This document shows positions 1 through 64,000 of a DNA stretch of 64,000 bases, piece after piece. The stretch is from contig SSEL01000002.1 in NCBI GenBank assembly GCA_008012315.1, positions 124,001 through 188,000 of the forward strand, written 5' to 3'. This DNA is from Rhodospirillaceae bacterium (lineage in GTDB: Bacteria; Pseudomonadota; Alphaproteobacteria; Dongiales; Dongiaceae). A program made the translations under genes and the position numbers. The notes below the pieces were generated by a model that ran no database searches, was not told the DNA's origin, and saw nothing but the letters and a program-made list of their open reading frames with translations. The stretch's first letter is position 1; every line of letters begins with the position of its first letter.

Positions 1-1
1 G

Positions 2-979
2 GCGGCCATCGAGGCGGCCGCTGCCTCGTTGATTGGTCCCGATGACGTGGTGCTCAATCTGGCTTCCGGCGTCTATGGCAAGGGTTTCGGCTACTGGTCC
101 GCGCGCTACAACAAGGAACTGGTCGAGATCGAGGTCCCCTATAACGAGGCGATCGATCCGCAGCAGGTCGAGGATGCGTTCCGCCGCCGTCCTGATATCG
201 GCATCGTCTCCCTGGTGCATCACGACACCCCTTCAGGCACCATCAATCCGGCCCGGGAAATCGGCGCCATCGTCCGCAAGCATGGCGCGCTGTTGTTGGT
301 GGATGCAGTTTCCTCCTTCGGCGGCATGGACATCCATCCCGGCGATTGCGATGCCGATATCTTCATCACCGGCCCCGGCAAATGTCTGGGCGGCGCGCCG
401 GGCGTCACCGTCGTGGCGGTCAGCGACCGTGCCTGGGAACACATGGCCGCCAATCCGAAGGCGCCCCGCGCCTCGGTCCTCTCCTATCTCGACTGGCGCG
501 ATGCCTGGAGCAGGGAAAAGCCTTTCCCCTTCACGCCATCTGTTGCCGAGGTCAACGGCCTCAATGCCGTGCTCGACCAGTATCTCGATGAAGGTGCTGA
601 ACATGTCTGGCAACGCCATGCGCTGACCGCCAAGGCCTGCCGCGCCGGTATGCAGGCCATGGGCGTCAAGCTCTGGGCCAAGACCGAAGAGATCGCCTCA
701 CCCACCACCACCGCCGTGCGGGTGCCCGAGGGCCTGAGCGACAGCGCGATCCTCGCCGCCGCCAAAAGCCTCTATGGCGTCGCCTTCTCGGCAGGGCGCA
801 ACGAGACCTTGGGTAAGCTGATCCGAATCGGCCATATGGGGCCCGTCGCCGAGCCGTTCTATGCGATGATCGCCGTTTCCGCCTTCGGCGGTGCGCTGCG
901 CCATCTCGGCCAGAAGATCGATCTCCCCGCCGGGATCGAGGCCGCCATGGCCATCATCGATGCGGCAAAGGCGAAGTGA
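2..979 (+). CDS. ppat: Pyridoxamine-pyruvate transaminase, 5' end missing
   Basis: PLP-dependent class V aminotransferase fold. The reading frame is open to the left edge, so the N-terminus lies outside the window. The protein closely resembles Mesorhizobium loti pyridoxamine-pyruvate transaminase along its whole visible length (for example VVLNLASGVYGKGFGYW, HHDTPSGTINP, DAVSSFGGM, PFPFTPSV, GKLIRIGHMGP), as I recall that sequence. The PLP Schiff-base lysine should be the Lys of GPGKCLG, codon 380-382. The enzyme transfers the amino group of pyridoxamine to pyruvate, giving pyridoxal and alanine, so pyridoxamine enters the vitamin B6 degradation route. It is followed after 31 bases by pyridoxal 4-dehydrogenase, the same neighbour as in M. 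loti. Family membership is certain; the specific substrate is inferred from resemblance and context. Confidence 0.93.
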   Translation, partial: AAIEAAAASLIGPDDVVLNLASGVYGKGFGYWSARYNKELVEIEVPYNEAIDPQQVEDAFRRRPDIGIVSLVHHDTPSGTINPAREIGAIVRKHGALLLVDAVSSFGGMDIHPGDCDADIFITGPGKCLGGAPGVTVVAVSDRAWEHMAANPKAPRASVLSYLDWRDAWSREKPFPFTPSVAEVNGLNAVLDQYLDEGAEHVWQRHALTAKACRAGMQAMGVKLWAKTEEIASPTTTAVRVPEGLSDSAILAAAKSLYGVAFSAGRNETLGKLIRIGHMGPVAEPFYAMIAVSAFGGALRHLGQKIDLPAGIEAAMAIIDAAKAK

Positions 980-1010
980 CAATCAACGAACATCCAACGG
1001 GAGGAAGAAA

Positions 1011-1751
1011 ATGCAAAGATTTACCGGCCGCGTGGCCATCGTAACGGGTGCCGCCCAGGGGATCGGCCGCGCCATTGCCGAACGCCTCGGCAAAGAGGGG
1101 GCCCAGGTCTTCGCGGTCGATCTCAACGGTGAAGGCGCGGCGGTCACGGCCACAGCGATCGGCGGCAATTCCACCGGCCTGCAATGCGATATCGGCGAAC
1201 CGGATTCCGTCGCGAAGCTGTACGCCGATATCGAGAAAGCCGCCGGCAAGCTCGACATCCTCGTCAATGCCGCCGGCATCGTCCCCTTCGTGCCCTGGGA
1301 CCAGGTGACATTCGAGGAATGGCGCCGGGTTATGCGCGTCAATCTCGACGGCCTTTTCCTGATGTGCCGTGCCGGATCGGATCTGATGCGGAAAAAGAAC
1401 TATGGCCGCATCGTCAATATAAGCTCGAATTCCATCTTCGCCGGCACGCCCAACATGGCCCATTACGTCGCCTCGAAGGGTGGCGTGCTGACCTTCGGCC
1501 GTGCCCTGGCGACCGAGCTCGGCGCCTACAAGATCACCGTCAACACCATCTGCCCCGGTCTTACCGATACCGAGACGGTACAGAAGACGCCCCATAAGGA
1601 TGCCTTCGATTTCGTCGAGATGCTGCAGGCAATCAAGGGGCATGGCAAACCCCAGGACATCGTGCCCGCCGTCGCCTTCTTCGCCTCGGAAGAAGCCCAT
1701 TGGATCACCGGCCAGGCCTTGTCGGTCGATGCCGGCATGATCCGCTGGTAA
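1011..1751 (+). CDS. Pyridoxal 4-dehydrogenase (SDR family)
   Basis: A 246-residue short-chain dehydrogenase that should oxidise pyridoxal (hemiacetal form) with NAD+ to 4-pyridoxolactone. The NAD-binding TGAAQGIG motif is at residues 12-19, NAAG at about 86-89, the catalytic serine at about 138-139 and Y152-x3-K156. The segments SIFAGTPNMAHYVASKGG and FVEMLQAIKG match my memory of the M. loti enzyme closely. The ATG at 1011 is preceded by GGGAGGAAGAAA, a strong ribosome site. It follows the transaminase on the same strand and is probably cotranscribed. A bidirectional terminator separates it from the convergent 4-pyridoxolactonase gene, the enzyme for the next step. Confidence 0.92.
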   Translation: MQRFTGRVAIVTGAAQGIGRAIAERLGKEGAQVFAVDLNGEGAAVTATAIGGNSTGLQCDIGEPDSVAKLYADIEKAAGKLDILVNAAGIVPFVPWDQVTFEEWRRVMRVNLDGLFLMCRAGSDLMRKKNYGRIVNISSNSIFAGTPNMAHYVASKGGVLTFGRALATELGAYKITVNTICPGLTDTETVQKTPHKDAFDFVEMLQAIKGHGKPQDIVPAVAFFASEEAHWITGQALSVDAGMIRW

Positions 1752-1770
1752 CAAGAGCACCTCACGAACA

Positions 1771-1804
1771 AAAAAAGGGTTCGCCTTTCGGCGGACCCTT
1801 TTCT
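1771..1804. terminator. Bidirectional rho-independent terminator
   Basis: AAAAGGGTTCGCC (1773-1785), loop TTTC, then GGCGGACCCTTTT (1790-1802). The stem has one mismatch region and is flanked by an A-run on the left and a T-run on the right, so it can stop transcription from both the pyridoxal dehydrogenase and the convergent lactonase genes. Confidence 0.88.
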
Positions 1805-1820
1805 TCATGCCGTAAGAAAA

Positions 1821-2627
1821 TCAGGAATAGTAAGCGGCATCCTTCTGGTAGCCGACAAAGCTTTCTGGATCATGCGAATAAAAGAGCTCGGCATCGTGCT
1901 TTTCCGCCAGCTCCTTCAGCCGCTTCATCGAATTCAGGCTGGCGACCGGATCGAGATGGAAGCTGGAAATGCACATCATATCCATATTCTTCTGGCTATA
2001 GCAGGCATCGGCGGTGAACAGCATCGGCCGGCGATTCTTCAGCTCCACCATCAGGCTGTAATGGCCGGCGGTATGCCCCGGCGTCTCGAACAGCCAGAGT
2101 CCCTTGGCGATTTCCTGGTCGCCGGTCAAAGTCTGGAAGGTCGGCGTATAGATATCGAGCACCGGATCGGGCGGCAGCGGCTTGCCTGCCTTGCTCGCGA
2201 TTTCCGGCGCGAAGGTCAGGTCGGAATAGCCGAGATGCTCAAAGGGCTGATGGCAGCCGCAGGCTTCCAGCTCCTTCGTGTGGCAGATCGTGCAGGCCTT
2301 GTTAAGATGCTTGTTCCCGCCGCAATGATCGAAGTGATAATGGGAATTGATGACGTAATTGATGTCATCGGTGCGCAGGCCGATCTTGGCAAGCTGACCG
2401 GGAATGGTCTGCTCCTGGGTCTGGATCGGCTTCTCGAAGGGCAGGACCCGTTGCACATGGTCATAGTCGTAGCCGGTATCGAAGATATAGCGGCCATCCT
2501 TGTGCTCGATCAGGACGGCATAGCATGGAAAGCGGAATTCACCACCCGGCCCGCGATTCCAGAAAGCATGAAAGCCATCGATCACCAGCGAGCCGCCGTC
2601 GAGCAGATAGACTTTGGTATCCGACAT
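1821..2627 (-). CDS. 4-Pyridoxolactonase (metallo-beta-lactamase fold)
   Basis: A 268-residue zinc hydrolase opening 4-pyridoxolactone to 4-pyridoxic acid. The metal-binding HxHxDH motif is H96-Y-H98-F-D100-H101, with further ligands expected at the GHTAGH histidine and at D of FTADACY. The N-terminus MSDTKVYLLDGGSLVIDGFH and FEHLGYSDLTF are near-identical to my memory of the M. loti enzyme, including motif numbering. The ATG at 2627 was chosen over the in-frame ATG at 2642 because GGGAGAACGAATC sits just before it and it gives the family N-terminus. It lies at the distal end of a minus-strand run that also contains the BMP-type importer and FHMPC dehydrogenase. Confidence 0.92.
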   Translation of the reverse strand: MSDTKVYLLDGGSLVIDGFHAFWNRGPGGEFRFPCYAVLIEHKDGRYIFDTGYDYDHVQRVLPFEKPIQTQEQTIPGQLAKIGLRTDDINYVINSHYHFDHCGGNKHLNKACTICHTKELEACGCHQPFEHLGYSDLTFAPEIASKAGKPLPPDPVLDIYTPTFQTLTGDQEIAKGLWLFETPGHTAGHYSLMVELKNRRPMLFTADACYSQKNMDMMCISSFHLDPVASLNSMKRLKELAEKHDAELFYSHDPESFVGYQKDAAYYS

Positions 2628-2729
2628 GATTCGTTCTCCCATCTAGCAGCCGCTGCGTCGTTGCCTTGCAATGCGGTCTGACCAAGATCGCCGACACCTC
2701 CCCAGATACCGGTCGATCAATTACGAAAA

Positions 2730-3665
2730 TTATCGTTCGCCTCGCACATAAGGCAGGCCCAAGGCCGGCGGCAGGACGCTGTGCCGGGCAAAGATGACGA
2801 GGACCAGCATCACCATGGCGAAAGGTAGCATCTGCACGACATCGGTCGGGATATTGATGCCGGCCACCTGCAAGGCCGTGGTCATCGCCAGGCTGATCCC
2901 GAACAACGCCGCGCCCAGCAGCACCCAGACCGGCCGGCCGCGCGCGAGCATCGCGAGGACGATGCCGATGAAACCGGCGCCATTGGTCATGAACGGCACG
3001 AACAGGCCGGCACCGACATTCGCCATATAGGCACCGCCGATACCCGCCAGAAAGCCGGTGGCCAGTACCGCCGCCGACCGCGTTGCCAGAACGCTGACCC
3101 CGGCCGCATCGAGTGCCGCCGGCTTGTTTCCGGCGGATTCCAGATTAAGCCCGATGAAGCTGTTACGGAACAGCCAAGCCAGGAAAAAGGTCAGGAGAAC
3201 CGCCAGATAGACCAGCGCATTGTGATTGAAGAGCGCCTGGCCGAGCACCGGAATATCGGAAAGACCGGGAATTGCCAAAGTCGGCACCGGCGACAATCTT
3301 GGATAGGTGCGGCTGAACTGGACGTAATGCAACAGCGCCGTCAGCCCTTCGAAGCCGATCGTCAGGGCGATGCCGATGACGATCTGGTTGAGGCCAAGGC
3401 GGATGCACAGCAAGGCGACAAGTGCCGCAACCACCATGCCGCCAAGCCCGCCGAAGAGATAGCCCAGCCAGAACGATCCCGTGTAATAGGCGGCGACGAA
3501 ACCGCAATAGGCACCGAACAGCATCATGCCTTCGATGCCAATATTCAGGACCCCCGCCTTTTCCGAAATCTGTTCGCCGAGGCCGGCCAGCAGCAAGGGG
3601 ATGCCGGCCGTGACGGCGCCAAAAATCAGCGATGTCAGGAAAGATTGGGTGAGCAGGACGTCCAT
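2730..3665 (-). CDS. BMP-type ABC importer, permease 2
   Basis: A 311-residue integral membrane protein of the branched-type (BPD_transp_2) permease family, with eight or more hydrophobic segments and the family segment EKAGVLNIGIEGMMLFGA near residues 33-50. It should form half of the membrane channel of an importer for nucleoside-like or vitamin-like ligands. It starts 4 bases after the companion permease, so the two are translationally linked. The substrate cannot be read from the sequence; the location beside 4-pyridoxolactonase makes a B6 vitamer plausible (inference). Confidence 0.9.
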   Translation of the reverse strand: MDVLLTQSFLTSLIFGAVTAGIPLLLAGLGEQISEKAGVLNIGIEGMMLFGAYCGFVAAYYTGSFWLGYLFGGLGGMVVAALVALLCIRLGLNQIVIGIALTIGFEGLTALLHYVQFSRTYPRLSPVPTLAIPGLSDIPVLGQALFNHNALVYLAVLLTFFLAWLFRNSFIGLNLESAGNKPAALDAAGVSVLATRSAAVLATGFLAGIGGAYMANVGAGLFVPFMTNGAGFIGIVLAMLARGRPVWVLLGAALFGISLAMTTALQVAGINIPTDVVQMLPFAMVMLVLVIFARHSVLPPALGLPYVRGER

Positions 3666-3669
3666 CGCC

Positions 3670-4764
3670 CTAATCCTTCACACGCTTGCGCCAGAGTTGA
3701 TCGAGATATTCGACCAGCGCCAGGAAAAGCAGCAGCAGGGCGACAAGCACCAGGACATAATGCTGCGGCACGCCGATCCGGCGCGAGGCGCTTTCACCGC
3801 CGATCATCAGGATCGCGAAGAACAAGGTGAAGCCGATCGTGCCGATGCCGTGGAACCGGGCCAGGAAGACCAGGGGCACGACGACCAGGCCATAAGCCGG
3901 ATTCCAATCCGCCCGCACCGTTCCCCAGACACCGAGGATCTCGATCGATCCGGCAAGCCCGATCAGCCCGGCACTCAAGGCGAAGGTCGCAATCGTCAGC
4001 CAGGCGACATTGAGGCCGGCATGAACGGCAGCCCGCGGATTGGCGCCGACGATCTGCAGCTTCAGGCCGAACGACGTGCGAGTCATCATGATATGCACCA
4101 GCACGATGACCACCAGGGCAATCAGGATACCGGCATGAACCGTGGTATCGAACAGCCGCGGCAAACGGTCTGCCACCGGCAGGTCGGGCGTCTGCGGCAC
4201 GGTCGTCGTCGGATCGCGAAAGACCAGCTTCACCAGCACATTGGCAAAGCTGATGCCGAGGAAGCTCATCATCAGCGAGGTGATGATCTCATTGATGCCG
4301 TAGCGCGCCTTCAACAAGGCGGGCAGCAATGCCCAAAGCGCCGATACCGCGACCGACACCACGATGCAGCAGATGATCATCAGCGATCGTGGCATCACCT
4401 GAATAAGAGCCGGTGCGAGCGCCGCCGTGATGACCGCCGCCAACAGGAACTGGCCATCGCCGCCCAGATTCCAGATACCGGCCCGAAAGGCGACGATCAG
4501 CCCCGCCGCCATGAGCAGCAGCGGCACCATCCGCGTCAAGGTCGCCTGGAAGCCGCCCCAACTGAACAGGCCGCGATTCAGCACATAGCCGTAATAATCC
4601 AGCGGATTCTTGCCCATCGCAAAGAGGATGAGCCCGCCCACCACCAGCGCCAGCAGGACCGGCAGGAAAATGCGCAATACGGCCGCAAGCGTCGATTTCA
4701 CCAGCTTGCTGCTGGGCGGCTGGGGCACGGCGGAATCGGCCCGGGTATCAGATACGAAACTCAT
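3670..4764 (-). CDS. BMP-type ABC importer, permease 1
   Basis: A 364-residue membrane protein of the same family, the longer of the permease pair, with a hydrophilic N-terminal tail of about 25 residues before the first membrane segment (AAVLRIFLPVLLALVVGGLILF). The segment AGIWNLGGDGQFLLAA is typical of permeases that pair with BMP binding proteins. Its ATG overlaps the stop codon of the ATPase gene (ATGA), which shows coupled translation in the order binding protein, ATPase, permease, permease. Confidence 0.9.
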   Translation of the reverse strand: MSFVSDTRADSAVPQPPSSKLVKSTLAAVLRIFLPVLLALVVGGLILFAMGKNPLDYYGYVLNRGLFSWGGFQATLTRMVPLLLMAAGLIVAFRAGIWNLGGDGQFLLAAVITAALAPALIQVMPRSLMIICCIVVSVAVSALWALLPALLKARYGINEIITSLMMSFLGISFANVLVKLVFRDPTTTVPQTPDLPVADRLPRLFDTTVHAGILIALVVIVLVHIMMTRTSFGLKLQIVGANPRAAVHAGLNVAWLTIATFALSAGLIGLAGSIEILGVWGTVRADWNPAYGLVVVPLVFLARFHGIGTIGFTLFFAILMIGGESASRRIGVPQHYVLVLVALLLLFLALVEYLDQLWRKRVKD

Positions 4765-6371
4765 CCCTGTGCCGCTCCCGTCATCAGCAGGCCGATCTGC
4801 CGTTCCGCCTGGCCGGCATTATCGACGATACCGGCGAGCCGGCCCTGAAACATGACGCCAATGCGATCCGACAATTCCAGCAACTCGTCCAGCTCCGTGG
4901 AGATGACGATGGTCGCCAACCCCTTCTCCGCGCCGTCGCGAATACGTTCGCGGGCAAGACGGATATTGTGCAGGTCGAGCCCATAGGTCGGCTTGTTGAA
5001 GATGGCGATGCTGGCCGTCTCCGTCAATTCACGCGCCAGCAGAGCTTTCTGGATATTGCCTCCAGACAATTTGGCGATCGGCGTTCGTTCCGACGGGGTA
5101 CGGATGTCATAGGTACGGATCTGATCGCGCGCCTGCTGATTGACCTTGTCCCACAGGGTCAGGCCATTGCGCCAAAGCGGCGGCCGGCCGATTTCCTTGA
5201 GGACCAGGTTGGTCGCGACGGAAAAGATGCCGACGGTTCCCTCGCCCAGCCGCTCATCGGTGATGTAGCGCAGGCCGAGCTCGCGCCGCGCTTCGACGCC
5301 GCCCACCGTGACATTCCGGTCGCCGATGACGATCTCGCCTTCGGCTGCCGGCCGCTGTCCGGCGAGGACTTCGGCAAGATGTTTCTGGCCGTTCCCATCG
5401 ACACCGGCAATGCCGAGAATCTCGCCCGGCCGCAGCTCGAAACTGACATCGCGGATCGGGCATTCGCCGCGCTCGGCAACCGTCGAAAGATGGCGCACAA
5501 TCAGCCGTGGCGATTGGTTGGCGATGTTTCGATCGGCTCTCCGGCGGTGCTGGCCCAGCAGAACGTCGACCTCGCCGCCGGTTTTGTCGCGCGCGCCGAA
5601 CATCAGATGGATGACTTCCTCGGTCACGTCATGCTGCGACATCGTCGCCCGGCGTCCCGGCTCGATACTGCCGACGAGGCGGCCAAGGCGCAGCACGGAG
5701 ATGCGGTCGCCGAACTCATAGGCCTCCTGCATCTTGTGGGTGATCAGGACGATCGCGACACCCTTGTCGCGCAATCTCTTCAGCACCTCGCCGAGATCGC
5801 GCACACCCTGGGGCGTCAGCATCGAGGTCGGTTCATCCAGGATCAGTACCTGCTCGCCGCGCCAGAGGGCGCGCATGATTTCGACCTGCTGCTGCTGACC
5901 GAGCGACAGGCGGCCGATCTGTGCATCGGGATCGATGCTGACCCCGAGCAAGCCGGACAATTCGGCGAAACGCGCCAAGGCCGGCGCCTTGTTGAGGCGC
6001 TGCCACCAGGGGCCACCCAGCATCAGATTCTCGATGACCGTCAGGCTCGGTACCAGCAAAACATGCTGGAAGACCGTGCCGATGCCGTGATCCAGGCTGA
6101 CCCGCGGCGAGGTCAGCCGCATCGGCCTGCCGGCCAGCAGAATCTCACCGGAATCGGGTTGCTGCATGCCGGCCAGCATGGCGATCAGGGTCGATTTACC
6201 GGCCCCATTCTCGCCCAGCAGCACGTGAATCTCGCCGGCATGGAATGCCAGCGAGACGTCATCATTGGCCACGACGCCGGGATAGCGCTTGGTAATGCCG
6301 GTCACGGCAATGGCGGGGACGCGTCCTGACGAAGCGCCCGCCGCCCGCGCGGATACTGTTTCTTGGGCCAT
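4761..6371 (-). CDS. BMP-type ABC importer, double ATPase
   Basis: A 536-residue protein with two ABC ATPase domains in tandem, the RbsA/NupA arrangement. Domain 1 (about residues 20-250) has Walker A GENGAGKST, signature LSLGQQQQ and Walker B VLILDEPTSML. Domain 2 (about 280-520) has a degenerate Walker A (GVDGNGQKHL) and signature LSGGNIQK, normal for this family, so only one site is likely to hydrolyse ATP efficiently. In the second Walker B the usual acidic run is replaced by AIFNKPTYGLD, again common in these proteins. It powers the two permeases encoded just downstream. Confidence 0.92.
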   Translation of the reverse strand: MAQETVSARAAGASSGRVPAIAVTGITKRYPGVVANDDVSLAFHAGEIHVLLGENGAGKSTLIAMLAGMQQPDSGEILLAGRPMRLTSPRVSLDHGIGTVFQHVLLVPSLTVIENLMLGGPWWQRLNKAPALARFAELSGLLGVSIDPDAQIGRLSLGQQQQVEIMRALWRGEQVLILDEPTSMLTPQGVRDLGEVLKRLRDKGVAIVLITHKMQEAYEFGDRISVLRLGRLVGSIEPGRRATMSQHDVTEEVIHLMFGARDKTGGEVDVLLGQHRRRADRNIANQSPRLIVRHLSTVAERGECPIRDVSFELRPGEILGIAGVDGNGQKHLAEVLAGQRPAAEGEIVIGDRNVTVGGVEARRELGLRYITDERLGEGTVGIFSVATNLVLKEIGRPPLWRNGLTLWDKVNQQARDQIRTYDIRTPSERTPIAKLSGGNIQKALLARELTETASIAIFNKPTYGLDLHNIRLARERIRDGAEKGLATIVISTELDELLELSDRIGVMFQGRLAGIVDNAGQAERQIGLLMTGAAQG

Positions 6372-6390
6372 TCCTACTACCCGCTCAATC

Positions 6391-6422
6391 GGATCGCCAT
6401 ATGCCCCGGCATATGGCGATCC
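6391..6422. repeat. Strong hairpin between binding-protein and ATPase genes
   Basis: GGATCGCCATATGCC (6391-6405) is followed after two C residues by its exact reverse complement GGCATATGGCGATCC (6408-6422). There is no T-run, so it probably protects the 3' end of the BMP binding-protein message or attenuates the downstream genes. Confidence 0.75.
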
Positions 6423-6450
6423 TGATCTTACACGTTATGCACCGAACGGG

Positions 6451-7518
6451 TTACTTCGCATCGACCGAGGTCATCAAGGCCCGCACCTTCTGGGCATCGA
6501 AGACCGGCTCGACCTTGATCTTGCCGTCGATGATCTGCTGGCGCAGGTCGGAAATTTCCTTCCAGACATTGTCCGGAATGTATTTGCTGTGCAGCAGTTG
6601 GACGGAATTGTCCTTCAGGCTGATCTCGTATTTATGCGTACCGAACTTGTCGGTCTTGATATCCTCGATCATGGCGCTGTAAACCGGCTCAAGGTTCCAG
6701 ATCACCGAGGAAAGCAGGTTGCCCTTGTCGATCGGCGTCTTGTCGCCGATCACATCGATGAAATAAGCTTTGTCGCCCTTCACCGGCTTGGTCGTCTCGA
6801 CGGCCTGCAACATGCCGAAGCTGGCACCGTCGCCCTGGCCGAAGATGATATCCGCACCGGCGCCGATGACGGTTTCGGTGACGCGGCGGCCACCGGCGGC
6901 GTCGGAATAGGCGGCCGGGCCGATCACGGCATAGATGATCTTGACATTGCTGTTCTCCGCCTTCACGCCCTCGGCAAAAGCCGCCGATTGCGAGTTCCAG
7001 GAAGGCGGCTCGCCCGACACGACGATGCCGACCGCACCCGTCTGCGTCATCTTGGCGGCAAGACGTCCCGCCAGATAGGCACCCTGATGGCCGCTCAAGG
7101 TATAATCGGCGATCTGTCCCGGTTTATTAGCATCGGGCCGATCGACGATCGCTACCGGCACCTTGGTCTCGGCACCGATTTCCGGCGCCGCCGTGTTATA
7201 GCCGCTGGCATGAGCGATCAGCAGATTGGCGCCGTCTTCCGCCAGTTCGCGCAAGGTCGGACGCACATCGCCATAGCCGAGACCGGTCGCCGGCATGAAA
7301 TCCAGGCCGTATTTCGCCGCCACGGCCTTGGCGGCTTCAAAGCCCTGCTGGTTCCAGCCGTAATCGGTCGGATCTTCCGGCGTCAGAATGGCAATCTTCT
7401 TGATCTCGCCGGCCGATGCGATTTGTAGCATCAGCAGATTGCCCAAGCCGACGGCACCCGACAAAACGGTCGCCGCCAGCAGAAGCCGCATGCGCTTCGT
7501 GAATTTCCTTCTTGTCAT
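6451..7518 (-). CDS. BMP-family substrate-binding protein
   Basis: A 355-residue periplasmic binding protein of the BMP/PnrA family, the ligand-capturing part of the importer encoded downstream. The N-terminus has basic residues (MTRRKFTKRMR), a hydrophobic stretch and a probable cleavage site after IASAG. There is no lipobox cysteine, so it should be soluble in the periplasm. The ATG at 7518 is preceded by GGGAGGGCCAAG and was preferred over an in-frame start 45 bases upstream. Known members bind nucleosides, riboflavin or autoinducer-like ligands; here a B6 vitamer or pathway intermediate is an inference from context. A TATAAT-containing promoter lies just upstream. Confidence 0.9.
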   Translation of the reverse strand: MTRRKFTKRMRLLLAATVLSGAVGLGNLLMLQIASAGEIKKIAILTPEDPTDYGWNQQGFEAAKAVAAKYGLDFMPATGLGYGDVRPTLRELAEDGANLLIAHASGYNTAAPEIGAETKVPVAIVDRPDANKPGQIADYTLSGHQGAYLAGRLAAKMTQTGAVGIVVSGEPPSWNSQSAAFAEGVKAENSNVKIIYAVIGPAAYSDAAGGRRVTETVIGAGADIIFGQGDGASFGMLQAVETTKPVKGDKAYFIDVIGDKTPIDKGNLLSSVIWNLEPVYSAMIEDIKTDKFGTHKYEISLKDNSVQLLHSKYIPDNVWKEISDLRQQIIDGKIKVEPVFDAQKVRALMTSVDAK

Positions 7519-7620
7519 CTTGGCCCTCCCAAAGCCTTCCCGATGTTGCCCTCGAAACGCCACTTGTTTAGCAGTTATTCGATACCCCTGAAGTCGATAT
7601 TCCGGCGGATCGAGGTCTTG

Positions 7621-7648
7621 ATTATACTATCTCCCCATGCTTGGCCAA
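7621..7648 (-). promoter_or_regulatory. Candidate sigma-70 promoter of the importer genes
   Basis: On the minus strand TTGGCC (7648-7643) is followed by a 16-base spacer and a perfect TATAAT (7626-7621). It points toward the BMP binding-protein gene starting at 7518, so the importer and lactonase genes could be transcribed separately from the upstream enzyme genes. Confidence 0.5.
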
Positions 7649-7665
7649 TCGGCCAGGCAAGCAAT

Positions 7666-8583
7666 CTAGCTTTGTAACGTCTTGCGCACGGAAACCAGCT
7701 TGCGGGCGCGCTGCTCCCGCAATTCGGCAATCCGTTCCGGCGTGTAGTCGAAAACACCGCCACCGGTTTTGATTCCCAGCTTTCCTGACGCCGTCCTGTC
7801 AGTGACATATTTGCTGACATCGGTGCGATTGCAGAGTTCCTTGTTCAGGTAGCTGCCGACCGCCTGATAGATGTCGAGCCCGGCCATGTCGAGCAGCGCC
7901 ATCGGCCCGATCACCGCCAGCTTATAGCCGATGCCCCAGGAAACGCAGGTATCCAGCCCCTCGACATCGATAACGTCCTGATCCACCAAGTCGACGCATT
8001 CGCGCAGCAGGGCATAGAGAACGCGGTTCTCGACGAAACCCGGCACATCCTTCTTGACCACGACCGGCAGCAGGCCGATCGACTTGATCACATCGACCAT
8101 CCATTTGACGATCTCCGGCGACGTCTTCTCGCCGGCGACGACCTCGATCATGGGAATGATATGCGGCGGGTTCGACCAATGCATCCCGACCAGCCGTTCG
8201 GGATGGGCGACGCCCGCCTGGATCTTGCTGATCGGAATGCCCGATGTATCGGAGGCGAGGATACAGGTCTTGTCCACCAGCTGTTCGACCTCGCGGAAGA
8301 TCTCGATCTTGAGATCGAGCTTCTCCGGCACGGTCTCCAGAACGAAATCGGCGCCCTTGACGCAATCGGCCAGGGTTTCCGCGATCCGGATTTCCGACCC
8401 ATTGCTTTTATCCGGCACGCCGAGATTGCCCAGCACGGCCTGCGCCACAGCCAGATTCTGCGCAGCCTTCTGGCGTTGATCCGGGCTCGCATCATAGGCC
8501 GTGACGCTCATGCCACCACGTGCCAGCGTCGCAGCGATGCCGGGCCCCATCGTGCCGAGACCGATAATTGCGGCCTTTGTCAT
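7666..8583 (-). CDS. FHMPC dehydrogenase (3-hydroxyacyl-CoA dehydrogenase fold)
   Basis: A 305-residue NAD-dependent enzyme with an N-terminal Rossmann domain (GLGTMGPG at about residues 8-15) and a C-terminal helical dimer domain, the layout of 3-hydroxyacyl-CoA dehydrogenases. It is much closer to the M. loti enzyme that oxidises 5-formyl-3-hydroxy-2-methylpyridine-4-carboxylate to the 4,5-dicarboxylate than to ordinary fatty acid enzymes: GMHWSNPPHIIPMIEV, LLPVVVKKDVPGFVENR, LDTCVSWGIGYK and GPMALLDMAGLDIY all match my recollection. AGGGGACAGG precedes the ATG. It is the step immediately before ring cleavage and sits in the same run as a putative ring-cleaving bicupin. Confidence 0.92.
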   Translation of the reverse strand: MTKAAIIGLGTMGPGIAATLARGGMSVTAYDASPDQRQKAAQNLAVAQAVLGNLGVPDKSNGSEIRIAETLADCVKGADFVLETVPEKLDLKIEIFREVEQLVDKTCILASDTSGIPISKIQAGVAHPERLVGMHWSNPPHIIPMIEVVAGEKTSPEIVKWMVDVIKSIGLLPVVVKKDVPGFVENRVLYALLRECVDLVDQDVIDVEGLDTCVSWGIGYKLAVIGPMALLDMAGLDIYQAVGSYLNKELCNRTDVSKYVTDRTASGKLGIKTGGGVFDYTPERIAELREQRARKLVSVRKTLQS

Positions 8584-8651
8584 CCTGTCCCCTGTCCTGC
8601 TTTATCCCAGCAAGGATGAACTGCCACATCGCAGCCCATCCGCGATCCCTC

Positions 8652-9254
8652 TTAATTGAAGACTTTCTTGAAAGCCGGTCGGGCCAGCAAGCGATCGCGC
8701 CAATCCTGCAGTTTCGGCAGCGCCGGCAGCTCGACCGGAAAAGCCAAGCAACGCGTGACGATCGAAGCCAGACTGAATTCCGCCAGGCTCAGATCCTTGC
8801 CGGCAAGCCAGGGCTGCGACGCCAGGGCCTTTTCGAGAATCTGCAATTGCACGATCAGCTCCTTGCTGTCGGTCGCCCAGCTCGCCCCCCGCTCCTCAGC
8901 CGGCTTCTTGGCTTCCTTGAAGATGCCGAGATAGGGGTTGTTTAACGCCGAGAGCTGCCAGTCCATCCAGCGTTCGACCTTCGTGCGGGTCGCCGGATCG
9001 GTCGGGTAGAAGGCGGTATTACCGGCCTTGTTGCAGAGATAGCGCAGGATCGTGTTCGACTCCCAGATGACGACATCGCCATCGACCACGGTCGGCACCT
9101 TGCCGTTCGGATTGAGATTGAGATAGGCAGCGTCCTGAGTGTTGTTGAACTGGCGGCCGTAATCTTCGCGCTGATACGGAATGCTCAGTTCTTCCAGCAA
9201 CCAAAGAACCTTCTGCACATTGCCCGATGTGCTGCGACCGAGAACTCTTAGCAT
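8652..9254 (-). CDS. Glutathione S-transferase family protein
   Basis: A 200-residue protein with an N-terminal thioredoxin-like domain (LRVLGRSTSGNVQKVLWLLEEL) containing the GSH-binding VPTVVDGD and ESNTI segments at about residues 54-70, then an all-helical C-terminal domain. The NTD serine region RSTSGNV fits the theta/beta-like active site. In gentisate pathways a GST-fold enzyme isomerises the ring-cleavage product maleylpyruvate; a similar cis/trans isomerase role for a ring-opened pyridine here is inference from the neighbouring bicupin dioxygenase. AGGGAGG lies 9 bases before the ATG. Confidence 0.88.
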   Translation of the reverse strand: MLRVLGRSTSGNVQKVLWLLEELSIPYQREDYGRQFNNTQDAAYLNLNPNGKVPTVVDGDVVIWESNTILRYLCNKAGNTAFYPTDPATRTKVERWMDWQLSALNNPYLGIFKEAKKPAEERGASWATDSKELIVQLQILEKALASQPWLAGKDLSLAEFSLASIVTRCLAFPVELPALPKLQDWRDRLLARPAFKKVFN

Positions 9255-9346
9255 TTCATAAGCCTCCCTGAGAGGACAAGCGACGCATCAGCCTGCTTGT
9301 CTAATTTCACTATTTGCCAGCACTGCATTGCCAGTGCCGCCGCTTA

Positions 9347-9736
9347 TCACTGCGGCTTATAGGCGATGGCATCCATTTCGATTTTCGTATCGATCACTGC
9401 GCGCGCTTCCACTGTGGTCCGCGCGATATGACCTTCCGGGAAATATTCGGCGAAGACGCGATTGTAGCGGCCGAAATCGCGGGTATCTTCCAGATAGACC
9501 GTGACGCGGACGATATCGCTGAGATCGGCCCCATCCAGCGCCAGAATTCGGCGCAGGGCTTCGATCGTCCAACGGGTCTGGTCCTCGATGGTGCCGGCAC
9601 ACATATTGCCCTTTTCATCCTTGGCCACCTGGCCCGAGATGAAAATGAAGTCGCCTGCCCGCACGGCGGGATGGAACGGCAGGTTGGGATTCTTCGTGCC
9701 GATCGGCTTGATTTTCGCTGTCTTCTTGTCGCTCAT
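9347..9736 (-). CDS. RidA (YjgF/YER057c/UK114) family protein
   Basis: A 129-residue trimer-forming protein. RidA hydrolyses reactive enamines and imines such as 2-iminopropanoate to keto acid and ammonia; RutC in pyrimidine degradation is a relative. The signature Arg is R106 in HIARTTVEA and the conserved acidic residue is E120 in KIEMDAIA, so it should be catalytically competent. It begins 12 bases after the LVIVD gene. Cleavage of a 2-methyl-3-hydroxypyridine ring between C3 and C4 would leave a pyruvate-type ketimine, the substrate class of RidA, so the gene fits an N-heterocycle pathway (inference). Confidence 0.92.
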   Translation of the reverse strand: MSDKKTAKIKPIGTKNPNLPFHPAVRAGDFIFISGQVAKDEKGNMCAGTIEDQTRWTIEALRRILALDGADLSDIVRVTVYLEDTRDFGRYNRVFAEYFPEGHIARTTVEARAVIDTKIEMDAIAYKPQ

Positions 9737-9748
9737 CTCAAATCCGTC

Positions 9749-10876
9749 TTAGAAAACCGTCGTTTCGATGATATCCACGCCGCGCTGGCGATCGATCAGG
9801 TAAAGGATCCCACGGTCGTCGATCGTCACATCGTTCGACGAGGCCAGTTCATGTCCTTCCGGGGCATCCGCTTCGTAGAACCCGACCTCCTTCGGCCGAT
9901 AAGGATCGGCGATATCGATCAGACGAAGCCCCTTGGCGAACCAGGCGAAGGGGATGATCGTGCCGTTGAAACGCTCCGACGGCTGATGGCATCCCATCAT
10001 CGGCGGCTGCGGCGAGCCGTCCTTGTCGACACCTTCGACCTGGAAGGTCGAGATCGGAATCGGGCAATGCTCGTTGGTGATGTCGTAGATCCAGGCAAAG
10101 GCCGGTGCTGCCGGCCAGAGCTTCGCCACATCCTCGTCGGCTACCACCATGATCTGCCGGCCCTTCAGCGGCTCGGGAATGGGCAGACAGGTATGGGTGG
10201 GGTGCGGGAAGGTCGGCGATGTATTGCCGCCGGAGATCATTTTCGGCTTCGACATGTCGGAGATGTCGAGAATGTAGTAACCGTGATGCCAATAGCTGAC
10301 ATAGAGGCGGTTGCCACGACGGATCGGATGATGGCAGCGCGGCGGTGTCCAGTTGTCCCAAGGATATTCCTCGCCGCCCGCCTTCCACTGGCCGGGAATC
10401 CACCAGCGGCCAACTTCTTCCGGCTTGGCCGGGTCCTGGAGATCCAGGATCATCACGATATTGCCGATATAGCCTTCGGCCGTCGGCGAGATATAGGCAT
10501 AGCGACCATCGAAATCGTACCGATGCACGCCCTTGCCATGGGTCCGCCATTTGCTGATCAGCTTGGGTTCTGCCGGCTTCGAGACATCATAGATGCCGAG
10601 CCCGCCGCCGAAATCGGCCGGCCCGTCCGGCCCCTGCTTTTCGTGATTGACGACCATTATGCCATTGGTTGCGCGCACCTTATGCGAATGCCAGCCGACC
10701 GGCATTTCGATCCGCTTGAGGACTTTCGGATTCCTGGGATCGGCGACATCGACGATGGTCGTGCCGGTGGGCTGGCGCATATGGCCGATGAAAAGGGTCG
10801 TCCCATCGACCCAGACCTGACCGCCGCCGGGGCAATCGATATGGGCGAGACGTTTCGTGTTCAGACTTTGCGCCAT
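9749..10876 (-). CDS. LVIVD-repeat beta-propeller protein
   Basis: A 375-residue protein made of repeated blades of the LVIVD type, with recurring phrases such as TTIVDVADPRNPKVL, LGIYDVSKPAEPKLI, VMILDLQDPAKPEEVG, YYILDISDMSKPKMI and LRLIDIADPYRPKEVG. It is rich in His, Trp and Asp, and no export signal is seen, so it is probably cytoplasmic. LVIVD proteins have no established reaction. I place the start at the ATG at 10876 (GGCAGG just before it) rather than at the TTG at 10888. It is sandwiched between the bicupin dioxygenase and RidA, which suggests that it handles a ring-opened intermediate or acts as a lactonase-like propeller, but this is unproven. Confidence 0.85.
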   Translation of the reverse strand: MAQSLNTKRLAHIDCPGGGQVWVDGTTLFIGHMRQPTGTTIVDVADPRNPKVLKRIEMPVGWHSHKVRATNGIMVVNHEKQGPDGPADFGGGLGIYDVSKPAEPKLISKWRTHGKGVHRYDFDGRYAYISPTAEGYIGNIVMILDLQDPAKPEEVGRWWIPGQWKAGGEEYPWDNWTPPRCHHPIRRGNRLYVSYWHHGYYILDISDMSKPKMISGGNTSPTFPHPTHTCLPIPEPLKGRQIMVVADEDVAKLWPAAPAFAWIYDITNEHCPIPISTFQVEGVDKDGSPQPPMMGCHQPSERFNGTIIPFAWFAKGLRLIDIADPYRPKEVGFYEADAPEGHELASSNDVTIDDRGILYLIDRQRGVDIIETTVF

Positions 10877-10956
10877 GATACCTGCCAAATATGCATCGCC
10901 GGACAGTCTCTATCCGCAACGATGTCGATTTTATTGAACGATCGATGTCCAGCCGT

Positions 10957-12105
10957 TCAGGTAAGACGAACAATCTCGCCGCTCGGCTTTTTCCCATGCT
11001 TCTGATAGAGCGCCAGTGCTTTCAGCGTCGGTTCGTCGCTGGCAATGAAAAGGATCGCCGGCTCGGTCGATGACGTATTGACATGTTCGCACCAGGCGCC
11101 ACCCGGCACCGCAAAAGTATCGAACGGTTCCCAATCAAGCCGCTTGTTGCCGACGATGCTGTAGCCGCGGCCTTCGAACGGCGCGCAAAGCAGGCTGGCA
11201 TTCTGCTTCAACGGCAAGGTCTTCTCGCCGGGTCGCAGCATCTGCATGAAGAAGGTGATGGTCTTGTAGACCGGCGAACCCGTGGTCGGATCGACATATT
11301 CGATCATCAGGGCTTCATGCGGATCGCCGTCCCAATTGCGGAATTTCTCCAGCAATTCCCGCATCATATCCCAGCGATAAAGATACATCGGCGAGGCGGC
11401 GCCGGTCCCGCGGAGATGAGAGACAAAACGCGGCATCAGGCCGCCATGGCCATAGACGCGCTGCGAATAATCGCTCGGGAAGCGTTCCGACTGCACGGCG
11501 CGGCGCTTGCGCTGGCCTTCCTCTTCTTCGGTATAATCGTGTTCGAAATAGATCGCGTTCAGGGTTTCGACCAGGGGGAGGTCGAGCACGCTCAGATTGA
11601 TCGCCGGCTCGTTCCCCTGGTTGCCATGATTGTGCCAGGTGTCATGCGGCGTCAGCACCAGATCGCCCGGCCCGAAGGTGATGTTCTCCCCCTCGACGCC
11701 CGTGAAATTCATGCTGCCGGTCAGCCCCAGGCGGATCGCATTCGGCGAATGCCGGTGTGGCGGCATGATCTCATTCGGATCGTTGAGCCGATAGGCGGTA
11801 TACATGGTGGTGACCGAGGCCCGCTTCGGCGCAAGGCCCGGATTGACCAGGATCAGCGAACGGCGTTCCGAGGATTCCGTGTTGATCAATTCGGCCGAGC
11901 GATAGAGCAGCGGCTCGATATCGGCCTTGTATTTCCAGATATGCGGGACCGCCTTCTGCTTGTCCTTGATCTGATTGATCTCGTCGTGGTCGGCTTTTTG
12001 ATCGATCGCCCAGAACGGCGCCATCTGCTTGTCATAGACATCCGCATGGAGCTGATCCATCGCGACCTGCAGATTGCTGCCTTCCGGCTTCTTTGTGCTT
12101 TGCAT
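10957..12105 (-). CDS. Bicupin ring-cleaving dioxygenase, gentisate/salicylate type
   Basis: A 382-residue protein with two cupin domains. The N-terminal cupin (about 95-185) has the Fe(II) ligands H117 and H119 (PPHRHSPNAIR) and H158 (TWHNHG), the same spacing I recall for salicylate 1,2-dioxygenase (119, 121, 160). R125 and H160 match its carboxylate-contact residues. The C-terminal cupin (about 280-370) lacks metal ligands, normal for the family. Positions equivalent to the salicylate-enzyme Trp/Gly pair look like Tyr102/Ala104, as in strict gentisate enzymes. The family splits the bond between a hydroxyl-bearing and a carboxyl-bearing ring carbon. In the same run as FHMPC dehydrogenase, the natural candidate substrate is 3-hydroxy-2-methylpyridine-4,5-dicarboxylate (inference). 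Confidence 0.88.
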   Translation of the reverse strand: MQSTKKPEGSNLQVAMDQLHADVYDKQMAPFWAIDQKADHDEINQIKDKQKAVPHIWKYKADIEPLLYRSAELINTESSERRSLILVNPGLAPKRASVTTMYTAYRLNDPNEIMPPHRHSPNAIRLGLTGSMNFTGVEGENITFGPGDLVLTPHDTWHNHGNQGNEPAINLSVLDLPLVETLNAIYFEHDYTEEEEGQRKRRAVQSERFPSDYSQRVYGHGGLMPRFVSHLRGTGAASPMYLYRWDMMRELLEKFRNWDGDPHEALMIEYVDPTTGSPVYKTITFFMQMLRPGEKTLPLKQNASLLCAPFEGRGYSIVGNKRLDWEPFDTFAVPGGAWCEHVNTSSTEPAILFIASDEPTLKALALYQKHGKKPSGEIVRLT

Positions 12106-12554
12106 AGCGCACCCTTTGTCTCGCCTGGCCCGATCTGCCGTCGGCTTCGGCTGTGTTTGGAACCATTTGCGCTTATTGGTTCACGCCCAGTATCGTGATG
12201 GACCAGATCGTAACCACGTCCATGGACCAGCGTCAATATCCAACAGGATATGGTTCGATAAAATCACCAGATTGGTGCAATTATTGCCGGATCATTGTAT
12301 CCGTGGTATCGTTTTCCAGATTATTGGTTTCGGTTGAAGCGCGGCTTTCCGCGCTTTTACGGAGAATCCCGACGATATCGTCCACAGCGGAAGACGGACC
12401 TCGGGGCGAGCGTCGACCGCTTGCATAAACCTCTCCAACCGGTTATGGGCGGTTGTCTCAGGCAGGGTGGGCGGCATGGTAATACGCCTCGGTAAGGGTC
12501 TGTAAATGCCCATTGGAAATAATCGGCCAGCATAGAGAGATAACGGGAATCCGG
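12106..12554. promoter_or_regulatory. Divergent regulatory region of bicupin run and GntR gene
   Basis: This 449-base stretch has no credible gene. It holds the inverted repeat CACCA-GAT-TGGTG (12265-12277) and a direct repeat ATGGACCAG (12198-12206 and 12222-12230, 24 bases apart, two helical turns). These are candidate sites for the GntR regulator encoded at its right end, which would control the minus-strand enzyme genes and itself. Confidence 0.5.
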
Positions 12555-13322
12555 ATGATGGAGCGAATGGATCAAACCCTGAGCAAGTTGCGCCAGCTGA
12601 TCGAAGATGGCTGTGCCGACGCTGAAGGGCGCATTCCGCCGGAGCGGGTCTTGTCGAACGATCTCGGTGTCGGCCGCCGCTCGTTACGCCGTGCGCTCGA
12701 TATCCTCGAACAGGAAGGGCGGATCATTCGCCATCAAGGCCGCGGTACCTTCGTGCATGGCATGGCCGCGACGGAACCGGTGCGGGCAAATGGCACAATC
12801 GGCACTGCGATCAACCTGCCGGATGCAATGGCGGTCGGCGCCCGGGGGATCGCTTTCCAGGAAATCCTCGATCACACCAATCCTCTGGAAGTGATCGAGG
12901 TTCGCCTCTCGATCGAGCCCGTTATGGCCCGTCTGGCAGCCTTTCGCGCATCTCAGACCGATATCAAGCGGCTGCAAAGCCTGGCCGAAGAGACCCGGGA
13001 AGCGACGACATCGGCGGTTTATGAAGCAGCGGATGCGAAATTCCATCGCACCATCGCCGAGGCTGCCCGCAACGCCCTCTTTCTCGCCATCTTCGATACG
13101 CTGCATGCCAGCCAGCGCGATGCCGGCTGGCGCCGACTCGGCGAGAACGCCAATTGCTACAAGCGCCAATCGGTTCATGCCGATTTCCATCACGAGATCT
13201 CCGCAGCCATTGCCGCCCGTAAAGGCGATCGCGCCCAGGAAGTCATGCAGCAGCATCTGAGCGACATCCAGCGCCATATCTACCAGCATGCCTTTCCGGT
13301 GAGCGGCGACACCGAGCAGTAA
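12555..13322 (+). CDS. GntR/FadR-family (FCD) transcriptional regulator
   Basis: A 255-residue regulator with an N-terminal winged helix (about residues 5-75; IPPERVLSNDLGVGRRSLRRAL is the recognition region) and a C-terminal all-helical FCD ligand domain, whose Asp/His metal or ligand residues include EVRLSIEP, FHRTIAEAARN and HHEISAAI. The ATG at 12555 is preceded by GGGAATCCG. It is divergent from the bicupin-RidA-GST-FHMPC dehydrogenase run, so it is the best candidate for its repressor, with a pyridine carboxylate as inducer (inference). Confidence 0.9.
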   Translation: MMERMDQTLSKLRQLIEDGCADAEGRIPPERVLSNDLGVGRRSLRRALDILEQEGRIIRHQGRGTFVHGMAATEPVRANGTIGTAINLPDAMAVGARGIAFQEILDHTNPLEVIEVRLSIEPVMARLAAFRASQTDIKRLQSLAEETREATTSAVYEAADAKFHRTIAEAARNALFLAIFDTLHASQRDAGWRRLGENANCYKRQSVHADFHHEISAAIAARKGDRAQEVMQQHLSDIQRHIYQHAFPVSGDTEQ

Positions 13323-13881
13323 TCGCTTCGCCGGCGTTTCACACGCCGCAGGAATCCTGTTTCGAAAGCCCAGACTCGGGCACCGGCGGCAGACATAGTT
13401 CTGACGGCGTTTTGTCGCCGGCACAGCCATCTGATGTCTGCAACCTTACAATCCGCGCCTTCGCCCGGCCGATGACTATCGGACTCGATCGCAAAAGGCG
13501 TTGAACGGCCGAACCACTCCTCGAGCCTTGAACCAATTACGGTTCCCGCTTGTGAGTCTTGTGGTTCGTGTGTTAGGGATTGGTAACATCTACGTTCTGG
13601 GGTAGGGTGTTGTATCCGAACCACTGAACCATAATCCGCAACAACCGGACCGGGCCGATCGAGCCTTGCCACGGTATGTAGCAAAAACGCGGGCAGGTTC
13701 AGAACGGTATCGGATCAGGGAGTCGGCATTACCGGCCAATCTTGGCCACAGGATCGTGTCCGCCGTCATCAGGCCGCACGCTCTATTGCCTCTCCCCGCA
13801 TTTCCCGGAACCGACAGACCGCTTTGCCGATGACCGAACCATTGGCAGGGAAACGAAGAACGGCAGTGAGGGAATCGTCAG
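13323..13881. promoter_or_regulatory. Long upstream region with clustered GAACCA half-sites
   Basis: No gene is seen in these 559 bases. GAACCA half-sites recur: GAACCAC at 13511, GAACCAA at 13530 facing GGTTC at 13541-13545, GTGGTTC at 13561, GAACCAC at 13618 and GAACCAT at 13626. GTGGTTCG (13561-13568) and CGAACCAC (13617-13624) form an exact inverted pair. The array lies before the NMT1-type importer operon and is probably a multi-site operator. Confidence 0.45.
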
Positions 13882-14766
13882 GTGAACGCCGCCAGCGAAC
13901 CAGCCGCGAACCGGGCCTTACCGGGCAGTCCGATCGAGAATGCTGCGTCCGTCCGGCCGGCCGGCAAGACAGGTCCGGCCATGATCACGGTGCAGGATAT
14001 CGCGATCAGCTATCCCGGCATCAAGAATGGACCGGCCGTCATTCAGGATATCAGTCTGTCGATCCGCGACGGCAGCATCGTATCGCTGATCGGGCCGTCC
14101 GGCTGCGGCAAGAGCACCTTGCTGAAAGCGATTGCCGGACTGGTTCCGCCGTCCCGGGGGCGCATGGATATCGCCGGCATTGCCCCGCAGGAAGCAGCCC
14201 AGCGCCGGCTCGTCGGCCTGGTCTTCCAGGAAGCGAACCTGCTTCCCTGGAAAACCGCCTTGGACAATGCCGCTTTCCTGCTGCAGGTATCGGATAAGCG
14301 CGTCTCGGCCAAGGAGGCCCGCGAGCGCGCCGGCGAAAATCTGAAGCTGGTCGGCCTGGGTGACGCCCTGACGAAACTGCCGTCCCAGCTTTCCGGCGGC
14401 ATGCGCCAACGCGCTTCCATCGCGCGAGCCCTCACCCTCAATCCGCAGATCCTGCTGATGGATGAGCCTTTCGGCGCGCTCGATGCGATCACCCGCGAGG
14501 AAATGAGCTATCTCATCCTCGATATATGGGAGCGCACCGGCAAGACCATCGTCCTGGTGACGCATTCGATCGACGAAGCCGTCCTTCTCTCCCACGAAGT
14601 TCATGTGATGGGCGCCAAGCCGGGCCGGATCGTTTGCTCAATCACCGTGCCTTTGGCCTTCCCGCGCAACAGCCAGAGCTTTGCCGATCCCCGCTTCCGT
14701 GAAACCGAGATCCTTCTGCGTGACCGTCTGATCGAGAGCCACGGTCGATCGCGGCAGGCATCTTAA
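13882..14766 (+). CDS. NMT1/THI5-type ABC importer, ATPase
   Basis: A 294-residue ABC ATPase of the nitrate/taurine/HMP subfamily. Walker A is GPSGCGKST (about residues 73-81), the Q-loop is FQEANLLPW, the signature LSGGMRQR and Walker B ILLMDEPFGALD, with the switch His in VTHSIDEA. The GTG at 13882 has GAGGGA upstream; an internal ATG at 13981 would remove a non-conserved 33-residue leader and is the alternative start. It is the first gene of an importer operon (ATPase, permease, binding protein) followed by a GMC oxidoreductase. Confidence 0.9.
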   Translation: MNAASEPAANRALPGSPIENAASVRPAGKTGPAMITVQDIAISYPGIKNGPAVIQDISLSIRDGSIVSLIGPSGCGKSTLLKAIAGLVPPSRGRMDIAGIAPQEAAQRRLVGLVFQEANLLPWKTALDNAAFLLQVSDKRVSAKEARERAGENLKLVGLGDALTKLPSQLSGGMRQRASIARALTLNPQILLMDEPFGALDAITREEMSYLILDIWERTGKTIVLVTHSIDEAVLLSHEVHVMGAKPGRIVCSITVPLAFPRNSQSFADPRFRETEILLRDRLIESHGRSRQAS

Positions 14767-14773
14767 GCCCGCG

Positions 14774-15589
14774 ATGGACCATGCAATGACTGACAAATCG
14801 AACAAAGGCTCAGACCTGTTCGTCGCCCTTACCGGCATGTTGCCCGGATTGGTGCTCTTCCTCGTCGTTCTCGTTCTATGGGAACTGATCATCCAGGTCT
14901 TCAACGTGTCGATCTTCGTGCTGCCGGCACCGTCGAATATCGCCGTCTCGCTGATGGCCAATGCCGCGGCATTGGCGACCGCGACCCTGATCACGGCGAA
15001 GGAGGTGCTGGTCGGCTTTGCCTTCGCCGCCGTCGTCGGCATCGCCCTTGCCTTGCTGATCGTTCGTTTCCGCTTGTTCGGCCGCGCGCTCTATCCGCTG
15101 ATCGTTCTCTTTCAGACCGTGCCGAAGGTTGCGCTCGCGCCTATTTTCATCCTGTGGTTCGGTTATGATCTCGCACCCAAGATCGTCCTCATCATGGTGA
15201 TCGCCTTCTTCCCCATCACCCTCGACATGCTGGTTGGCCTGCAATCGGTCGAGCAAAGCTTTGTCTCGTTGATGAAATCGGTCGGCGCGAAGGAAAATGA
15301 CATCATGTTGCGTGTCCGCATTCCCCATGCGATGCCGCATCTGATGGCCGGCATGAAAGTCGCCATCACCTTCAGCGTCATCGGTGCGATCGTCGGGGAG
15401 TTCGCCGGCGCCTCCGCCGGGCTTGGCTATATGATCCAGTTCGCCTCGACCCAGCTCGATACGGCCCTGGTCTTCGCCGCTTTGGTGGTCGTCTCGCTGG
15501 TCGGCGTCGTCTTTTACTATGCGATCGAAATCCTCGAACGAATCCTCATTCCCTGGGCACCGAAATTCGATGCGGTGAACCGCGCCTGA
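14774..15589 (+). CDS. NMT1/THI5-type ABC importer, permease
   Basis: A 271-residue membrane permease of the BPD_transp_1 family with about six hydrophobic segments. The coupling loop motif is seen near residues 170-190 (SVGAKENDIMLRVRIPHAMPHLMAG). It starts 7 bases after the ATPase stop. A slightly later ATG at 14786 is also possible. Resemblance is to the SsuC/TauC/ThiX group that carries aromatic sulfonates, taurine or pyrimidine precursors. Confidence 0.9.
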   Translation: MDHAMTDKSNKGSDLFVALTGMLPGLVLFLVVLVLWELIIQVFNVSIFVLPAPSNIAVSLMANAAALATATLITAKEVLVGFAFAAVVGIALALLIVRFRLFGRALYPLIVLFQTVPKVALAPIFILWFGYDLAPKIVLIMVIAFFPITLDMLVGLQSVEQSFVSLMKSVGAKENDIMLRVRIPHAMPHLMAGMKVAITFSVIGAIVGEFAGASAGLGYMIQFASTQLDTALVFAALVVVSLVGVVFYYAIEILERILIPWAPKFDAVNRA

Positions 15590-15628
15590 ATCTCGTCTTC
15601 AATCCAAATAAATTGGGAGGATAACAAC

Positions 15629-16645
15629 ATGTTGCTTCGTCATTTTTCAACCGGGCTTTTCGCCTTCGGTTTGATGGCAACGGCCATCGGCGGCTGCCTG
15701 ATCGGCAGCCAACCGGCCGCAGCGGCCGATGACGTCAAGGTCCAGCTCGACTGGGTGGTCCGGGGCGATCATGCGATGTTCTTCGTGGCGAAGGAAAAGG
15801 GTTATTTCGCGGAGAACGGCATCAACGTCACTGAGATTCGCAAAGGTACGGGCACGCCGGATGCTTTGCGCCTGGTTGCCAACGGCAATGCCGATTTCGG
15901 CTTCGGCGATTTACCGACCCTGGCCGTCACCCGTTCGCAAGGCCTGCCGGTCGTCGCCATCGTCGGCGTCAATCAGCGCAGCCCGCTTGCCATGATCTCG
16001 CTGGCCAAGCACAAGACCCTGAACAAGCCAGCTGACCTCAAGGGCCTCAATATCGGCATTCATCCGGCCGGTTCGACCTATATCTTCTTCAAGACCTTGC
16101 TCGCAGCCAATGGCATGAGCGAAAGCGATGTCACCAAGAGCTCGGTCTCGCCGCCTTACGAGAACTACCTGCTGCTCGGCCGTGTCGATGCCGTGCCGGG
16201 CTATATCGATGCCGAGGTGCCCGAACTGGAAGCCAAAGCCGGCGGCAAGGGATCGCTCAGCATCATGCTGGGCTCGAACTTCGGCTATGACATCTATGGT
16301 TCCGGCGTCTTCACATCCGACAAGATCGCCAAGGAAAAGCCGGATCTCGCGAAGCGTTTCGTCGCGGCCTATATGAAGGCCTTCCAGGATGTGGTGAAGG
16401 ACCCGAAAGCGGCGGTCGCCATCATCGCCAAGGCCAATCCGGAATATGCCGGCAAGGAAGAGGTGCTGGAAAAGCAGCTTGAAGCCGATATCTCCTCCAC
16501 CTTCGCTTCCGCAGACGGCAAGACCCCGCTTGGCGGCATGACCAAGGAAGAATGGACCAAGACCATCGATATCCTGCAGCAACAGGGAGCCTTGAAGCAG
16601 CCGATTGCCGTGGACAGCGTCTATACCGATGCTTTCTTGAAGTAA
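15629..16645 (+). CDS. NMT1/THI5-like substrate-binding protein
   Basis: A 338-residue periplasmic binding protein. A signal peptide of about 35 residues ends near QPAAAADD. The mature part begins VKVQLDWVVRGDHAMFFVAKEKGYFAENGINV, the hallmark of NMT1/THI5-like proteins such as ThiY that bind pyrimidine vitamin precursors. Tandem placement before a GMC oxidoreductase in a B6 catabolic locus suggests a pyridine vitamer as ligand (inference). GGGAGG lies 8 bases before the ATG. A 10-bp hairpin follows the stop codon. Confidence 0.9.
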   Translation: MLLRHFSTGLFAFGLMATAIGGCLIGSQPAAAADDVKVQLDWVVRGDHAMFFVAKEKGYFAENGINVTEIRKGTGTPDALRLVANGNADFGFGDLPTLAVTRSQGLPVVAIVGVNQRSPLAMISLAKHKTLNKPADLKGLNIGIHPAGSTYIFFKTLLAANGMSESDVTKSSVSPPYENYLLLGRVDAVPGYIDAEVPELEAKAGGKGSLSIMLGSNFGYDIYGSGVFTSDKIAKEKPDLAKRFVAAYMKAFQDVVKDPKAAVAIIAKANPEYAGKEEVLEKQLEADISSTFASADGKTPLGGMTKEEWTKTIDILQQQGALKQPIAVDSVYTDAFLK

Positions 16646-16658
16646 AAACGATGGTGAC

Positions 16659-16684
16659 AGGGCTGCCCTTGCCTGGGCAGCCCT
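16659..16684 (+). terminator. Hairpin after NMT1-type binding-protein gene
   Basis: AGGGCTGCCC (16659-16668), loop TTGCCT, GGGCAGCCCT (16675-16684), then TCT. It has a perfect 10-bp stem but only a weak T-run, so it could terminate partly and separate expression of the importer from the GMC gene. Confidence 0.6.
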
Positions 16685-16761
16685 TCTACATTGGCCGGCG
16701 GCATTGATCGACAGCGGACAGGTCGAGAAACGCGTTGGGAATTTGGGTTGGGGCAAGGCTC

Positions 16762-18378
16762 ATGGCCGCAGATAGAACTTACGATTATGTCATTGTCGGC
16801 GCCGGTTCCGCCGGCTGTACCATGGCCAACCGGCTCTCGGCCGATCCGAGCGTCAAGGTTCTCATTCTCGAAGCCGGCGGCTGGGATCGTGATCCCTGGA
16901 TTCACATTCCCCTCGGCTGGGGCAAGATCCTGCAGAAACGCCTGCATGACTGGATGTATTTCTGCGAACCGGAAGAGAATGTGGGTGGTCGTCGCGTCGA
17001 ATGCGCCCGTGGCAAAGTGGTTGGCGGTTCCTCCTCGACCAATGCGATGGCTTATGTCCGCGGCAATCGCGTCGATTACGATCGCTGGGCCGCCGCCGGG
17101 CTGGCCGATTGGTCCTACGACTCCGTGCTGCCCTATTTCCGTAAGCAGGAACATTGGGAAGGCGGTGCCGATACCTTTCGCGGCGGCGACGGGCCGATTG
17201 CAACCCAGACCTGCAAATACCAGGATCCACTGATCAGCGCCTATGCCGAAGCAGCAAAAAGCGCCGGGTATGGCTGGACCGACGATTACAACGGCGCGCT
17301 GCAGGAGGGCTTTTCCCGGCTGCAGATGACGATCGGCAATGGACGGCGCAGCAGTGGATCGACCGCCTATCTGCGTCCAGCGCTCAAGCGCCCCAATCTG
17401 TCGATTGAAGTGAATGCCCAAGCGACACGCATCCTGTTCGAAGGGCAGCGGGCAACCGGCATCGAATACCGCCAGAACGGCGTCACACATACTGCGCGCG
17501 CGACGCGGGAGGTCATTCTCGCCGGCGGCGTGATCAATTCACCGCAATTGCTGACCTTGTCCGGCATTGCCGACCCGGCAGACCTGCGCCGGCTGGATCT
17601 GCCGGTCAAAGCCGCCTTGCCGGGCGTCGGCCGCAACCTGCAGGATCACGTCTCGGTCATCCTGATGTATCACCGCAAGGAACCCGGCCCGTTTCATCGG
17701 ATGATGCGGTATGACCGCATCGGCCGCGAACTGGCCAAGGCCTATCTCTTCGGCACCGGGTTTGCCGCCGATGTCCCCGGCGGCATCACCGCCTTCCTGA
17801 AGAGCCGGCCGGATAAGCCGGCGCCCGACATCCAATTTTTACTGACGGCGGCGCCGCTCGGCGCCTGGCCCTATTTCTCGCCCTTCAAGGCACCCTTCAC
17901 CGATGGCTTCGCCTGCCGCATCGTCATGCTGCATCCGGAAAGCCGGGGACGGGTCAGTATCGCTTCTGCCGATCCCTTCGCTGCGCCGAAGATCCATCAG
18001 AATTTCCTCTCGACCGACGAGGACTGGCGCGCCTTACGGACCGGCGTCAAAATCGCCCGTGAAATCGCCACGCAGCCGGCCATGGCGCCCTTCATCGCCC
18101 GAGAGATCGCGCCTGGCCTCGACAAGACATCGGATGCCGATATCGACGCACACATCCGCAACACGTCGATCACGGTTCATCATCCCGCAGGCACCTGCAA
18201 GATGGGCAGTGACAGCGACGAATTCGCCGTCGTCGACCAGCAGTTGCGCGTTCGCGGCGTAGAAGCCTTGCGCGTCGTCGATGCCTCCGTCATGCCCGAC
18301 CTGCCCAGCGGCAATATCAATGCCGCCGTGGTCATGATCGCCGAAAAGATCGCCGATACGATTCGCGGCCAGAAATGA
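16762..18378 (+). CDS. GMC FAD oxidoreductase; candidate pyridoxine 4-oxidase or 4-pyridoxate dehydrogenase
   Basis: A 538-residue glucose-methanol-choline oxidoreductase. The FAD-binding [14 protein letters not shown] is near residues 11-24, the GMC signature [14 protein letters not shown] at about 80-95, and the C-terminal active site contains H474 (VHHPAGTC) and, 44 residues later, N518 (SGNINAA). That His-Asn pair is like choline oxidase. The published M. loti pyridoxine 4-oxidase, as I recall, has Pro at the second position. Both pyridoxine 4-oxidase and 4-pyridoxate dehydrogenase are GMC proteins, so context alone cannot decide between them. The ATG at 16762 follows GGGGCAAGGCTC. It lies downstream of the NMT1-type importer and is probably its partner. 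Confidence 0.82.
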
Positions 18379-18385
18379 GAAAGTG

Positions 18386-18400
18386 GCCGGAAAATCCGGC
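18386..18400. terminator. Small hairpin between convergent genes
   Basis: GCCGGA-AAA-TCCGGC sits between the convergent ends of the GMC and alpha/beta hydrolase genes. The 6-bp stem has no T-run, so it is at best a weak terminator. Confidence 0.35.
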
Positions 18401-18417
18401 TCCCTCGCCTGTACAGG

Positions 18418-19215
18418 TCACTGCTCTTTCGGCAGGAAATCCGTGATCACCTTGGCGACATCCTGTGGTGCCTCCGTCAGGATCGAGTGGCGCAGATGTG
18501 GGAAGATGTGCAGCTTCGATCCGGCGATGCGCTCATGCATCAGCCTGGCCATACGTGGATTGGAGCCAATATCGTTCTCGGCCGTGGCCACCAGGGTCGG
18601 AATCCTGATTTCATGCAACCGGTCCGCCAGATCGCCCGTTGCTAAAACGCGGTAAGCTGCAGCATAGGCCTTGGGATCGTTCTCCCGGCTGCGCTTGGCA
18701 TAAGCCGCGATGATATCGGGATTGGCAGCGCGGAATTCATCCGTGAACCAGCGGCTCACCGAATTCTCGAAATGCTGTCCGGGAATGCCGTTGGCAACGA
18801 TATCCAAACGATCGAGCACCCGCTTCTTTTCGTCTTCAGTCCGCCCCGATACGGTGCTGAGCAGAATCAGGTGATCCACCATTTCAGGGTGGGTCAGCGC
18901 AAATCCCTGGACAACCAGACCGCCCAGGGAGAAGCCTGCCAGATGGAGGCGGTCGATCTTCAGGTGCCGCACGAGGTCGTGGACATCCGCGACGAAATCC
19001 TCCAGCTCATACGGTCCAGGCAATTTATCGGACTGGCCGTGACCGCGCAGATCGCAACGCAGCACCGTATAGCGCTCGAGAAGATTGGGGGCGACACGGT
19101 TCCAGTCATTCAGCGAGCCGCCGACACCGTGAATGAGTACGAGAACCGGCCCCTTCCCTTCGAGACGATATCTGACCCGTAATTTGCTGAGTGTCGCAAA
19201 TTGATCCGTATCCAC
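18418..19215 (-). CDS. Alpha/beta hydrolase, enol-lactonase/RutD-like, copy 1
   Basis: A 265-residue alpha/beta-fold hydrolase. The catalytic triad is S96 (AGFSLGG), D215 (AENDIGSNP) and H243 (LRHSIL), and the oxyanion loop is HGVGG. It is closely related to the hydrolases at 28531 and 43746 (shared RWFTDEF-type and NDIGxxPR segments). It starts 19 bases after the Pot-type ATPase gene, so it is the last gene of the operon flavin reductase, LLM monooxygenase, Pot importer, hydrolase, and not part of the B6 genes beside it. It probably hydrolyses a lactone, amide or carbamate made by the monooxygenase. Confidence 0.88.
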   Translation of the reverse strand: MDTDQFATLSKLRVRYRLEGKGPVLVLIHGVGGSLNDWNRVAPNLLERYTVLRCDLRGHGQSDKLPGPYELEDFVADVHDLVRHLKIDRLHLAGFSLGGLVVQGFALTHPEMVDHLILLSTVSGRTEDEKKRVLDRLDIVANGIPGQHFENSVSRWFTDEFRAANPDIIAAYAKRSRENDPKAYAAAYRVLATGDLADRLHEIRIPTLVATAENDIGSNPRMARLMHERIAGSKLHIFPHLRHSILTEAPQDVAKVITDFLPKEQ

Positions 19216-19234
19216 GTGTTTCCTCCGTCCTGGC

Positions 19235-20383
19235 TCAGTTCGATGCCGTGCGATGGCTCAAGGCGTTTGCATCGGCACAGTTCCAGGTAACGCAGACCTC
19301 TTCGCCGATAATCATGCTGGCCTCTTCGACCTGCTGCGCATGCTGCAGCGCGACCACCTCATCGCCATTGGCGGTCCGCAAGACGCATTTGCGCGACTGC
19401 CCCAGATAGATGAGATCGGTCAACGTCCCGCTGACGCAGTTCTCCTGTTTCTTGTCCCGGCCCCGATATAGGAAGAGCCGTTCAGGCCGGACCGCCAGGG
19501 TCGCCTCGTCCCCCACCTGCAATGCGGCATTGTTGAAGGCGCCAAGCTGCCCATAGGGGGTTTCCATGAAGCATCGGCCGTCCGACAGGCCGGAAACCGT
19601 GCCGTGGAAGAAATTCGATTCGCCCAGGAAACCCGCGACGAAGGCCGTCGAGGGCCGCTCATAAAGATCCTTCGCTGTGCCGAGCTGTTCGATCTTCCCG
19701 TCGTTGAAAACGGCAATCCGGTCGCTCATGACCAGAGCCTCTTCCTGATCATGAGTCACATAGAGGATCGAGATGCCGAGTTCGCGATGCAGCCGGGTGA
19801 TTTCGAGCTGCATCTGGACACGTAACTTCTTGTCGAGCGCACCCAAGGGTTCATCCATCAGCAGCAAGGGCGGTTCGAAGACGATCGCCCGGCCCAGCGC
19901 AACCCGCTGCTGCTGCCCGCCCGAAAGCTGATGCGGATAGCGGTCGCCCATATTGGGCAAGCCGATCAGTTCGAGCGTCTTGGCGATCCGCCGCTTGCGC
20001 TCGGCCGCATCCACGCCGCGCATTTCCAGCGGAAAGCCGATATTGCCCGCCACCGTCATATGCGGGAACAGCGCATAGTTCTGGAACACCATGCCAATGT
20101 TTCTTTTATAGGGCGGCAACGGATCGACCGCCTGCCCATTCAGCAGGATTTTTCCTGCAGTCGGCATCTGCAGGCCGGCGATCATCGCCAGGGTCGTGGT
20201 CTTGCCCGATCCCGACGGCCCCAGGAATGTCAGGAATTCGCCATTGTGGAGGGTCAGGTCCACGCCTTCGACGGCCACGGCAGAGCCATATACTTTCCGC
20301 ACGCCGACGAGCTCGAGTATGGAATTGGCAGTCGACATCTCTTGTTTTCCATCCTTGCTGATCACGTTCGGCACCTTATTCAT
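19235..20383 (-). CDS. Pot-type ABC importer, ATPase (PotA-like)
   Basis: A 382-residue ATPase with Walker A GPSGSGKTT, signature LSGGQQQR, Walker B LLLMDEPLGALD and a C-terminal TOBE domain (about 290-375), as in spermidine/putrescine importers. The ATG at 20383 overlaps the end of the permease gene by 8 bases (ATGAATAA). A later ATG at 20338 with GGAAAACAAGAG before it gives the usual family N-terminus and is a good alternative. Substrate specificity lies in the binding protein and is unlikely to be a plain polyamine given the linked oxygenase genes. Confidence 0.9.
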   Translation of the reverse strand: MNKVPNVISKDGKQEMSTANSILELVGVRKVYGSAVAVEGVDLTLHNGEFLTFLGPSGSGKTTTLAMIAGLQMPTAGKILLNGQAVDPLPPYKRNIGMVFQNYALFPHMTVAGNIGFPLEMRGVDAAERKRRIAKTLELIGLPNMGDRYPHQLSGGQQQRVALGRAIVFEPPLLLMDEPLGALDKKLRVQMQLEITRLHRELGISILYVTHDQEEALVMSDRIAVFNDGKIEQLGTAKDLYERPSTAFVAGFLGESNFFHGTVSGLSDGRCFMETPYGQLGAFNNAALQVGDEATLAVRPERLFLYRGRDKKQENCVSGTLTDLIYLGQSRKCVLRTANGDEVVALQHAQQVEEASMIIGEEVCVTWNCADANALSHRTASN

Positions 20384-21191
20384 CGACTTCTTTCTTGACC
20401 TTCCTCGCGGCGGCACGTTCACTCAACAAGGCGAGCAGCGAGAAACAGAACAACAATGTGGCAATCGCGGCGATGGTCGGATCAACCGAGCCACGGATAT
20501 TTGACCACATCTGAACCGTCACCGGCCTGACAACCGGCGTGCTGATGAACATCGACACGATGAGTTCATCGAAGGAGACCACCATTGAGAACAGCATGCC
20601 GGACAGCACCGCCGGGAAGATCAGCGGAAAGGTGATCCGCCGGAAGCAACGCAACGGCGACGCGCCCAAAGTCAAAGCAGCGTCTTCCAACCTTTTGTCG
20701 ATCACGGCCAGCGAGCCCGACACCGTCATCACCACGTAGGGAATCGCCAGGATCGTATGGGCAATGATCAGGCCAAGCAGGTTGCCATACAGGCCCAAGG
20801 CGCGAAAAACGCCGAAAATCCCGATGGCAATAATGATCACCGGCACGATCATCGGTGACAGCAGCAAGCCCATCACCAACTGCTTGCCGACAAAGCTCGA
20901 TCGCGCCAGCCCATAGGCGGCGGCCGTCCCCAGGACAGTCGCCAGGATCGATGTCGGGATCAGGATCTTGATGCTGGTAACCAGCGAGTTGAACCAGGCG
21001 GGATTGGTGAAAAGGTTATTATACCACTGCATCGAAAAGCCGGGCGGCGGAAAGGTCAGGAACGGCGCCGAGCTGAAGGAAATAATCAGGACAACGATCA
21101 ATGGTGCGATCAGGTAGATCACGGCAAAACTGCAGATTGCCAATCTCAGTCGAACCCAGAAGCGACCGGATGAGAACGAAGAAGCCACCAT
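20376..21191 (-). CDS. Pot-type ABC importer, permease (PotC-like)
   Basis: A 271-residue permease with six predicted membrane segments and the coupling loop LEDAALTLGASPLRCFRRITFP. The ATG at 21191 follows GGGGACGG and starts 5 bases after the PotB-like gene stop; an upstream start at 21251 would overlap that gene and add an Arg/His-rich tail that is not conserved. Confidence 0.9.
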   Translation of the reverse strand: MVASSFSSGRFWVRLRLAICSFAVIYLIAPLIVVLIISFSSAPFLTFPPPGFSMQWYNNLFTNPAWFNSLVTSIKILIPTSILATVLGTAAAYGLARSSFVGKQLVMGLLLSPMIVPVIIIAIGIFGVFRALGLYGNLLGLIIAHTILAIPYVVMTVSGSLAVIDKRLEDAALTLGASPLRCFRRITFPLIFPAVLSGMLFSMVVSFDELIVSMFISTPVVRPVTVQMWSNIRGSVDPTIAAIATLLFCFSLLALLSERAAARKVKKEVDE

Positions 21192-21196
21192 GTCGA

Positions 21197-22039
21197 TTAC
21201 CGTCCCCAAGCCGTCTTGACGCCGATGATGCGGTGGACGACGCCGAGACATATTGCAGTCACCACCAGAAGAAGGACCGCAAGTGCGCCCGCCATACCCC
21301 AGTTTCCGGAGGTTGAAATCTGCCGTTCGATCAACTGCGCAATCATCAGGTCGGCCGGACCACCCAGCAAAGCCGGGGTGATGTAGTAGCCGAGGGAACT
21401 GACGAAAACCAGCGTCCCGCCGCTGACCAGACCTGGCAGGGTCAAGGGCAGATAGATGCGGAAGAAATTGCGCACCGGCGGTGCACCCAAGGTTGCTGCC
21501 GCGAAAGAGTAATTCCGGTCGATGCGCAGCATGACCGAGTAAAGCGGGAAAATCAGGAAGGGCAGCAGAACCTGCACCATACCGATATAGACGCCGATCC
21601 GGTTATAGATCAGGGCGATCGGCTCCGCAATCACACCCAGCGTCAGCAAGGTCTGATTGATCAGGCCGGTCTTCTGCAGCAGCACCATCCAGGCAAAGGT
21701 CCGGACCAGCAGGCTGGTCCAGAAGGGAATGAGCACGACGAAAATAAGCAACCGGCGCGTGCGCTTGCTGCAATGCGCCATGGTATAGGCGACCGGATAG
21801 CCGATCACCGCACACCAGAAGGTCGTACCGGCGCTGATCGTAAAGGTATTCAGCAGCACCTTCAGATAGACAAAGCGCCCCAGGACAACTTCGTAATTCT
21901 GGATTCCCCATTTCGGCCGGGCGAAGCTGTCGATCAGAAGCCATGAGACGGGATAGATGAAGAAGCAAAGAATCACGACGATCGCTGGCACGATCAGCCA
22001 GGCATTTTTGTTCATTGGATTTTTCGCGACTAGATTCAT
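21197..22039 (-). CDS. Pot-type ABC importer, permease (PotB-like)
   Basis: A 280-residue permease of the BPD_transp_1 family with six membrane segments; a coupling loop FAAATLGAPPVRNFFRIYLPLTLP is at about residues 185-208. I place the start at the ATG at 22039 because the further upstream in-frame codons lie in the intergenic spacer. It is separated from the binding-protein gene by 141 bases containing a 13-bp hairpin. Confidence 0.88.
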   Translation of the reverse strand: MNLVAKNPMNKNAWLIVPAIVVILCFFIYPVSWLLIDSFARPKWGIQNYEVVLGRFVYLKVLLNTFTISAGTTFWCAVIGYPVAYTMAHCSKRTRRLLIFVVLIPFWTSLLVRTFAWMVLLQKTGLINQTLLTLGVIAEPIALIYNRIGVYIGMVQVLLPFLIFPLYSVMLRIDRNYSFAAATLGAPPVRNFFRIYLPLTLPGLVSGGTLVFVSSLGYYITPALLGGPADLMIAQLIERQISTSGNWGMAGALAVLLLVVTAICLGVVHRIIGVKTAWGR

Positions 22040-22129
22040 CCCGCACTCTTCTGCATGACGAAACTGCACCACATCCGCGAACCTTCCTGGTTCACGCGGA
22101 TATGGTGCTCATAACGTTGGCAATGTTGT

Positions 22130-22163
22130 GGATTGAGGCACCGGTGAGCAGGTGCCTCAATCC
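22130..22163. repeat. 13-bp perfect hairpin after PotD-like gene
   Basis: GGATTGAGGCACC (22130-22142), an 8-base loop, then GGTGCCTCAATCC (22151-22163). It lies directly after the stop of the minus-strand binding-protein gene and before the permease genes. With no T-run it is more likely an mRNA-stabilising or attenuating structure than a full terminator. Confidence 0.75.
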
Positions 22164-22180
22164 CAACTATCTCAGGCCGG

Positions 22181-23305
22181 TCAGGAGACCTTCCAGGCCT
22201 CCCAGCCTTCCTTCAGCTTGTCCAGATTGTCACGCCAGAACTGGCCGTCAATCACAAAGCCTTTGCTGGCATTTTCCGGATTGGTGGACAGCCAGGGGGC
22301 AACCTTCGCGTCGATCAACTTGAAGGCTTCCGGATTGGTCGGCGCATAGGCGATTTCATTGGCGAGCTTCGCCTGGTTCTCGGCAACGGTCATCTCGTCG
22401 ATCAAGGCATGGGCCGCTTCGATGTTCTTGCTGCCTTTCGGAATCACCAGGTAATCGATGGACTGGATGTTCTCGTTCCACTCAACCGCAATCGGCGCGC
22501 CTTTGTTGGCAGCGTCATAAGCACGGCCGTTCAGGATCAGGCCACAGCTGACTTCGCCATCGGTGAAGAGCTGCTGCGACTGGGAATTGGTATCCCAGAA
22601 AATGGTGTCCTTGCGGATCGTGTCCAACCGGGCATAGGCACGCTTCACGCCTTCATCCGTTGCCATGACCTTGTAGATTTGGTCCATCGGTACGCCATCC
22701 GCCATCAGGGCGATCTCGAGCGTCGCTTGCGGGCCATCGCTGTTCAAAGCACGCGAGCCGGGAAACTTCTTCAGGTCGAACACGTCCGCCCATGATTTCG
22801 GATGGTTGCCGTCCGTGAAGACCTTGGTGCTGTAGCCGATATTGTACGACCAGACGATATCGCCGATGCCGTAATCGTTGCGATAGGCTGGCGTGATGCG
22901 ATCCGCGTGGATCTTGCTGAGATCGAGCTTCTCGAACAGATTGTTCTGGATGCCGTTGAACAGAAACTCATGCGTGACGTCGACCACATCCCAAACCGGA
23001 TCGCCCGCTTCCACCATGGTACGAAACTTCGATTCATTCATGGGGCCGTCTTGCAGCACCGTTACACCGGTCTTCTGCTGCAGCGGATCGCAATAATTCG
23101 CCTTCTGGGAATCCTGATAGGCACCACCCCAGCTGGCGAACGTAACGGTCTTACCCTTCAAATCGTCTGCAAAGGCCGAGAAGGGCCGCCCCATCGCCGC
23201 CGCCATCGACAGGCCGCCGATCGCCGCGGCGCCACCGAGCACCGACCGGCGTGACAGCGACATTCGACCGATCATCGCCGCAAGTTTTTCCAGATCTTTC
23301 GTCAT
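22181..23305 (-). CDS. Pot-type substrate-binding protein with Tat signal
   Basis: A 374-residue extracellular binding protein of the PotD/bacterial family 1 group. The N-terminus carries a twin-arginine signal (LSRRSVLGG, then a hydrophobic stretch to about AFADD), so it is exported folded. Mature segments VTFASWGGAYQDSQKA and DVVDVTHEF are typical. It resembles the orphan binding protein at 42565 (VWDVVDV, QSQQLFTDGE, LVIPKGSKN versus LVVPKGTKN). GGGAGGAGAGAG precedes the ATG at 23305. The LLM monooxygenase gene ends 66 bases upstream, so oxygenase and importer are coexpressed. Confidence 0.9.
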   Translation of the reverse strand: MTKDLEKLAAMIGRMSLSRRSVLGGAAAIGGLSMAAAMGRPFSAFADDLKGKTVTFASWGGAYQDSQKANYCDPLQQKTGVTVLQDGPMNESKFRTMVEAGDPVWDVVDVTHEFLFNGIQNNLFEKLDLSKIHADRITPAYRNDYGIGDIVWSYNIGYSTKVFTDGNHPKSWADVFDLKKFPGSRALNSDGPQATLEIALMADGVPMDQIYKVMATDEGVKRAYARLDTIRKDTIFWDTNSQSQQLFTDGEVSCGLILNGRAYDAANKGAPIAVEWNENIQSIDYLVIPKGSKNIEAAHALIDEMTVAENQAKLANEIAYAPTNPEAFKLIDAKVAPWLSTNPENASKGFVIDGQFWRDNLDKLKEGWEAWKVS

Positions 23306-23371
23306 CACTCTCTCTCCTCCCGTTTTCAATTACTATTTTCAACTTGGTACTCAGACTAGACACGTATTGAC

Positions 23372-24412
23372 TCATTCCGCATAGGCCGGCATCACGCGCT
23401 CGATGAAGAGCTCGAGCGAGCGGGTCACCTCGGCCCATGGCAGGCCGGCATTGATCCCGATGCACATCAGGTCGACACCGGCATCTTTATAGAGCTTCAA
23501 CTTTTCGATCACGACATCGGGCGTGCCGAACAGCAGGCTTTCATGCAGGCGTTCGGGGTCGTAATTTTCCGGGCTCGAAACGGTCGATAGATCAACCGGC
23601 TTGGTGAAGCCGTTCTTAACGACGCCGTTGGTCTGGAACAGGTTTTCGAAGTGACGCCCGCTGTCGATCGCATAGTCGATTGCCCGACGCCAATTGTCCG
23701 GATTGTCATAAACGAAGGCCTGACGCAGCATGAGGAAACGCGGATGTGGGACGCCCGGGTTATTCGCCAGCGCCTGCTTGAACTTATCCCCCAGGATCTT
23801 CACTTCCGCCGGCGGCCGTGACAGCGGCGTCGACATGATATGGGCACCGTTCTTGATCGCCCAGTCATAGGTATCTGGGTCGCGTGCAGCGACCCAGATC
23901 GGCGGATGCGGCTGCTGCAATGGCTTCGGCACCGAGCTGGAGGTCGGGAATTGCCAGAACTCGCCGTCATGCTTGTAATCGCCGCTCCACAGTGCTTTTA
24001 CCACCGGGAGCATTTCCTTCAGATAGGCGACACCCTTCTGCTGCTGAATGCCGCCGGCCATCCGGTCGAATTCATATTGGAAGGCGCCGCGGGCGATGCC
24101 GAATTCGAGCCGGCCGTCGCTATAGACGTCGAACAGGGCCGCTTCGCCCGCCAGGCGGATCGGATGCCAGTAAGGCGCCACAACCGTCGCCGTTCCCAGG
24201 CGGATCTTGCTGGTATTGGCAGCCCAGTTCATCAGGATGGTGAAGGGATTGGGGGCAATCGTCATCTCGATGGTATGGTGTTCGGCGGCGAAGGCCATCT
24301 CGAAGCCACCTTGTTCCGCCATTTTCACCAATTCGAGGGCACGGTTCGCCACGACCCGCATATCTATATCCGGACTGTAGCGGGCCATGTTGACCGCGAT
24401 CGCGAACTTCAT
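23372..24412 (-). CDS. LLM-class flavin-dependent monooxygenase, copy 1
   Basis: A 346-residue bacterial-luciferase-like monooxygenase. These TIM-barrel enzymes use reduced FMN supplied by a separate reductase to oxygenate substrates; RutA, which opens uracil, is a member. Family features include AEHHTIEMTIAPNPF near residue 43, RLGTATVVAPYWHPIRLAGE, DGRLEFGIARGA and FGTPDVVIEKL. It is a paralogue of the protein at 40669 and more distant from that at 37968. It sits between a flavin reductase and a Pot-type importer on one strand, a coherent uptake-and-oxidation operon. The substrate is unknown. Confidence 0.9.
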   Translation of the reverse strand: MKFAIAVNMARYSPDIDMRVVANRALELVKMAEQGGFEMAFAAEHHTIEMTIAPNPFTILMNWAANTSKIRLGTATVVAPYWHPIRLAGEAALFDVYSDGRLEFGIARGAFQYEFDRMAGGIQQQKGVAYLKEMLPVVKALWSGDYKHDGEFWQFPTSSSVPKPLQQPHPPIWVAARDPDTYDWAIKNGAHIMSTPLSRPPAEVKILGDKFKQALANNPGVPHPRFLMLRQAFVYDNPDNWRRAIDYAIDSGRHFENLFQTNGVVKNGFTKPVDLSTVSSPENYDPERLHESLLFGTPDVVIEKLKLYKDAGVDLMCIGINAGLPWAEVTRSLELFIERVMPAYAE

Positions 24413-24538
24413 TCCATTCTCCTAATATTGCAATCTACGGCGACTATCTGAAACGCATCACGGATCGAGCCTGCGCCTCGCCGGAACGGCCCAAGCCGAA
24501 ACCCGCGATGCATCCGATTGTGCTACGCAGCGCCATGC

Positions 24539-25537
24539 CTATTCCTTCGTCAAATGTGAAACGTATGATTCCCAGATTTCCGGCACCGTCCCCACGCGGG
24601 CGACGAGAGCCGGCGTGGCGACATCAGCGTAAACGCCGAACTGATCGAGCTCTCTTTCGCGGAAGAAACGGCGTAACATGCCTTCCAGCGGCGGGGGATT
24701 GAGCTCGCGCCAGGGCATGGTCGCTTCATCCCGGATACTGACCGCATCGGTTTGCGCATCGAGCTCGGCCAACGTGCCCCGATAGACGATATTCAAGGTC
24801 TGCGTAGGGTTCTCGAAAACGGAATAAAGGAAGGTGATTTCGACCTTCGCACCGGTTTTCTTCAAAGCCTCGGTGAGCGACGACAGCTGGTCCATCGGCT
24901 CGGCCAGCTTCGCACTCGGCAATTCCCAGCGGCCTTCAACATTGCGCACCATGAGGATGCCGCCATCCCGTTCGGCGATGCAGCTCACCAGGACCGTATG
25001 CCCCGGGGCACGCGAGACGGCCGCATGCTGGGCGCTGACCGACATATAGCCGCCTTGGGCATAAACCAGCGGTCGCCTGGCATTGACGTCGAAATGCCTG
25101 ACGCGGCCAAGCAAGATGACGTGATCGCCCGCCTGGACACGGTTTTCGATATGGCATTGGAAAACCGCCAGGCTGCCGTGGATCTGTGGCGCGTCGCCCG
25201 GATCGACCGACCAGGAGACATGATCGAACTTGTCCGTCGCCTTGCTGGCGAAAAGATCCGAAATGGTGCGCTGGTCCTCGCTGAGGATATTGACGGCGAA
25301 ATTATTGGTATGATGAAAGACCTCGTAGCAGGCCGAGCTGTTCGCGATGCAGACCAGGATCATCGGCGGCGCCAGCGACACCGAGGTAAAGGAATTAACC
25401 GTCAGGCCACGCGGCCGCCCCATGGCGTCGATCGCGGTCGCGATCGTGATCCCGGTGACGAAATTACCGAGCGCCCGGCGAAACGCCCGCGTGTCGAATT
25501 CAGCGTCGGCATCCTGGGATACGAGATTTTTTTCCAT
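24539..25537 (-). CDS. Flavin reductase fused to a Nudix-like domain
   Basis: A 332-residue two-domain protein. Residues about 15-170 form a flavin reductase-like FMN-binding split barrel (FRRALGNFVTGITIAT, GLTVNSFTSVSLAPPMILVC). Residues about 180-320 look like a Nudix fold (TVLVSCIAERDGGILMVRNVEGRWELPSAKL), but the Nudix box is degenerate: the position of the REx2EE acids reads SSLTEALKKTG, so pyrophosphohydrolase activity is doubtful. It should supply reduced FMN to the LLM enzyme encoded 126 bases downstream. Stand-alone reductases of this class are usually about 160-190 residues, so the extra domain is real and notable; it may be a flavin or nucleotide sensor. Confidence 0.85.
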   Translation of the reverse strand: MEKNLVSQDADAEFDTRAFRRALGNFVTGITIATAIDAMGRPRGLTVNSFTSVSLAPPMILVCIANSSACYEVFHHTNNFAVNILSEDQRTISDLFASKATDKFDHVSWSVDPGDAPQIHGSLAVFQCHIENRVQAGDHVILLGRVRHFDVNARRPLVYAQGGYMSVSAQHAAVSRAPGHTVLVSCIAERDGGILMVRNVEGRWELPSAKLAEPMDQLSSLTEALKKTGAKVEITFLYSVFENPTQTLNIVYRGTLAELDAQTDAVSIRDEATMPWRELNPPPLEGMLRRFFRERELDQFGVYADVATPALVARVGTVPEIWESYVSHLTKE

Positions 25538-25635
25538 AAGCCGACCCTAATCGCGGGGTCGTGCCTAGGCTTCCATCGATTTGTAGCAACCGGCTGTCGC
25601 CGTATTGTCAAATTCGTGGATGGTCCCGAGAGGCG

Positions 25636-25773
25636 CTAGAGCGCGATCGTCTTTGATGGAAGCATTATGCTTCCATCAAAGACGTGAATCGCCCTCTATC
25701 TTATTAAGAAGAGACGGATTCACGTTTTAGACAAAATCGCAAAGCGATTCCGTCTAAAACGATCCGGCTCTAG
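25636..25773. repeat. MITE-like composite palindromic repeat
   Basis: A 138-base element bounded by CTAGAGC (25636-25642) and GCTCTAG (25767-25773). Inside are a perfect 16-bp hairpin (25649-25683, loop TTA), ACGTGAATC facing GATTCACGT (25682-25690 and 25717-25725) and GTTTTAGAC facing GTCTAAAAC around an AATCGC-AAA-GCGATT core. The layout resembles dispersed intergenic palindromes of alphaproteobacteria. Its left half lies between two genes and its right end supplies the last codons and stop of the PucR-type regulator. Confidence 0.7.
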
Positions 25774-27664
25774 GGCGCGACCCGAAGATCGCGCGGAGCT
25801 TCAAGGCCAGGGACAGGGCGAACCGCGTCTCGGCATCATCCAGGTTCAGATTGAAGAGCTCCAGCAGGCGCTGCAATCGGTAGCGCAGCGTCGATGCATG
25901 AACCTGCAGCTCTTCCGCCGTTGCCTGGTAGCGACAGCCCTGGTTGATGAACGTCGCGGCCGTCTTCAGCAGATCCGTCGCATGTTCGCGGTCATATTTT
26001 TCGATCTGGCCGATGGTCTGCTGCATGAATTCCTGGGCCGCCTCGCCGTCGAGCGCCGAGAGCAGGAGGGCGAACGGACCAAAATCCTCCTGGCGCACCA
26101 GACCATGGCGGTCGAACAACCTGGCGAGCATCAGCAACCGGCTGCACTGTTCGAAACAGATTTGAAAATCTTCCAGCTTCTCGCAAAGCGTGCCGAAAGC
26201 GACGACCGGCTCACTTCCGAACTGCCATTGCGTCGCTTCCAGGATTTGCCGGCCCAGCGATGCCTTGAACTTGTCGAAGCTCTGGTTCTGGGCCTGTGGC
26301 TGGGTCTGGCCCTGGTTCTGGCACGGCAGGTAGACGAAGATCTTGCCGCCCAGTTCGAAAGCCAGCGCCCCGGATTTAGCATTCTTGAGAAGCGTATTGA
26401 GGCGCCGCAGCACCAGGGGGATGCCCCCATGCCGCTTGCTGCAGATATCCTCGATCTCGATCGCCAGGATGCGCGCCGGCAGGGTGATGTTCACTCCCAG
26501 CCGGTTGGCCCGGCCGAGAATCTGGCTTGGATCGGTCCAATTCCGTTTGAACAGATGGTCAAACAGATCCGCCAATTGCGACGAATCCTTACGGAACTGG
26601 ATATGGGTGCGCATGATCTGCGCGCTCAGGGCGAATTTCGCTTCCTGGGCAATCAGGAAATCGAGATCGTCCATGCCTCGTTGCCGCGGGAAAACGATCA
26701 AGCCGCCCACGGTTTCACCATCGACCTGCAGCGGCTCGACATAAGCCTGCCGGGCGATGGAGACGCCAAGCGGCGTCAGGTCGATCTGATGCAGCTGCCG
26801 GAAATCGGTGGGTTCCGTCCGGACGATGAGTTCCGCGAAATAGGCCGAGGCGACACCCTTGACGATCTCCGCCCATTCCGGATCGCTGAGTTTCTGGGCA
26901 TCCGGCGATCTGCCGATATGAAAACTGTCGGAGGTGAAGTCGATGATGATGATCTGATCCGGCAGGATCGATTCGACGATCCCGGCAATCGTGCTCATCG
27001 AACTGCCGCCGAGAACCCGTTCCAGCAGGCTCGAATTGATCTGCAGCGTCCGTTCCAGCCGACAGGTCACCAGCCGTTCATTATGCAGCGATTTTTCCTT
27101 ATCCACCGCAATCGCCGCCAGATGGCAGATGGTGGTGAGGAAATTGATTTCTTCCTCCGCCACCTTGATGCACTGATCGGAGCTGACCGACAGCACCATC
27201 TCGCGCGACTGCATATCGGTGCAGCTCAGCGGCAGGATGACGACAGTGTGATAGTGCCGGGCAATCGAATCGGCACGGAAGCCCGGAAAATCATCGGAAA
27301 CCTGCGCATCCTCGATGATGAGTGGCCGCTTGGTCTCGGCCACCCGCAGCGAGGGGCTCGTCGCCAATTCCCATCGCTGCGGCAGTTTGCTACTGATTTC
27401 CGGATGCGGATCGGTCCGGGTCACCAGGACGGAATAACCGTTCGACCGGTCGATCGCCATGATCGCACACCGCTTCCAGGAGGTGTTGCGGCACATGGCA
27501 TTTACAATGCGCTCGAATATCGTATTCAGGTCGCTGCAAGAATTGACCAGGCTCGTGATCTCGCGGATGGCTTCCAATTGGCTGCCCCGCAGATCGGCCG
27601 TGGAAACCTGTTCCGGCACGTTGATAGTCGGCTTGCGCAAGAGCGCATTGCGTAACTGTGTCAT
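25754..27664 (-). CDS. GAF-PucR/CdaR-family transcriptional regulator
   Basis: A 636-residue regulator. Residues about 25-180 look like a GAF sensor domain (SDLNTIFERIVNAMC to FLTTICHLAAIAV), the middle has a CdaR/GGDEF-like region and the C-terminus is the PucR helix-turn-helix (TFINQGCRYQATAEELQVHASTLRYRLQRL). Relatives control purine, sugar acid and aromatic catabolism. It is encoded after the Dpp-hydrolase-AA_synth operon and before the flavin-reductase-LLM operon on the same strand, so it could control either. The final residues RAGSF and the TAG come from a palindromic repeat, so the original C-terminus was probably replaced. Confidence 0.85.
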   Translation of the reverse strand: MTQLRNALLRKPTINVPEQVSTADLRGSQLEAIREITSLVNSCSDLNTIFERIVNAMCRNTSWKRCAIMAIDRSNGYSVLVTRTDPHPEISSKLPQRWELATSPSLRVAETKRPLIIEDAQVSDDFPGFRADSIARHYHTVVILPLSCTDMQSREMVLSVSSDQCIKVAEEEINFLTTICHLAAIAVDKEKSLHNERLVTCRLERTLQINSSLLERVLGGSSMSTIAGIVESILPDQIIIIDFTSDSFHIGRSPDAQKLSDPEWAEIVKGVASAYFAELIVRTEPTDFRQLHQIDLTPLGVSIARQAYVEPLQVDGETVGGLIVFPRQRGMDDLDFLIAQEAKFALSAQIMRTHIQFRKDSSQLADLFDHLFKRNWTDPSQILGRANRLGVNITLPARILAIEIEDICSKRHGGIPLVLRRLNTLLKNAKSGALAFELGGKIFVYLPCQNQGQTQPQAQNQSFDKFKASLGRQILEATQWQFGSEPVVAFGTLCEKLEDFQICFEQCSRLLMLARLFDRHGLVRQEDFGPFALLLSALDGEAAQEFMQQTIGQIEKYDREHATDLLKTAATFINQGCRYQATAEELQVHASTLRYRLQRLLELFNLNLDDAETRFALSLALKLRAIFGSRPRAGSF

Positions 27665-27775
27665 CCGTATCCTATCTATCGATAGAGATGTCCTTCACCT
27701 GCTTGATCGACCGGCACCGGGCTAGACAGTTGGGCGGCGAACCCAGTCGGGATCAACCCTCGCCGCCCGCATCGC

Positions 27776-28387
27776 TCAGCCTTCCTTCAGGACGGTGTTG
27801 TTCGAGCTGATCCCCATCTCCTTCATGTCCTCGAAGCGGTCGCCGATCCGGTGATGCGGCCGGCCGGCCGTCGCAGCACCGATGGCGATGACGATTTCAT
27901 CATCCGCCGGGGCATCGGGGATATTGAAGGAAATGGTCAGGAAGTGCGAGCGGGTGCCTGATTCACGAATATGCGTCATCGGGATATCGATGCTGCAGCC
28001 CGGGCCTGCCCGCTTATTGGTGAAAGAAAGATAGGAGGTTCCGCCTACGGCTTCGCGCAACCGGTTGCCGAAACGCAGGGTGTGGATGAGAGCGGAAGCG
28101 TGTTCCACTTCGCCATCGGCGCCGACAACCGCCGCCTTGCCATAAGCCTCGACCACATCAGCACCACCGGCAAGGTCCATCAGCCGGGGCACCAGCAAGT
28201 CACCCAGCAGGGCGGCATGGGAAAGAATAGCCGGCCTCAGGTCTTCCGTGAACTTATCGCCGCGCCAGGGGCTCCTGACGACAGCCGCCGCCGCGACGAA
28301 GCGCGTCGGACGCGGGACCTCGCGACGGCCTTCGATAAGAACTTCTTCCGCATAGGTCACGATTTTACGAACTAAGGGTTGGACCAT
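27776..28387 (-). CDS. Amino acid synthesis (AA_synth/DUF1185) family protein
   Basis: A 203-residue protein of the PF06684 family. It has no verified reaction that I know of. The recognisable features are VRKIVTYAEEVLIEGGR-like N-terminus, AAAAVVRSPW, the Gly-rich LMDLAGGADVVEAYGKAAVVG and CSIDIPMTH near residues 135-145. Such genes recur beside LLM monooxygenases, flavin reductases and amidohydrolases in alphaproteobacteria, and here it directly follows an alpha/beta hydrolase and Dpp importer (143 bases). A role in processing a nitrogen-containing ring or its amide product is inference. GGAGG precedes the ATG by 11 bases. Confidence 0.85.
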   Translation of the reverse strand: MVQPLVRKIVTYAEEVLIEGRREVPRPTRFVAAAAVVRSPWRGDKFTEDLRPAILSHAALLGDLLVPRLMDLAGGADVVEAYGKAAVVGADGEVEHASALIHTLRFGNRLREAVGGTSYLSFTNKRAGPGCSIDIPMTHIRESGTRSHFLTISFNIPDAPADDEIVIAIGAATAGRPHHRIGDRFEDMKEMGISSNNTVLKEG

Positions 28388-28530
28388 TTCCAGAAAACCT
28401 CCACATCTCTACTTGAAAGAGTGACAAACCCGAAAGGAATTGACCCTAACGGGCCGCGGGGCCGCGAAGTATCCACAAAAGTGAGCATTCGCCGCTCATT
28501 TCTTCGTAACTTTCGTTGAACAGGTCAGCC

Positions 28531-29325
28531 TCACCTTTGGCTGGCGATGAAATCCTGAACCAGCTTCGAAACGGTGTCGGGCGCCTCGATCAGGATCGAG
28601 TGCTTCAGGCCGGGCAGAATTTCCATCGACGACCCGGCGATGGCGTCATGCATATTGCCCGCCATCCGTGGATTGGAGCCGATATCGTGTTCACCGGTAA
28701 TGATCAGGGTCGGCGACTTCACGCGCGGCAGTTCATCGATCAGGTCGCTGGTGCAGAGAACGCGATAGGCGGCGCGGATGCTCGCCTGGTCAAGGGAATT
28801 GCTTCGACCGACGGACGCCACCAAATCCGGATTGCGGGCGATGAAGTCATCCGTGTACCAGCGCCGGATCGAGCTTTCGAAATGGGTGTTGAAATCGCCC
28901 TTTTCCACCGCCTCAAGGCGTTCGGTCACCCGGGCGCGCTCCACCTCGTTGCGGCCGGCAACCGTGCTCAAGAGTATAAGGTGATCGACGCGTTCCGGAT
29001 AATCGAGAGTGAAGCGCTGGGCAACGAGTCCGCCCAACGAAAAACCGGCGAGATGGAATCGCTCGAATCCCAGTCCCACCGTCAATTCCGCAAGATCGCC
29101 GGCGAAATCCTCCAGGCTATAGGGGCCTTCGGGCTTATCCGAACTGCCATGCCCCCGCAAATCGAAACGCAGGATACGGAAATTCTTTTCCAGATAGGGG
29201 ACGACGTGGTCCCATCCTTCCAACTGATCGCTCACCCCATGGACGAGAACCATATTCGGCCCCTCGCCTTCCAGGCGATAGCGGGTGCGGATCCGGCTTC
29301 CATCGAAATATCTATCGGCACTCAT
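28531..29325 (-). CDS. Alpha/beta hydrolase, enol-lactonase/RutD-like, copy 2
   Basis: A 264-residue paralogue of the hydrolase at 18418, with triad S96 (AGFSLGG), D214 (GEHDIGSNP) and H242 (LKHSIL). The two share RYRLEG, HLAGFSLGGLV, VDHLILLSTVAGR-type segments and GSNPRMA, so they diverged from one ancestor and probably act on related molecules. I take the ATG at 29325 as start. It lies 34 bases after the last Dpp ATPase gene, so uptake and hydrolysis are encoded together. Confidence 0.88.
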   Translation of the reverse strand: MSADRYFDGSRIRTRYRLEGEGPNMVLVHGVSDQLEGWDHVVPYLEKNFRILRFDLRGHGSSDKPEGPYSLEDFAGDLAELTVGLGFERFHLAGFSLGGLVAQRFTLDYPERVDHLILLSTVAGRNEVERARVTERLEAVEKGDFNTHFESSIRRWYTDDFIARNPDLVASVGRSNSLDQASIRAAYRVLCTSDLIDELPRVKSPTLIITGEHDIGSNPRMAGNMHDAIAGSSMEILPGLKHSILIEAPDTVSKLVQDFIASQR

Positions 29326-29359
29326 CTCTGTCTTCTTTCGCCCCAGCACTTCTTGTGTT

Positions 29360-30337
29360 TCAGCCTACATCGTCCCGGATACAGGCCCGCGCATGTGTGG
29401 CGCTGACCGATCGCATCTCCGGCACCTTGGTCGCGCAATCGGCGATGGCGTAAGGACAGCGTGTGCGGAAGACACAGCCCGATGGCGGATTGGCCGGATC
29501 CGGCAGATCGCCCTGCAGAATGATCCGCTGGCGGCGATTGGAGGTATCGGGATCGAGAACTGCGGAAAGCAGCGCAATCGTATAAGGATGCTTGGGCGAG
29601 CCGCAGACCTCGGCCGCCGTGCCAATTTCCATGATCCGGCCGAGATAGACCACCGCGATCCGGTCGGCGAGATATTCCACCACCGCCAGATTGTGCGAGA
29701 TGAAGATCATCGACAAGCCGAGGCGCTGCTTGAGATCCCTGAGCAGCGCGATGATCTGCGCCTGAACGGAAACGTCCAGGGCGGAAACCGGCTCGTCGGC
29801 GACCACGAATTGCGGTTCGACGGCAAGGGCCCGGGCGATCACAACGCGCTGCCGCTGCCCGCCTGACAACTCGTTGGGCAATCTCGTCATGTAATCGGCA
29901 CTGAGGCCGACCATATCGAGAAGCTCCGCAACCCGCTCCTTCCGCTTTTGCCGATCCTTGATCAGGTTTTGAACGATGAGTGGCTCGGAGAGAATCTCCT
30001 CGATCGTCATCGTCGGATTCAAGGCGGCATAAGGATCCTGGAAGATGATCTGCGCACTGCGCCGATACTGCCGAAGCTCCGATCCGGAAAACTTCGTAAC
30101 GTCCTTGCCGTTGAAGATGATCTCGCCATCGCTTGGCTCGGTCAGGCGCAAGACGCTGCGGCCGATCGTCGTCTTGCCCGACCCGGATTCACCGACGATG
30201 CCGAGAACTTCATGCGAGCTCAAGCTGAAGGAAACATCCTGCACCGCATGGATGTGTCCCACGGCGCGGGGAATAAGGCCTCGACGGATGTCGAATCGTT
30301 TCTGGAGGTTTTTAACGTCGAGCAGCGGCGAATTCAT
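29360..30337 (-). CDS. Dpp/Opp-type ABC importer, ATPase F
   Basis: A 325-residue peptide/nickel-type ATPase with Walker A GESGSGKTT, signature LSGGQRQR, Walker B FVVADEPVSALD and the C-terminal oligopeptide/dipeptide domain with the Cys-containing cluster CVFRTRCPYAIADC. The ATG at 30337 follows GGGAGGATGC and overlaps the upstream ATPase gene by 26 bases. Confidence 0.9.
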   Translation of the reverse strand: MNSPLLDVKNLQKRFDIRRGLIPRAVGHIHAVQDVSFSLSSHEVLGIVGESGSGKTTIGRSVLRLTEPSDGEIIFNGKDVTKFSGSELRQYRRSAQIIFQDPYAALNPTMTIEEILSEPLIVQNLIKDRQKRKERVAELLDMVGLSADYMTRLPNELSGGQRQRVVIARALAVEPQFVVADEPVSALDVSVQAQIIALLRDLKQRLGLSMIFISHNLAVVEYLADRIAVVYLGRIMEIGTAAEVCGSPKHPYTIALLSAVLDPDTSNRRQRIILQGDLPDPANPPSGCVFRTRCPYAIADCATKVPEMRSVSATHARACIRDDVG

Positions 30338-31406
30338 CGCATCCTCCCAACTGCAATTCTTTCCAGCGCAGGCAGCGAACCAGATGTTCGCGCTTGGCCA
30401 TGTCCAATTCTGGCATCGTCGCGCGGCAAGCCTCCGTCGCATAGGCGCAGCGCGGATTGAACGAGCAGCCATCCACCCGCTCGAAGGCGCTGGGCGCCCG
30501 CCCCGGAATGCCGCGAAGCTCATAGCCTTTCATTTGCGATGATCCGAGCCGTGGAATGGCTTCGAGCAGCGCGCGGGTATAGGGCATATGCGGGGTGTCG
30601 AAGAGATCCCTTGTCGCCGCCGTCTCGACGATCTGCCCGGCATAGAGGACGATCGCCCGGTCCGCCATCTCCGACACCACGCCGAGATCATGGGTGATGA
30701 AGAGAATCGCCATCCCCGTTTCAGCTTGCAGCGACTTCAGAAGATCGATGATCTGTGCCTGGACCGTGGCATCCAGGGCCGTGGTCGCTTCATCCGCCAC
30801 CAGGAGCTTGGATTCACAGCAAAGGGCCATGGCGATCATCACGCGCTGACGCATGCCGCCCGACAGCTGGTGCGGATAACGGGCCATGCATTGTTCCGGA
30901 TTGGGAATGCCGAGCCGCCGGAGGTAGTAAAGCACCCGTTCCCGTGCCTCGTTACGCCGCAGCTTGCGATGGGCCAGCAACGCTTCGGTGATCTGATGAC
31001 CGATGGAATGCAGCGGATTGAGCGAGGACATCGGCTCCTGGAAGACGATGGAAATGTCGTTGCCCCGCACCCGCTTCATCTCGCGATCGGATATGGCGAA
31101 CAGATCGCGGGTAACGCCGTCCTTGCAGCGCAGCAGGGCTGTGCCGGAGACGGCCACTTTGTCTTCGTAGCGAAGCAGGCCCATCAAGGCATGGCCGATG
31201 GTGGATTTGCCGGATCCCGATTCCCCGACCAGCGCGACGACTTCGCCGGATTTCAGGTTGATATCGACATTCCGCACGGCCCTCACCTGCTGGCCGGCCA
31301 TATGATAGCTGACCGACAGATTCCGCAGATCGAGCAGCGTCTCGCCATCTGAAGGCGATCCGCCGGTCACCGGCATCGGATATGATTTGACCGTACTTTC
31401 AGTCAT
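30312..31406 (-). CDS. Dpp/Opp-type ABC importer, ATPase D
   Basis: A 364-residue ATPase with Walker A GESGSGKST, signature LSGGMRQR, Walker B LLVADEATTALD and a C-terminal CSFNPRCAYATEAC metal-type cluster. The usual PT after DE is AT here, a mild change. It overlaps the DppC-like permease by 8 bases. It pairs with the following ATPase as a heterodimer. Confidence 0.9.
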   Translation of the reverse strand: MTESTVKSYPMPVTGGSPSDGETLLDLRNLSVSYHMAGQQVRAVRNVDINLKSGEVVALVGESGSGKSTIGHALMGLLRYEDKVAVSGTALLRCKDGVTRDLFAISDREMKRVRGNDISIVFQEPMSSLNPLHSIGHQITEALLAHRKLRRNEARERVLYYLRRLGIPNPEQCMARYPHQLSGGMRQRVMIAMALCCESKLLVADEATTALDATVQAQIIDLLKSLQAETGMAILFITHDLGVVSEMADRAIVLYAGQIVETAATRDLFDTPHMPYTRALLEAIPRLGSSQMKGYELRGIPGRAPSAFERVDGCSFNPRCAYATEACRATMPELDMAKREHLVRCLRWKELQLGGCDEFAAARR

Positions 31407-32235
31407 CTTTTGACCCGAGAAGATAGAAACCCAAGACGGTCAGCGTCACAGCGGCACCTGGCGCAATGCTCATCAGCGGCGAGAAAGCCAGGAACTGCAC
31501 GCCCTCGCGCACCATCGTCCCCCAATCCGGCGTGGGCGGCGGCACGCCGAGACCGAGGAAGGACAGGCTCGCCGAGCTGAAGATACCGAAGGCAACGGTG
31601 ATGGAGAACTGCGCGACCACGAGCCGGATGGCATTCGGCAGGATATGCTGCCGGATGATCCAGCCTGGCGAGCCGCCGAGCGCCCGCGCCGCCTCCACAT
31701 AGACGCTTTCACGAATGAAGATGACCTGCCCACGCACCAGCCGCGCCATTTGCGGCCACATCACGAAGCCGAGCACCAGGGCGATATTGATCGCCGTCGA
31801 ACCGACGATGGCGGTGATAATCAGCGCCAGGATCAGGGCCGGCAGGGCGACGAACAGATCGATGATTTGCAGGATGAAGAGATCGATCGTGCCGCGGGCA
31901 TAGCCAGCGATCAAGCCGATCGGCACACCGAGCACGGTCCCCAGAACGCCGACGCCGAAGCCGATCAGGACCGAGACGCGGATGCCATGGATGACCCGCG
32001 AGAAGACATCACGACCCAGCGCATCCGTTCCGAACCAATGGCTGGCGGAAGCGCGCTGCAGGATATCGAGGCTCGACTGGTTGGGATCGGACAGGCCGAG
32101 ATAGGGCGCAAGGATGCCGAGGACGATCAAAACCGTAATGATCATCAAGCCGATAGACTGGCGAACCGACAGCTTGCCAAGCTTTTCCCGCCAGGGGGAG
32201 ACGGATGGGGCGCGATTTTCTGAAACGGTGGTCAT
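31399..32235 (-). CDS. Dpp/Opp-type ABC importer, permease C
   Basis: A 278-residue permease with an N-terminal cytoplasmic tail of about 30 residues, then the family's characteristic LGLSDPNQSSLDILQRASASHWFGTDALGRDVFSRV near residues 47-85 and coupling loop VEAARALGGSPGWIIRQHILP. It starts 3 bases after the DppB-like gene. Confidence 0.92.
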   Translation of the reverse strand: MTTVSENRAPSVSPWREKLGKLSVRQSIGLMIITVLIVLGILAPYLGLSDPNQSSLDILQRASASHWFGTDALGRDVFSRVIHGIRVSVLIGFGVGVLGTVLGVPIGLIAGYARGTIDLFILQIIDLFVALPALILALIITAIVGSTAINIALVLGFVMWPQMARLVRGQVIFIRESVYVEAARALGGSPGWIIRQHILPNAIRLVVAQFSITVAFGIFSSASLSFLGLGVPPPTPDWGTMVREGVQFLAFSPLMSIAPGAAVTLTVLGFYLLGSKDD

Positions 32236-32238
32236 GGG

Positions 32239-33177
32239 TTACCCTAGCGACACTTGCCGGTTGATGGAGGTATAGACGATGTCGGAAACGAGATTCGCCA
32301 CCATCACCCCAAAGATCACCAGGATGCCGATCGCCAGCATGACCGGAAAATCATGCGCACCGATCGCGCCGACGAACAGGCGCCCCACACCCGGCATCGA
32401 GAACACCATTTCGGTCACCACCGCACCGCCGACCAGCGGCCCCAGCGACAGGCCGACATAAGTGACGACCGGCAGGATGGCATTCGGCAAAGCGTGGACC
32501 AGCGAGACGCGCGTTTCGGAAAGCCCCTTGGCCCGCGCCACCTTGATGAACAGGCGACGATAAGCCGCTTTATATTCTTCGCGATAGACCAGGGTGAAGG
32601 AGCCGAAGTAGTTCGCCGCCAAGGTCACGACCGGCAGAATGATATGCGACAGATGCGCGCCGACCCCCGCCGACCACGGCACCCAGCCGGTCGTCGGCAG
32701 CCAGCGCAGCTTCACGGCGAAGATGAAGATCAGGCAGATGCCCAGCATGAAATTGGGAATCGTGATGCCGATGACGGCCAGCGTCGTCGTGATCGGCTGT
32801 ACCACGCGGCGCGCGAAAGGAACGCTGTTGAACAGCACCGTTGCCACCACCGCCAGCAGGATCGCCCAAAGGCTGAGTTCGAGCGTGACGGGGATCGTCG
32901 GCAGCAGGGCATCGGCGACGGATTGCTGCGACGTATAGGAGCGTCCGAAATCTCCGCGAAGCGCATGTGCGATCCAGTCGAGATACTGAACGATGATCGG
33001 TCGATCGAAACCATATTGCTTGTTGAGCGCGGCGATTTCCTCGAGCGAGGCTTCCTGTCCCAGCATCGCCGCCGCCGGGCTGCCGAGGAACGACGAGACG
33101 GTCGCGAAGAGGAGAAACGTCATCGCGATGACGTTGGGAATCATGAGCAATATACGGCGCGTGATATGGCTCAACAT
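32239..33177 (-). CDS. Dpp/Opp-type ABC importer, permease B
   Basis: A 312-residue permease beginning MLSHITRRILLMIPNVIAMT, with the family segment LNKQYGFDRPIIVQYLDWI around residue 53 and coupling loop IKVARAKGLSETRVSLVHALPN. Six membrane segments. It follows the binding-protein gene after 127 bases that contain a hairpin. Confidence 0.92.
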   Translation of the reverse strand: MLSHITRRILLMIPNVIAMTFLLFATVSSFLGSPAAAMLGQEASLEEIAALNKQYGFDRPIIVQYLDWIAHALRGDFGRSYTSQQSVADALLPTIPVTLELSLWAILLAVVATVLFNSVPFARRVVQPITTTLAVIGITIPNFMLGICLIFIFAVKLRWLPTTGWVPWSAGVGAHLSHIILPVVTLAANYFGSFTLVYREEYKAAYRRLFIKVARAKGLSETRVSLVHALPNAILPVVTYVGLSLGPLVGGAVVTEMVFSMPGVGRLFVGAIGAHDFPVMLAIGILVIFGVMVANLVSDIVYTSINRQVSLG

Positions 33178-33254
33178 TCGGTAAGTCTCTCCGCAGGCAG
33201 CTGGTCGTTAGCAAGGGCGGAAGCCGACCGGCGGCCCGCTTCCGCATAAAGGCC

Positions 33255-33286
33255 GGGCAAGCCACCGCTGCAAGCGGCGCTTGCCC
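33255..33286. repeat. Hairpin after DppA-like gene
   Basis: GGGCAAGC (33255-33262) pairs with GCTTGCCC (33279-33286); an inner CCGCT-GCA-AGCGG extends the stem. It lies just beyond the stop of the minus-strand binding-protein gene and before the permease genes, the same position as hairpins in two other importer operons here. Confidence 0.7.
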
Positions 33287-33304
33287 ATCGCCATTTTTCC
33301 TAAT

Positions 33305-34840
33305 TCACTGATCTTTCCACATATCACGGAAGCGTGGAATAAGGTCGGGGATCCAGGTAAAGCCTTGGACGCCCTTGCCCATCGCCGCATATTCCGCGGA
33401 GAAGACGATCGACACGTAAGGCAGATCTTCGGCCAGGATCTTGTGGACCTGATCATAGAGTTCCTTGCGCTTCGCCGTATCCGAAATCAGGCGCGCCTGA
33501 TCCAGCAGCTTGTCCACTTCGGGATTGCTGTATCCCGTGGAGTTTGCCGTTCCCTTGCTATGGAAGAGGATATGCAGCAATCCGTCCGGATCGGCCCGCT
33601 GTGTCCAGGTCATCGGAACGAAGTTGATCTTCCGATCCAGCGTCAGCTGATAATACTGGTCGTAATCCACCGGCTGCAATTGGACATCGAGGCCAATCGC
33701 ATCGAGCTGCTCCTTCACAAGCTGGTCGTATTGGCGGAGGATATTGTTGCTCGGATCGGAGAGGGTGATCTTGGTGCCCGGCTTGATGCCCGCTTCGGCA
33801 AGCAACTGCTTCGCCTTTTCGGGGTTGTACTCATAGGGCTTGTCCGATGGCGACCACCACAGGCCGGGTGCACTCGGACCATTGGCGATCGTCGCCTGGC
33901 CGTTCCACAGAATTGCATTGATCCGGTTGCGATCGATCGCATAGGCGATGGCCTGCCGCAACTTCGCATTGTTGAACGGCGGTTCGTTCCAATGCCATTG
34001 CAGCGAATACCATTGTCCGTTCTTGATTGGATCGAGCTTGATATCCGGATTGTCCTGCACGAGTTGAATGTCGCGGGGCTGCAATTCGGCAACGAAATCG
34101 ATCTCGCCCGTCACCAGACGCTGCAAGCCGACGGTCGTGTTCGCGATATCGGTGAAGACCACATGATCGAGATAGGGATGGCCTTCCTGCCAATACTGTT
34201 CGTTGCGGTCCACCGTCACGTGATTGCCGCGCACCCATTCCTTGAAGACGAAGGGGCCGGTGCCGACCGGATGGCTGCCGATATCCTTGCCATATTTCTG
34301 CGCCGCAGCGGGCGATTCCATGAGACCGGCACGATCGGCCAGGGCGGCCATCAAAGGCGGGAAAGCTTCTTTCAGGTTCAAGGTAACGGTCGACTTATCG
34401 ACCACTTCCACCGAATCGATGACCGCCAACTGCTTGCGCTGCGCCGATCCGGTCGCCGGATCGAGGCGATGATCGAAATTCCACTTCACGGCGTCGGCGT
34501 CGAAATCCGTGCCGTCATGGAACTTCACGCCTTTACGCAGATGCAATGTGATGCGCTTTCCGTCCGGACTGACATCCCAGCTTTCCGCCAGGAGCGGATG
34601 AATTGAAAAGTCCGGCGCCAGGGTCACCAGCGAATCGAATACCAGGAACAGAATTTGCCGTTCCGACCATTGCACGGACGCGATCGGGTCCAATGTCTGG
34701 GCATCGCTTTGCGTGCCGACGGTCAGCGTACCGCCCTTCTTCGGCGTCGCGCTTTCCTCGGCTGAGGCTGACAGGCTACCCAGCGCCATGGCGCAGCAAA
34801 TCGCGCCTAGAGCCAACCCTCTCCCGATTTTCTCGAGCAT
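33305..34840 (-). CDS. Dpp/Opp-type substrate-binding protein
   Basis: A 511-residue family 5 extracellular binding protein. The signal peptide (MLEKIGRGLALGAICCAMALGS..) ends near SASAEES. Typical mature features are TLTVGTQSDAQTLDPIASV, WSLQWHWNEPPFNN-like mid-region and KRKELYDQVHKILAEDLPYV near the C-terminus. Members carry peptides but also opines, glutathione and agrocinopine-type ligands. The linked hydrolase and AA_synth genes argue for a ligand other than ordinary peptides. A TTGTATACCAT box lies 93 bases upstream of the ATG. Confidence 0.9.
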   Translation of the reverse strand: MLEKIGRGLALGAICCAMALGSLSASAEESATPKKGGTLTVGTQSDAQTLDPIASVQWSERQILFLVFDSLVTLAPDFSIHPLLAESWDVSPDGKRITLHLRKGVKFHDGTDFDADAVKWNFDHRLDPATGSAQRKQLAVIDSVEVVDKSTVTLNLKEAFPPLMAALADRAGLMESPAAAQKYGKDIGSHPVGTGPFVFKEWVRGNHVTVDRNEQYWQEGHPYLDHVVFTDIANTTVGLQRLVTGEIDFVAELQPRDIQLVQDNPDIKLDPIKNGQWYSLQWHWNEPPFNNAKLRQAIAYAIDRNRINAILWNGQATIANGPSAPGLWWSPSDKPYEYNPEKAKQLLAEAGIKPGTKITLSDPSNNILRQYDQLVKEQLDAIGLDVQLQPVDYDQYYQLTLDRKINFVPMTWTQRADPDGLLHILFHSKGTANSTGYSNPEVDKLLDQARLISDTAKRKELYDQVHKILAEDLPYVSIVFSAEYAAMGKGVQGFTWIPDLIPRFRDMWKDQ

Positions 34841-35164
34841 TGCTTCAAATCCTCCCTAAGTGCTTGACGATGGCCCGTTTTTCAAAAAAGCTGTCGGCCT
34901 CGCGTCTTTTGCAATACCAGAACATTATCATTTTGTATACCATCATTCAATGTTCACATACCGCAGCGGCAAAGCGAGGCGATCGAAGGGTTATCAATCT
35001 TGCGGAATCGAACGTCTGATGGTATACCAAACAGATGTAACATCCTCATTGGCAATGTGACTTCTAACACTTTAAGTTGCCATTTTGTGCACTGCGACGC
35101 CGGCCATGCGGGATCACGCGCGCATCGAAACCGGACGCAGTCGTAGCAAACGAAAGGGAAATTA
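34841..35164. promoter_or_regulatory. Divergent control region of Dpp operon and GntR gene
   Basis: No gene is seen in these 324 bases. Two related boxes are present: TTGTATACCAT at 34933-34943 on the Dpp side and TGGTATACCA at 35020-35029 (perfect palindrome) on the GntR side. They match the palindrome before the second GntR gene (42467-42480). Confidence 0.65.
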
Positions 35165-35863
35165 ATGGCAACCTCGACAAGTTCTTTGCGCGTCGTCCCC
35201 AACACGCTGAGTTTGCGGGAACGGGTGACACAAGTGTTGCGCGAAGCCATTCTGAATTTGCATTTCGAACCCGGCGAAAAGCTTGTCGAGCGCCGTCTCT
35301 GCGAAGAGACCGGCGTCAGCCGAACCTGCGTGCGCGAAGCCCTGCGGCATCTCGAAGCCGAAGGCCTGGTCAGGCGAACGCCCACACGCGGCATGTTCGT
35401 CAGCGAAATCGGCCCCGATGAAGCACGCCAGATTTACGAGGTTCGCTCGGTACTTGAATCGGCAATGACCCGCCAGTTCGTCGAGCGGGCCACGGAAAAG
35501 CAGCTCACCGCCCTGATCGCCGCGTTCCGGCGTGTCGAGGTCACCAGTTCCGGCAAGGACTATCTCGCCTATGCCCGCGCGCTGGAAAAATTCTCCGCCT
35601 GCCTGATGGAAGGCGCCGGCAATGAGGTCGCCCACCAGATCCTCGACATGTTGAGTGCCCGAATCACCTATCTGCGCACCATCACCGCGCGCGCCGCGAA
35701 TGGGGAACAGGATTCCGTTCTCGCCTTGCGCAAGGTCATCAAAGCGGTTCAGCAACGCGATGCGGATCTCGCCGAACAGGCCAGCCGCGATTTCGTGCAG
35801 AACTCCGCCACCTTCGCCTTGCAGGTTTTGTTGAAGAACTCGGCCGAAGCTGCCGAGCGATAA
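35165..35863 (+). CDS. GntR/FadR-family (FCD) transcriptional regulator
   Basis: A 232-residue regulator with a winged helix (residues about 10-78, LRERVTQVLREAILNLHFEPGEKLVERRLCEETGVSRTCVREAL pattern) and an FCD domain. It is followed by an aldo/keto reductase, an alpha/beta hydrolase, an LLM monooxygenase and a flavin reductase on the same strand. A TGGTATACCA palindrome 136 bases upstream suggests autoregulation and control of the divergent Dpp operon. The recognition helix resembles that of the GntR at 41721 (VSRTCVREAL versus VSRTVVREVL), so both may read the same operator. AAAGGGA precedes the ATG. Confidence 0.9.
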   Translation: MATSTSSLRVVPNTLSLRERVTQVLREAILNLHFEPGEKLVERRLCEETGVSRTCVREALRHLEAEGLVRRTPTRGMFVSEIGPDEARQIYEVRSVLESAMTRQFVERATEKQLTALIAAFRRVEVTSSGKDYLAYARALEKFSACLMEGAGNEVAHQILDMLSARITYLRTITARAANGEQDSVLALRKVIKAVQQRDADLAEQASRDFVQNSATFALQVLLKNSAEAAER

Positions 35864-35917
35864 GCCAACATCGCATCGCGGTCCTTTACATCACGATCAA
35901 TCCCGAGGAGACGGCAG

Positions 35918-36889
35918 TTGGAATATGTAAAGCTGGGGTCCAGCAATCTGAAAGTATCGAAGCTCTCTCTCGGGGCGATGGGTTTCGGCAGTCATTCCTG
36001 GCGTAAATGGGTATTGGAGTCGGCACAAGCCAAGCCCGTCATCGAGCGATCCCTCGCGCTGGGGATCAATTTCTTCGACACCTGCGACTTCTATTCGCTG
36101 GGCGAAAGCGAAAGGATCTTGGGCGATGCGCTGAAAGGCGTTCCCCGGCACGAAGTGGTGATCGCCACCAAAGTCGGCAATCCGATGCATTCCCATACGA
36201 ATGGACGCGGCTATTCGCGGAAACATATCTTCGACGCGGTCGATGCTTCACTGAAGCGCCTCTCGACCGATTACATCGATCTCTACCAGACCCATATCTG
36301 GGATAACAGCACCAATGTCGAAGAGCTGATGGACGCCTTCGCCGATGTCGTCCGCAGCGGCAAAGTGCTTTACATTGGCGCTACCACGATGCCGGCCTGG
36401 ACATTTTGCACCGCGACCCATATCGCCCGTCAGCGGAATCTGCCGCCGCTTGTCTCCATGCAATGCGAATACAATCCGTGCCATCGCGAATCCGAGCGCG
36501 AGATGATTCCCTTCTGCCGCGCCAATAACATCGCGGTCATTCCCTTCAGCCCGATCGCCCGCGGCTTCCTGTCGGCGAACCGGCAGAAGGTCAAGACGGT
36601 GCGCACGGAAACCGATGATTACGGCCAGCAGCTTTACGGCCGGCCAGTCGATTACCGGGTTTTCGACGCCGTCGATAAGGTCGCCGGCAATCGCGGCATA
36701 TCGTCCTCTCAGGTCGCTCTCGCCTGGACGCTGTCGAAACCCGGCATCACCGCACCGATCTTCGGGGCGACGGATGTGAAGCATGTCGAGGAAGCGGTGG
36801 CTGCCCTTTCGGTCAGGCTGACCGCCGAGGAAATCCAGGTGATCGATGCCGCTTACGAGTCACGGCCGATCCACGCAAGCGGCCATTGA
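35918..36889 (+). CDS. Aldo/keto reductase
   Basis: A 323-residue NADPH-dependent TIM-barrel reductase. The catalytic tetrad is readable: D and Y in FFDTCDFYSLGES, K in IATKVGN, H in YQTHIWD. C-terminal cofactor-binding segment GITAPIFGATDVKHVEEA is typical. The start is a TTG at 35918 with GAGGAG placed 8 bases upstream; no ATG gives the complete barrel start MEYVKLGSSNLKVSKLSLG. It probably reduces an aldehyde or ketone generated in the linked pathway; in Rut-type pathways a reductase disposes of malonic semialdehyde, but that function is not shown here. Confidence 0.9.
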   Translation: MEYVKLGSSNLKVSKLSLGAMGFGSHSWRKWVLESAQAKPVIERSLALGINFFDTCDFYSLGESERILGDALKGVPRHEVVIATKVGNPMHSHTNGRGYSRKHIFDAVDASLKRLSTDYIDLYQTHIWDNSTNVEELMDAFADVVRSGKVLYIGATTMPAWTFCTATHIARQRNLPPLVSMQCEYNPCHRESEREMIPFCRANNIAVIPFSPIARGFLSANRQKVKTVRTETDDYGQQLYGRPVDYRVFDAVDKVAGNRGISSSQVALAWTLSKPGITAPIFGATDVKHVEEAVAALSVRLTAEEIQVIDAAYESRPIHASGH

Positions 36890-36893
36890 AGCA

Positions 36894-37787
36894 ATGTCGA
36901 ACGCAGCGACGCCGGAACGACTTAACCCGCCGCCCAATCAGCGGCGGGTACCGATCGGCGGATTGGATACCTTCCTCTACGAAGCCGGTGCCGGCGATCC
37001 CGTTCTGCTGCTGCATGGCGCCAGCATCGCGGTCGATGCCTGGCTGACCTGGTTCCGCTGCTTCGAGCCTTTGGCGAAAAGCCGGCGCGTCATTTCATAT
37101 GACCAGCCCTGTTTCGGCCGAACCGCGATTCCCGCCGATGGCGGCTATCTGGATCGCGAGAAAAGAGCCGAGCATGCACAAGCCGTCCTGGATTATCTGG
37201 ATCTGCCAACTGTCACGCTGGTCGGACATTCCGAAGGCGGCTTCATCGCGACCAGGCTTGCAATCCAAAATCCGGACCGCGTGAAGAAACTTGTCATCGT
37301 CACCAGTGGCGGCACCTCGCCGCGCTTGAACGATGCGCGGGACGCCGGCTGGATGGCAGCCTCGGCCGAGACCTATGACTATGCCGGCAGAAGTGTGGAC
37401 GAAGATACTTACGTTCGCACTGAAGGACATCTGCGCACCAAACAGGATCCCGCCTTCGAAACCGTCCTGCGGCAGAATTTCCGGCAGGCGCGCGATTCCG
37501 GCAGCACCGACTGCCTGTTGCGTCACGCCGCCGGCAGTTCGGGCAATGCGGGATATGAAAACTACACGGCCGTTCAGGAACGGGCGATTTTTCCCTTCCT
37601 GCCCCATCTCACCTGTCCCACCCTTCTTGTCTGGGCCGGTAGCGACGCAACCGTGCCGGTCGCCCGTGGCCTGGCGCTTGCCGACCTCATCCCCAATTCG
37701 GAAATGCATGTCTTCCCGCGCGCCGGGCACTGGGTCATGCACGAGGAGGCCGCCGGCTTCAACAACCTGCTCGATTCCTGGATTTGA
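36894..37787 (+). CDS. Alpha/beta hydrolase (MhpC-like)
   Basis: A 297-residue alpha/beta hydrolase more distant from the three related hydrolases in the window. The nucleophile is the Ser of VGHSEGG, the acid is the Asp of WAGSDATVP and the His is in RAGHWVMHE; the oxyanion HG of LLLHGAS is present. It resembles meta-cleavage product hydrolases that break C-C bonds in ring-opened aromatics. It starts 4 bases after the aldo/keto reductase stop. Its substrate is unknown. Confidence 0.87.
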   Translation: MSNAATPERLNPPPNQRRVPIGGLDTFLYEAGAGDPVLLLHGASIAVDAWLTWFRCFEPLAKSRRVISYDQPCFGRTAIPADGGYLDREKRAEHAQAVLDYLDLPTVTLVGHSEGGFIATRLAIQNPDRVKKLVIVTSGGTSPRLNDARDAGWMAASAETYDYAGRSVDEDTYVRTEGHLRTKQDPAFETVLRQNFRQARDSGSTDCLLRHAAGSSGNAGYENYTAVQERAIFPFLPHLTCPTLLVWAGSDATVPVARGLALADLIPNSEMHVFPRAGHWVMHEEAAGFNNLLDSWI

Positions 37788-37799
37788 CGCCCCTCCCTA

Positions 37800-37831
37800 C
37801 GCAGTGCCGCTCCCTCACGGGCGGCACTGCG
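37800..37831. terminator. 11-bp hairpin after the MhpC-like hydrolase gene
   Basis: CGCAGTGCCGC (37800-37810), a 10-base loop, GCGGCACTGCG (37821-37831). It has no T-run but marks the end of the GntR-reductase-hydrolase unit, before a new promoter for the LLM pair. Confidence 0.55.
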
Positions 37832-37889
37832 GATATTCCCGATCACCCCTTAACTGAATTAATCGCAAAAGAAGCTGGCGCGCCCAGCC

Positions 37890-37928
37890 TTGACGGAATA
37901 CGTTCAATCCGTCATATTGTATACCAAC
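37890..37928 (+). promoter_or_regulatory. Promoter with overlapping GntR-type operator
   Basis: TTGACG (37890-37895), a 17-base spacer and CATATT (37913-37918) form a good sigma-70 promoter 50 bases before the LLM gene. TTGTATACCAA (37917-37927) overlaps the -10 region, the position expected for a repressor. The box matches those before both FCD-type GntR genes. Confidence 0.6.
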
Positions 37929-37967
37929 ATACAGACTCCCTAGCGCCCGAGAACAAGGAGAAACGCG

Positions 37968-39152
37968 ATGAAGTTCGGTTACGCCCAGGTCCCGCATGAC
38001 GTCACGAAGTCGCGGCCCTATACCAACCTCCTGGACGAACTTCGGGAACTTGCGGAATATTGCGACGAAGCCGGTTTCAGCACCTTCTGGTTGCCGGAGC
38101 ACCATTTCAGCATCTGGGGCCGCGAAATGCTGCCGAACCCGCTGCTGGTCGCGGCCGATATTGCCGCCCGCACGAAGCGCATCCGCATCGGCCTGGGCGC
38201 TGCCATCATCACTTTCTGGCATCCGCTCCGCCTTGCCGAAGATCTCGCGCTGCTCGATCAGATCAGCAACGGCCGCCTGGAAATCGGCTTCGGCCGGGGC
38301 AATTACGGGCTCGAGGCGACCAATCTCAACCCTGCCGCCGATCCGAATAATCAGCAGGCGAATTTCAAGATCTTCGAGGAATCCATCGGCGTCGTTCGTG
38401 CCGCGCTCGGCAATCAGCGCTTCTCGTATAAGGGCGACTTCTATCAGTTTCCGGCACCGGGCTTCAAAGCTGACCGAGCGCATACCATCAACGATCCCGC
38501 TTATGTCGATCCGCAGACCAACGAGCTGATCAAGCTCAGCCTCATTCCGGGTGCGAAGCAGAAGCCGATGCCGCCGATGTGGCTGATGGTCAGCGAATCG
38601 CACGAGACCATGCGCTTCGCCGCCCAGAACGACATGGGCATGGTGATGTGGCGGCCGACTGTACAGACGCTCAAGGAGCGGCTGAAATTCTATCAATCGG
38701 CCTATCGCGAGATTCATGGCATCGATATCCCGCTCGGCGCAAAGGCGGCGATTTCCCGCGACACCTTCGTTGCGGAAAGCGCAGCGGAAGCTCGCAAGAT
38801 TGCCGAAGGTCCGCTGATGGGCGCCCTGAACTTCTCGAACTGGCGCGGCCCGCGGATTTATCTCAATCCGGGCGAGACGCTTGAGGCCGAGCAGGAAGCG
38901 GAACTGAAGAAGAAACTGACCTTCGAATTCGTCGACAAGCGCAGCCTGTTCTTCGGCTCGCCGGACGAGGTCATCGAACGGGTCAAGGAACTCTATACGG
39001 AAACCCGCATGGAAGAGATCATCTTCCATTGCTCCTGGCCGGGCCTCGCCCATGAGCATGCGCGCCGCAGCTGCAAGATGCTGACCGAGCATGTCTTCCC
39101 GGCCCTGCGGGCCTGGCACGCCAAGACCTTTCCGGCTGAGGCCGCCGCATGA
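37968..39152 (+). CDS. LLM-class flavin-dependent monooxygenase, copy 2
   Basis: A 394-residue luciferase-like monooxygenase, about 50 residues longer than the other two because of an insertion around residues 165-200 (HTINDPAYVDPQTNELIKL). The barrel motifs FWLPEHHFSIWG, IRIGLGAAIITFWHPLRLAED and NGRLEIGFGRGNYG are present. Its stop codon overlaps the start of a flavin reductase gene (ATGA), so it is clearly half of a two-component monooxygenase. AAGGAGA lies 8 bases before the ATG. The substrate is unknown; an N-heterocycle or amine is plausible from the neighbourhood. Confidence 0.9.
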   Translation: MKFGYAQVPHDVTKSRPYTNLLDELRELAEYCDEAGFSTFWLPEHHFSIWGREMLPNPLLVAADIAARTKRIRIGLGAAIITFWHPLRLAEDLALLDQISNGRLEIGFGRGNYGLEATNLNPAADPNNQQANFKIFEESIGVVRAALGNQRFSYKGDFYQFPAPGFKADRAHTINDPAYVDPQTNELIKLSLIPGAKQKPMPPMWLMVSESHETMRFAAQNDMGMVMWRPTVQTLKERLKFYQSAYREIHGIDIPLGAKAAISRDTFVAESAAEARKIAEGPLMGALNFSNWRGPRIYLNPGETLEAEQEAELKKKLTFEFVDKRSLFFGSPDEVIERVKELYTETRMEEIIFHCSWPGLAHEHARRSCKMLTEHVFPALRAWHAKTFPAEAAA

Positions 39153-39712
39153 AGCAGATGGAATTAGTCAACGCCGCGGCTGACACCATGCCTTCTTTGA
39201 AAATCCCGCCGGCAGCCGGACAAACTGCCGGTCCCGCCGCCACCGAGTTTCGTCATGCTCTGGGCCATTTCGCCACCGGGGTCACTGTGATAACGGCGCT
39301 TGACGAAAACGGTTCGCTTCAGGGGCTGACGGCAAATGCCGTCAGCTCCGTTTCCCTCGATCCGCCGCTGATCCTCGCCTGCATCACCTATACGGCGCGT
39401 TCGTTCAGCGTGCTGGAGCGACGCCGTGCGTTTTCCCTTCATATCCTGGCCGAAGGTCAGGCGCAGGTGGCGAAAGATTTCGCCTCGAATGCCGAACGCT
39501 CCAGCATCTGCGCCTGGAAGACCACGGAGCGCGGCCTGCCGCTGCTGTCGGAATTCCACGTCGCGCTGGAATGCAGCATCGAGCAAATCTATCCGGGCGG
39601 TGATCACGGCATCGTCGTCGCCCGTGTCCATCAGATCCATCATGGCGACAAGGATGTCGGCCCCCTGCTCTACTACAAAGGCAAGATGACGCCGTGGAGC
39701 AACGTCGCATAG
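39149..39712 (+). CDS. Flavin reductase of two-component monooxygenase
   Basis: A 187-residue FMN-binding split-barrel reductase (RutF/HpaC type). The motifs FRHALGHFATGVTVIT, GLTANAVSSVSLDPPLILAC and GDHGIVVARV are present. It supplies reduced flavin to the LLM enzyme with which its start overlaps by 4 bases. It is related to the reductase domain of the fusion at 24539 but lacks the Nudix-like part. Confidence 0.92.
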   Translation: MKQMELVNAAADTMPSLKIPPAAGQTAGPAATEFRHALGHFATGVTVITALDENGSLQGLTANAVSSVSLDPPLILACITYTARSFSVLERRRAFSLHILAEGQAQVAKDFASNAERSSICAWKTTERGLPLLSEFHVALECSIEQIYPGGDHGIVVARVHQIHHGDKDVGPLLYYKGKMTPWSNVA

Positions 39713-39762
39713 CACGCTCGTTGCCTGTATAGGGCTTGGGCAATAGATCGCAGGTCACCGTG

Positions 39763-40428
39763 CTATTCTAACGTCGCCGGCTTCTTTTTGCGGCCTTTAT
39801 CGGCTTGCATCACCGAGACAAGGCCCGCAGCGAGATCGTCCAGAGTGAGATCAGCCAAGGGATCGGCATGCGTGACGGCATCGGCTTCTCCATGCTGCCC
39901 GGCGGCATCGGATGAGAAGCGTTTCGCCAGACTCTCGGCACGCGCCAGTGCCTGCTTGATATTACCCGCCATCCGCTGCACACGTTCGAGGTCGTCGGGA
40001 TAGCGGCTGATCAGGTCGATCGAGGCGGAGATCACCGCCAGCATATTATTGATGTCATGCACGAGGCCCTGTGCGCTCGCCGCCGCCATACCGTTCTCGG
40101 GTAATTGCAAGTCGCCGGCATGCTGTACGGTGACGGCAAAGCCCAGGACGCTACCGCCCGCATCATGGAGGGCGTGAATCTCGAGATTGGCGCAAAAATG
40201 GCCGCCATCTTTCCGCAGCAGCCAGCCCGTTTGCCGTGACCGCCCCTGTTTCTCCGCCGCCAGCAGCGCCGCCGGCACCTGTGCTGCGCGATCCTCATCG
40301 CTGAACAGGCGGTCGAAGGATTGCCCGACGATCTCGGTTGCCGCATATCCCTGGAGATCTCGCGCGCCGGCGGTACAGCTTAGGATCCGACCCTCGGCAT
40401 CCACCATGTAAACCGCGACTTCGACCAT
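39763..40428 (-). CDS. PAS protein with H-box but no kinase domain
   Basis: A 221-residue cytoplasmic protein. Residues about 1-110 form a PAS domain (VYMVDAEGRILSCTAGARDLQGY to GFAVTVQH). Residues about 115-175 resemble the dimerisation helix of hybrid-type histidine kinases, with H-box HDINNMLAVISASIDLI. The ATP-binding domain (N, G1, G2 boxes) that should follow is missing; the tail is Asp/Ala-rich and ends KKKPATLE. It cannot phosphorylate itself alone. It may be a phosphotransfer or sensing partner, or a decayed kinase. It is convergent with the flavin reductase gene. Confidence 0.75.
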   Translation of the reverse strand: MVEVAVYMVDAEGRILSCTAGARDLQGYAATEIVGQSFDRLFSDEDRAAQVPAALLAAEKQGRSRQTGWLLRKDGGHFCANLEIHALHDAGGSVLGFAVTVQHAGDLQLPENGMAAASAQGLVHDINNMLAVISASIDLISRYPDDLERVQRMAGNIKQALARAESLAKRFSSDAAGQHGEADAVTHADPLADLTLDDLAAGLVSVMQADKGRKKKPATLE

Positions 40429-40605
40429 GGAACGGACTTTCTGGAAACACAGGACCGGTTACCACATTAAGCAAAACTGATAATGGCGCAACCTGGGGAA
40501 ATGTTCCCGCGAGTCACCGTTGGCATGAAATTTTCATCGCCGAGATTGCTGGAACACGCGATACGAAGCGCGCATTAGGCTTAAAAGCCCATCCCCTCAA
40601 TAAAT

Positions 40606-40645
40606 CGGGCGGCAGATCGATCCTTTCGGATCGGTCAGCCGCCCG
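40606..40645. terminator. Hairpin after the third LLM gene
   Basis: CGGGCGGC (40606-40613) pairs with GCCGCCCG (40638-40645), with an inner GATCC-TTTC-GGATC stem. On the minus strand it follows the LLM gene and is trailed by ATTTATTG, so it is probably its terminator. The rest of the gap 40429-40668 shows nothing clear. Confidence 0.6.
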
Positions 40646-40668
40646 CTAACGAATCCGATCAATGATGG

Positions 40669-41703
40669 TTAAGCGAAAGCCGGCATCACTTCCTTGATGA
40701 AAAGCTCGAGCGACCGCTTCTGCTCCTTCATGCCGAGGCCGAAGCTGGCGCAATAGATGAACTGATCGACACCCAAAGCTTCATAGGGCTTCAGCTTGGC
40801 GATCACCTGATCGGGCGTGCCGAATATCAGGTTCTGCCGCATCGCCTCACGGTCGAATTCCGCCCGGCTGTTGAGCGCCTCGAGATCGATTTCTTCCGCA
40901 AAGCCATCGGTAACGCCGCCGAGATTCTTGAAGAGATTCTCGAAACGACCGGTTTGCCGGATGGCGGCGTCGAGCGGGATATCGGCCTGATCCACGCGGT
41001 CATAGACGGCGGTATAGCGCATCGTCGAAAAGATCGGACGACGGGCGCCGGGATTGGCGCTCAGCGCTTCCTTGAAACGTCCCATATAGGTCTCGACCTC
41101 CGCGAAAGGACGCGACAGGGCCCAGGACATGATGTTGCAGTTGTTCTTGATGGCCCAGTCATATGTGGCCGGCGAGCGTGCCGCGACCCAGATAGGGACG
41201 TCGCGCTGCAACGGCTTCGGGGCCGAGGTCGACCTGGGAAACGACCAGTATTTGCCGTGATGCTCGTAATCCCCCTCCCAGAGCTTCAGCACCGCCGGCA
41301 GCAGTTCCTGCATATAAAGATAGCCCTCACCCTGCTTCACGCCCGGCGCCATGCGATCGAATTCGCGCTGATAGGCGCCGCTGCCGATGCCGAATTCCAG
41401 ACGACCGCCGCTATAGAGATCGAACAGCGCCGCCTCGCCGGCCAGGCGAATGGGATTCCAATAGGGCGCCACGACCACGGCGGAACCGAGGCGGATACGC
41501 GACGTATGGGCCGCCCACCAGGTGAGCATCATGAAAGGATTGGGCGCGATCGACAATTCAAGAGCATGATGCTCTGCGGCCCAGGCGATTTCGAAACCGC
41601 CCTCATCGGCCATCTGCACCATCTCCAATACATGGCGCTCGATATCCCTGACGTCTTCCTCAGGCGTCAACCGCTCCATATTGATGACGAGCTGAAACTT
41701 CAT
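40669..41703 (-). CDS. LLM-class flavin-dependent monooxygenase, copy 3
   Basis: A 344-residue luciferase-like monooxygenase and close paralogue of the protein at 23372; they share AEHHALELSIAPNPF, VVVAPYWNPIRLAGEAALFDLYS, RLEFGIGSGAYQREFDRMA and LFGTPDQVIAKL. It begins 17 bases after a GntR gene on the same strand and has no flavin reductase next to it, so it may borrow FMNH2 from one of the two reductases in the window. Confidence 0.9.
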   Translation of the reverse strand: MKFQLVINMERLTPEEDVRDIERHVLEMVQMADEGGFEIAWAAEHHALELSIAPNPFMMLTWWAAHTSRIRLGSAVVVAPYWNPIRLAGEAALFDLYSGGRLEFGIGSGAYQREFDRMAPGVKQGEGYLYMQELLPAVLKLWEGDYEHHGKYWSFPRSTSAPKPLQRDVPIWVAARSPATYDWAIKNNCNIMSWALSRPFAEVETYMGRFKEALSANPGARRPIFSTMRYTAVYDRVDQADIPLDAAIRQTGRFENLFKNLGGVTDGFAEEIDLEALNSRAEFDREAMRQNLIFGTPDQVIAKLKPYEALGVDQFIYCASFGLGMKEQKRSLELFIKEVMPAFA

Positions 41704-41720
41704 CTGCTTCTCCGGGGGTA

Positions 41721-42461
41721 CTAGCTAAGATTTTCTTTTGTAAGCGGCCGGTCTTCCGCTGCCGCGGCTTCGAGCTCGGCAAAGGTGCGCTGCGCTGCTG
41801 CCGACGCTTCCTGGACATGCGCGACAGCGGCCGCCCGCGCTGCTTCCGGATCGCCCGCGGCGATCGCCGCATAGATCCGTTTCATCTCGCCGACTGAGAT
41901 GGTCGGCCGGTTCGACAGGCGGATGGTCATGGCGCGCAGCGTGTTGATGCGGACATAGAGGCTTTCGACGACTTTCCAGGCGACCGTCTTCTGCGACACC
42001 GCGAAGACATGCTGGTAGAAACGGGCGGTGGCTTTCATCGATAGCCGCGCGTCACCGGTATCGCGCGCCGTTCCCAGATCATCGATTGCCTGTTTGAGGA
42101 TCTTCAGATCGGCCCGCGTCGCGTGTTCGGCGCAGGCCGCCGCCGCCATGCCTTCCAGCAGCATGCGGATCTCGTAGATCTGCTCGGCTTCTTCCGGCTT
42201 GATCCGCGTGACCGCCGGGCCGGTCGGCGTAATCTCGACCAATCCTTCGGCTTCGAGAAAGCGCAAGACTTCCCGCACCACGGTGCGGCTGACACCCAGT
42301 TGCGCACAAAGTGTGCGCTCGACCAGCCGCTCGCCCGGGGCAAAGCGTAAATCCAGGATCGCCTCGCGCATCGCATCCTGCACCAATTCGCGCAGATTTT
42401 GCGGCCGTTCTATGCGAAGCGCCGAGATCGCCTTGTGGTCGGGAGGATTGTTGCTTGTCAT
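41721..42461 (-). CDS. GntR/FadR-family (FCD) transcriptional regulator
   Basis: A 246-residue regulator: winged helix (residues about 18-85, MREAILDLRFAPGERLVERTLC pattern) and FCD domain with an Ala/Glu-rich C-terminal extension. The ATG at 42461 was chosen over upstream starts because the frame further upstream crosses the operator region. A perfect 14-base palindrome lies 6 bases before the start codon, so the protein very probably represses itself. It is cotranscribed with the LLM gene and divergent from a binding-protein gene. Confidence 0.88.
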   Translation of the reverse strand: MTSNNPPDHKAISALRIERPQNLRELVQDAMREAILDLRFAPGERLVERTLCAQLGVSRTVVREVLRFLEAEGLVEITPTGPAVTRIKPEEAEQIYEIRMLLEGMAAAACAEHATRADLKILKQAIDDLGTARDTGDARLSMKATARFYQHVFAVSQKTVAWKVVESLYVRINTLRAMTIRLSNRPTISVGEMKRIYAAIAAGDPEAARAAAVAHVQEASAAAQRTFAELEAAAAEDRPLTKENLS

Positions 42462-42466
42462 GATAG

Positions 42467-42480
42467 TATGGTATACCATA
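42467..42480. promoter_or_regulatory. Palindromic operator TATGGTATACCATA
   Basis: TATGGTATACCATA is its own reverse complement. It lies between the GntR gene (start 42461) and the divergent PotD-like gene (start 42565). Related boxes occur at 34933, 35020 and 37917. The TGGTATACCA core is like known sites of FadR/VanR-subfamily GntR regulators. Confidence 0.75.
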
Positions 42481-42564
42481 ATAGAACATGCAGCGCAAGA
42501 ATACTCATCCACGGTGGATGGTGTGCGCCCCAAAGGGCCATCGTTGCATGGTGGGAGGTAATGA

Positions 42565-43599
42565 ATGGTTAGCCGCAGGCAGTTTCTAGGTACGGCCGGC
42601 TCGCTGTCCGCCCTCGCCCTTCTGAAGGCGAAATGGGCGCGGGCCGCCGGCAGCGATCTCGTTTTCACCAGTTGGGGCGGGACGACTCAGGAAGCTCAGA
42701 TGAACGCATGGGCAAAACCCCTGGCCGAGAAAAGCGGCATAAACGTCGTGCAGGACGGGCCGACCGATTACGGCAAGCTCAAGGCCATGATCGACAGTGG
42801 CAACGTCACCTGGGACGTCGTCGATGTCGAACAGGATTACGGCGTCTGGGCCGGCGCCGCGGGCCAGCTGGAACCGCTCGATTTCTCGATCATCAAGCGC
42901 GACGAGATCGATCCGCGCTTCGTGACGGATTATGCCGTCGGCAGCTTCTTCTATGCCTATGTGCTGGGTTACAACAGCCAGACCTATGGCGACCGGAAGC
43001 CGGCAACCTGGGCGGATCTCTTCGATCTCAAGAAATTTCCGGGCAAGCGAACCTTCTACAAATGGTCGGCCCCGGGCAATCTCGAGATCCCGCTTCTTGC
43101 CGACGGCGTGAAGCCTGAAGAGCTCTATCCGCTCGATATCGATCGCGCCTTGAAGAAACTCGACACGATCAAGCAGCAGATCGTCTGGTGGAGCACCGGT
43201 GCACAATCGCAGCAGCTCCTCGCCTCCGGCGAAACGCCGATGGGCATGATGTGGAACGGCCGCGTCGCCGCCTTGCTGCAGGATGGCGCGCCCGTCGATA
43301 TGACCTGGGAGCAGAATCTGACCGCTGCCGACCTCCTGGTCGTGCCGAAAGGTACGAAAAACAAGGAAGCGGCGATGCGTTTCCTCGCTTACGCCGTGAG
43401 CCCGGAGGGCCAAGCGGAAATGGCGAAGCTCAGCGGCTATGCGCCGACCAATATTCACTCGGCAGATCTGCTCGACGAAAAGATCCGCAAGACCCTGCCG
43501 GATCAATATAAATCGCAGAACGTGCCGATGGACATCAACTACTGGGCCCAGCATCGCGATGAGATCGCCAAGCGCTGGTACGACTGGCAGGTGGCCTGA
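42565..43599 (+). CDS. Orphan PotD-like substrate-binding protein
   Basis: A 344-residue extracellular binding protein with a Tat-type signal (MVSRRQFLGTAG..., probable cleavage after WARAAG). The mature protein resembles the Pot-type binding protein at 22181 (TSWGGTTQEAQ, WDVVDVEQDY, GAQSQQLLASGE, LVVPKGTKNKEAA). There is no permease or ATPase gene nearby, so it may dock to the Pot-type membrane complex encoded 20 kb to the left. GGGAGGT precedes the ATG. A GntR operator lies on its promoter side. Confidence 0.88.
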   Translation: MVSRRQFLGTAGSLSALALLKAKWARAAGSDLVFTSWGGTTQEAQMNAWAKPLAEKSGINVVQDGPTDYGKLKAMIDSGNVTWDVVDVEQDYGVWAGAAGQLEPLDFSIIKRDEIDPRFVTDYAVGSFFYAYVLGYNSQTYGDRKPATWADLFDLKKFPGKRTFYKWSAPGNLEIPLLADGVKPEELYPLDIDRALKKLDTIKQQIVWWSTGAQSQQLLASGETPMGMMWNGRVAALLQDGAPVDMTWEQNLTAADLLVVPKGTKNKEAAMRFLAYAVSPEGQAEMAKLSGYAPTNIHSADLLDEKIRKTLPDQYKSQNVPMDINYWAQHRDEIAKRWYDWQVA

Positions 43600-43745
43600 T
43601 CTTCAATCCCTGGAAGGCGCGCCGATATCCACGGCGGCAACGGGCGCGCCTTCCCTTGCACAATATCGGATTTGACTTTCGCAAGCCGCTGAGTCTCAGC
43701 CATCTGGCCTCTCTTTTTTGGCGCCTCAGCACGGTATCACCTCAA

Positions 43746-44573
43746 ATGACGAATTCCCTCGCGATGCTTGAGATCAAGAAACCCGGCGCCCTTGTCGATC
43801 TAGGTAAGGGCGTGAATATTTATGCGCATGATTCCGGCACCGGTACGCCAGTCCTGCTGCTTCATGGCGTCGGCCTTTGCGCCGATGACTGGATCGGGCC
43901 GGCGAGTTATTTCCGGGACAGATTCCGGGTGATCCGCGTGGATACGCGGGGACATGGCCGCTCAAGCGCACCCGAAGGACGCTGGCAGCTACGCGACTTC
44001 ACGCATGATCTGGCGGCCCTGCTCGACAGGCTCGGCGTCGATGTCACGCATGTTGCCGGCTTTTCCATGGGTGGCCTGCTCGCCCAGGCATTCACTCTTC
44101 ACTATCCGGAACGCGTCGGCAAGCTGGCCATCCTGGCGGCAACGACAGGCCGGAATCCCGACGAGCAATACCGCCTCGAGCAGCGGCTGGACTTCCTCCG
44201 CACCAATCATTCCAGTTCCTATTTCCGCGAACATGCCTGTCCGCGCTGGTTCACCGATGAGTTCCGCGCGAGCGATCCCGAGGTCGTCGATTATTGCGAA
44301 CAGGTCGTTGCAAGCAATAATCATGAAGCCTATGTCAAAGCCTATGAAGTGCTGGTCGGCAACGATCTCGCTGCGGAACTGCCGAAGATCAACCACCAGA
44401 CCCTGGTGCTGACCGGCGAGAACGATATCGGTGCCGGCCCGCGCGCGGCGGAACTGATTGCCGGGCGGATTCCCAAGTCCCGCCTGGTCATCGTACCGCG
44501 CTTGCGGCATCACATCCTGCTGGAAGCACCCGATATCGTCGGCGGCATCCTGCGCGAATTCTTCACCGGCTGA
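43746..44573 (+). CDS. Alpha/beta hydrolase, enol-lactonase/RutD-like, copy 3
   Basis: A 275-residue hydrolase related to those at 18418 and 28531: S107 (AGFSMGG), D227 (GENDIGAGPR), H255 (LRHHIL) and the RWFTDEFRAS segment. The start is uncertain: I take the ATG at 43746, but no strong ribosome site precedes it; an ATG at 43764 and a TTG at 43656 are alternatives. It is downstream of the orphan binding protein on the same strand, so the same pairing of hydrolase and uptake protein is seen again. Confidence 0.85.
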   Translation: MTNSLAMLEIKKPGALVDLGKGVNIYAHDSGTGTPVLLLHGVGLCADDWIGPASYFRDRFRVIRVDTRGHGRSSAPEGRWQLRDFTHDLAALLDRLGVDVTHVAGFSMGGLLAQAFTLHYPERVGKLAILAATTGRNPDEQYRLEQRLDFLRTNHSSSYFREHACPRWFTDEFRASDPEVVDYCEQVVASNNHEAYVKAYEVLVGNDLAAELPKINHQTLVLTGENDIGAGPRAAELIAGRIPKSRLVIVPRLRHHILLEAPDIVGGILREFFTG

Positions 44574-44585
44574 CGCGGCTCACCG

Positions 44586-45542
44586 TCAACAGGCCGCGAT
44601 CTTCGCAGCACCCACGATTTCCGCGGCTGACAGGCTGCCGATGATCTCGCCGGCGCCATTCACCACCGCGGCACCGGGCATGCCGGTCGCAAGCAGCGCC
44701 AACAGCGCATCCTCCAGCGAGGCCTTATCGCCGATTCTGGGGGCATCGGTGGTGATCGGCGAACGGGCCATCACCGTACCGACCATGGTCTTGCGCAAAA
44801 GCTTCAGCAGGCGATCCTGCCCCAGCAGATTGGCCACGAAATCGTTTGCTGGTTTCGCGAGGACGGCGGCCGGGCTCCCCAGTTGCACGAGGTGGCCGTT
44901 CTGCAGCACGGCGATATGATCGCCAAGCCGCACGGCTTCATCCATGTCATGGGTGACGATGACGACCGTCTTGTGCAGCTTGCGCTGGATCTGCACCAGC
45001 TCGTCCTGCAGCCGCAGGCGGGTGATGGGATCAAGGGCGCCGAAAGGCTCATCCATCAGCAGGATCGGCGGATCGGCCGCCAGAGCACGTGCCACGCCAA
45101 CCCGCTGCTGCTGCCCACCGCTCAGGGCGCGTGGCCGGCGATGGCGGTATTCGGCGGGCGGCAGGCCGACGAGGTCGAGCAATTCATCCACCCTGGCGTC
45201 GATTTTCGCCTTCGGCCATTTCAGCATTTTCGGTACCACGGCAATATTGTCCGCCACCGTCATATGCGGGAACAGCCCGATATACTGGATCACATAGCCG
45301 AGCGAGCGCCGCAGCTCCAAGAGAGGCAAAGTCGTGATCGAGCGTCCCTGAACCAGGATCTCCCCATCGGTCGGATCGGTCAGCCGGTTGATCATCTTCA
45401 GGCTGGTGGTCTTTCCACAGCCGGAGGGCCCGACCAGCGCCATCGTGGTGCCCTCTTCCACCGCGAAGGAAAGCCGCTCCACTGCATTGCGGCCACCGGC
45501 GAATTGCTTGCTGACATTTCTGAATTCAATGGCATGCGCCAT
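44586..45542 (-). CDS. Osmoprotectant-type ABC importer, ATPase
   Basis: A 318-residue OpuCA/ProV-like ATPase with Walker A GPSGCGKTT, signature LSGGQQQR, Walker B ILLMDEPFGALD and a C-terminal region with one CBS-like motif (about 255-310, GTVMARSPITTDAP and GMPGAAVVNGAGEIIG) that in relatives senses ionic strength. AAGGTGG precedes the ATG at 45542. It is the last gene of an Opu-type operon for glycine betaine, choline or carnitine-like compounds. Confidence 0.88.
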   Translation of the reverse strand: MAHAIEFRNVSKQFAGGRNAVERLSFAVEEGTTMALVGPSGCGKTTSLKMINRLTDPTDGEILVQGRSITTLPLLELRRSLGYVIQYIGLFPHMTVADNIAVVPKMLKWPKAKIDARVDELLDLVGLPPAEYRHRRPRALSGGQQQRVGVARALAADPPILLMDEPFGALDPITRLRLQDELVQIQRKLHKTVVIVTHDMDEAVRLGDHIAVLQNGHLVQLGSPAAVLAKPANDFVANLLGQDRLLKLLRKTMVGTVMARSPITTDAPRIGDKASLEDALLALLATGMPGAAVVNGAGEIIGSLSAAEIVGAAKIAAC

Positions 45543-45553
45543 GATGGCCACCT

Positions 45554-46183
45554 TCAAGTCAGACGGTCCGCTGCCACACGTTCGGCCGCGACCAGTAGAT
45601 AATTGACGATCAATGCCAGAATGGCCGTAAGAACCGAGCCAATGATAAGAGGTATCGGATCCATCCGGGCGATACCCTGGACGATCAACGTGCCGAGACT
45701 GTCGACGCCGATATAGGCGGTCAGCGTGAGGACCGATATCAGCATGACTGCCGATACCCTGATGCCGGAAATGATGACCGGCAGCGCGGATGGCAGTTCG
45801 ATACGGAACAGGATCTGGAGCGACGGAAAGCCGAGACCCCTTGCCGCTTCCACCGTCCGCTCGTCGACATTGGCGAGCCCGCTGGCAGTGTTGCGCAGGA
45901 TCGGCAGAACGCCTTTGACAAAAAGCGGAATAAGCGCGCCCTGAAAGCCGATCCCCAGCAATGGAATGGAGACCGCCAGCAGCACGATTTCAGGACAGGC
46001 CTGCAACAGATTGACGATCGGCACGACGATCGACGCGACGATCCGCAGGCGGGCGACGGCGATTCCCAATCCGATCCCGAGCACCGTCGCGCCGATGAGC
46101 GACAGGCTGAAGAGCAGCAGATGCTGCCAGATCAGGCCGATGATCGTGTCCCGGTAGAGGGAGATATAATCCATCAGGCTCAT
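45554..46183 (-). CDS. Osmoprotectant-type ABC importer, permease (second)
   Basis: A 209-residue BPD_transp_1 permease with about five or six membrane segments. The coupling loop is EAARGLGFPSLQILFRIELP. Its ATG overlaps the preceding permease stop by 4 bases. Short permeases in pairs, with a ProV-like ATPase and an OpuCC-like binding protein, define this importer class. Confidence 0.88.
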   Translation of the reverse strand: MSLMDYISLYRDTIIGLIWQHLLLFSLSLIGATVLGIGLGIAVARLRIVASIVVPIVNLLQACPEIVLLAVSIPLLGIGFQGALIPLFVKGVLPILRNTASGLANVDERTVEAARGLGFPSLQILFRIELPSALPVIISGIRVSAVMLISVLTLTAYIGVDSLGTLIVQGIARMDPIPLIIGSVLTAILALIVNYLLVAAERVAADRLT

Positions 46184-46815
46184 GACTGGGCCTGCCTCGC
46201 GGCGAAATGCCGCTCGAGCGTGCGCAAGCCGAGATCGGCAAGGATTGCCAGCAGCAGGACCGGTATGCTGCCGGCCAGGACGAGCGCCCAGGAAACCGTC
46301 GATATGCCCCGGAACACCATATCGCCCAGCCCGCCGGCACCGATCAGCGAGGCCAATGTCATCATGCCGACGGCGTTCACCACCGCAACCCGGAGACCGG
46401 CGAAGATCACCGGCGAAGCGAGCGGCAGCTCGACACGCCAGAGGCGCGCCATATAGCTCATGCCGATCCCGGTCGCCGATTCACGAATTTCCGGCGCCAC
46501 TGCCGTCAGGCCGGTATAGGCACCCTGGACGACCGGCAGCAGGGAATAGAGCACCACCGCGACGATGGCCGGCAGAACACCGATGCCGAGCAACGGAATC
46601 ATGATCCCGAACAAGGCAAGTGTCGGCACAGTATAGATGATGCTGACGAGGTTGAGCACGATTGCGCCGACCGACCGGACGCAATAGCACAAGACGCCCA
46701 AGGGCAAGCCGATCGCCAGGGCGATGCTGACTGCATAAAGCGACAATTCGATATGACCCAAGGTCAGATCGAGGATGCGATGCCAATTGGACGCGAGAAA
46801 CGCGGAAATATCCAT
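46180..46815 (-). CDS. Osmoprotectant-type ABC importer, permease (first)
   Basis: A 211-residue permease, paralogue of the next one, with coupling loop ESATGIGMSYMARLWRVELPLASP. It starts 68 bases after the binding-protein stop; that gap holds only a small GCGCGG/CCGCGC hairpin (46850-46875). Confidence 0.88.
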   Translation of the reverse strand: MDISAFLASNWHRILDLTLGHIELSLYAVSIALAIGLPLGVLCYCVRSVGAIVLNLVSIIYTVPTLALFGIMIPLLGIGVLPAIVAVVLYSLLPVVQGAYTGLTAVAPEIRESATGIGMSYMARLWRVELPLASPVIFAGLRVAVVNAVGMMTLASLIGAGGLGDMVFRGISTVSWALVLAGSIPVLLLAILADLGLRTLERHFAARQAQS

Positions 46816-46883
46816 GAGCGAGCGATGCCATCATCAAGCCGGTGAAACCGCGCGGATTACCAATGTGACCCGCGCGATCCAGC

Positions 46884-47792
46884 TTAGATGATCTTCAGCT
46901 CTTTCAGATAATCCTCGGCCACTATCTCGGGCGGCACGCCATCGATATCCGCACGGCCGTTCAGCTTGATCTGTATCGGTGTCGTCAGCGTATTCGTCAC
47001 CGCCTCGACCGCTGCCGCGATATCCGGATGCGCTTTCACGATGTCGTCACGAACCGTGATGGCTGCGTTGTAGGATGGGAAGAACAACTTATCGTCCTCC
47101 ATCACGCGCAAGCCAACCTTGCCGATGCGGGCATCCGTCGCAAAGGCGACGATGACATCGACATCGCCGCTATCGACGGCGGTATACATCAGGCCGACAT
47201 CCATCGGCTTCACCGTGCCGAATTTGAACCCGTAATGCTTTGCCATGCCGGGATAGCCATCGACCGGGCGGCCGGCGAATTCAACCGAACAGCCGAGCTT
47301 CCAATCCGGCGCCTTGGGCGCGAGGCTTGAGATCGTCGTCATCTTGAGCTCGGCAGCCGTCGCTTCTTTCAGCGCCAGGGCATAGGTGTTGTTGAAGGGT
47401 GTCGGCTTCAGCCAGGTGATCTTGTAATCCTTCGCATAGCCATCCCTGACCGCCTGCCAGGCTTTTTCCGGATCGGTGATCGGTGAAAGCTTCAGCACAT
47501 TGGCCAGTGCGTCGCCGGTATAATCCGGATAGATGTCGATGGCGCCGGTGATAATCGATTGGTGCGCAATACCGGTACCACCAAGATTGGCCACGCGCTC
47601 CACGGGAATGCCGAGCTTCTTTTCAAGAACCAGCGCCGTGATATTGCCGAGAATCGATTGTTCCGTGTCGGTCGTCCAGCCAACCTTCACCGCATCGGCG
47701 GCGCGCGCTTTGATCGGCAAAGCCGCCATTGCCGCCGCCGCGCCCAAGCCGCCCAACAGGCCACGGCGCGAAATATCGAGATGCTTCAGCAT
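46884..47792 (-). CDS. Osmoprotectant-type substrate-binding protein
   Basis: A 302-residue OpuAC/OpuCC-type binding protein with a Tat-like signal (ISRRGLLGG ... KARAAD). Mature features are VKVGWTTDTEQSILGNITALVLEKKLG, IDIYPDYTGDAL and NTYALAL. The IYPDYTG segment belongs to the choline/carnitine/betaine class of this family. Linkage with an MttB-type methyltransferase and GlxA-type regulator a few kb away supports a quaternary amine ligand (inference). Confidence 0.9.
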   Translation of the reverse strand: MLKHLDISRRGLLGGLGAAAAMAALPIKARAADAVKVGWTTDTEQSILGNITALVLEKKLGIPVERVANLGGTGIAHQSIITGAIDIYPDYTGDALANVLKLSPITDPEKAWQAVRDGYAKDYKITWLKPTPFNNTYALALKEATAAELKMTTISSLAPKAPDWKLGCSVEFAGRPVDGYPGMAKHYGFKFGTVKPMDVGLMYTAVDSGDVDVIVAFATDARIGKVGLRVMEDDKLFFPSYNAAITVRDDIVKAHPDIAAAVEAVTNTLTTPIQIKLNGRADIDGVPPEIVAEDYLKELKII

Positions 47793-47829
47793 GTTTTACC
47801 TCCCTTATATTTATGTTTTTCGTGATGGA

Positions 47830-49881
47830 TTACGCGTCGACAACCTCCTTCAATGAAGAAAGCTTGGCTGAAGATCGTGGAATCAGCAAATCCCAGTTTT
47901 TGGCGAAGATGCGAACCTCGCCCTCATAGGCATCGAGCGTCGCCACGAAGCGCCAGTCATCGCCTTCCGCCCTCATGACCGATGTCGTGACCACGGCAGC
48001 CTGCCAATCATCACGTTTGAAAGCGGCGCGGCGGTAGGTTTCCGAACGAGCTTGTGCAGGGTCATCCAACGCGATGCTGTAGCGCTCTGATCCCAGGGCC
48101 TGTAATTCCAGATCGACATCGGCGATATGCAGCGCGCCGAGATTGCGGACTACGTCCACCGTCATGCGATTCCGAGCGAGGTCGCGTTCGATGCGGATGC
48201 GCCCCCGTTCCGGCGGGGTCAGCACCTCGGCTTCGAGCGGACCGGGATTCCAGGCCTCACCCAACGGGAGCGGCACGGTGCTCTCTTTCCCTGCTTGTCG
48301 TACCGGCAATTTGAGCTCAGCACGTTGCAGCGTAACGGTCGCTGCCTGCGGCATGGGCATCGCCAACGGCCAGTAGGTCGTCGAGATCGCCACCCGCAGC
48401 CGATGACCAGCCGGAATCTCGTAAGCGACGTCCTTGAGCCGGATTTCCGCGTGATATGTCTTGCCCGGCTGCAGAGCGATCGCGCGGCCATGGCCGGCAT
48501 GGTGCTGCAGATTGAGCAGGCCGTAGGTGATGCGCGCCGATGTGCCATCCGGCGCCACATCGTCGAGGCGCACCGCCAGCATCGCTTCCGGCCGGTCGCT
48601 GGAAAACGCGACTCCCAATCGGGTGCCACCGAGGATCTGCAATGGCGCGGCCAGCGGCGTGCCGTCGAAACAAAGCGACCCGGCATCATCCTCGCGCTGG
48701 TCGGTCGGCATATCCGGGCCCCAGCCATAGGGGCACCATTCCCCCGATGCCGTGCCGACCGTTGCCGGCGACCGGACCGAAAGATCGATGGGTTCGGAAG
48801 CGTCGTTCCGCGACCCTGATTCCCGCAGGCCCGATGCCGTCAATTGATATAGATGCCTGGTGATCTGACCACTCGGCCAGGACGCTTCCGAGATCCAGCG
48901 GCCGCGCCGATTGTCATAGCGCGCTCGCGGCTTCTCGCTCTCCTGCATCCAGCAGGTCAGCATCGGCTCTGCCATGATGCCGGTATCGTGGCCCTTGAGC
49001 CAATGATCCCACCAGCGGACCACATAATTGATGAAGTCGATTTGCGGACCGGGCGTGGCGACATGCGGAAAGGCATGGGCCCATGGGCCGATCAAGCCCT
49101 TGCGCGGCGCTTTCAATCCTTCCAGGAGCCGCAGCACGGCATTGGTGTAGCCGTCGGCCCAGCCGCCCACCGCCAGGACAGCGGCCTTGATGCGGCCATA
49201 GTCTTCGCAAACCGACCCGCTCTGCCAATACGCATCCCGGTCGGAATGCTGCATCCAGCGCACGGCCGGCGGTTCCACGGTGGCGAGCCGTGCCAGCCAC
49301 ATTTCGCGCCAGCTTTCGCCCACGATCACCGGGTCCGGCGGTGTGCCGAGCCAGGTGAAGAGCGTCGAGCCATATTGCAGGTTATCGTTGAGGAGACAGC
49401 CGCCCATGTAATGCATGTCGTCGGCATAGCGGTCGTCCGAGGCACAGGTCGTGACAATGGCTTTCAGGGCCGGCGGCGCCAGGGCCGCAATCTGCAGCGA
49501 ATTGAAGCCGCTCCAGGACAGGCCGATCATGCCGACATTGCCGCTGCACCAGGGCTGGCCGGCGATCCAGGCGATGACTTCGACGGCATCGGCCCATTCG
49601 CGGGGCGTATATTCGTCACTCATCAGACCGTCGGAATCGCCCGCCCCTCGCATATCGACCCGGATCGCTGCATAGCCGGCGGCGGCGAAGGCCGGATGCA
49701 GGATGGCATCGTCGCCCCGGTGACGATCGCGCCGCCGATACGGCAGATATTCCAGGATGGCGGGAACCGGCCCCACGGAGTCGGGCGGCAACCACAAGCG
49801 GGCAGCCAGTCGCGTCCCGTCCGACAGCTCGATCCAGACGGTTTCCTCAACGCGTGTCCCCTCAACGCGCTTTGCTGTCAC
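47830..49881 (-). CDS. CocE/NonD-family hydrolase
   Basis: A 683-residue enzyme of the X-Pro dipeptidyl-peptidase S15/CocE group. Residues about 15-310 are the alpha/beta hydrolase core with nucleophile Ser in GLSWSGFNS; the Asp and His should be in the region WADGYTN to GPWAHAFPH. Residues about 330-570 form the jelly-roll X-Pro C-terminal domain. No signal peptide is seen. Members cleave esters, amides or proline dipeptides, and many are of unknown specificity. It follows the MmgE/PrpD gene after 9 bases, so both act in the same pathway. Confidence 0.87.
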   Translation of the reverse strand: MTAKRVEGTRVEETVWIELSDGTRLAARLWLPPDSVGPVPAILEYLPYRRRDRHRGDDAILHPAFAAAGYAAIRVDMRGAGDSDGLMSDEYTPREWADAVEVIAWIAGQPWCSGNVGMIGLSWSGFNSLQIAALAPPALKAIVTTCASDDRYADDMHYMGGCLLNDNLQYGSTLFTWLGTPPDPVIVGESWREMWLARLATVEPPAVRWMQHSDRDAYWQSGSVCEDYGRIKAAVLAVGGWADGYTNAVLRLLEGLKAPRKGLIGPWAHAFPHVATPGPQIDFINYVVRWWDHWLKGHDTGIMAEPMLTCWMQESEKPRARYDNRRGRWISEASWPSGQITRHLYQLTASGLRESGSRNDASEPIDLSVRSPATVGTASGEWCPYGWGPDMPTDQREDDAGSLCFDGTPLAAPLQILGGTRLGVAFSSDRPEAMLAVRLDDVAPDGTSARITYGLLNLQHHAGHGRAIALQPGKTYHAEIRLKDVAYEIPAGHRLRVAISTTYWPLAMPMPQAATVTLQRAELKLPVRQAGKESTVPLPLGEAWNPGPLEAEVLTPPERGRIRIERDLARNRMTVDVVRNLGALHIADVDLELQALGSERYSIALDDPAQARSETYRRAAFKRDDWQAAVVTTSVMRAEGDDWRFVATLDAYEGEVRIFAKNWDLLIPRSSAKLSSLKEVVDA

Positions 49882-49890
49882 GATATGGCC

Positions 49891-51264
49891 TCACGCCGCT
49901 GCGGAACTGTCTTTGCCCGACCCCCGTTTCGGTGCCGTCAGCAGCCGATCGACGACATCAGTCGCTTCCTTCTGGGCCGCCAGAGCCACGACCGCCTCAC
50001 GCAAGGCATTGGCGGCGGTCGGACCCAACGGACCATCCGCCAGATCATGGAACTTGGCAATGATCTCTGCATCGGAAAGCGGCCGCTCGGCATCACCTCT
50101 GGCCGGCAGCGTCTCACTGCTCAAGACCCGGCCATCGGTCAGATGGAAGCGTGCCCTGGCGTAACGCTCCGCCGGGAAGCGCGCGCTCAGATCGGGCGCA
50201 TCGATCAGTTGGATGCGCTCGCTCATGGCGAGAATCTGGGGATCGGACAAGGCCTCACCGGACACATCCGTCGGTGACAACTTGCCCCGCATAATGGCGG
50301 CGGCTACCGGGAAAGGCAGGCTGTATTGCGCTTCTTCCGTCGAACCGGGCCGGCGCTGGTTGAGCCGGACACCTTCATGGAAAGTCTCGATCTCGACCTT
50401 CGCGATGGTTGCCGGATCGACCGCATGGCCGCGGCGCAGGGACAAGGCCGCTTCGACGGATGGCTGCGCCCACCGGCAGATCGGATAAGGCTTGAAATAC
50501 ATTTCCAGGATACGCCAGCGCTGGCCGAGATCCGCCCAGAGATCCTGCACGGCATCACTCTCGATCACCAAAGCCGGCGCGCCGGTGAAACCGTCCGCTG
50601 CAAGGTAAGCGGCGCTCAGACCGGACATCGCGCCCCAGGCGCCATCCTTGACCATCGTGGGCGCATCGATGCAACGCATCATCTGGCTGCGCGGACCATG
50701 ATATTCGGCAATGCCAAGTGCATGCCGGAAACGCTCCTGATCCAGTTTCCAATGCCGGGCGGCCACCGCGACGACACCCAGGGAGTTCCAGGCCCCCGAG
50801 GTATGATAATCCGGACAGGTCGCATGCTGGGCGATGCCGGCACGGATCGCGACTTCGTAGCCGATCACCAGCGAGGTCAGAAATTCGGCGCCCGACATGC
50901 CGGCGGCCGATGCATCGGCCAGCGCCAGCAGGGCGGGAAGGATGGCGACCCCGGCATGGCCCTTGGTCAGGACATGGCCGTCATGGGAATCGAAACTGTC
51001 GATCGTGACGGCTCCCGCCAGGGCAGCCCCCATCGGGCTTGCCGATCGGCCGTCAAACATCAGGCGTGAACGGGGCGCCCCTTCGCCGGCGCCGAATCCT
51101 CGCACCGCATGACGCCGGATGATCTGCGACATCGGTGTCGCCAATCCTGCGGCGGCCGCGCCGGCCAAATCGACCAGACAGCGTTCCGCCATGCGTTGCA
51201 CGGCAGGCGGCAAGCTTTCATATGATGTATCGTGCACAAAGGCCTGAAGACGCGCAGCATTCAT
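49891..51264 (-). CDS. MmgE/PrpD family protein
   Basis: A 457-residue all-helical plus alpha/beta two-domain protein of the 2-methylcitrate dehydratase/iminodisuccinate epimerase superfamily. Identifiable parts are AGAVTIDSFDSHDGHVLTKGHAG (active-site His/Asp/Lys region, residues about 83-105), HTSGAWNSLGVVA and DGAWGAMSGLSAAYLA. Members dehydrate tricarboxylates, decarboxylate cis-aconitate or epimerise iminodisuccinate. It is coupled to the CocE gene. Its substrate cannot be read from the sequence. Confidence 0.88.
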   Translation of the reverse strand: MNAARLQAFVHDTSYESLPPAVQRMAERCLVDLAGAAAAGLATPMSQIIRRHAVRGFGAGEGAPRSRLMFDGRSASPMGAALAGAVTIDSFDSHDGHVLTKGHAGVAILPALLALADASAAGMSGAEFLTSLVIGYEVAIRAGIAQHATCPDYHTSGAWNSLGVVAVAARHWKLDQERFRHALGIAEYHGPRSQMMRCIDAPTMVKDGAWGAMSGLSAAYLAADGFTGAPALVIESDAVQDLWADLGQRWRILEMYFKPYPICRWAQPSVEAALSLRRGHAVDPATIAKVEIETFHEGVRLNQRRPGSTEEAQYSLPFPVAAAIMRGKLSPTDVSGEALSDPQILAMSERIQLIDAPDLSARFPAERYARARFHLTDGRVLSSETLPARGDAERPLSDAEIIAKFHDLADGPLGPTAANALREAVVALAAQKEATDVVDRLLTAPKRGSGKDSSAAA

Positions 51265-51435
51265 TGTTTAGTGACCCCTGATCGATTTCGCGGCAATGCG
51301 TCAGGAGGAACGTTAGAAGCGATATTGAGACCTACATGGCCATTTATCGACGGAATCTATGCGTCTTACGCCAATCTTGACCGCTGCAGGCATGGCCGAT
51401 ACATCCTCTTCGACACATGCTCGGAAAGGCATCCT

Positions 51436-52215
51436 ATGAAGATCGCGCTTGGCCAGACGATCGGCACGCCGGGAGATGTTGCCGCCAACCTTTCGCTGAT
51501 GCGACGCTTGGCAACGGAGGCCGCCGAGCGCGGCGCCGATCTGCTCCTGCTGCCGGAGCTTTTTCTCAGCGGTTACAATATTGGCAACTTGACGCGCGAT
51601 TTGGCCGAAACCATCGACGGTCCTTCTGCAAGGACCGCGGCGGAGATTGCACGGCATGCCGGCATCGCCCTCGCCTATGGCTATCCGGAACGCAGCGCCG
51701 AAGGCATCTATAATGCGGCACTGATCATCGATCGCCAGGGTCGAACGATCGCCAATTATCGCAAGACACATCTCTGGGGCAATGAAGAGCGCGCTCTTTT
51801 TCTGCCGGGGCAGAAACTGGTTTCCTTTCACCTCGGCGGCCTCTCTTGCGGCTTCATGATCTGTTACGATATCGACTTCCCTGAAATCGCCCGCAATTTC
51901 GCTCTGGACGGTGTCGATGCGATCCTGGCCATCAGCGCGACGACCAAGCCCTATCATGTGGTCTCTCGCCATCTGATCCCCGCGCGCGCCTATGAAAGTC
52001 GTCTTTTTTTCGTCTTTGCAAACCGCGCAGGCGAAGAGCATGGCCTAGCCTATACGGGCGAAAGCTGCATCGCGGCCCCGGATGGTGCAATCCTTGTACA
52101 ATGTGGCGAGACGGAAGAATTGGCCGTCGGCGAGATCGACGTGGCCGCCTATGCGGCTTTCCGGCACGACCATCGCTACATTGCCGACCGCCGGCCGGGT
52201 TTGTATCGGGCCTGA
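51436..52215 (+). CDS. Carbon-nitrogen hydrolase (nitrilase superfamily)
   Basis: A 259-residue amidase. The Glu-Lys-Cys triad is readable: E in LLLPELFLSGY (about residue 42), K in ANYRKTHLWG (about 111) and C in CGFMICYDIDFPE (about 145). The ATG at 51436 is the family start (MKIALGQT); upstream in-frame sequence is non-coding. No RutB-like isochorismatase exists in the window, so this is the only clear aliphatic amidase or carbamoylase. It is divergent from MmgE/PrpD and convergent with the MttB gene. Confidence 0.9.
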   Translation: MKIALGQTIGTPGDVAANLSLMRRLATEAAERGADLLLLPELFLSGYNIGNLTRDLAETIDGPSARTAAEIARHAGIALAYGYPERSAEGIYNAALIIDRQGRTIANYRKTHLWGNEERALFLPGQKLVSFHLGGLSCGFMICYDIDFPEIARNFALDGVDAILAISATTKPYHVVSRHLIPARAYESRLFFVFANRAGEEHGLAYTGESCIAAPDGAILVQCGETEELAVGEIDVAAYAAFRHDHRYIADRRPGLYRA

Positions 52216-52257
52216 GCTTTGCCAGGCCCGATTTCATTACCCGGTAATTTCAACTGC

Positions 52258-53802
52258 TCAGTGATCGACGTCCTTGAGCACTTCCTTGCGCCGGGCGACG
52301 AATGCCGCCAGCGCTTCGCTGACGGCCGGATCCATTGCCGGCGCTTCATAGACATCGAGAGCCTTTTGCCAGATGGCCGTGGCGCGCTGGGTTGCGTCAC
52401 GCGCACCGGCCAGTTCCCAGTTTTCATAATTCTGCCAGTTCGACACCAGCGGCTGGTAGAAAGCGGTTTCGTAGCGCGCCAGGGTATGGGCGGCGCCGAA
52501 GAAATGGCCGCCGGTCGGCACGTCGGCGATTGCCTTCAACCCGTCTTCGATCTCTTCCGGCGTCACATCCATCGGCTTGATGATACTGGCCATCATCTGC
52601 AGCATCTCGACATCGAGGATGATCTTCTCGAAAGAAGCGGTCAGCCCGCCTTCCATCCAGCCGGCGCCGTGATAGACCAGATTGGCATGACCCATCACCG
52701 CCGACCAGATCGACACTTCCGATTCATAGGCGGCCTGGGCATCGACGGCGTTGCTGGCGCTGGAATTACTGGCGCGATAAGGCAGGTTGTAAAGCCGCGC
52801 CAATTGCCCCGCCGCCATGGTCGCACGGGCATTTTCCGGCGTGCCGAAAGCCGGCGCGCCGCTGCGCATATCGACATTGGAGGTAAAGGCGCCATAGACG
52901 ACCGGCGCGCCCGGCCGCACCAATTGGGTGAGGACAATGCCCGCCAGGGCCTCGGCATTCTGCTGGGTCAAGGCGGCGGCAATCGTGACCGGCGTCATCG
53001 CTCCCATCAGCGTGAAGGGCGTCACCACGACCGCCTGCCCCCATTCCGACATCGCCATCAGGCCGTCGCTCATCGATTCGTCGAAACGGCGTGGTGAATT
53101 CACCGAAATGACGGTGAGCACGCCGGGATCGTCAACCATTTGCTCGCGCGTCAGGCCGCGTGAGATGGCCATCATATCGATGCCGTCAAGCGCCCGATTC
53201 CGGCCGATCGCCGAACAGTGATAGACCCGGTCGGCATAGGTAACATTGGCAAGATAGCAATCGAGATGGCGCGTCCGGGCCGGCAGCTCGATCGGCGCCG
53301 TCGGCTGATTGCCAAGGCAATGAATGATGTCGAAGCTCTGGGCGAGTTTGATCAGCGAGATATAGTCTTGATAGTTTCCCGACCGCCGGCCGTTGACGCA
53401 ATCGTGGATATTGGGCGGGCCGGCGACGAGACTGAAGGAGATATGATTCTCGCCAATATGCAGCCGTCGCGCCGGATTGCGCGGCGTCAGGACGAAACTG
53501 GAAGGCGCGGTCTTCAGAGCTTCGGTGATCAGCTCACGCGGGATCCGCACCTGCCCGGTTCCCTCATCGACACTGGCACCAGCTTCGCGGAATTTCTGCC
53601 GCGCCGCCTTGCCCATGAATTCGATGCCGACATCTTCCAGGAGGCGCAGCGACGCTTCATGAATGGCCATGAGCTGATCCTGGCTCATGGGCTCGATCGG
53701 TTTCAGATGATTGCGCAGCGGCGGCTGACCTAAAAACGACGCACCGAGCTGCTGGGTTTCGCGCGGTCGCCGGCTGCGGCGAGCGGTTCGCATATTGTCC
53801 AT
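52258..53802 (-). CDS. Trimethylamine methyltransferase (MttB) family protein, non-pyrrolysine
   Basis: A 514-residue MttB superfamily protein read without any in-frame amber codon, so it lacks pyrrolysine and belongs to the MtgB-like branch, whose members demethylate glycine betaine, proline betaine or carnitine with a corrinoid protein. Readable parts: SLRLLEDVGIEF, VYGAFTSNVDMRSGAPAFGTPE, PYRASNSSASNAVDAQAAYES and HGAGWMEGGLTASFEKIILD. No corrinoid-binding or RamA-like gene is nearby, so partners would be encoded elsewhere. It is divergent from a GlxA-type regulator, its likely controller. Confidence 0.88.
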   Translation of the reverse strand: MDNMRTARRSRRPRETQQLGASFLGQPPLRNHLKPIEPMSQDQLMAIHEASLRLLEDVGIEFMGKAARQKFREAGASVDEGTGQVRIPRELITEALKTAPSSFVLTPRNPARRLHIGENHISFSLVAGPPNIHDCVNGRRSGNYQDYISLIKLAQSFDIIHCLGNQPTAPIELPARTRHLDCYLANVTYADRVYHCSAIGRNRALDGIDMMAISRGLTREQMVDDPGVLTVISVNSPRRFDESMSDGLMAMSEWGQAVVVTPFTLMGAMTPVTIAAALTQQNAEALAGIVLTQLVRPGAPVVYGAFTSNVDMRSGAPAFGTPENARATMAAGQLARLYNLPYRASNSSASNAVDAQAAYESEVSIWSAVMGHANLVYHGAGWMEGGLTASFEKIILDVEMLQMMASIIKPMDVTPEEIEDGLKAIADVPTGGHFFGAAHTLARYETAFYQPLVSNWQNYENWELAGARDATQRATAIWQKALDVYEAPAMDPAVSEALAAFVARRKEVLKDVDH

Positions 53803-53904
53803 CGGCCTATATCCGCTAGTGGTTAGCCCCCTTTGTCCCACTGAGCCTCGATGTTATACTAGCCTTTTTTCGACATCGGCTGATCTTTTTTGGGCGAGTG
53901 TTTC

Positions 53905-54945
53905 ATGGTCAGGGGCATCGATCCATTCCGCATAGGGGTTGTATTGACACCGGGTTTTTCCCTGATGGCTTTCGCCTCGTTCGTCGAACCTTTGCGGGGC
54001 GCCAACCTGGTTTCGGGCCAGGTTCTCTATCATTGGCATCACCTGTCGCCCGAGGGCGGCATGGTAGCCTCCGGCGGTGGACTGGAGGTCCTGACGAAAG
54101 CCCTGCCCAAAGTGGCGGAAGCCGAATTCGACATGGTGATCGTCTGCGGCGGCATGGGTACCGATACATACCAGAATCCCAAGCTGACCACATTCCTGCG
54201 GCATGCCGTTCGGCGCAATGTGATCGTCGGCAGCCTCAGCACGGCAAGCTTCATCCTGGCCAGTACCGGTTTGCTGGACGATCGCCGCTGTACCGTGCAT
54301 TGGGATTACCTGGAAGCCTTTCAGGAAACCTATCCCCAGCTCGACATCACCAATGAGCTTTTCGTGATGGATAAAGGTGTCTTCACCTGTGCCGGCGGCA
54401 CGGCGGCGCTGGATGTGGTCTTGCAGTTCATCCGGCAGCGGCAAGGCAACGAATTCTCCAGCAAGGTTTCGGATCAGTTCGTCTATGGCGCGATGCGCCA
54501 GCCGCGCGATGCCCAGCGCATGGCCCTGCGCAACCGCCTGGGCGTGTCGCAGCCGACGCTCGTCAAAGCCATCGAAGTCATGGAAAGCACGATCGAGACC
54601 CCATTGCGCTCGCCGCAACTGGCGAAACATGCCGGCGTCTCAACGCGCCAGCTTGAGCGGCTGTTCCTGCATCATCTCGGCTGTTCGCCGACTCAGCATT
54701 ACATCCGCATTCGCCTGGAAAAGGCGCGCAAGCTGCTGCGGCACAGCACGTTATCGGTACTCGAGATTGGCCTTGCCTGCGGCTTCACCACCGCCTCGCA
54801 TTTCGCGCGCGCCTACCGGCTGCATTTCAAGATCGTGCCGAGTGCCGACCGCACGCCGGAAACCGTGCCCTTCCTCTCCGAAACGCCCCTTTTGCCGGAA
54901 AAAGGCCGTCGGACCTCGGCAAAGGAACGCGATCTCAATATCTAG
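53905..54945 (+). CDS. GlxA-family AraC-type transcriptional regulator
   Basis: A 346-residue regulator with an N-terminal DJ-1/PfpI-like domain (residues about 8-180; IVCGGMGTD and LSTASFILASTGLL) and a C-terminal AraC/XylS double helix-turn-helix (about 225-325; LAKHAGVSTRQLERLFLHHLG and LEIGLACGFTTASHFARAYR). This domain pair is seen in regulators of betaine, carnitine and arginine catabolism. The ATG at 53905 follows GGGCGAG. Divergence from the MttB-type gene suggests that it activates it. Confidence 0.9.
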   Translation: MVRGIDPFRIGVVLTPGFSLMAFASFVEPLRGANLVSGQVLYHWHHLSPEGGMVASGGGLEVLTKALPKVAEAEFDMVIVCGGMGTDTYQNPKLTTFLRHAVRRNVIVGSLSTASFILASTGLLDDRRCTVHWDYLEAFQETYPQLDITNELFVMDKGVFTCAGGTAALDVVLQFIRQRQGNEFSSKVSDQFVYGAMRQPRDAQRMALRNRLGVSQPTLVKAIEVMESTIETPLRSPQLAKHAGVSTRQLERLFLHHLGCSPTQHYIRIRLEKARKLLRHSTLSVLEIGLACGFTTASHFARAYRLHFKIVPSADRTPETVPFLSETPLLPEKGRRTSAKERDLNI

Positions 54946-54965
54946 CTGCGACCGGCCGACGCTCT

Positions 54966-56639
54966 TTACCAACCGATGGCCTGGCCATCCGACCGGCGAT
55001 CGGCAGCACCCACCAGGGCACCACTTGGCTCAATGGCGATGACCTGGGCATGCCCCATGATCTCCTCGGCCGGGCCAAGCACGGCAACACGGTGGCCTCG
55101 TTGCCTCAGGCCCTCCACAACCTCCGCTTCCATCCCCTCTTCCACCAGAACCTGCAGGCCCGCTTCATTGGCGCGGTCCAGGTACCAGCGGGGGCGCGAG
55201 ACCGCCTGCTGGGGATCGAGCCCGGCATCGATCATATCGATCAGCAATTGAAGCTGCGTCTGCACCTGACCGTCGCCACCCATGCAACCGATCACATGCG
55301 ACACCTCATTCCCCTTGAGTACCATGGACGGGGTGAGCGTATGCGGCGGCCGCGCGCCACCTTTGAATTCCTTATGTGATCCCTCTTCAAGCGAGAAGGC
55401 CGCCCCGCGATTCTGCAAGGTGAAGCCAGCGGAATGAACCGGAATGCCGGAGCCGAAATCGAAATACAGGCTCTGGATCAGGGAGACGGAGCCATGGTCC
55501 TTATCGACAACGGCAAGATGGGCGGTATCGCCCAGGCCCTTGGTCGAGGCCGTGCTTCTTTCGCGCGGCCGCGTGCGGCCGGAACTGAAATCTTTGGCGG
55601 CAGCCGCGATATGAGGCTCGCTGTAGAGTGTCCGGGGATCGATCCGCAACCGGTCGCGATCCGTGACATGAGCGTCCCGATCCGCCAAAGCCTCCGCCGC
55701 CGCCTCGATCATCAGATGCGTCGATGCCGAAGACATCGGATTCAGGTCTTCCGGCGACAGCCGCTGGATCATGCCGAGCGCCTGCAGCAAGGCCACGCCC
55801 TGCGTCGCTGGCGGGCTGGTATAGATCGTCGATTGGCGGAAATCGATCCGGAGCGGTTCGAGCCAATCGCTCCGATGATTGGCCAGATCGTCGCGCGACA
55901 ACAATCCACCCGCTGCCGTGACGGTCTCAGCAATCTCATCGGCGATCGCACCTTCGTAGAGCGCCCGTCCCCCGCTCTTGCCAACAGCCCGCAGGAAAGC
56001 CGCCAGTTTCGGCTGCTTCAGCTTTTCATAGAGGCGCGGCGCGCTTTGGTCTGGCGACCAAAGGGACATCGATTTCCACTGCTGTAGGACCGGCAAGGCC
56101 GAGAGAAAGCTCGCATGTATATGGCGCGAGACGAAGAAGCCCTCTTCCGCCAACCGCACCGCTGGCTCCAGCAGCTCGGCAAGCGACATCGTGCCGTGCC
56201 GTTTCAAGGCCTGGACCCAGCCATCGACCGCACCCGGCACCGTCACGGATAAAGCGGATCGATGGCCGATCGACTGCAAGCCACCGCGCCGGAGTGCTGT
56301 GGCATCGGCCCTGGCCGGTGCCCGGCCGGAGGCGTCGAGGACTTCCACGGCACCATCCGGCATTTTGACCAGCCAGATGGCATCGCCGCCCGGCGAACAT
56401 TGCATCGGCAAGGTCACCATGAGCGCCGCGCTGGTGGCGACGGCGGCATCGACCGCATTGCCGCCCGCCCGCAGAATATCGAGGCCGATCAGGCTTGCCT
56501 GATGATGCGGCGCGGAGACCATGCCGAATTCACCGATGACGGGCCGGGCATCGCCAAGCCGAGGGAATTTTTCATGGTCGGAAAGCCAGGGCCAGCCCCG
56601 GTTCTCTCCCTTGGAGGATGTCTGTGCGTCGGTGTTCAT
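54966..56639 (-). CDS. Gamma-glutamyltransferase family protein
   Basis: A 557-residue Ntn-hydrolase proenzyme. Self-cleavage should occur before the Thr of [14 protein letters not shown], giving a large subunit of about 365 residues and a small one of about 190; the Thr nucleophile is kept. The substrate-contact segment [15 protein letters not shown] is present. There is no signal peptide, unlike classical periplasmic enzymes, so it probably works in the cytoplasm. Its start overlaps the stop of an ABC ATPase gene by 4 bases, so it likely hydrolyses an imported gamma-glutamyl or N-acyl compound. Confidence 0.88.
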
Positions 56640-57442
56640 TGCAATGCCGAGAGAAACGCCTTGCTTCTCTCACTCCTGGAATTTCCAAAAAACGCTTCCG
56701 GCGTGCCCGCTTCGACGATCGCGCCGGCTTCCATCATGACGATGCGGTCGGAGACATCGCGCGCGAAACGCATTTCATGGGTCACGACGATCATGGTCAT
56801 GCCACCCTTTGCCAGATTGCGCATGACATCCAGGACTTCATCCACCGTTTCGGGGTCGAGCGCACTGGTCGGCTCGTCGAACAGCATGACAGAGGGCTTC
56901 ATCGCCAAAGCACGGGCGATGGCGACACGCTGCTGCTGACCGCCGGAAAGCTGCGACGGGTAATTATGCACCTTCTCACCCAATCCCACTTTGGCGAGAA
57001 GCGCCTGCGCTTCCTGCTGCACCTCGCTCTTTGGGCGATGCAGCACACGCACCGGTCCGACCATGACATTTTCCAGGGCGGTCAGATGCGGGAAGAGATT
57101 GAAGCGCTGAAAGACCATACCGATATGCCGGCGATGACGAGCAACCGCCGCCTCGCTTTCCGGAATGAGCTTGCCGGCCTTTTCCTTATAGCCGATCAAT
57201 TCTCCATCGACATAGATGCGGCCTTTATCGATCAGCTCAAGCCGGTTGATGCAGCGCACCAGCGTCGTCTTGCCGGAGCCGGAGCGGCCGACCAGGACAA
57301 CCACCTCGCCACGCGCGACATCGAGGGAGACTCCCTTCAGGATCTGCACCTGGCCGAAGGATTTGTGGACATCGGCAACGCGCACGATGGGTTGCAATCC
57401 CGCCGGATTGCCGCCTGTTCGTTCCATACTTGTATCGCTCAT
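56636..57442 (-). CDS. Polar amino acid ABC importer, ATPase
   Basis: A 268-residue GlnQ/HisP-type ATPase with Walker [11 protein letters not shown]-loop [11 protein letters not shown], signature LSGGQQQR, Walker [13 protein letters not shown] and switch His in VTHEM. The ATG at 57442 starts 17 bases after the permease gene; an alternative start is 18 bases upstream. The gamma-glutamyltransferase gene follows with an overlap. Confidence 0.92.
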
Positions 57443-57459
57443 ACCCAGTTCCAATACCA

Positions 57460-58233
57460 TTAGCGCGCGGAAAGCAGCGACCGGTTCGGCTTCACCGTGG
57501 CCGCGGCGGGAAGTTCGTGCCGGCGCAATCGGGCTTCGACGAAACGCTGCACGATGCTGAGCACCGTCGTCATGGCCAGATACCAGATGGCGGCAATCAG
57601 GAACAATTCGAAGGTCTTGAAGGTCGCCGAGTTGATATTCTGCACCGACCCGAACAGCTCCCGCACGCCGATGACGCTCAGCAGCGACGTCCCTTTGATC
57701 ATCAGCGTGAATTCATTCCCCAGGGGCGGAATCACTGTCCGCATGGCTTGCGGCAGTATCACCCATCGCATCGCGGTCGATGGACGCATGCCAATGGCAC
57801 GCGCCGCATCGATCTGACCGCGATCGATGGTCTGGATGGCACCCCGGAAGATTTCACCCATATAGGCCGCTTCGTTCAGCGACAAGGTGATCAAGGCTGC
57901 CTGGAGCGGACCCGAAATCAGGAGCGGCCCCAAAGCGATTTCCGGATACCGGTAGACGCCCGCCGCGGCGACACCGGTATAGACGATCAGCAATTGAACC
58001 AGAACGGGCGTGCCACGCCATGCCCAAGAGTAAAGCCCCGCAAGGCCTCTGAGCATGGCGAACTTCGAAAGCCGCGCGATCGCGACGCCAAAACCCAGCA
58101 CGACACCGGCCACCTGCGCGATGATGGCGATCGCGATCGTCATCAAGATCCCATGCCAGATCATCTCCGGCGGGTTGAACAGGTATTTCAGGAAGAAATC
58201 CAGATCGAAGCTGATGCCACCAATATGTATCAT
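57460..58233 (-). CDS. Polar amino acid ABC importer, permease
   Basis: A 257-residue HisM/GlnP-type permease, with family segments [47 protein letters not shown] and [21 protein letters not shown]. It starts 2 bases after the binding-protein stop. Only one permease gene is present, so it probably works as a homodimer. Confidence 0.92.
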
Positions 58234-58235
58234 TC

Positions 58236-59087
58236 TTACTGTCCCGGCTTATAACTCATCGCTTCGAAGTCCCACTTCTTGATGATCTTGTCATATTCGC
58301 CATTCGCCATGATGGCTTTCAATGCGGCATCAAAGGCGCTGGTCAGGTCGCTATCGGCTTTGGGAATGCCGATGCCGGTCAGGAAGGCACTGGTCTGCGG
58401 GCTGGCGATCTTCACCTGGCCGGGATTCTGCGCATTGAAATAAGCTTCCTGGGCGGTGGAGGTGAAATAGGCCTCGACCAAGCCGGTCATGAGCTGCTGG
58501 AAGGCATCGCTGGCCTTCGGCAACGCCGTGACCTTCATCGGCGGCTTGCCGGCCTCCGTGATCTTCTTATTCGCTTCGACGATTTCCTGCTCGAGCGTCG
58601 AGCCCGATTCGACGGCGACGGTTTTGCCGGAGAGCTCGGTCAGGCTCTCGACGTGGAGATTGCTATCGGCGCGGACGATCAGCGAATTGCCGACATTGGC
58701 GTAATCCACCAGATTGACGACCTCGCGCCGGGCCGGCTTGTCGAACAGCCCGGAGAGAATGGCATCGCATTGACCGGCTTGCAGCGCGGGGATCAGACCG
58801 TCGAAGCCGATATTCTTGTATTCAGCTTTCAGGCCCATTTCCGCCGCCAGGGCGATACCGAGATCGACATCGAAGCCCGCCGGCTCATTGGTCTTCGCAT
58901 CATAGAATTCGAAGGGCGGGAAGGAGATATCGCTGCAATAAGTGATGGTCCCCTTTTTGGCGAGATTGGCTGGCGCAGTGGTCTTGGCATCCGCCGCGGT
59001 TGCGGCGGCGGAAGCCGCAAGCAAGGCAACAGACAGATATGCGGCTTGCGTGCCGCGCTTGGACCAACGGATTTTATGGTTAAGCAT
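58236..59087 (-). CDS. Polar amino acid substrate-binding protein (family 3)
   Basis: A 283-residue family 3 binding protein with a signal peptide (hydrophobic to about ATAADAKT). Mature features ITYCSDISFPPFEFYDAKTNEPAGFDVDLG and GKTVAVESGSTLEQEIVEA are typical of glutamine, cystine or opine binders. It heads the operon binding protein, permease, ATPase, gamma-glutamyltransferase. Confidence 0.9.
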   Translation of the reverse strand: MLNHKIRWSKRGTQAAYLSVALLAASAAATAADAKTTAPANLAKKGTITYCSDISFPPFEFYDAKTNEPAGFDVDLGIALAAEMGLKAEYKNIGFDGLIPALQAGQCDAILSGLFDKPARREVVNLVDYANVGNSLIVRADSNLHVESLTELSGKTVAVESGSTLEQEIVEANKKITEAGKPPMKVTALPKASDAFQQLMTGLVEAYFTSTAQEAYFNAQNPGQVKIASPQTSAFLTGIGIPKADSDLTSAFDAALKAIMANGEYDKIIKKWDFEAMSYKPGQ

Positions 59088-59122
59088 GCTTCTCTCCCAG
59101 CGTTAGAGCATTGTTGCACAAA

Positions 59123-59521
59123 TCATGATCCATCTCCGCCATCCACGTCGCGGAGCGAAATGTAGTAGGCGGCGAATTTATCGGAATGGGACCAAAGCCC
59201 GGTGAAGCCCTTCGGAATAGCGACACATTCGCCGGCGCCGAAACTCTCATTGCTGCCCGCCGCATCGGTAATTCGAAGGACGCCGTGGATGATGAAATAC
59301 AACCGTTCGTTGGGGCTATCTTCGATCTCGATACTACCGGCATCGCATTGCCACCGGCCCGAACTCAGCCGCTCCGTCTGATCCCTGTAGTATTCGCGCC
59401 CACGCGGCGTCATGCCATCGGACAACGGCTGCCGCCCCGGCAGCCAGGAAACTGGCGCCAGCGCAGAGCGCGTAGCGGGGACCTCCCCGATGCGCTTGAA
59501 ACTGCTTTGCCTGTTCATCAC
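59123..59521 (-). CDS. DUF861 (Cupin_3) protein, copy 1
   Basis: A 132-residue single cupin. Readable beta-barrel segments are RWQCDAGSIEIEDSPNERLYFIIHGVLRITDA and SFGAGECVAIPKGFTGLWSHSDKFAAYYI. The pattern of GECVAIPKGFTGLW is that of EutQ/ureidoglycine-type DUF861 proteins. Classic metal His residues are not obvious, so it may bind a ligand without redox chemistry. It is upstream of, and on the same strand as, the importer operon, and it is divergent from a LysR gene. A related cupin is at 60711. Confidence 0.85.
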   Translation of the reverse strand: MMNRQSSFKRIGEVPATRSALAPVSWLPGRQPLSDGMTPRGREYYRDQTERLSSGRWQCDAGSIEIEDSPNERLYFIIHGVLRITDAAGSNESFGAGECVAIPKGFTGLWSHSDKFAAYYISLRDVDGGDGS

Positions 59522-59675
59522 GGCGTCGGACGCTCGACCAACTGTCGCTTCCCCTATTTCCCGATTTTCTTCAGTTCCACTGAAATGGAGGCCTTCACGC
59601 GTCTCTTTGCTGCGGCTATCATTTCGCCTTGACTATGTGGAAGCACTAACTTGGCGGGCGCGAACCGGGCAAGTT

Positions 59676-59686
59676 AGATTAAATCT
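59676..59686. promoter_or_regulatory. Candidate LysR site between cupin and LysR genes
   Basis: AGATT-A-AATCT (59676-59686) is an inverted repeat within the 195-base divergent region, 31 bases before the LysR start. LysR proteins often bind T-N11-A motifs in such places. Confidence 0.4.
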
Positions 59687-59716
59687 CAAAGAACTTTATC
59701 TGAGCTAAAGACCGCC

Positions 59717-60565
59717 ATGTGCCGACGTTCCCTGCCCCTGAATGCCCTGCGCGCCTTTGAAGTTGCCGCCCGTCACAAGAGCCTGGCGAAGGCTGCGGAA
59801 GAGCTGTCGGTGACGCCGGCTGCGATCCATCACCAGGTGAAATCCCTGGAAGTCCTGCTCGGCGTGACGCTCTTCGTGCGATCCGGCAACGCGCTCACGC
59901 TGACGAAAGCCGCCACTGCCGCATTGCCCACATTGGAAGGTGCGTTCGACCTGCTGTCACTAGCGACGGAGAAAATGCGGCAGCATGAAAGCGGCGGTAC
60001 CTTGTCCTTGGCCGTCTGCCCGTCTTTCGCCCAGAAATGGCTGGTACCACGGCTCAACCGCTTCCGTGAGGATTTCGAAGGCATCGAGTTGCGCATCTCG
60101 ACCACCACGAATATTCCGGATCTCAACAGCTCCGAGGTCGATATCGCCATCGGTTATGGCCCCGAAGACCGCTTCAGGTATCAGGGTGTGCTTGCCGAGC
60201 GTCTCATGGGCGACGAAATATTTCCGGTTTGCAGCCCCGACTTCCGCAAGCGCCATCGGCTTAAAGGGGAAACCGATTTCCTGGATCTCGTGCTTCTGCA
60301 CGATGATCGCGCTCTTTTCGAACAAGGGATCGATTGGAGTTCCTGGCTCTCGGCAGCCGGCATATCATCCGACACGCCTGCAGACAGTATCCGCTTCGAT
60401 TCGACCGCTTTGGCGATCGATGCCGCGTTGGCCGGACAAGGCGTCGCTTTGGCGCGTCTCAGTCTCGTCGCCGATGATCTGGCGGAAGGCCGCCTGGTCC
60501 AACTGTCGAAGAAGCCCCTCACCGTGAATGGCGGCTATTTCATCTCCAACCTGGAGCTGATCTAG
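59717..60565 (+). CDS. LysR-family transcriptional regulator (GcvA-like)
   Basis: A 282-residue regulator with an N-terminal helix-turn-helix (residues about 5-62, LNALRAFEVAARHKSLAKAAEELSVTPAAIHHQVKSLE) and a C-terminal periplasmic-binding-type effector domain, in the GcvA/AmpR branch. It stands between two minus-strand genes for DUF861 cupins and upstream of the amino acid importer operon, all probable targets. The effector may be an amino acid derivative. Confidence 0.92.
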   Translation: MCRRSLPLNALRAFEVAARHKSLAKAAEELSVTPAAIHHQVKSLEVLLGVTLFVRSGNALTLTKAATAALPTLEGAFDLLSLATEKMRQHESGGTLSLAVCPSFAQKWLVPRLNRFREDFEGIELRISTTTNIPDLNSSEVDIAIGYGPEDRFRYQGVLAERLMGDEIFPVCSPDFRKRHRLKGETDFLDLVLLHDDRALFEQGIDWSSWLSAAGISSDTPADSIRFDSTALAIDAALAGQGVALARLSLVADDLAEGRLVQLSKKPLTVNGGYFISNLELI

Positions 60566-60643
60566 GAGCAGCCAAAAGTGATCGCCTTCAAGGAATGGAT
60601 CTTCGCCGAGATCAGCCTCGGCAAGGTCCGGACGGCAGCACCA

Positions 60644-60671
60644 AAAACGGCGGCAGTTGCCTGACCGCCGC
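60644..60671 (-). terminator. Rho-independent terminator of second DUF861 cupin gene
   Basis: On the minus strand CGGCGG-T-CAG, loop GCAA, CTG-CCGCCG is followed by TTTTT (complement of A44-A48). The stem has one bulged base. It lies 40 bases after the cupin stop codon. Confidence 0.75.
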
Positions 60672-60710
60672 CGCTCTCAATGACCAACGTTGAATAGATA
60701 AGCCTGGCGC

Positions 60711-61088
60711 TCAATAGATCGCCAGGAAGATCTTGCTCGACGGCTCCAGGGTCAGCCATTCGCCGATAAAGCCCTTGGGTACGACGAAACCGTCGCCGGG
60801 ACCAAATTCGCGCCGCCCACCCTGTCGATCGACGATCGCCACGCGACCGGTCAGGATCGAACAGACTTCGGTATAGCGCCAGGGATCGAGTACGATATGG
60901 CCCGGTTCGCCGGTCCAGAAGCCGACCGTGACGCGGTGCGTCGCAACCTCGGCACAATGAAACTCTTTCTCCACCCAATCGGCCGATAGAATCTTGTAAT
61001 CGGAAAGCGGCGGAACAAAGCCTTTCGCGGGATCGGGGACAATGGGCACAATGGAATCGATCGTCAGGCTCGCCGCATCAGTCATCAT
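60711..61088 (-). CDS. DUF861 (Cupin_3) protein, copy 2
   Basis: A 125-residue single cupin, paralogue of that at 59123: HIVLDPWRYTEVCSILTGRVAIVDRQGG and FGPGDGFVVPKGFIGEWLTLEPSSKIFLAIY. The shared pattern is PKGFxGxW. It has its own terminator. GATTTA-N7-TAAATC at 61216-61234 lies upstream and somewhat resembles the GATTAAATC core near the first cupin gene. Confidence 0.85.
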   Translation of the reverse strand: MMTDAASLTIDSIVPIVPDPAKGFVPPLSDYKILSADWVEKEFHCAEVATHRVTVGFWTGEPGHIVLDPWRYTEVCSILTGRVAIVDRQGGRREFGPGDGFVVPKGFIGEWLTLEPSSKIFLAIY

Positions 61089-61404
61089 TCAATAATCCGG
61101 TTTTTTGGAAAGCAGGGATAGCGCATATAGAAGAACGCAAAACCGAAGGTTCTTCAGGAGCCCTGTTTTTATTCTCGGCTCAATCGGGATGGCAACTTAG
61201 CTCTATTCACGAGATGATTTAGAAAACTTAAATCACGTCATCAGACGGCCATGTTGCCGTTCAGGGTTTGGCCTTGTTGTTCCGACAGACACCATCGCAG
61301 CGAAGCTTGAAGATACCTCCCGGAATGGAAGCATGAAACCTTTCTCTCCCCCGCCGGTTCCTCTTCCGAACGGGTATCTGGCCCGGCAATCAACGGAGGG
61401 CACT
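61089..61404. promoter_or_regulatory. Intergenic region with a possible small-RNA terminator
   Basis: These 316 bases contain no credible gene. On the plus strand CAGGG (61113-61117), an inner GAAGAAC/GTTCTTC stem (61130-61136 and 61149-61155) and CCCTG (61161-61165) are followed by TTTTTATT, a terminator-like shape with no gene before it on that strand. The inverted repeat GATTTA-N7-TAAATC is at 61216-61234. Confidence 0.4.
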
Positions 61405-61839
61405 ATGAGAGTTCACTTCCTGTTCATCGGTATTTCCGCTGTCTTGTTCGCTTCCGCCGGTCTCGCCCAGGCCGGCGAGTGCACCGCGGAGATCGATCAG
61501 CTGCAAAAGGTCTTCTCCAAATCCGATGCCGGCATGGGCGCCACCGGCAATCCAGATCCGTCAAAGTCGGGCGCGTCGCAAACCGGAAGCGAGACAGGCA
61601 CACCCATCACGCAAGGAACCAGCAACACGCTGCAAGGCAAAGCGGCTTCACCGAGTGATGTTCAGCAGCAGAACCAGGGACAGCCGACCGCATCGGATGC
61701 CGCGGGCGGCCAGACGCCGATGAATACGAGCGCCGCCCATGCCAGCCTCGAACATGCGAAGGAACTGGACAAGGCAGGGAAAGAGGCTGAATGCCTCAAC
61801 GAAGTAACGAAGGCGAAAGCGGCTTTCGGCGCACAATAA
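61405..61839 (+). CDS. Small secreted hypothetical protein
   Basis: A 144-residue protein not assigned to a known family. A clear signal peptide (MRVHFLFIGISAVLFASAGLAQAG) ends after QAG. The mature part is rich in Ser, Gly, Gln, Thr and Ala, with low-complexity residues about 40-110, and has two Cys-containing flanks (ECTAEI and ECLNEV) that could form a disulfide. The Ala/Glu/Lys C-terminus is helical in appearance. ACGGAGGGCACT precedes the ATG at 61405. It ends at a hairpin, so it is not cotranscribed with the chemotaxis genes. Confidence 0.75.
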   Translation: MRVHFLFIGISAVLFASAGLAQAGECTAEIDQLQKVFSKSDAGMGATGNPDPSKSGASQTGSETGTPITQGTSNTLQGKAASPSDVQQQNQGQPTASDAAGGQTPMNTSAAHASLEHAKELDKAGKEAECLNEVTKAKAAFGAQ

Positions 61840-61866
61840 GCCAAGGGGCAACTGCGATTCTTCCTG

Positions 61867-61891
61867 GGAGCGACACGGCGAATGTCGCTCC
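61867..61891 (+). terminator. Hairpin terminator after the secreted protein gene
   Basis: GGAGCGACA (61867-61875), loop CGGCGAA, TGTCGCTCC (61883-61891), then TGTTATG. A perfect 9-bp stem with a moderate T-rich tail, 27 bases after the stop. Confidence 0.65.
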
Positions 61892-62031
61892 TGTTATGTC
61901 TATACTGCATCCCCGCTATGAGAAAGCCTACCTCTTCCACCCGGGAATAGCGTCCCACGCTAATAACTTCTTCACTCTTTAATAATTACATTGCTGTCTT
62001 CCAGGTTCGTAGACATCGATTGTTGAAAGTG

Positions 62032-62379
62032 ATGGAAGACAGTGCGCAACGGCAAAATGCTACCTGCATCCGACTTCCAAATGCCGTAACCATCCGGAAT
62101 ATCGAGGCGGTGCATACCGACATCCTCGGTGGCCTCACAACTGCCGACCAGATTGAGATCGATTGCACGGATCTGGCCGAGGCGGATCTGAGCCTTGTCC
62201 AACTGCTGGTCGCCGCGCATAAGAGCGCGGCACGGCGCGGCACCCCCTTCGCGTTGATACATCCCACCTCCAATGCCCTAGGCGACATCCTGAAGCGGGC
62301 CGGACTTCTGCCGTCCGCACAGGACAACCTCACCGAAGGCGATCTCTTTTGGCTGAAGGGAACACAAGACAATGAGTAA
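62032..62379 (+). CDS. STAS-domain protein of chemotaxis operon
   Basis: A 115-residue STAS (anti-sigma antagonist-like) protein: TCIRLPNAVTIRNIEAVHTDIL, EIDCTDLAEADLSLVQLLVAAHKSA and the C-terminal helix. The usual phosphorylatable Ser/Thr region reads EADLSLVQLL. I chose the ATG at 62032; a TTG at 62020 adds four residues. STAS proteins occur at the head of many alphaproteobacterial che operons. Its stop overlaps the start of the CheY gene by 8 bases. Confidence 0.85.
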   Translation: MEDSAQRQNATCIRLPNAVTIRNIEAVHTDILGGLTTADQIEIDCTDLAEADLSLVQLLVAAHKSAARRGTPFALIHPTSNALGDILKRAGLLPSAQDNLTEGDLFWLKGTQDNE

Positions 62380-62740
62380 GACCATCCTGAGTGTCGACGA
62401 TTCCGCAAGCGTGCGTCAGATGGTGAAGCTGACCCTGACTGGCGCCGGCTATCAGGTTGTGCAAGCGAATGACGGCTCCGAAGGCCTGGCCAAGGCACGC
62501 CAATCTCAGGTCGATATGGTCATGACCGACCTCAACATGCCGGTCATGAACGGCCTCGCGCTTATCCGCGAGCTGCGCAAGCTGCCGTCATACAAAGGTG
62601 TGCCGATTCTCTTTCTGACAACTGAATCCGACGCGCAATTGAAGGCCGAAGCCAAGGCCGCCGGTGCGACCGGCTGGATCACCAAGCCGTTTCAGCAGGA
62701 TCAGTTGATCGCTGTGGTTAAGAAGGTGCTTGGGGGATGA
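62372..62740 (+). CDS. cheY: CheY-like response regulator
   Basis: A 122-residue single receiver domain. Acidic pocket D9/D10, phosphorylation site D53 (VMTDLNMP), switch Thr83/84 (FLTTESD) and K105 (ITKPF) are all present. It should carry phosphate from CheA to the flagellar motor or serve as a phosphate sink. Its stop overlaps the CheA start (ATGA). Confidence 0.92.
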   Translation: MSKTILSVDDSASVRQMVKLTLTGAGYQVVQANDGSEGLAKARQSQVDMVMTDLNMPVMNGLALIRELRKLPSYKGVPILFLTTESDAQLKAEAKAAGATGWITKPFQQDQLIAVVKKVLGG

Positions 62741-64000
62741 CAGCCAACGATCCGTCGGACACATTTCGGCAGGAAGCCCAGGAGCTCCTCGAACAGCTTG
62801 AACAGGCGCTGCTCGACCTTGCCGCTCGGCGTGACGATCAGGATCTGATCGACAGCACGTTCCGTGCACTGCACACCATCAAGGGCTCGGGCTCGATGTT
62901 CGGGTTCGATGCGGTCGCCGCTTTCACCCATTATGTCGAAACCGCCTTTGACCTGGTTCGCAAGGGCGTGGTTCCCCTGTCGACGGATATCCTCACGGTT
63001 GCCCTCACTGCCAAAGATCATATTCGCAATCTGATCGAGCATCCCGGACCCGAAGTGGAAAGCCAGGGCAGCGCCATCCTGGCCAATCTCGAACGGGTGA
63101 TCGACAACGCATCCTCGGGGAATGCCGCCGCCTCTTCATCGCCTGCCGACGACCCTGCCCCAGCGCCGGTTTTCGAACCGGCCAACGCTCCCAGAGCGGC
63201 CTGGCGGGTCCGACTGCGCTTGCCGAAGGATGCCATGGCGACGGGCACCAATCCCTTGTTGCTGCTGGATGAACTGGCGGCTCTTGGCGATGCCACGATC
63301 ATCGCCAATACCGATAATGTGCCGGTCGCCGAGGAGCTGGATCCCTTCGAATGCCATATCGGCTGGGAAATCCGGCTGATCACGGATCGACCCAAATCGG
63401 CCATTGAGGACGTGTTCCTCTTCGTGCTCGACGAGATGGAATTGGCCATCGAGCCGCTCACCGATCAGGAAGCCGCAGGTAACGGCGCTGCCGGCATCCC
63501 GGCCACCGAAACATCGATTGAAGCGGCACCCGTTCGGGTGGAAGCCGGCCCCCAAGCCACCCCGGATACACCAGCACCGGCACCGATACCGGCACCGGCA
63601 AGATCCACGATCGCACCGGCTGCCGCACCGGAACCGCGCCAGGCCAAGACCGAGGCTGCAGCACAAAAGGGCATGGGCAGCATTCGCGTTCCGGCGGAAC
63701 GTCTCGACGATCTCATGGACCGGGTGGGCGAGCTGGTGATCGCCCAATCCCGCTTGAAGCAGGTTGCCGCAAGCAGCACCGATGCGCAGGTGAAATCGAT
63801 CGCCGAAGAGATCGAACGTCTGGCGCTTGAACTTCGCGACACCACCATGGGCGTCCGCATGGTACCGATCGCCTCACTGTTCGGCCGCTTCCGCCGCCTC
63901 GTGCATGACCTGGCCGGCGAACTTGGCAAGGAAATCATCCTGACCACGTCGGGCGAGGAAACCGAGCTCGACAAGACCGTGATCGAACGGTTGAATGATC
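62737..64000 (+). CDS. cheA: Chemotaxis histidine kinase CheA, 3' end missing
   Basis: An open frame runs from the ATG at 62737 to the window edge (421 codons). The Hpt domain is at residues about 5-105 with phosphorylatable H46 (LHTIKGSGSMFGF). A second structured region and an Ala/Pro-rich linker follow (about residues 255-310, with APAPIPAPA-like repeats), then the dimerisation domain (IRVPAERLDDLMDRVGELVIAQSRL) and the start of the P4 kinase region (ELRDTTMGVRMVPIASLFGRFRRLVHDLA). The ATPase and CheW-like parts must lie beyond 64000. It reads chemoreceptor signals and phosphorylates CheY. Confidence 0.95.
   Translation, partial: MTANDPSDTFRQEAQELLEQLEQALLDLAARRDDQDLIDSTFRALHTIKGSGSMFGFDAVAAFTHYVETAFDLVRKGVVPLSTDILTVALTAKDHIRNLIEHPGPEVESQGSAILANLERVIDNASSGNAAASSSPADDPAPAPVFEPANAPRAAWRVRLRLPKDAMATGTNPLLLLDELAALGDATIIANTDNVPVAEELDPFECHIGWEIRLITDRPKSAIEDVFLFVLDEMELAIEPLTDQEAAGNGAAGIPATETSIEAAPVRVEAGPQATPDTPAPAPIPAPARSTIAPAAAPEPRQAKTEAAAQKGMGSIRVPAERLDDLMDRVGELVIAQSRLKQVAASSTDAQVKSIAEEIERLALELRDTTMGVRMVPIASLFGRFRRLVHDLAGELGKEIILTTSGEETELDKTVIERLND

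Follow-up and report, generated by a model that had tools for sequence, protein, structure and literature searches.

Introduction

Vitamin B6 degradation has been called the best understood cofactor catabolic pathway, and two routes are known, the second of them from Pseudomonas sp. IA and Arthrobacter Cr-7 (PMC3538738). Opening of N-heterocyclic rings has been described in other systems as well. The Fe(II) dioxygenases NicX and Hpo cleave pyridine rings; they form a subclass of their own among the non-heme iron oxygenases, with different metal ligands (PMC7910607). RutC, a member of the Rid family, is a 3-aminoacrylate deaminase in a pathway that opens an N-heterocyclic ring (PMC8113886).

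Here we analyse a 64,000-nucleotide stretch of the genome of a Rhodospirillaceae bacterium (contig SSEL01000002.1 of GCA_008012315.1; hereafter, the window). An earlier note, made from the sequence alone, had suggested that a bicupin dioxygenase encoded nearby might open 3-hydroxy-2-methylpyridine-4,5-dicarboxylate (HMPDC), which FHMPC dehydrogenase produces. Our comparisons strongly support this suggestion, through a cassette swap and the mutual exclusion of two gene sets: the lower branch of vitamin B6 degradation encoded here is probably an alternative one in which the bicupin acts on HMPDC. Literature searches turned up no account of HMPDC being opened by a bicupin or another dioxygenase, most subscription papers lying outside those searches.

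Results

The genes of interest form a compact run on the minus strand. A bicupin dioxygenase (10957-12105), an LVIVD beta-propeller (9749-10888), a Rid-family protein (9347-9736), a glutathione transferase (GST)-like protein (8652-9254) and FHMPC dehydrogenase (7666-8583; 510 bits against the NCBIfam NF042925 cut-off of 500) are all intact, stand where the earlier note had placed them, and are separated by gaps of 12-92 bp. The run extends through a BMP-type ABC importer (2730-7563; binding protein 6451-7563, ATPase 4761-6371, permeases 3670-4764 and 2730-3665), which is also found in canonical clusters and probably takes up vitamin B6, to 4-pyridoxolactonase (1821-2642; 479 bits, cut-off 325). 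Because its gaps are at most 102 bp, the run from bicupin to lactonase looks like one operon. On the plus strand lie pyridoxamine-pyruvate aminotransferase (PPAT; 1-979, truncated at the edge of the window, the remaining part scoring 530 bits), pyridoxal 4-dehydrogenase of the SDR type (1011-1751; 415 bits, cut-off 325) and, divergent from the cassette, a GntR-family regulator (12513-13322) that adjoins many bicupin cassettes. They are joined by an NMT1/ThiY-type ABC importer (ATPase, permease and binding protein; 13882-16645), which is common to canonical clusters and betaproteobacterial bicupin clusters and may import a pyridoxine-derived acid, and by a GMC oxidoreductase (16735-18378). The latter is 67-68% identical to the GMC of canonical clusters, which stands between HMPDC decarboxylase and FHMPC dehydrogenase at the position of 4-pyridoxate dehydrogenase, and by sequence it is an ortholog of that enzyme. 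Since the same neighbourhood recurs around the bicupin in dozens of species, the arrangement is not due to chance.

All the upper enzymes of the Mesorhizobium loti pathway, as far as HMPDC, were found in this genome: pyridoxine 4-oxidase, PPAT, pyridoxal dehydrogenase, 4-pyridoxolactonase, the GMC of 4-pyridoxate dehydrogenase type and FHMPC dehydrogenase. Pyridoxine 4-oxidase is a GMC protein encoded just left of the window (503 bits to 4HA6); the GMC inside the window was rejected for this role, with 240 bits to the same entry. HMPDC decarboxylase and MHPC oxygenase, which the earlier note had found missing from the window, are absent both there and from the 40 kb to its left. The note had allowed that they might lie to the left and had proposed searching the full genome (5.72 Mb, rated 100% complete), and that search excludes this possibility: MHPC oxygenase has no match at E<=1e-5 genome-wide, and HMPDC decarboxylase has no ortholog there, the only hits being paralogs of 29% identity and 43 bits. 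A Pfam scan of the whole genome returned only three full-length FAD_binding_3 proteins (two RdmE/PgaE-like of about 500 residues and one UbiH), none an MHPC oxygenase ortholog. It also gave six class II aldolases, with no HMPDC decarboxylase ortholog among them; these absences were later confirmed with true references for both enzymes. AAMS hydrolase was found in none of the 70 bicupin locus neighbourhoods. The hydrolase in the window nearest to it is about 25-32% identical, and an alpha/beta hydrolase at 18418-19215 was rejected as a candidate, its closest PDB entries being 3-oxoadipate enol-lactonase and esterases.

The bicupin model (pLDDT 89.8) finds its best PDB fold matches in 3bu7, 2phd and 2d40, with E values down to 3e-33. 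The earlier claim of an intact iron site is borne out, as His117, His119 and His158 align with the ligands His119, His121 and His160 of salicylate 1,2-dioxygenase (SDO). This triad, together with R81, R125 and H160 (equivalent to Arg83, Arg127 and His162), is kept in all seventy family members, which form one clade with support of 100/100. Gln108, Trp172 and Asp174 are strictly conserved in all gentisate 1,2-dioxygenases (GDOs) (PMC11264262). In the bicupin family they are replaced by Arg, Asn and Ser in 70 of 70 members (R106, N170 and S172 here), and none of these three states occurs in 14 outgroup proteins of GDO/SDO type. Judged by its sequences, the clade is therefore not a gentisate enzyme. 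The earlier note had raised Tyr102 and Ala104 as gentisate-like features, an objection that is weak both in view of these replacements and because position 104 is Ala or Ser in every family member and Gly in the gentisate dioxygenases compared. The invariant R106 would suit an extra acidic group on the substrate. Among plasmid records the best bicupin match reached 40% and the best FHMPC dehydrogenase match 41%, neither of them close.

The earlier note had listed RidA, a GST and an LVIVD protein on the same strand as the bicupin, giving the last of them no role; all three are real neighbours, of unequal standing. LVIVD is the constant partner, adjoining the bicupin at 57 of 70 loci. Rid and GST are accessory rather than core, since each is missing from about ten clusters (11 and 10 of the 57 LVIVD-bearing loci, respectively; one such locus, L059, is a short contig). 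The LVIVD protein is histidine-rich, with 10 invariant His, and its best PDB fold is the Sphingobium haloalkylphosphorus hydrolase, a metallo-phosphotriesterase (Foldseek E 1e-18, the next different protein at 3e-9), which also gives its only profile matches in the PDB (E 6e-11); by sequence and model it looks like a metal-dependent propeller enzyme. Rid matches its Pfam family and keeps the catalytic Arg aligned to Arg105 of E. coli RidA, near-invariant in 47 family members. It scores below the cut-offs for the RidA-type subfamily TIGR00004 (81 bits against 106) and for RutC (65 against 169), and is not RutC itself. The GST was rejected as a zeta-type maleylacetoacetate or maleylpyruvate isomerase (54 bits, maiA cut-off 171); its closest solved relative is the uncharacterised 4iel.

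Within one Mesorhizobium-like genus the same flanking genes enclose, depending on the species, either AAMS hydrolase-MHPC oxygenase-HMPDC decarboxylase or bicupin-LVIVD-Rid-GST. All seven canonical loci read PNOX< AAMSH> MHPCO> DUF> PEBP> HMPDdc> GMC> FHMPCDH> NMT importer, and all seven bicupin loci read PNOX< GntR< GMC> bicupin> LVIVD> Rid> GST> FHMPCDH> NMT importer, save for print-order noise from overlapping ORFs. References were identified by 844 bits to M. loti 3alj for MHPC oxygenase and 460 bits to 2z7b/Mlr6791 for HMPDC decarboxylase. When one bicupin genome was compared with three canonical ones, the flanking importer and lactonase genes were mostly 90-97% identical, FHMPC dehydrogenase 82-83% and GMC 80-82%. 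The last two enzymes of the genus's bicupin species are closer to those of canonical species than to those of any bicupin locus outside the genus; the enzymes that make HMPDC therefore stayed while the lower branch changed. Among 138 genomes of the genus, 20 carry the bicupin, 33 carry MHPC oxygenase and none carries both, where 4.8 would be expected (P=0.0026, a value that treats related species as independent and ignores phylogeny); the HMPDC decarboxylase search covered one of the 20 bicupin genomes. Replacement of HMPDC decarboxylase, MHPC oxygenase and AAMS hydrolase by the bicupin cassette is the best-shown point of the genomic evidence. The swap shows that the cassette as a whole does the work of these three enzymes. 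Taken together, swap and mutual exclusion imply that the cassette most likely consumes HMPDC.

In 385 genomes drawn from the class, FHMPC dehydrogenase and the bicupin (at least 67% identity) occurred in exactly the same six. Of 21 genomes bearing FHMPC dehydrogenase, 18 have the bicupin and lack orthologs of both MHPC oxygenase and HMPDC decarboxylase, and the other three have both of these enzymes and no bicupin ortholog. Among alphaproteobacteria that have FHMPC dehydrogenase, samples drawn evenly show the cassette to be no less widespread than its textbook counterpart. This dehydrogenase is kept in 40 of the 57 LVIVD loci, and eight more have an ALDH-like gene beside GMC; in betaproteobacteria it is the ALDH-like gene, still adjoining GMC, that replaces FHMPC dehydrogenase beside the cassette. 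At five loci with a bicupin and no nearby FHMPC dehydrogenase (L060, L061, L064, L077 and L078), the dehydrogenase may lie elsewhere in the genome or the substrate may differ. Burkholderiales such as Achromobacter and Bordetella carry the cassette with an importer and with none of the upper genes close by. Such an arrangement would be expected of bacteria that scavenge 4-pyridoxate, the form in which humans mainly excrete B6. Opening of the vitamin B6 ring by an iron dioxygenase cassette, in place of the three enzymes known for the end of the pathway, appears to occur in many soil and marine bacteria.

Discussion

We propose the following scheme. The upper enzymes, as their orthology supports, would convert pyridoxine, pyridoxamine and pyridoxal to HMPDC. 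The Fe(II) bicupin would bind HMPDC by the hydroxyl on C3 and the carboxylate on C4, much as salicylate is bound by its dioxygenase, insert O2 and, by analogy with that enzyme, cleave the C3-C4 bond to give the pyruvate ketimine of 2-aminomethylene-3-oxosuccinate. The LVIVD propeller, probably a metal-dependent hydrolase to judge from its constant association, fold and conserved histidines, would handle the ring-cleavage product; Rid may speed hydrolysis of the ketimine or of a 3-aminoacrylate-like enamine, and GST may have an accessory role. Overall, HMPDC + O2 + 3 H2O would yield pyruvate + NH3 + formate + oxaloacetate. We lean, if only slightly, towards the full form of this proposal: a third route of B6 ring opening, with direct cleavage of HMPDC by a new bicupin subfamily and processing of the ketimine by the LVIVD protein as a new metal-dependent propeller hydrolase. 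Rid and GST would be dispensable helpers, and neither a decarboxylase nor a flavin monooxygenase would be needed.

The bicupin could instead act earlier, on 4-pyridoxate, which carries the same 3-hydroxy-4-carboxylate motif, with the neighbouring dehydrogenases serving a parallel route. The few loci that pair bicupin and GMC without a nearby FHMPC dehydrogenase would fit this reading, but it is unlikely: it leaves that dehydrogenase, or the ALDH-like gene in its stead, without a purpose at most LVIVD loci, both HMPDC-making genes are kept in the swap genus, and R106 would suit the additional acidic group. Quite improbable, too, is that the bicupin decarboxylates HMPDC and that the propeller or another protein opens the ring. 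Cupins include decarboxylases, His-rich propellers include oxygenases, and LVIVD combines many conserved histidines with constant partnership; however, the match of the bicupin to GDO/SDO folds (3e-33) is far stronger than its match to oxalate decarboxylase (3e-13), the protein retains every catalytic Fe, Arg and His residue of the ring-cleaving dioxygenases, and the only solved LVIVD-family relative is a hydrolase. The lower branch might also be carried by unrelated ring-opening enzymes elsewhere in the window, luciferase-like monooxygenases with a flavin reductase, leaving the cassette an accessory part. Three such monooxygenases, one flavin reductase and several hydrolases do lie at 18418-45557, but these genes were not seen together again near the bicupins of other species, and only the bicupin cassette trades places with the known lower branch, making this very improbable. 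It is barely credible that an ordinary gentisate or salicylate dioxygenase stands here beside B6 genes by chance: although the fold and iron site of the bicupin are of that type and Tyr102 also occurs in gentisate dioxygenases, it scores 210 bits against the gentisate equivalog TIGR02272 cut-off of 442, the three GDO residues are replaced, its recurrent neighbours are not gentisate-pathway genes (fumarylacetoacetate hydrolase, maleylpyruvate isomerase), and both the conserved B6 context and the cassette swap stand against it.

Direct cleavage of HMPDC by the bicupin, if correct, would add a third way of opening the B6 ring to the two known routes, one in which ring opening consumes no NAD(P)H and which yields pyruvate, oxaloacetate, formate and ammonia instead of succinic semialdehyde, acetate, CO2 and ammonia. 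It would also provide functions for the bicupin subfamily, whose scores go no further than gentisate-like, and for the LVIVD-repeat family, for which we found no assigned enzyme role. With the swap lying inside one genus, gene exchange offers a direct test.

Comparison with known systems places the locus as follows. The route of Pseudomonas sp. IA and Arthrobacter Cr-7 passes through 5-pyridoxate and likewise finishes with oxygenative ring opening, whereas this genome has the 4-pyridoxate enzymes. NicX and Hpo share non-heme Fe(II) cleavage of a hydroxypyridine but are not gentisate-type bicupins. Salicylate 1,2-dioxygenase (2phd) and gentisate 1,2-dioxygenases (3bu7, 2d40) share the bicupin fold, the His3 iron site of the N-terminal cupin and the equivalents of Arg83, Arg127 and His162; the bicupin differs from them in its identity of about 30%, its replacements at positions 108, 172 and 174 and its separate clade. 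LVIVD shares its beta-propeller fold with the haloalkylphosphorus hydrolase/phosphotriesterase of Sphingobium sp. TCM1 (5hrm, 5ioj), its only sequence-profile relative in the PDB, at about 19% identity, with a partial alignment and a substrate that is certainly different. As with RutC, the Rid protein here would take part in N-heterocycle ring opening, and its proposed substrate is also a 3-aminoacrylate derivative. Closest of all is the pathway of M. loti MAFF303099 and Pseudomonas sp. MA-1, which has the same upper part to HMPDC and the same two importers; in the cluster described here, HMPDC decarboxylase, MHPC oxygenase and AAMS hydrolase give way to bicupin-LVIVD(-Rid-GST).

Results

The five genes that the earlier note had grouped together, encoding a bicupin, an LVIVD protein, Rid, GST and FHMPC dehydrogenase, are intact and lie in that order on the minus strand, with gaps of 12-92 bp, and the minus-strand run, never interrupted by more than 102 bp, extends as far as 4-pyridoxolactonase and takes in a BMP-type ABC importer. 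Three enzymes exceed the cut-offs of their NCBIfam equivalog models and are thereby confirmed: FHMPC dehydrogenase (510 bits against 500), 4-pyridoxolactonase (479 against 325) and pyridoxal 4-dehydrogenase (415 against 325). The pyridoxamine-pyruvate aminotransferase gene is truncated by the window edge, and a GMC oxidoreductase immediately left of the window scores 503 bits to M. loti pyridoxine 4-oxidase (4HA6). A GMC enzyme inside the window (16735-18378) is the ortholog (67-68%) of the one that canonical clusters have between their HMPDC decarboxylase and FHMPC dehydrogenase genes, a position that we take to be occupied in M. loti by 4-pyridoxate dehydrogenase (mlr6792).

As previously noted, the window has neither HMPDC decarboxylase nor MHPC oxygenase; the suspicion that they might lie to its left found no support, as both are absent from the 40 kb leftward. 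The whole source genome, rated 100% complete, was searched with canonical-cluster proteins as references, namely an MHPC oxygenase scoring 844 bits to 3alj and an HMPDC decarboxylase scoring 460 bits to 2z7b ('Mlr6791'). The oxygenase had no match at E≤1e-5, and for the decarboxylase the matches were limited to paralogs of 29% identity. Another bicupin genome carries two adjoining FAD monooxygenases (L169, G302:C37:82444-84662) that are ~42% identical to MHPC oxygenase; because textbook genomes hold similar paralogs alongside the true enzyme, this pair is probably another oxygenase.

Elsewhere in the window, the region 18418-45557 encodes several PcaD-like alpha/beta hydrolases, additional ABC importers, three luciferase-like monooxygenases and a flavin reductase of the HpaC type that has an extra domain at its C terminus. 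It may represent at least one other N-heterocycle or amide ring-opening cluster adjoining the B6 genes; the genes scanned there all fell below NCBIfam cut-offs. An MttB-type methyltransferase homolog (52258-53841) scores 293 bits where the pyrrolysine trimethylamine methyltransferase model requires 525, which points to a probable non-pyrrolysine MttB relative.

Bicupin orthologs were sought in 84,980 species genomes, and 70 (52-83% identity) were recovered, from alpha-, beta- and gammaproteobacteria. Within the retrieved stretches, an LVIVD gene is present at 57 of the 70 loci, the other 13 being 11 sister-clade members and two contig-end cases; Rid is found in 46, GST in 47 and FHMPC dehydrogenase in 40, and MHPC oxygenase, HMPDC decarboxylase and AAMS hydrolase in none. 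Among LVIVD, Rid and GST, LVIVD alone is close to obligatory. Rid is missing from 11 LVIVD loci and GST from 10, with bicupin and LVIVD kept; these two therefore form the core of the cassette. The cassette of Pandoraea, Achromobacter, Bordetella and relatives adjoins an NMT-type importer and a GMC enzyme, and FHMPC dehydrogenase was not found in the retrieved stretch. At eight such loci (L071, L072, L084, L087, L092, L093, L103, L104) an ALDH-like gene, called by eye from sequence, adjoins GMC in its stead and reads as a non-homologous replacement of the aldehyde-oxidising step, indicating the same acid product. Pyridoxine or pyridoxal enzymes were not found near the cassette at these loci, whose make-up resembles that of an operon devoted to scavenging 4-pyridoxate.

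In a sample drawn evenly from the phylum, FHMPC dehydrogenase occurred in four genomes of one genus, inferred from its MHPC oxygenase to be Mesorhizobium-like; three (L161-L163) have the textbook cluster and one (L164) the bicupin cassette. When the comparison was enlarged to 14 loci, all seven textbook loci had a single gene order (AAMS hydrolase, MHPC oxygenase, DUF protein, PEBP-like protein, HMPDC decarboxylase), and all seven bicupin loci had bicupin, LVIVD, Rid and GST in their place; at L204 and L205, two neighbour genes are exchanged in print order only, as overlapping ORFs were sorted by start. The same GMC, FHMPC dehydrogenase and importer genes flank both cassette types. Identity between L164 and L161-L163 is mostly 90-97% for the flanking genes, 82-83% for FHMPC dehydrogenase and 80-82% for GMC. 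Across the bicupin species of this genus, the latter two are 78-85% identical to those of textbook species and at most 68% to those of bicupin clusters outside the genus, which indicates that the lower branch was exchanged next to HMPDC-producing enzymes that had been retained.

Two further features of these loci deserve mention. The bicupin loci (L164, L201-L205, L210) carry a pyridoxine 4-oxidase of a different lineage, ~54% identical to that of textbook species and accompanied by a GntR regulator, as though it had arrived with the cassette. The textbook Mesorhizobium cassette includes an 'amino acid synthesis'-like protein (L163:5886-6950; DUF1185-type by eye) with the PEBP-like protein, and a similar-looking protein occurs near some bicupin clusters (L076:10120-10662, L102:13201-13743); we know of no described role for either in B6 degradation.

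Among 138 genomes of the swap genus, the bicupin occurs in 20, MHPC oxygenase in 33 and both in none, against 4.8 expected by chance (hypergeometric P of zero = 0.0026, relatedness ignored). Of 385 genomes from the class, six have FHMPC dehydrogenase, and the bicupin (≥67% identity) is found in those six and no others; in 398 phylum genomes the dehydrogenase occurs in six, three with the bicupin and three with the textbook cluster.

Salicylate dioxygenase contacts its substrate through Arg83, Gln108, Arg127, His162, Trp172 and Asp174, residues described as strictly conserved among known gentisate dioxygenases (PMC11264262). The window protein and 69 orthologs, 70 family members in all, were aligned with 14 gentisate/salicylate dioxygenase-type proteins. 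All 70 retain the iron ligands, already reported as intact in the window protein, and residues equivalent to Arg83, Arg127 and His162. Gln108, Trp172 and Asp174 are replaced in all 70 by Arg, Asn and Ser, states found in none of the 14. The aligned residues indicate that the family keeps the O2-activation machinery and differs in substrate-specifying positions, and the additional Arg would fit a substrate with an extra acidic group. The earlier concern that Tyr102/Ala104 look gentisate-like carries little weight, as gentisate dioxygenases have Gly at 104 and Tyr is frequent across the wider family. The bicupins form one clade (support 100/100) on a long branch; those linked to LVIVD make up a subclade (99/95). 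A sister clade of 11 from Defluviicoccus and others (L081, L082, L085, L086, L089, L091, L094-L098) shares the R106/N170/S172 signature but has Phe102 and no LVIVD partner.

Discussion

The swap and the mutual exclusion are the clearest evidence that the bicupin cassette takes the place of the textbook lower branch, starting from HMPDC, which is very probably the bicupin's substrate. Our literature search, with most subscription journals outside its reach, found no such bicupin route for HMPDC, so priority is not certain. Sequence evidence shows which genes are there and that the textbook enzymes are missing, and it likewise supports the clade with its signature in the active site, the conservation of the cassette, its swap and the mutual exclusion; the chemistry is our proposal. 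HMPDC would be cut between C3 (OH) and C4 (COOH), as in salicylate-type cleavage, giving the pyruvate ketimine of 2-aminomethylene-3-oxosuccinate, and the bicupin is likely to perform this step.

For the LVIVD protein (61-85% identity to the window protein in all groups), we propose a putative metal-dependent hydrolase, a hydrolase function being slightly favoured. Invariant residues are His36, 67, 69, 122, 186, 187, 201, 229, 232 and 301, Cys185 and Cys300, and His202 is near-invariant. The AlphaFold model is confident (pLDDT 89.9). The Sphingobium TCM1 haloalkylphosphorus hydrolase/phosphotriesterase is the best fold match, with an E-value some nine orders of magnitude below that of the next different protein, and also the only PDB match to the family profile (E 6e-11); the two proteins have a fold in common.

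Hydrolysis of the C=N bond would free pyruvate, and deamination of the remaining enamine would yield formyl-oxaloacetate, then formate and oxaloacetate (C8H7NO5 + O2 + 3 H2O → C3H4O3 + NH3 + CH2O2 + C4H4O5); we offer these final products tentatively. The enamine would be a 3-aminoacrylate derivative, and it resembles the 3-aminoacrylate-kind substrate that RutC deaminates (PMC8113886).
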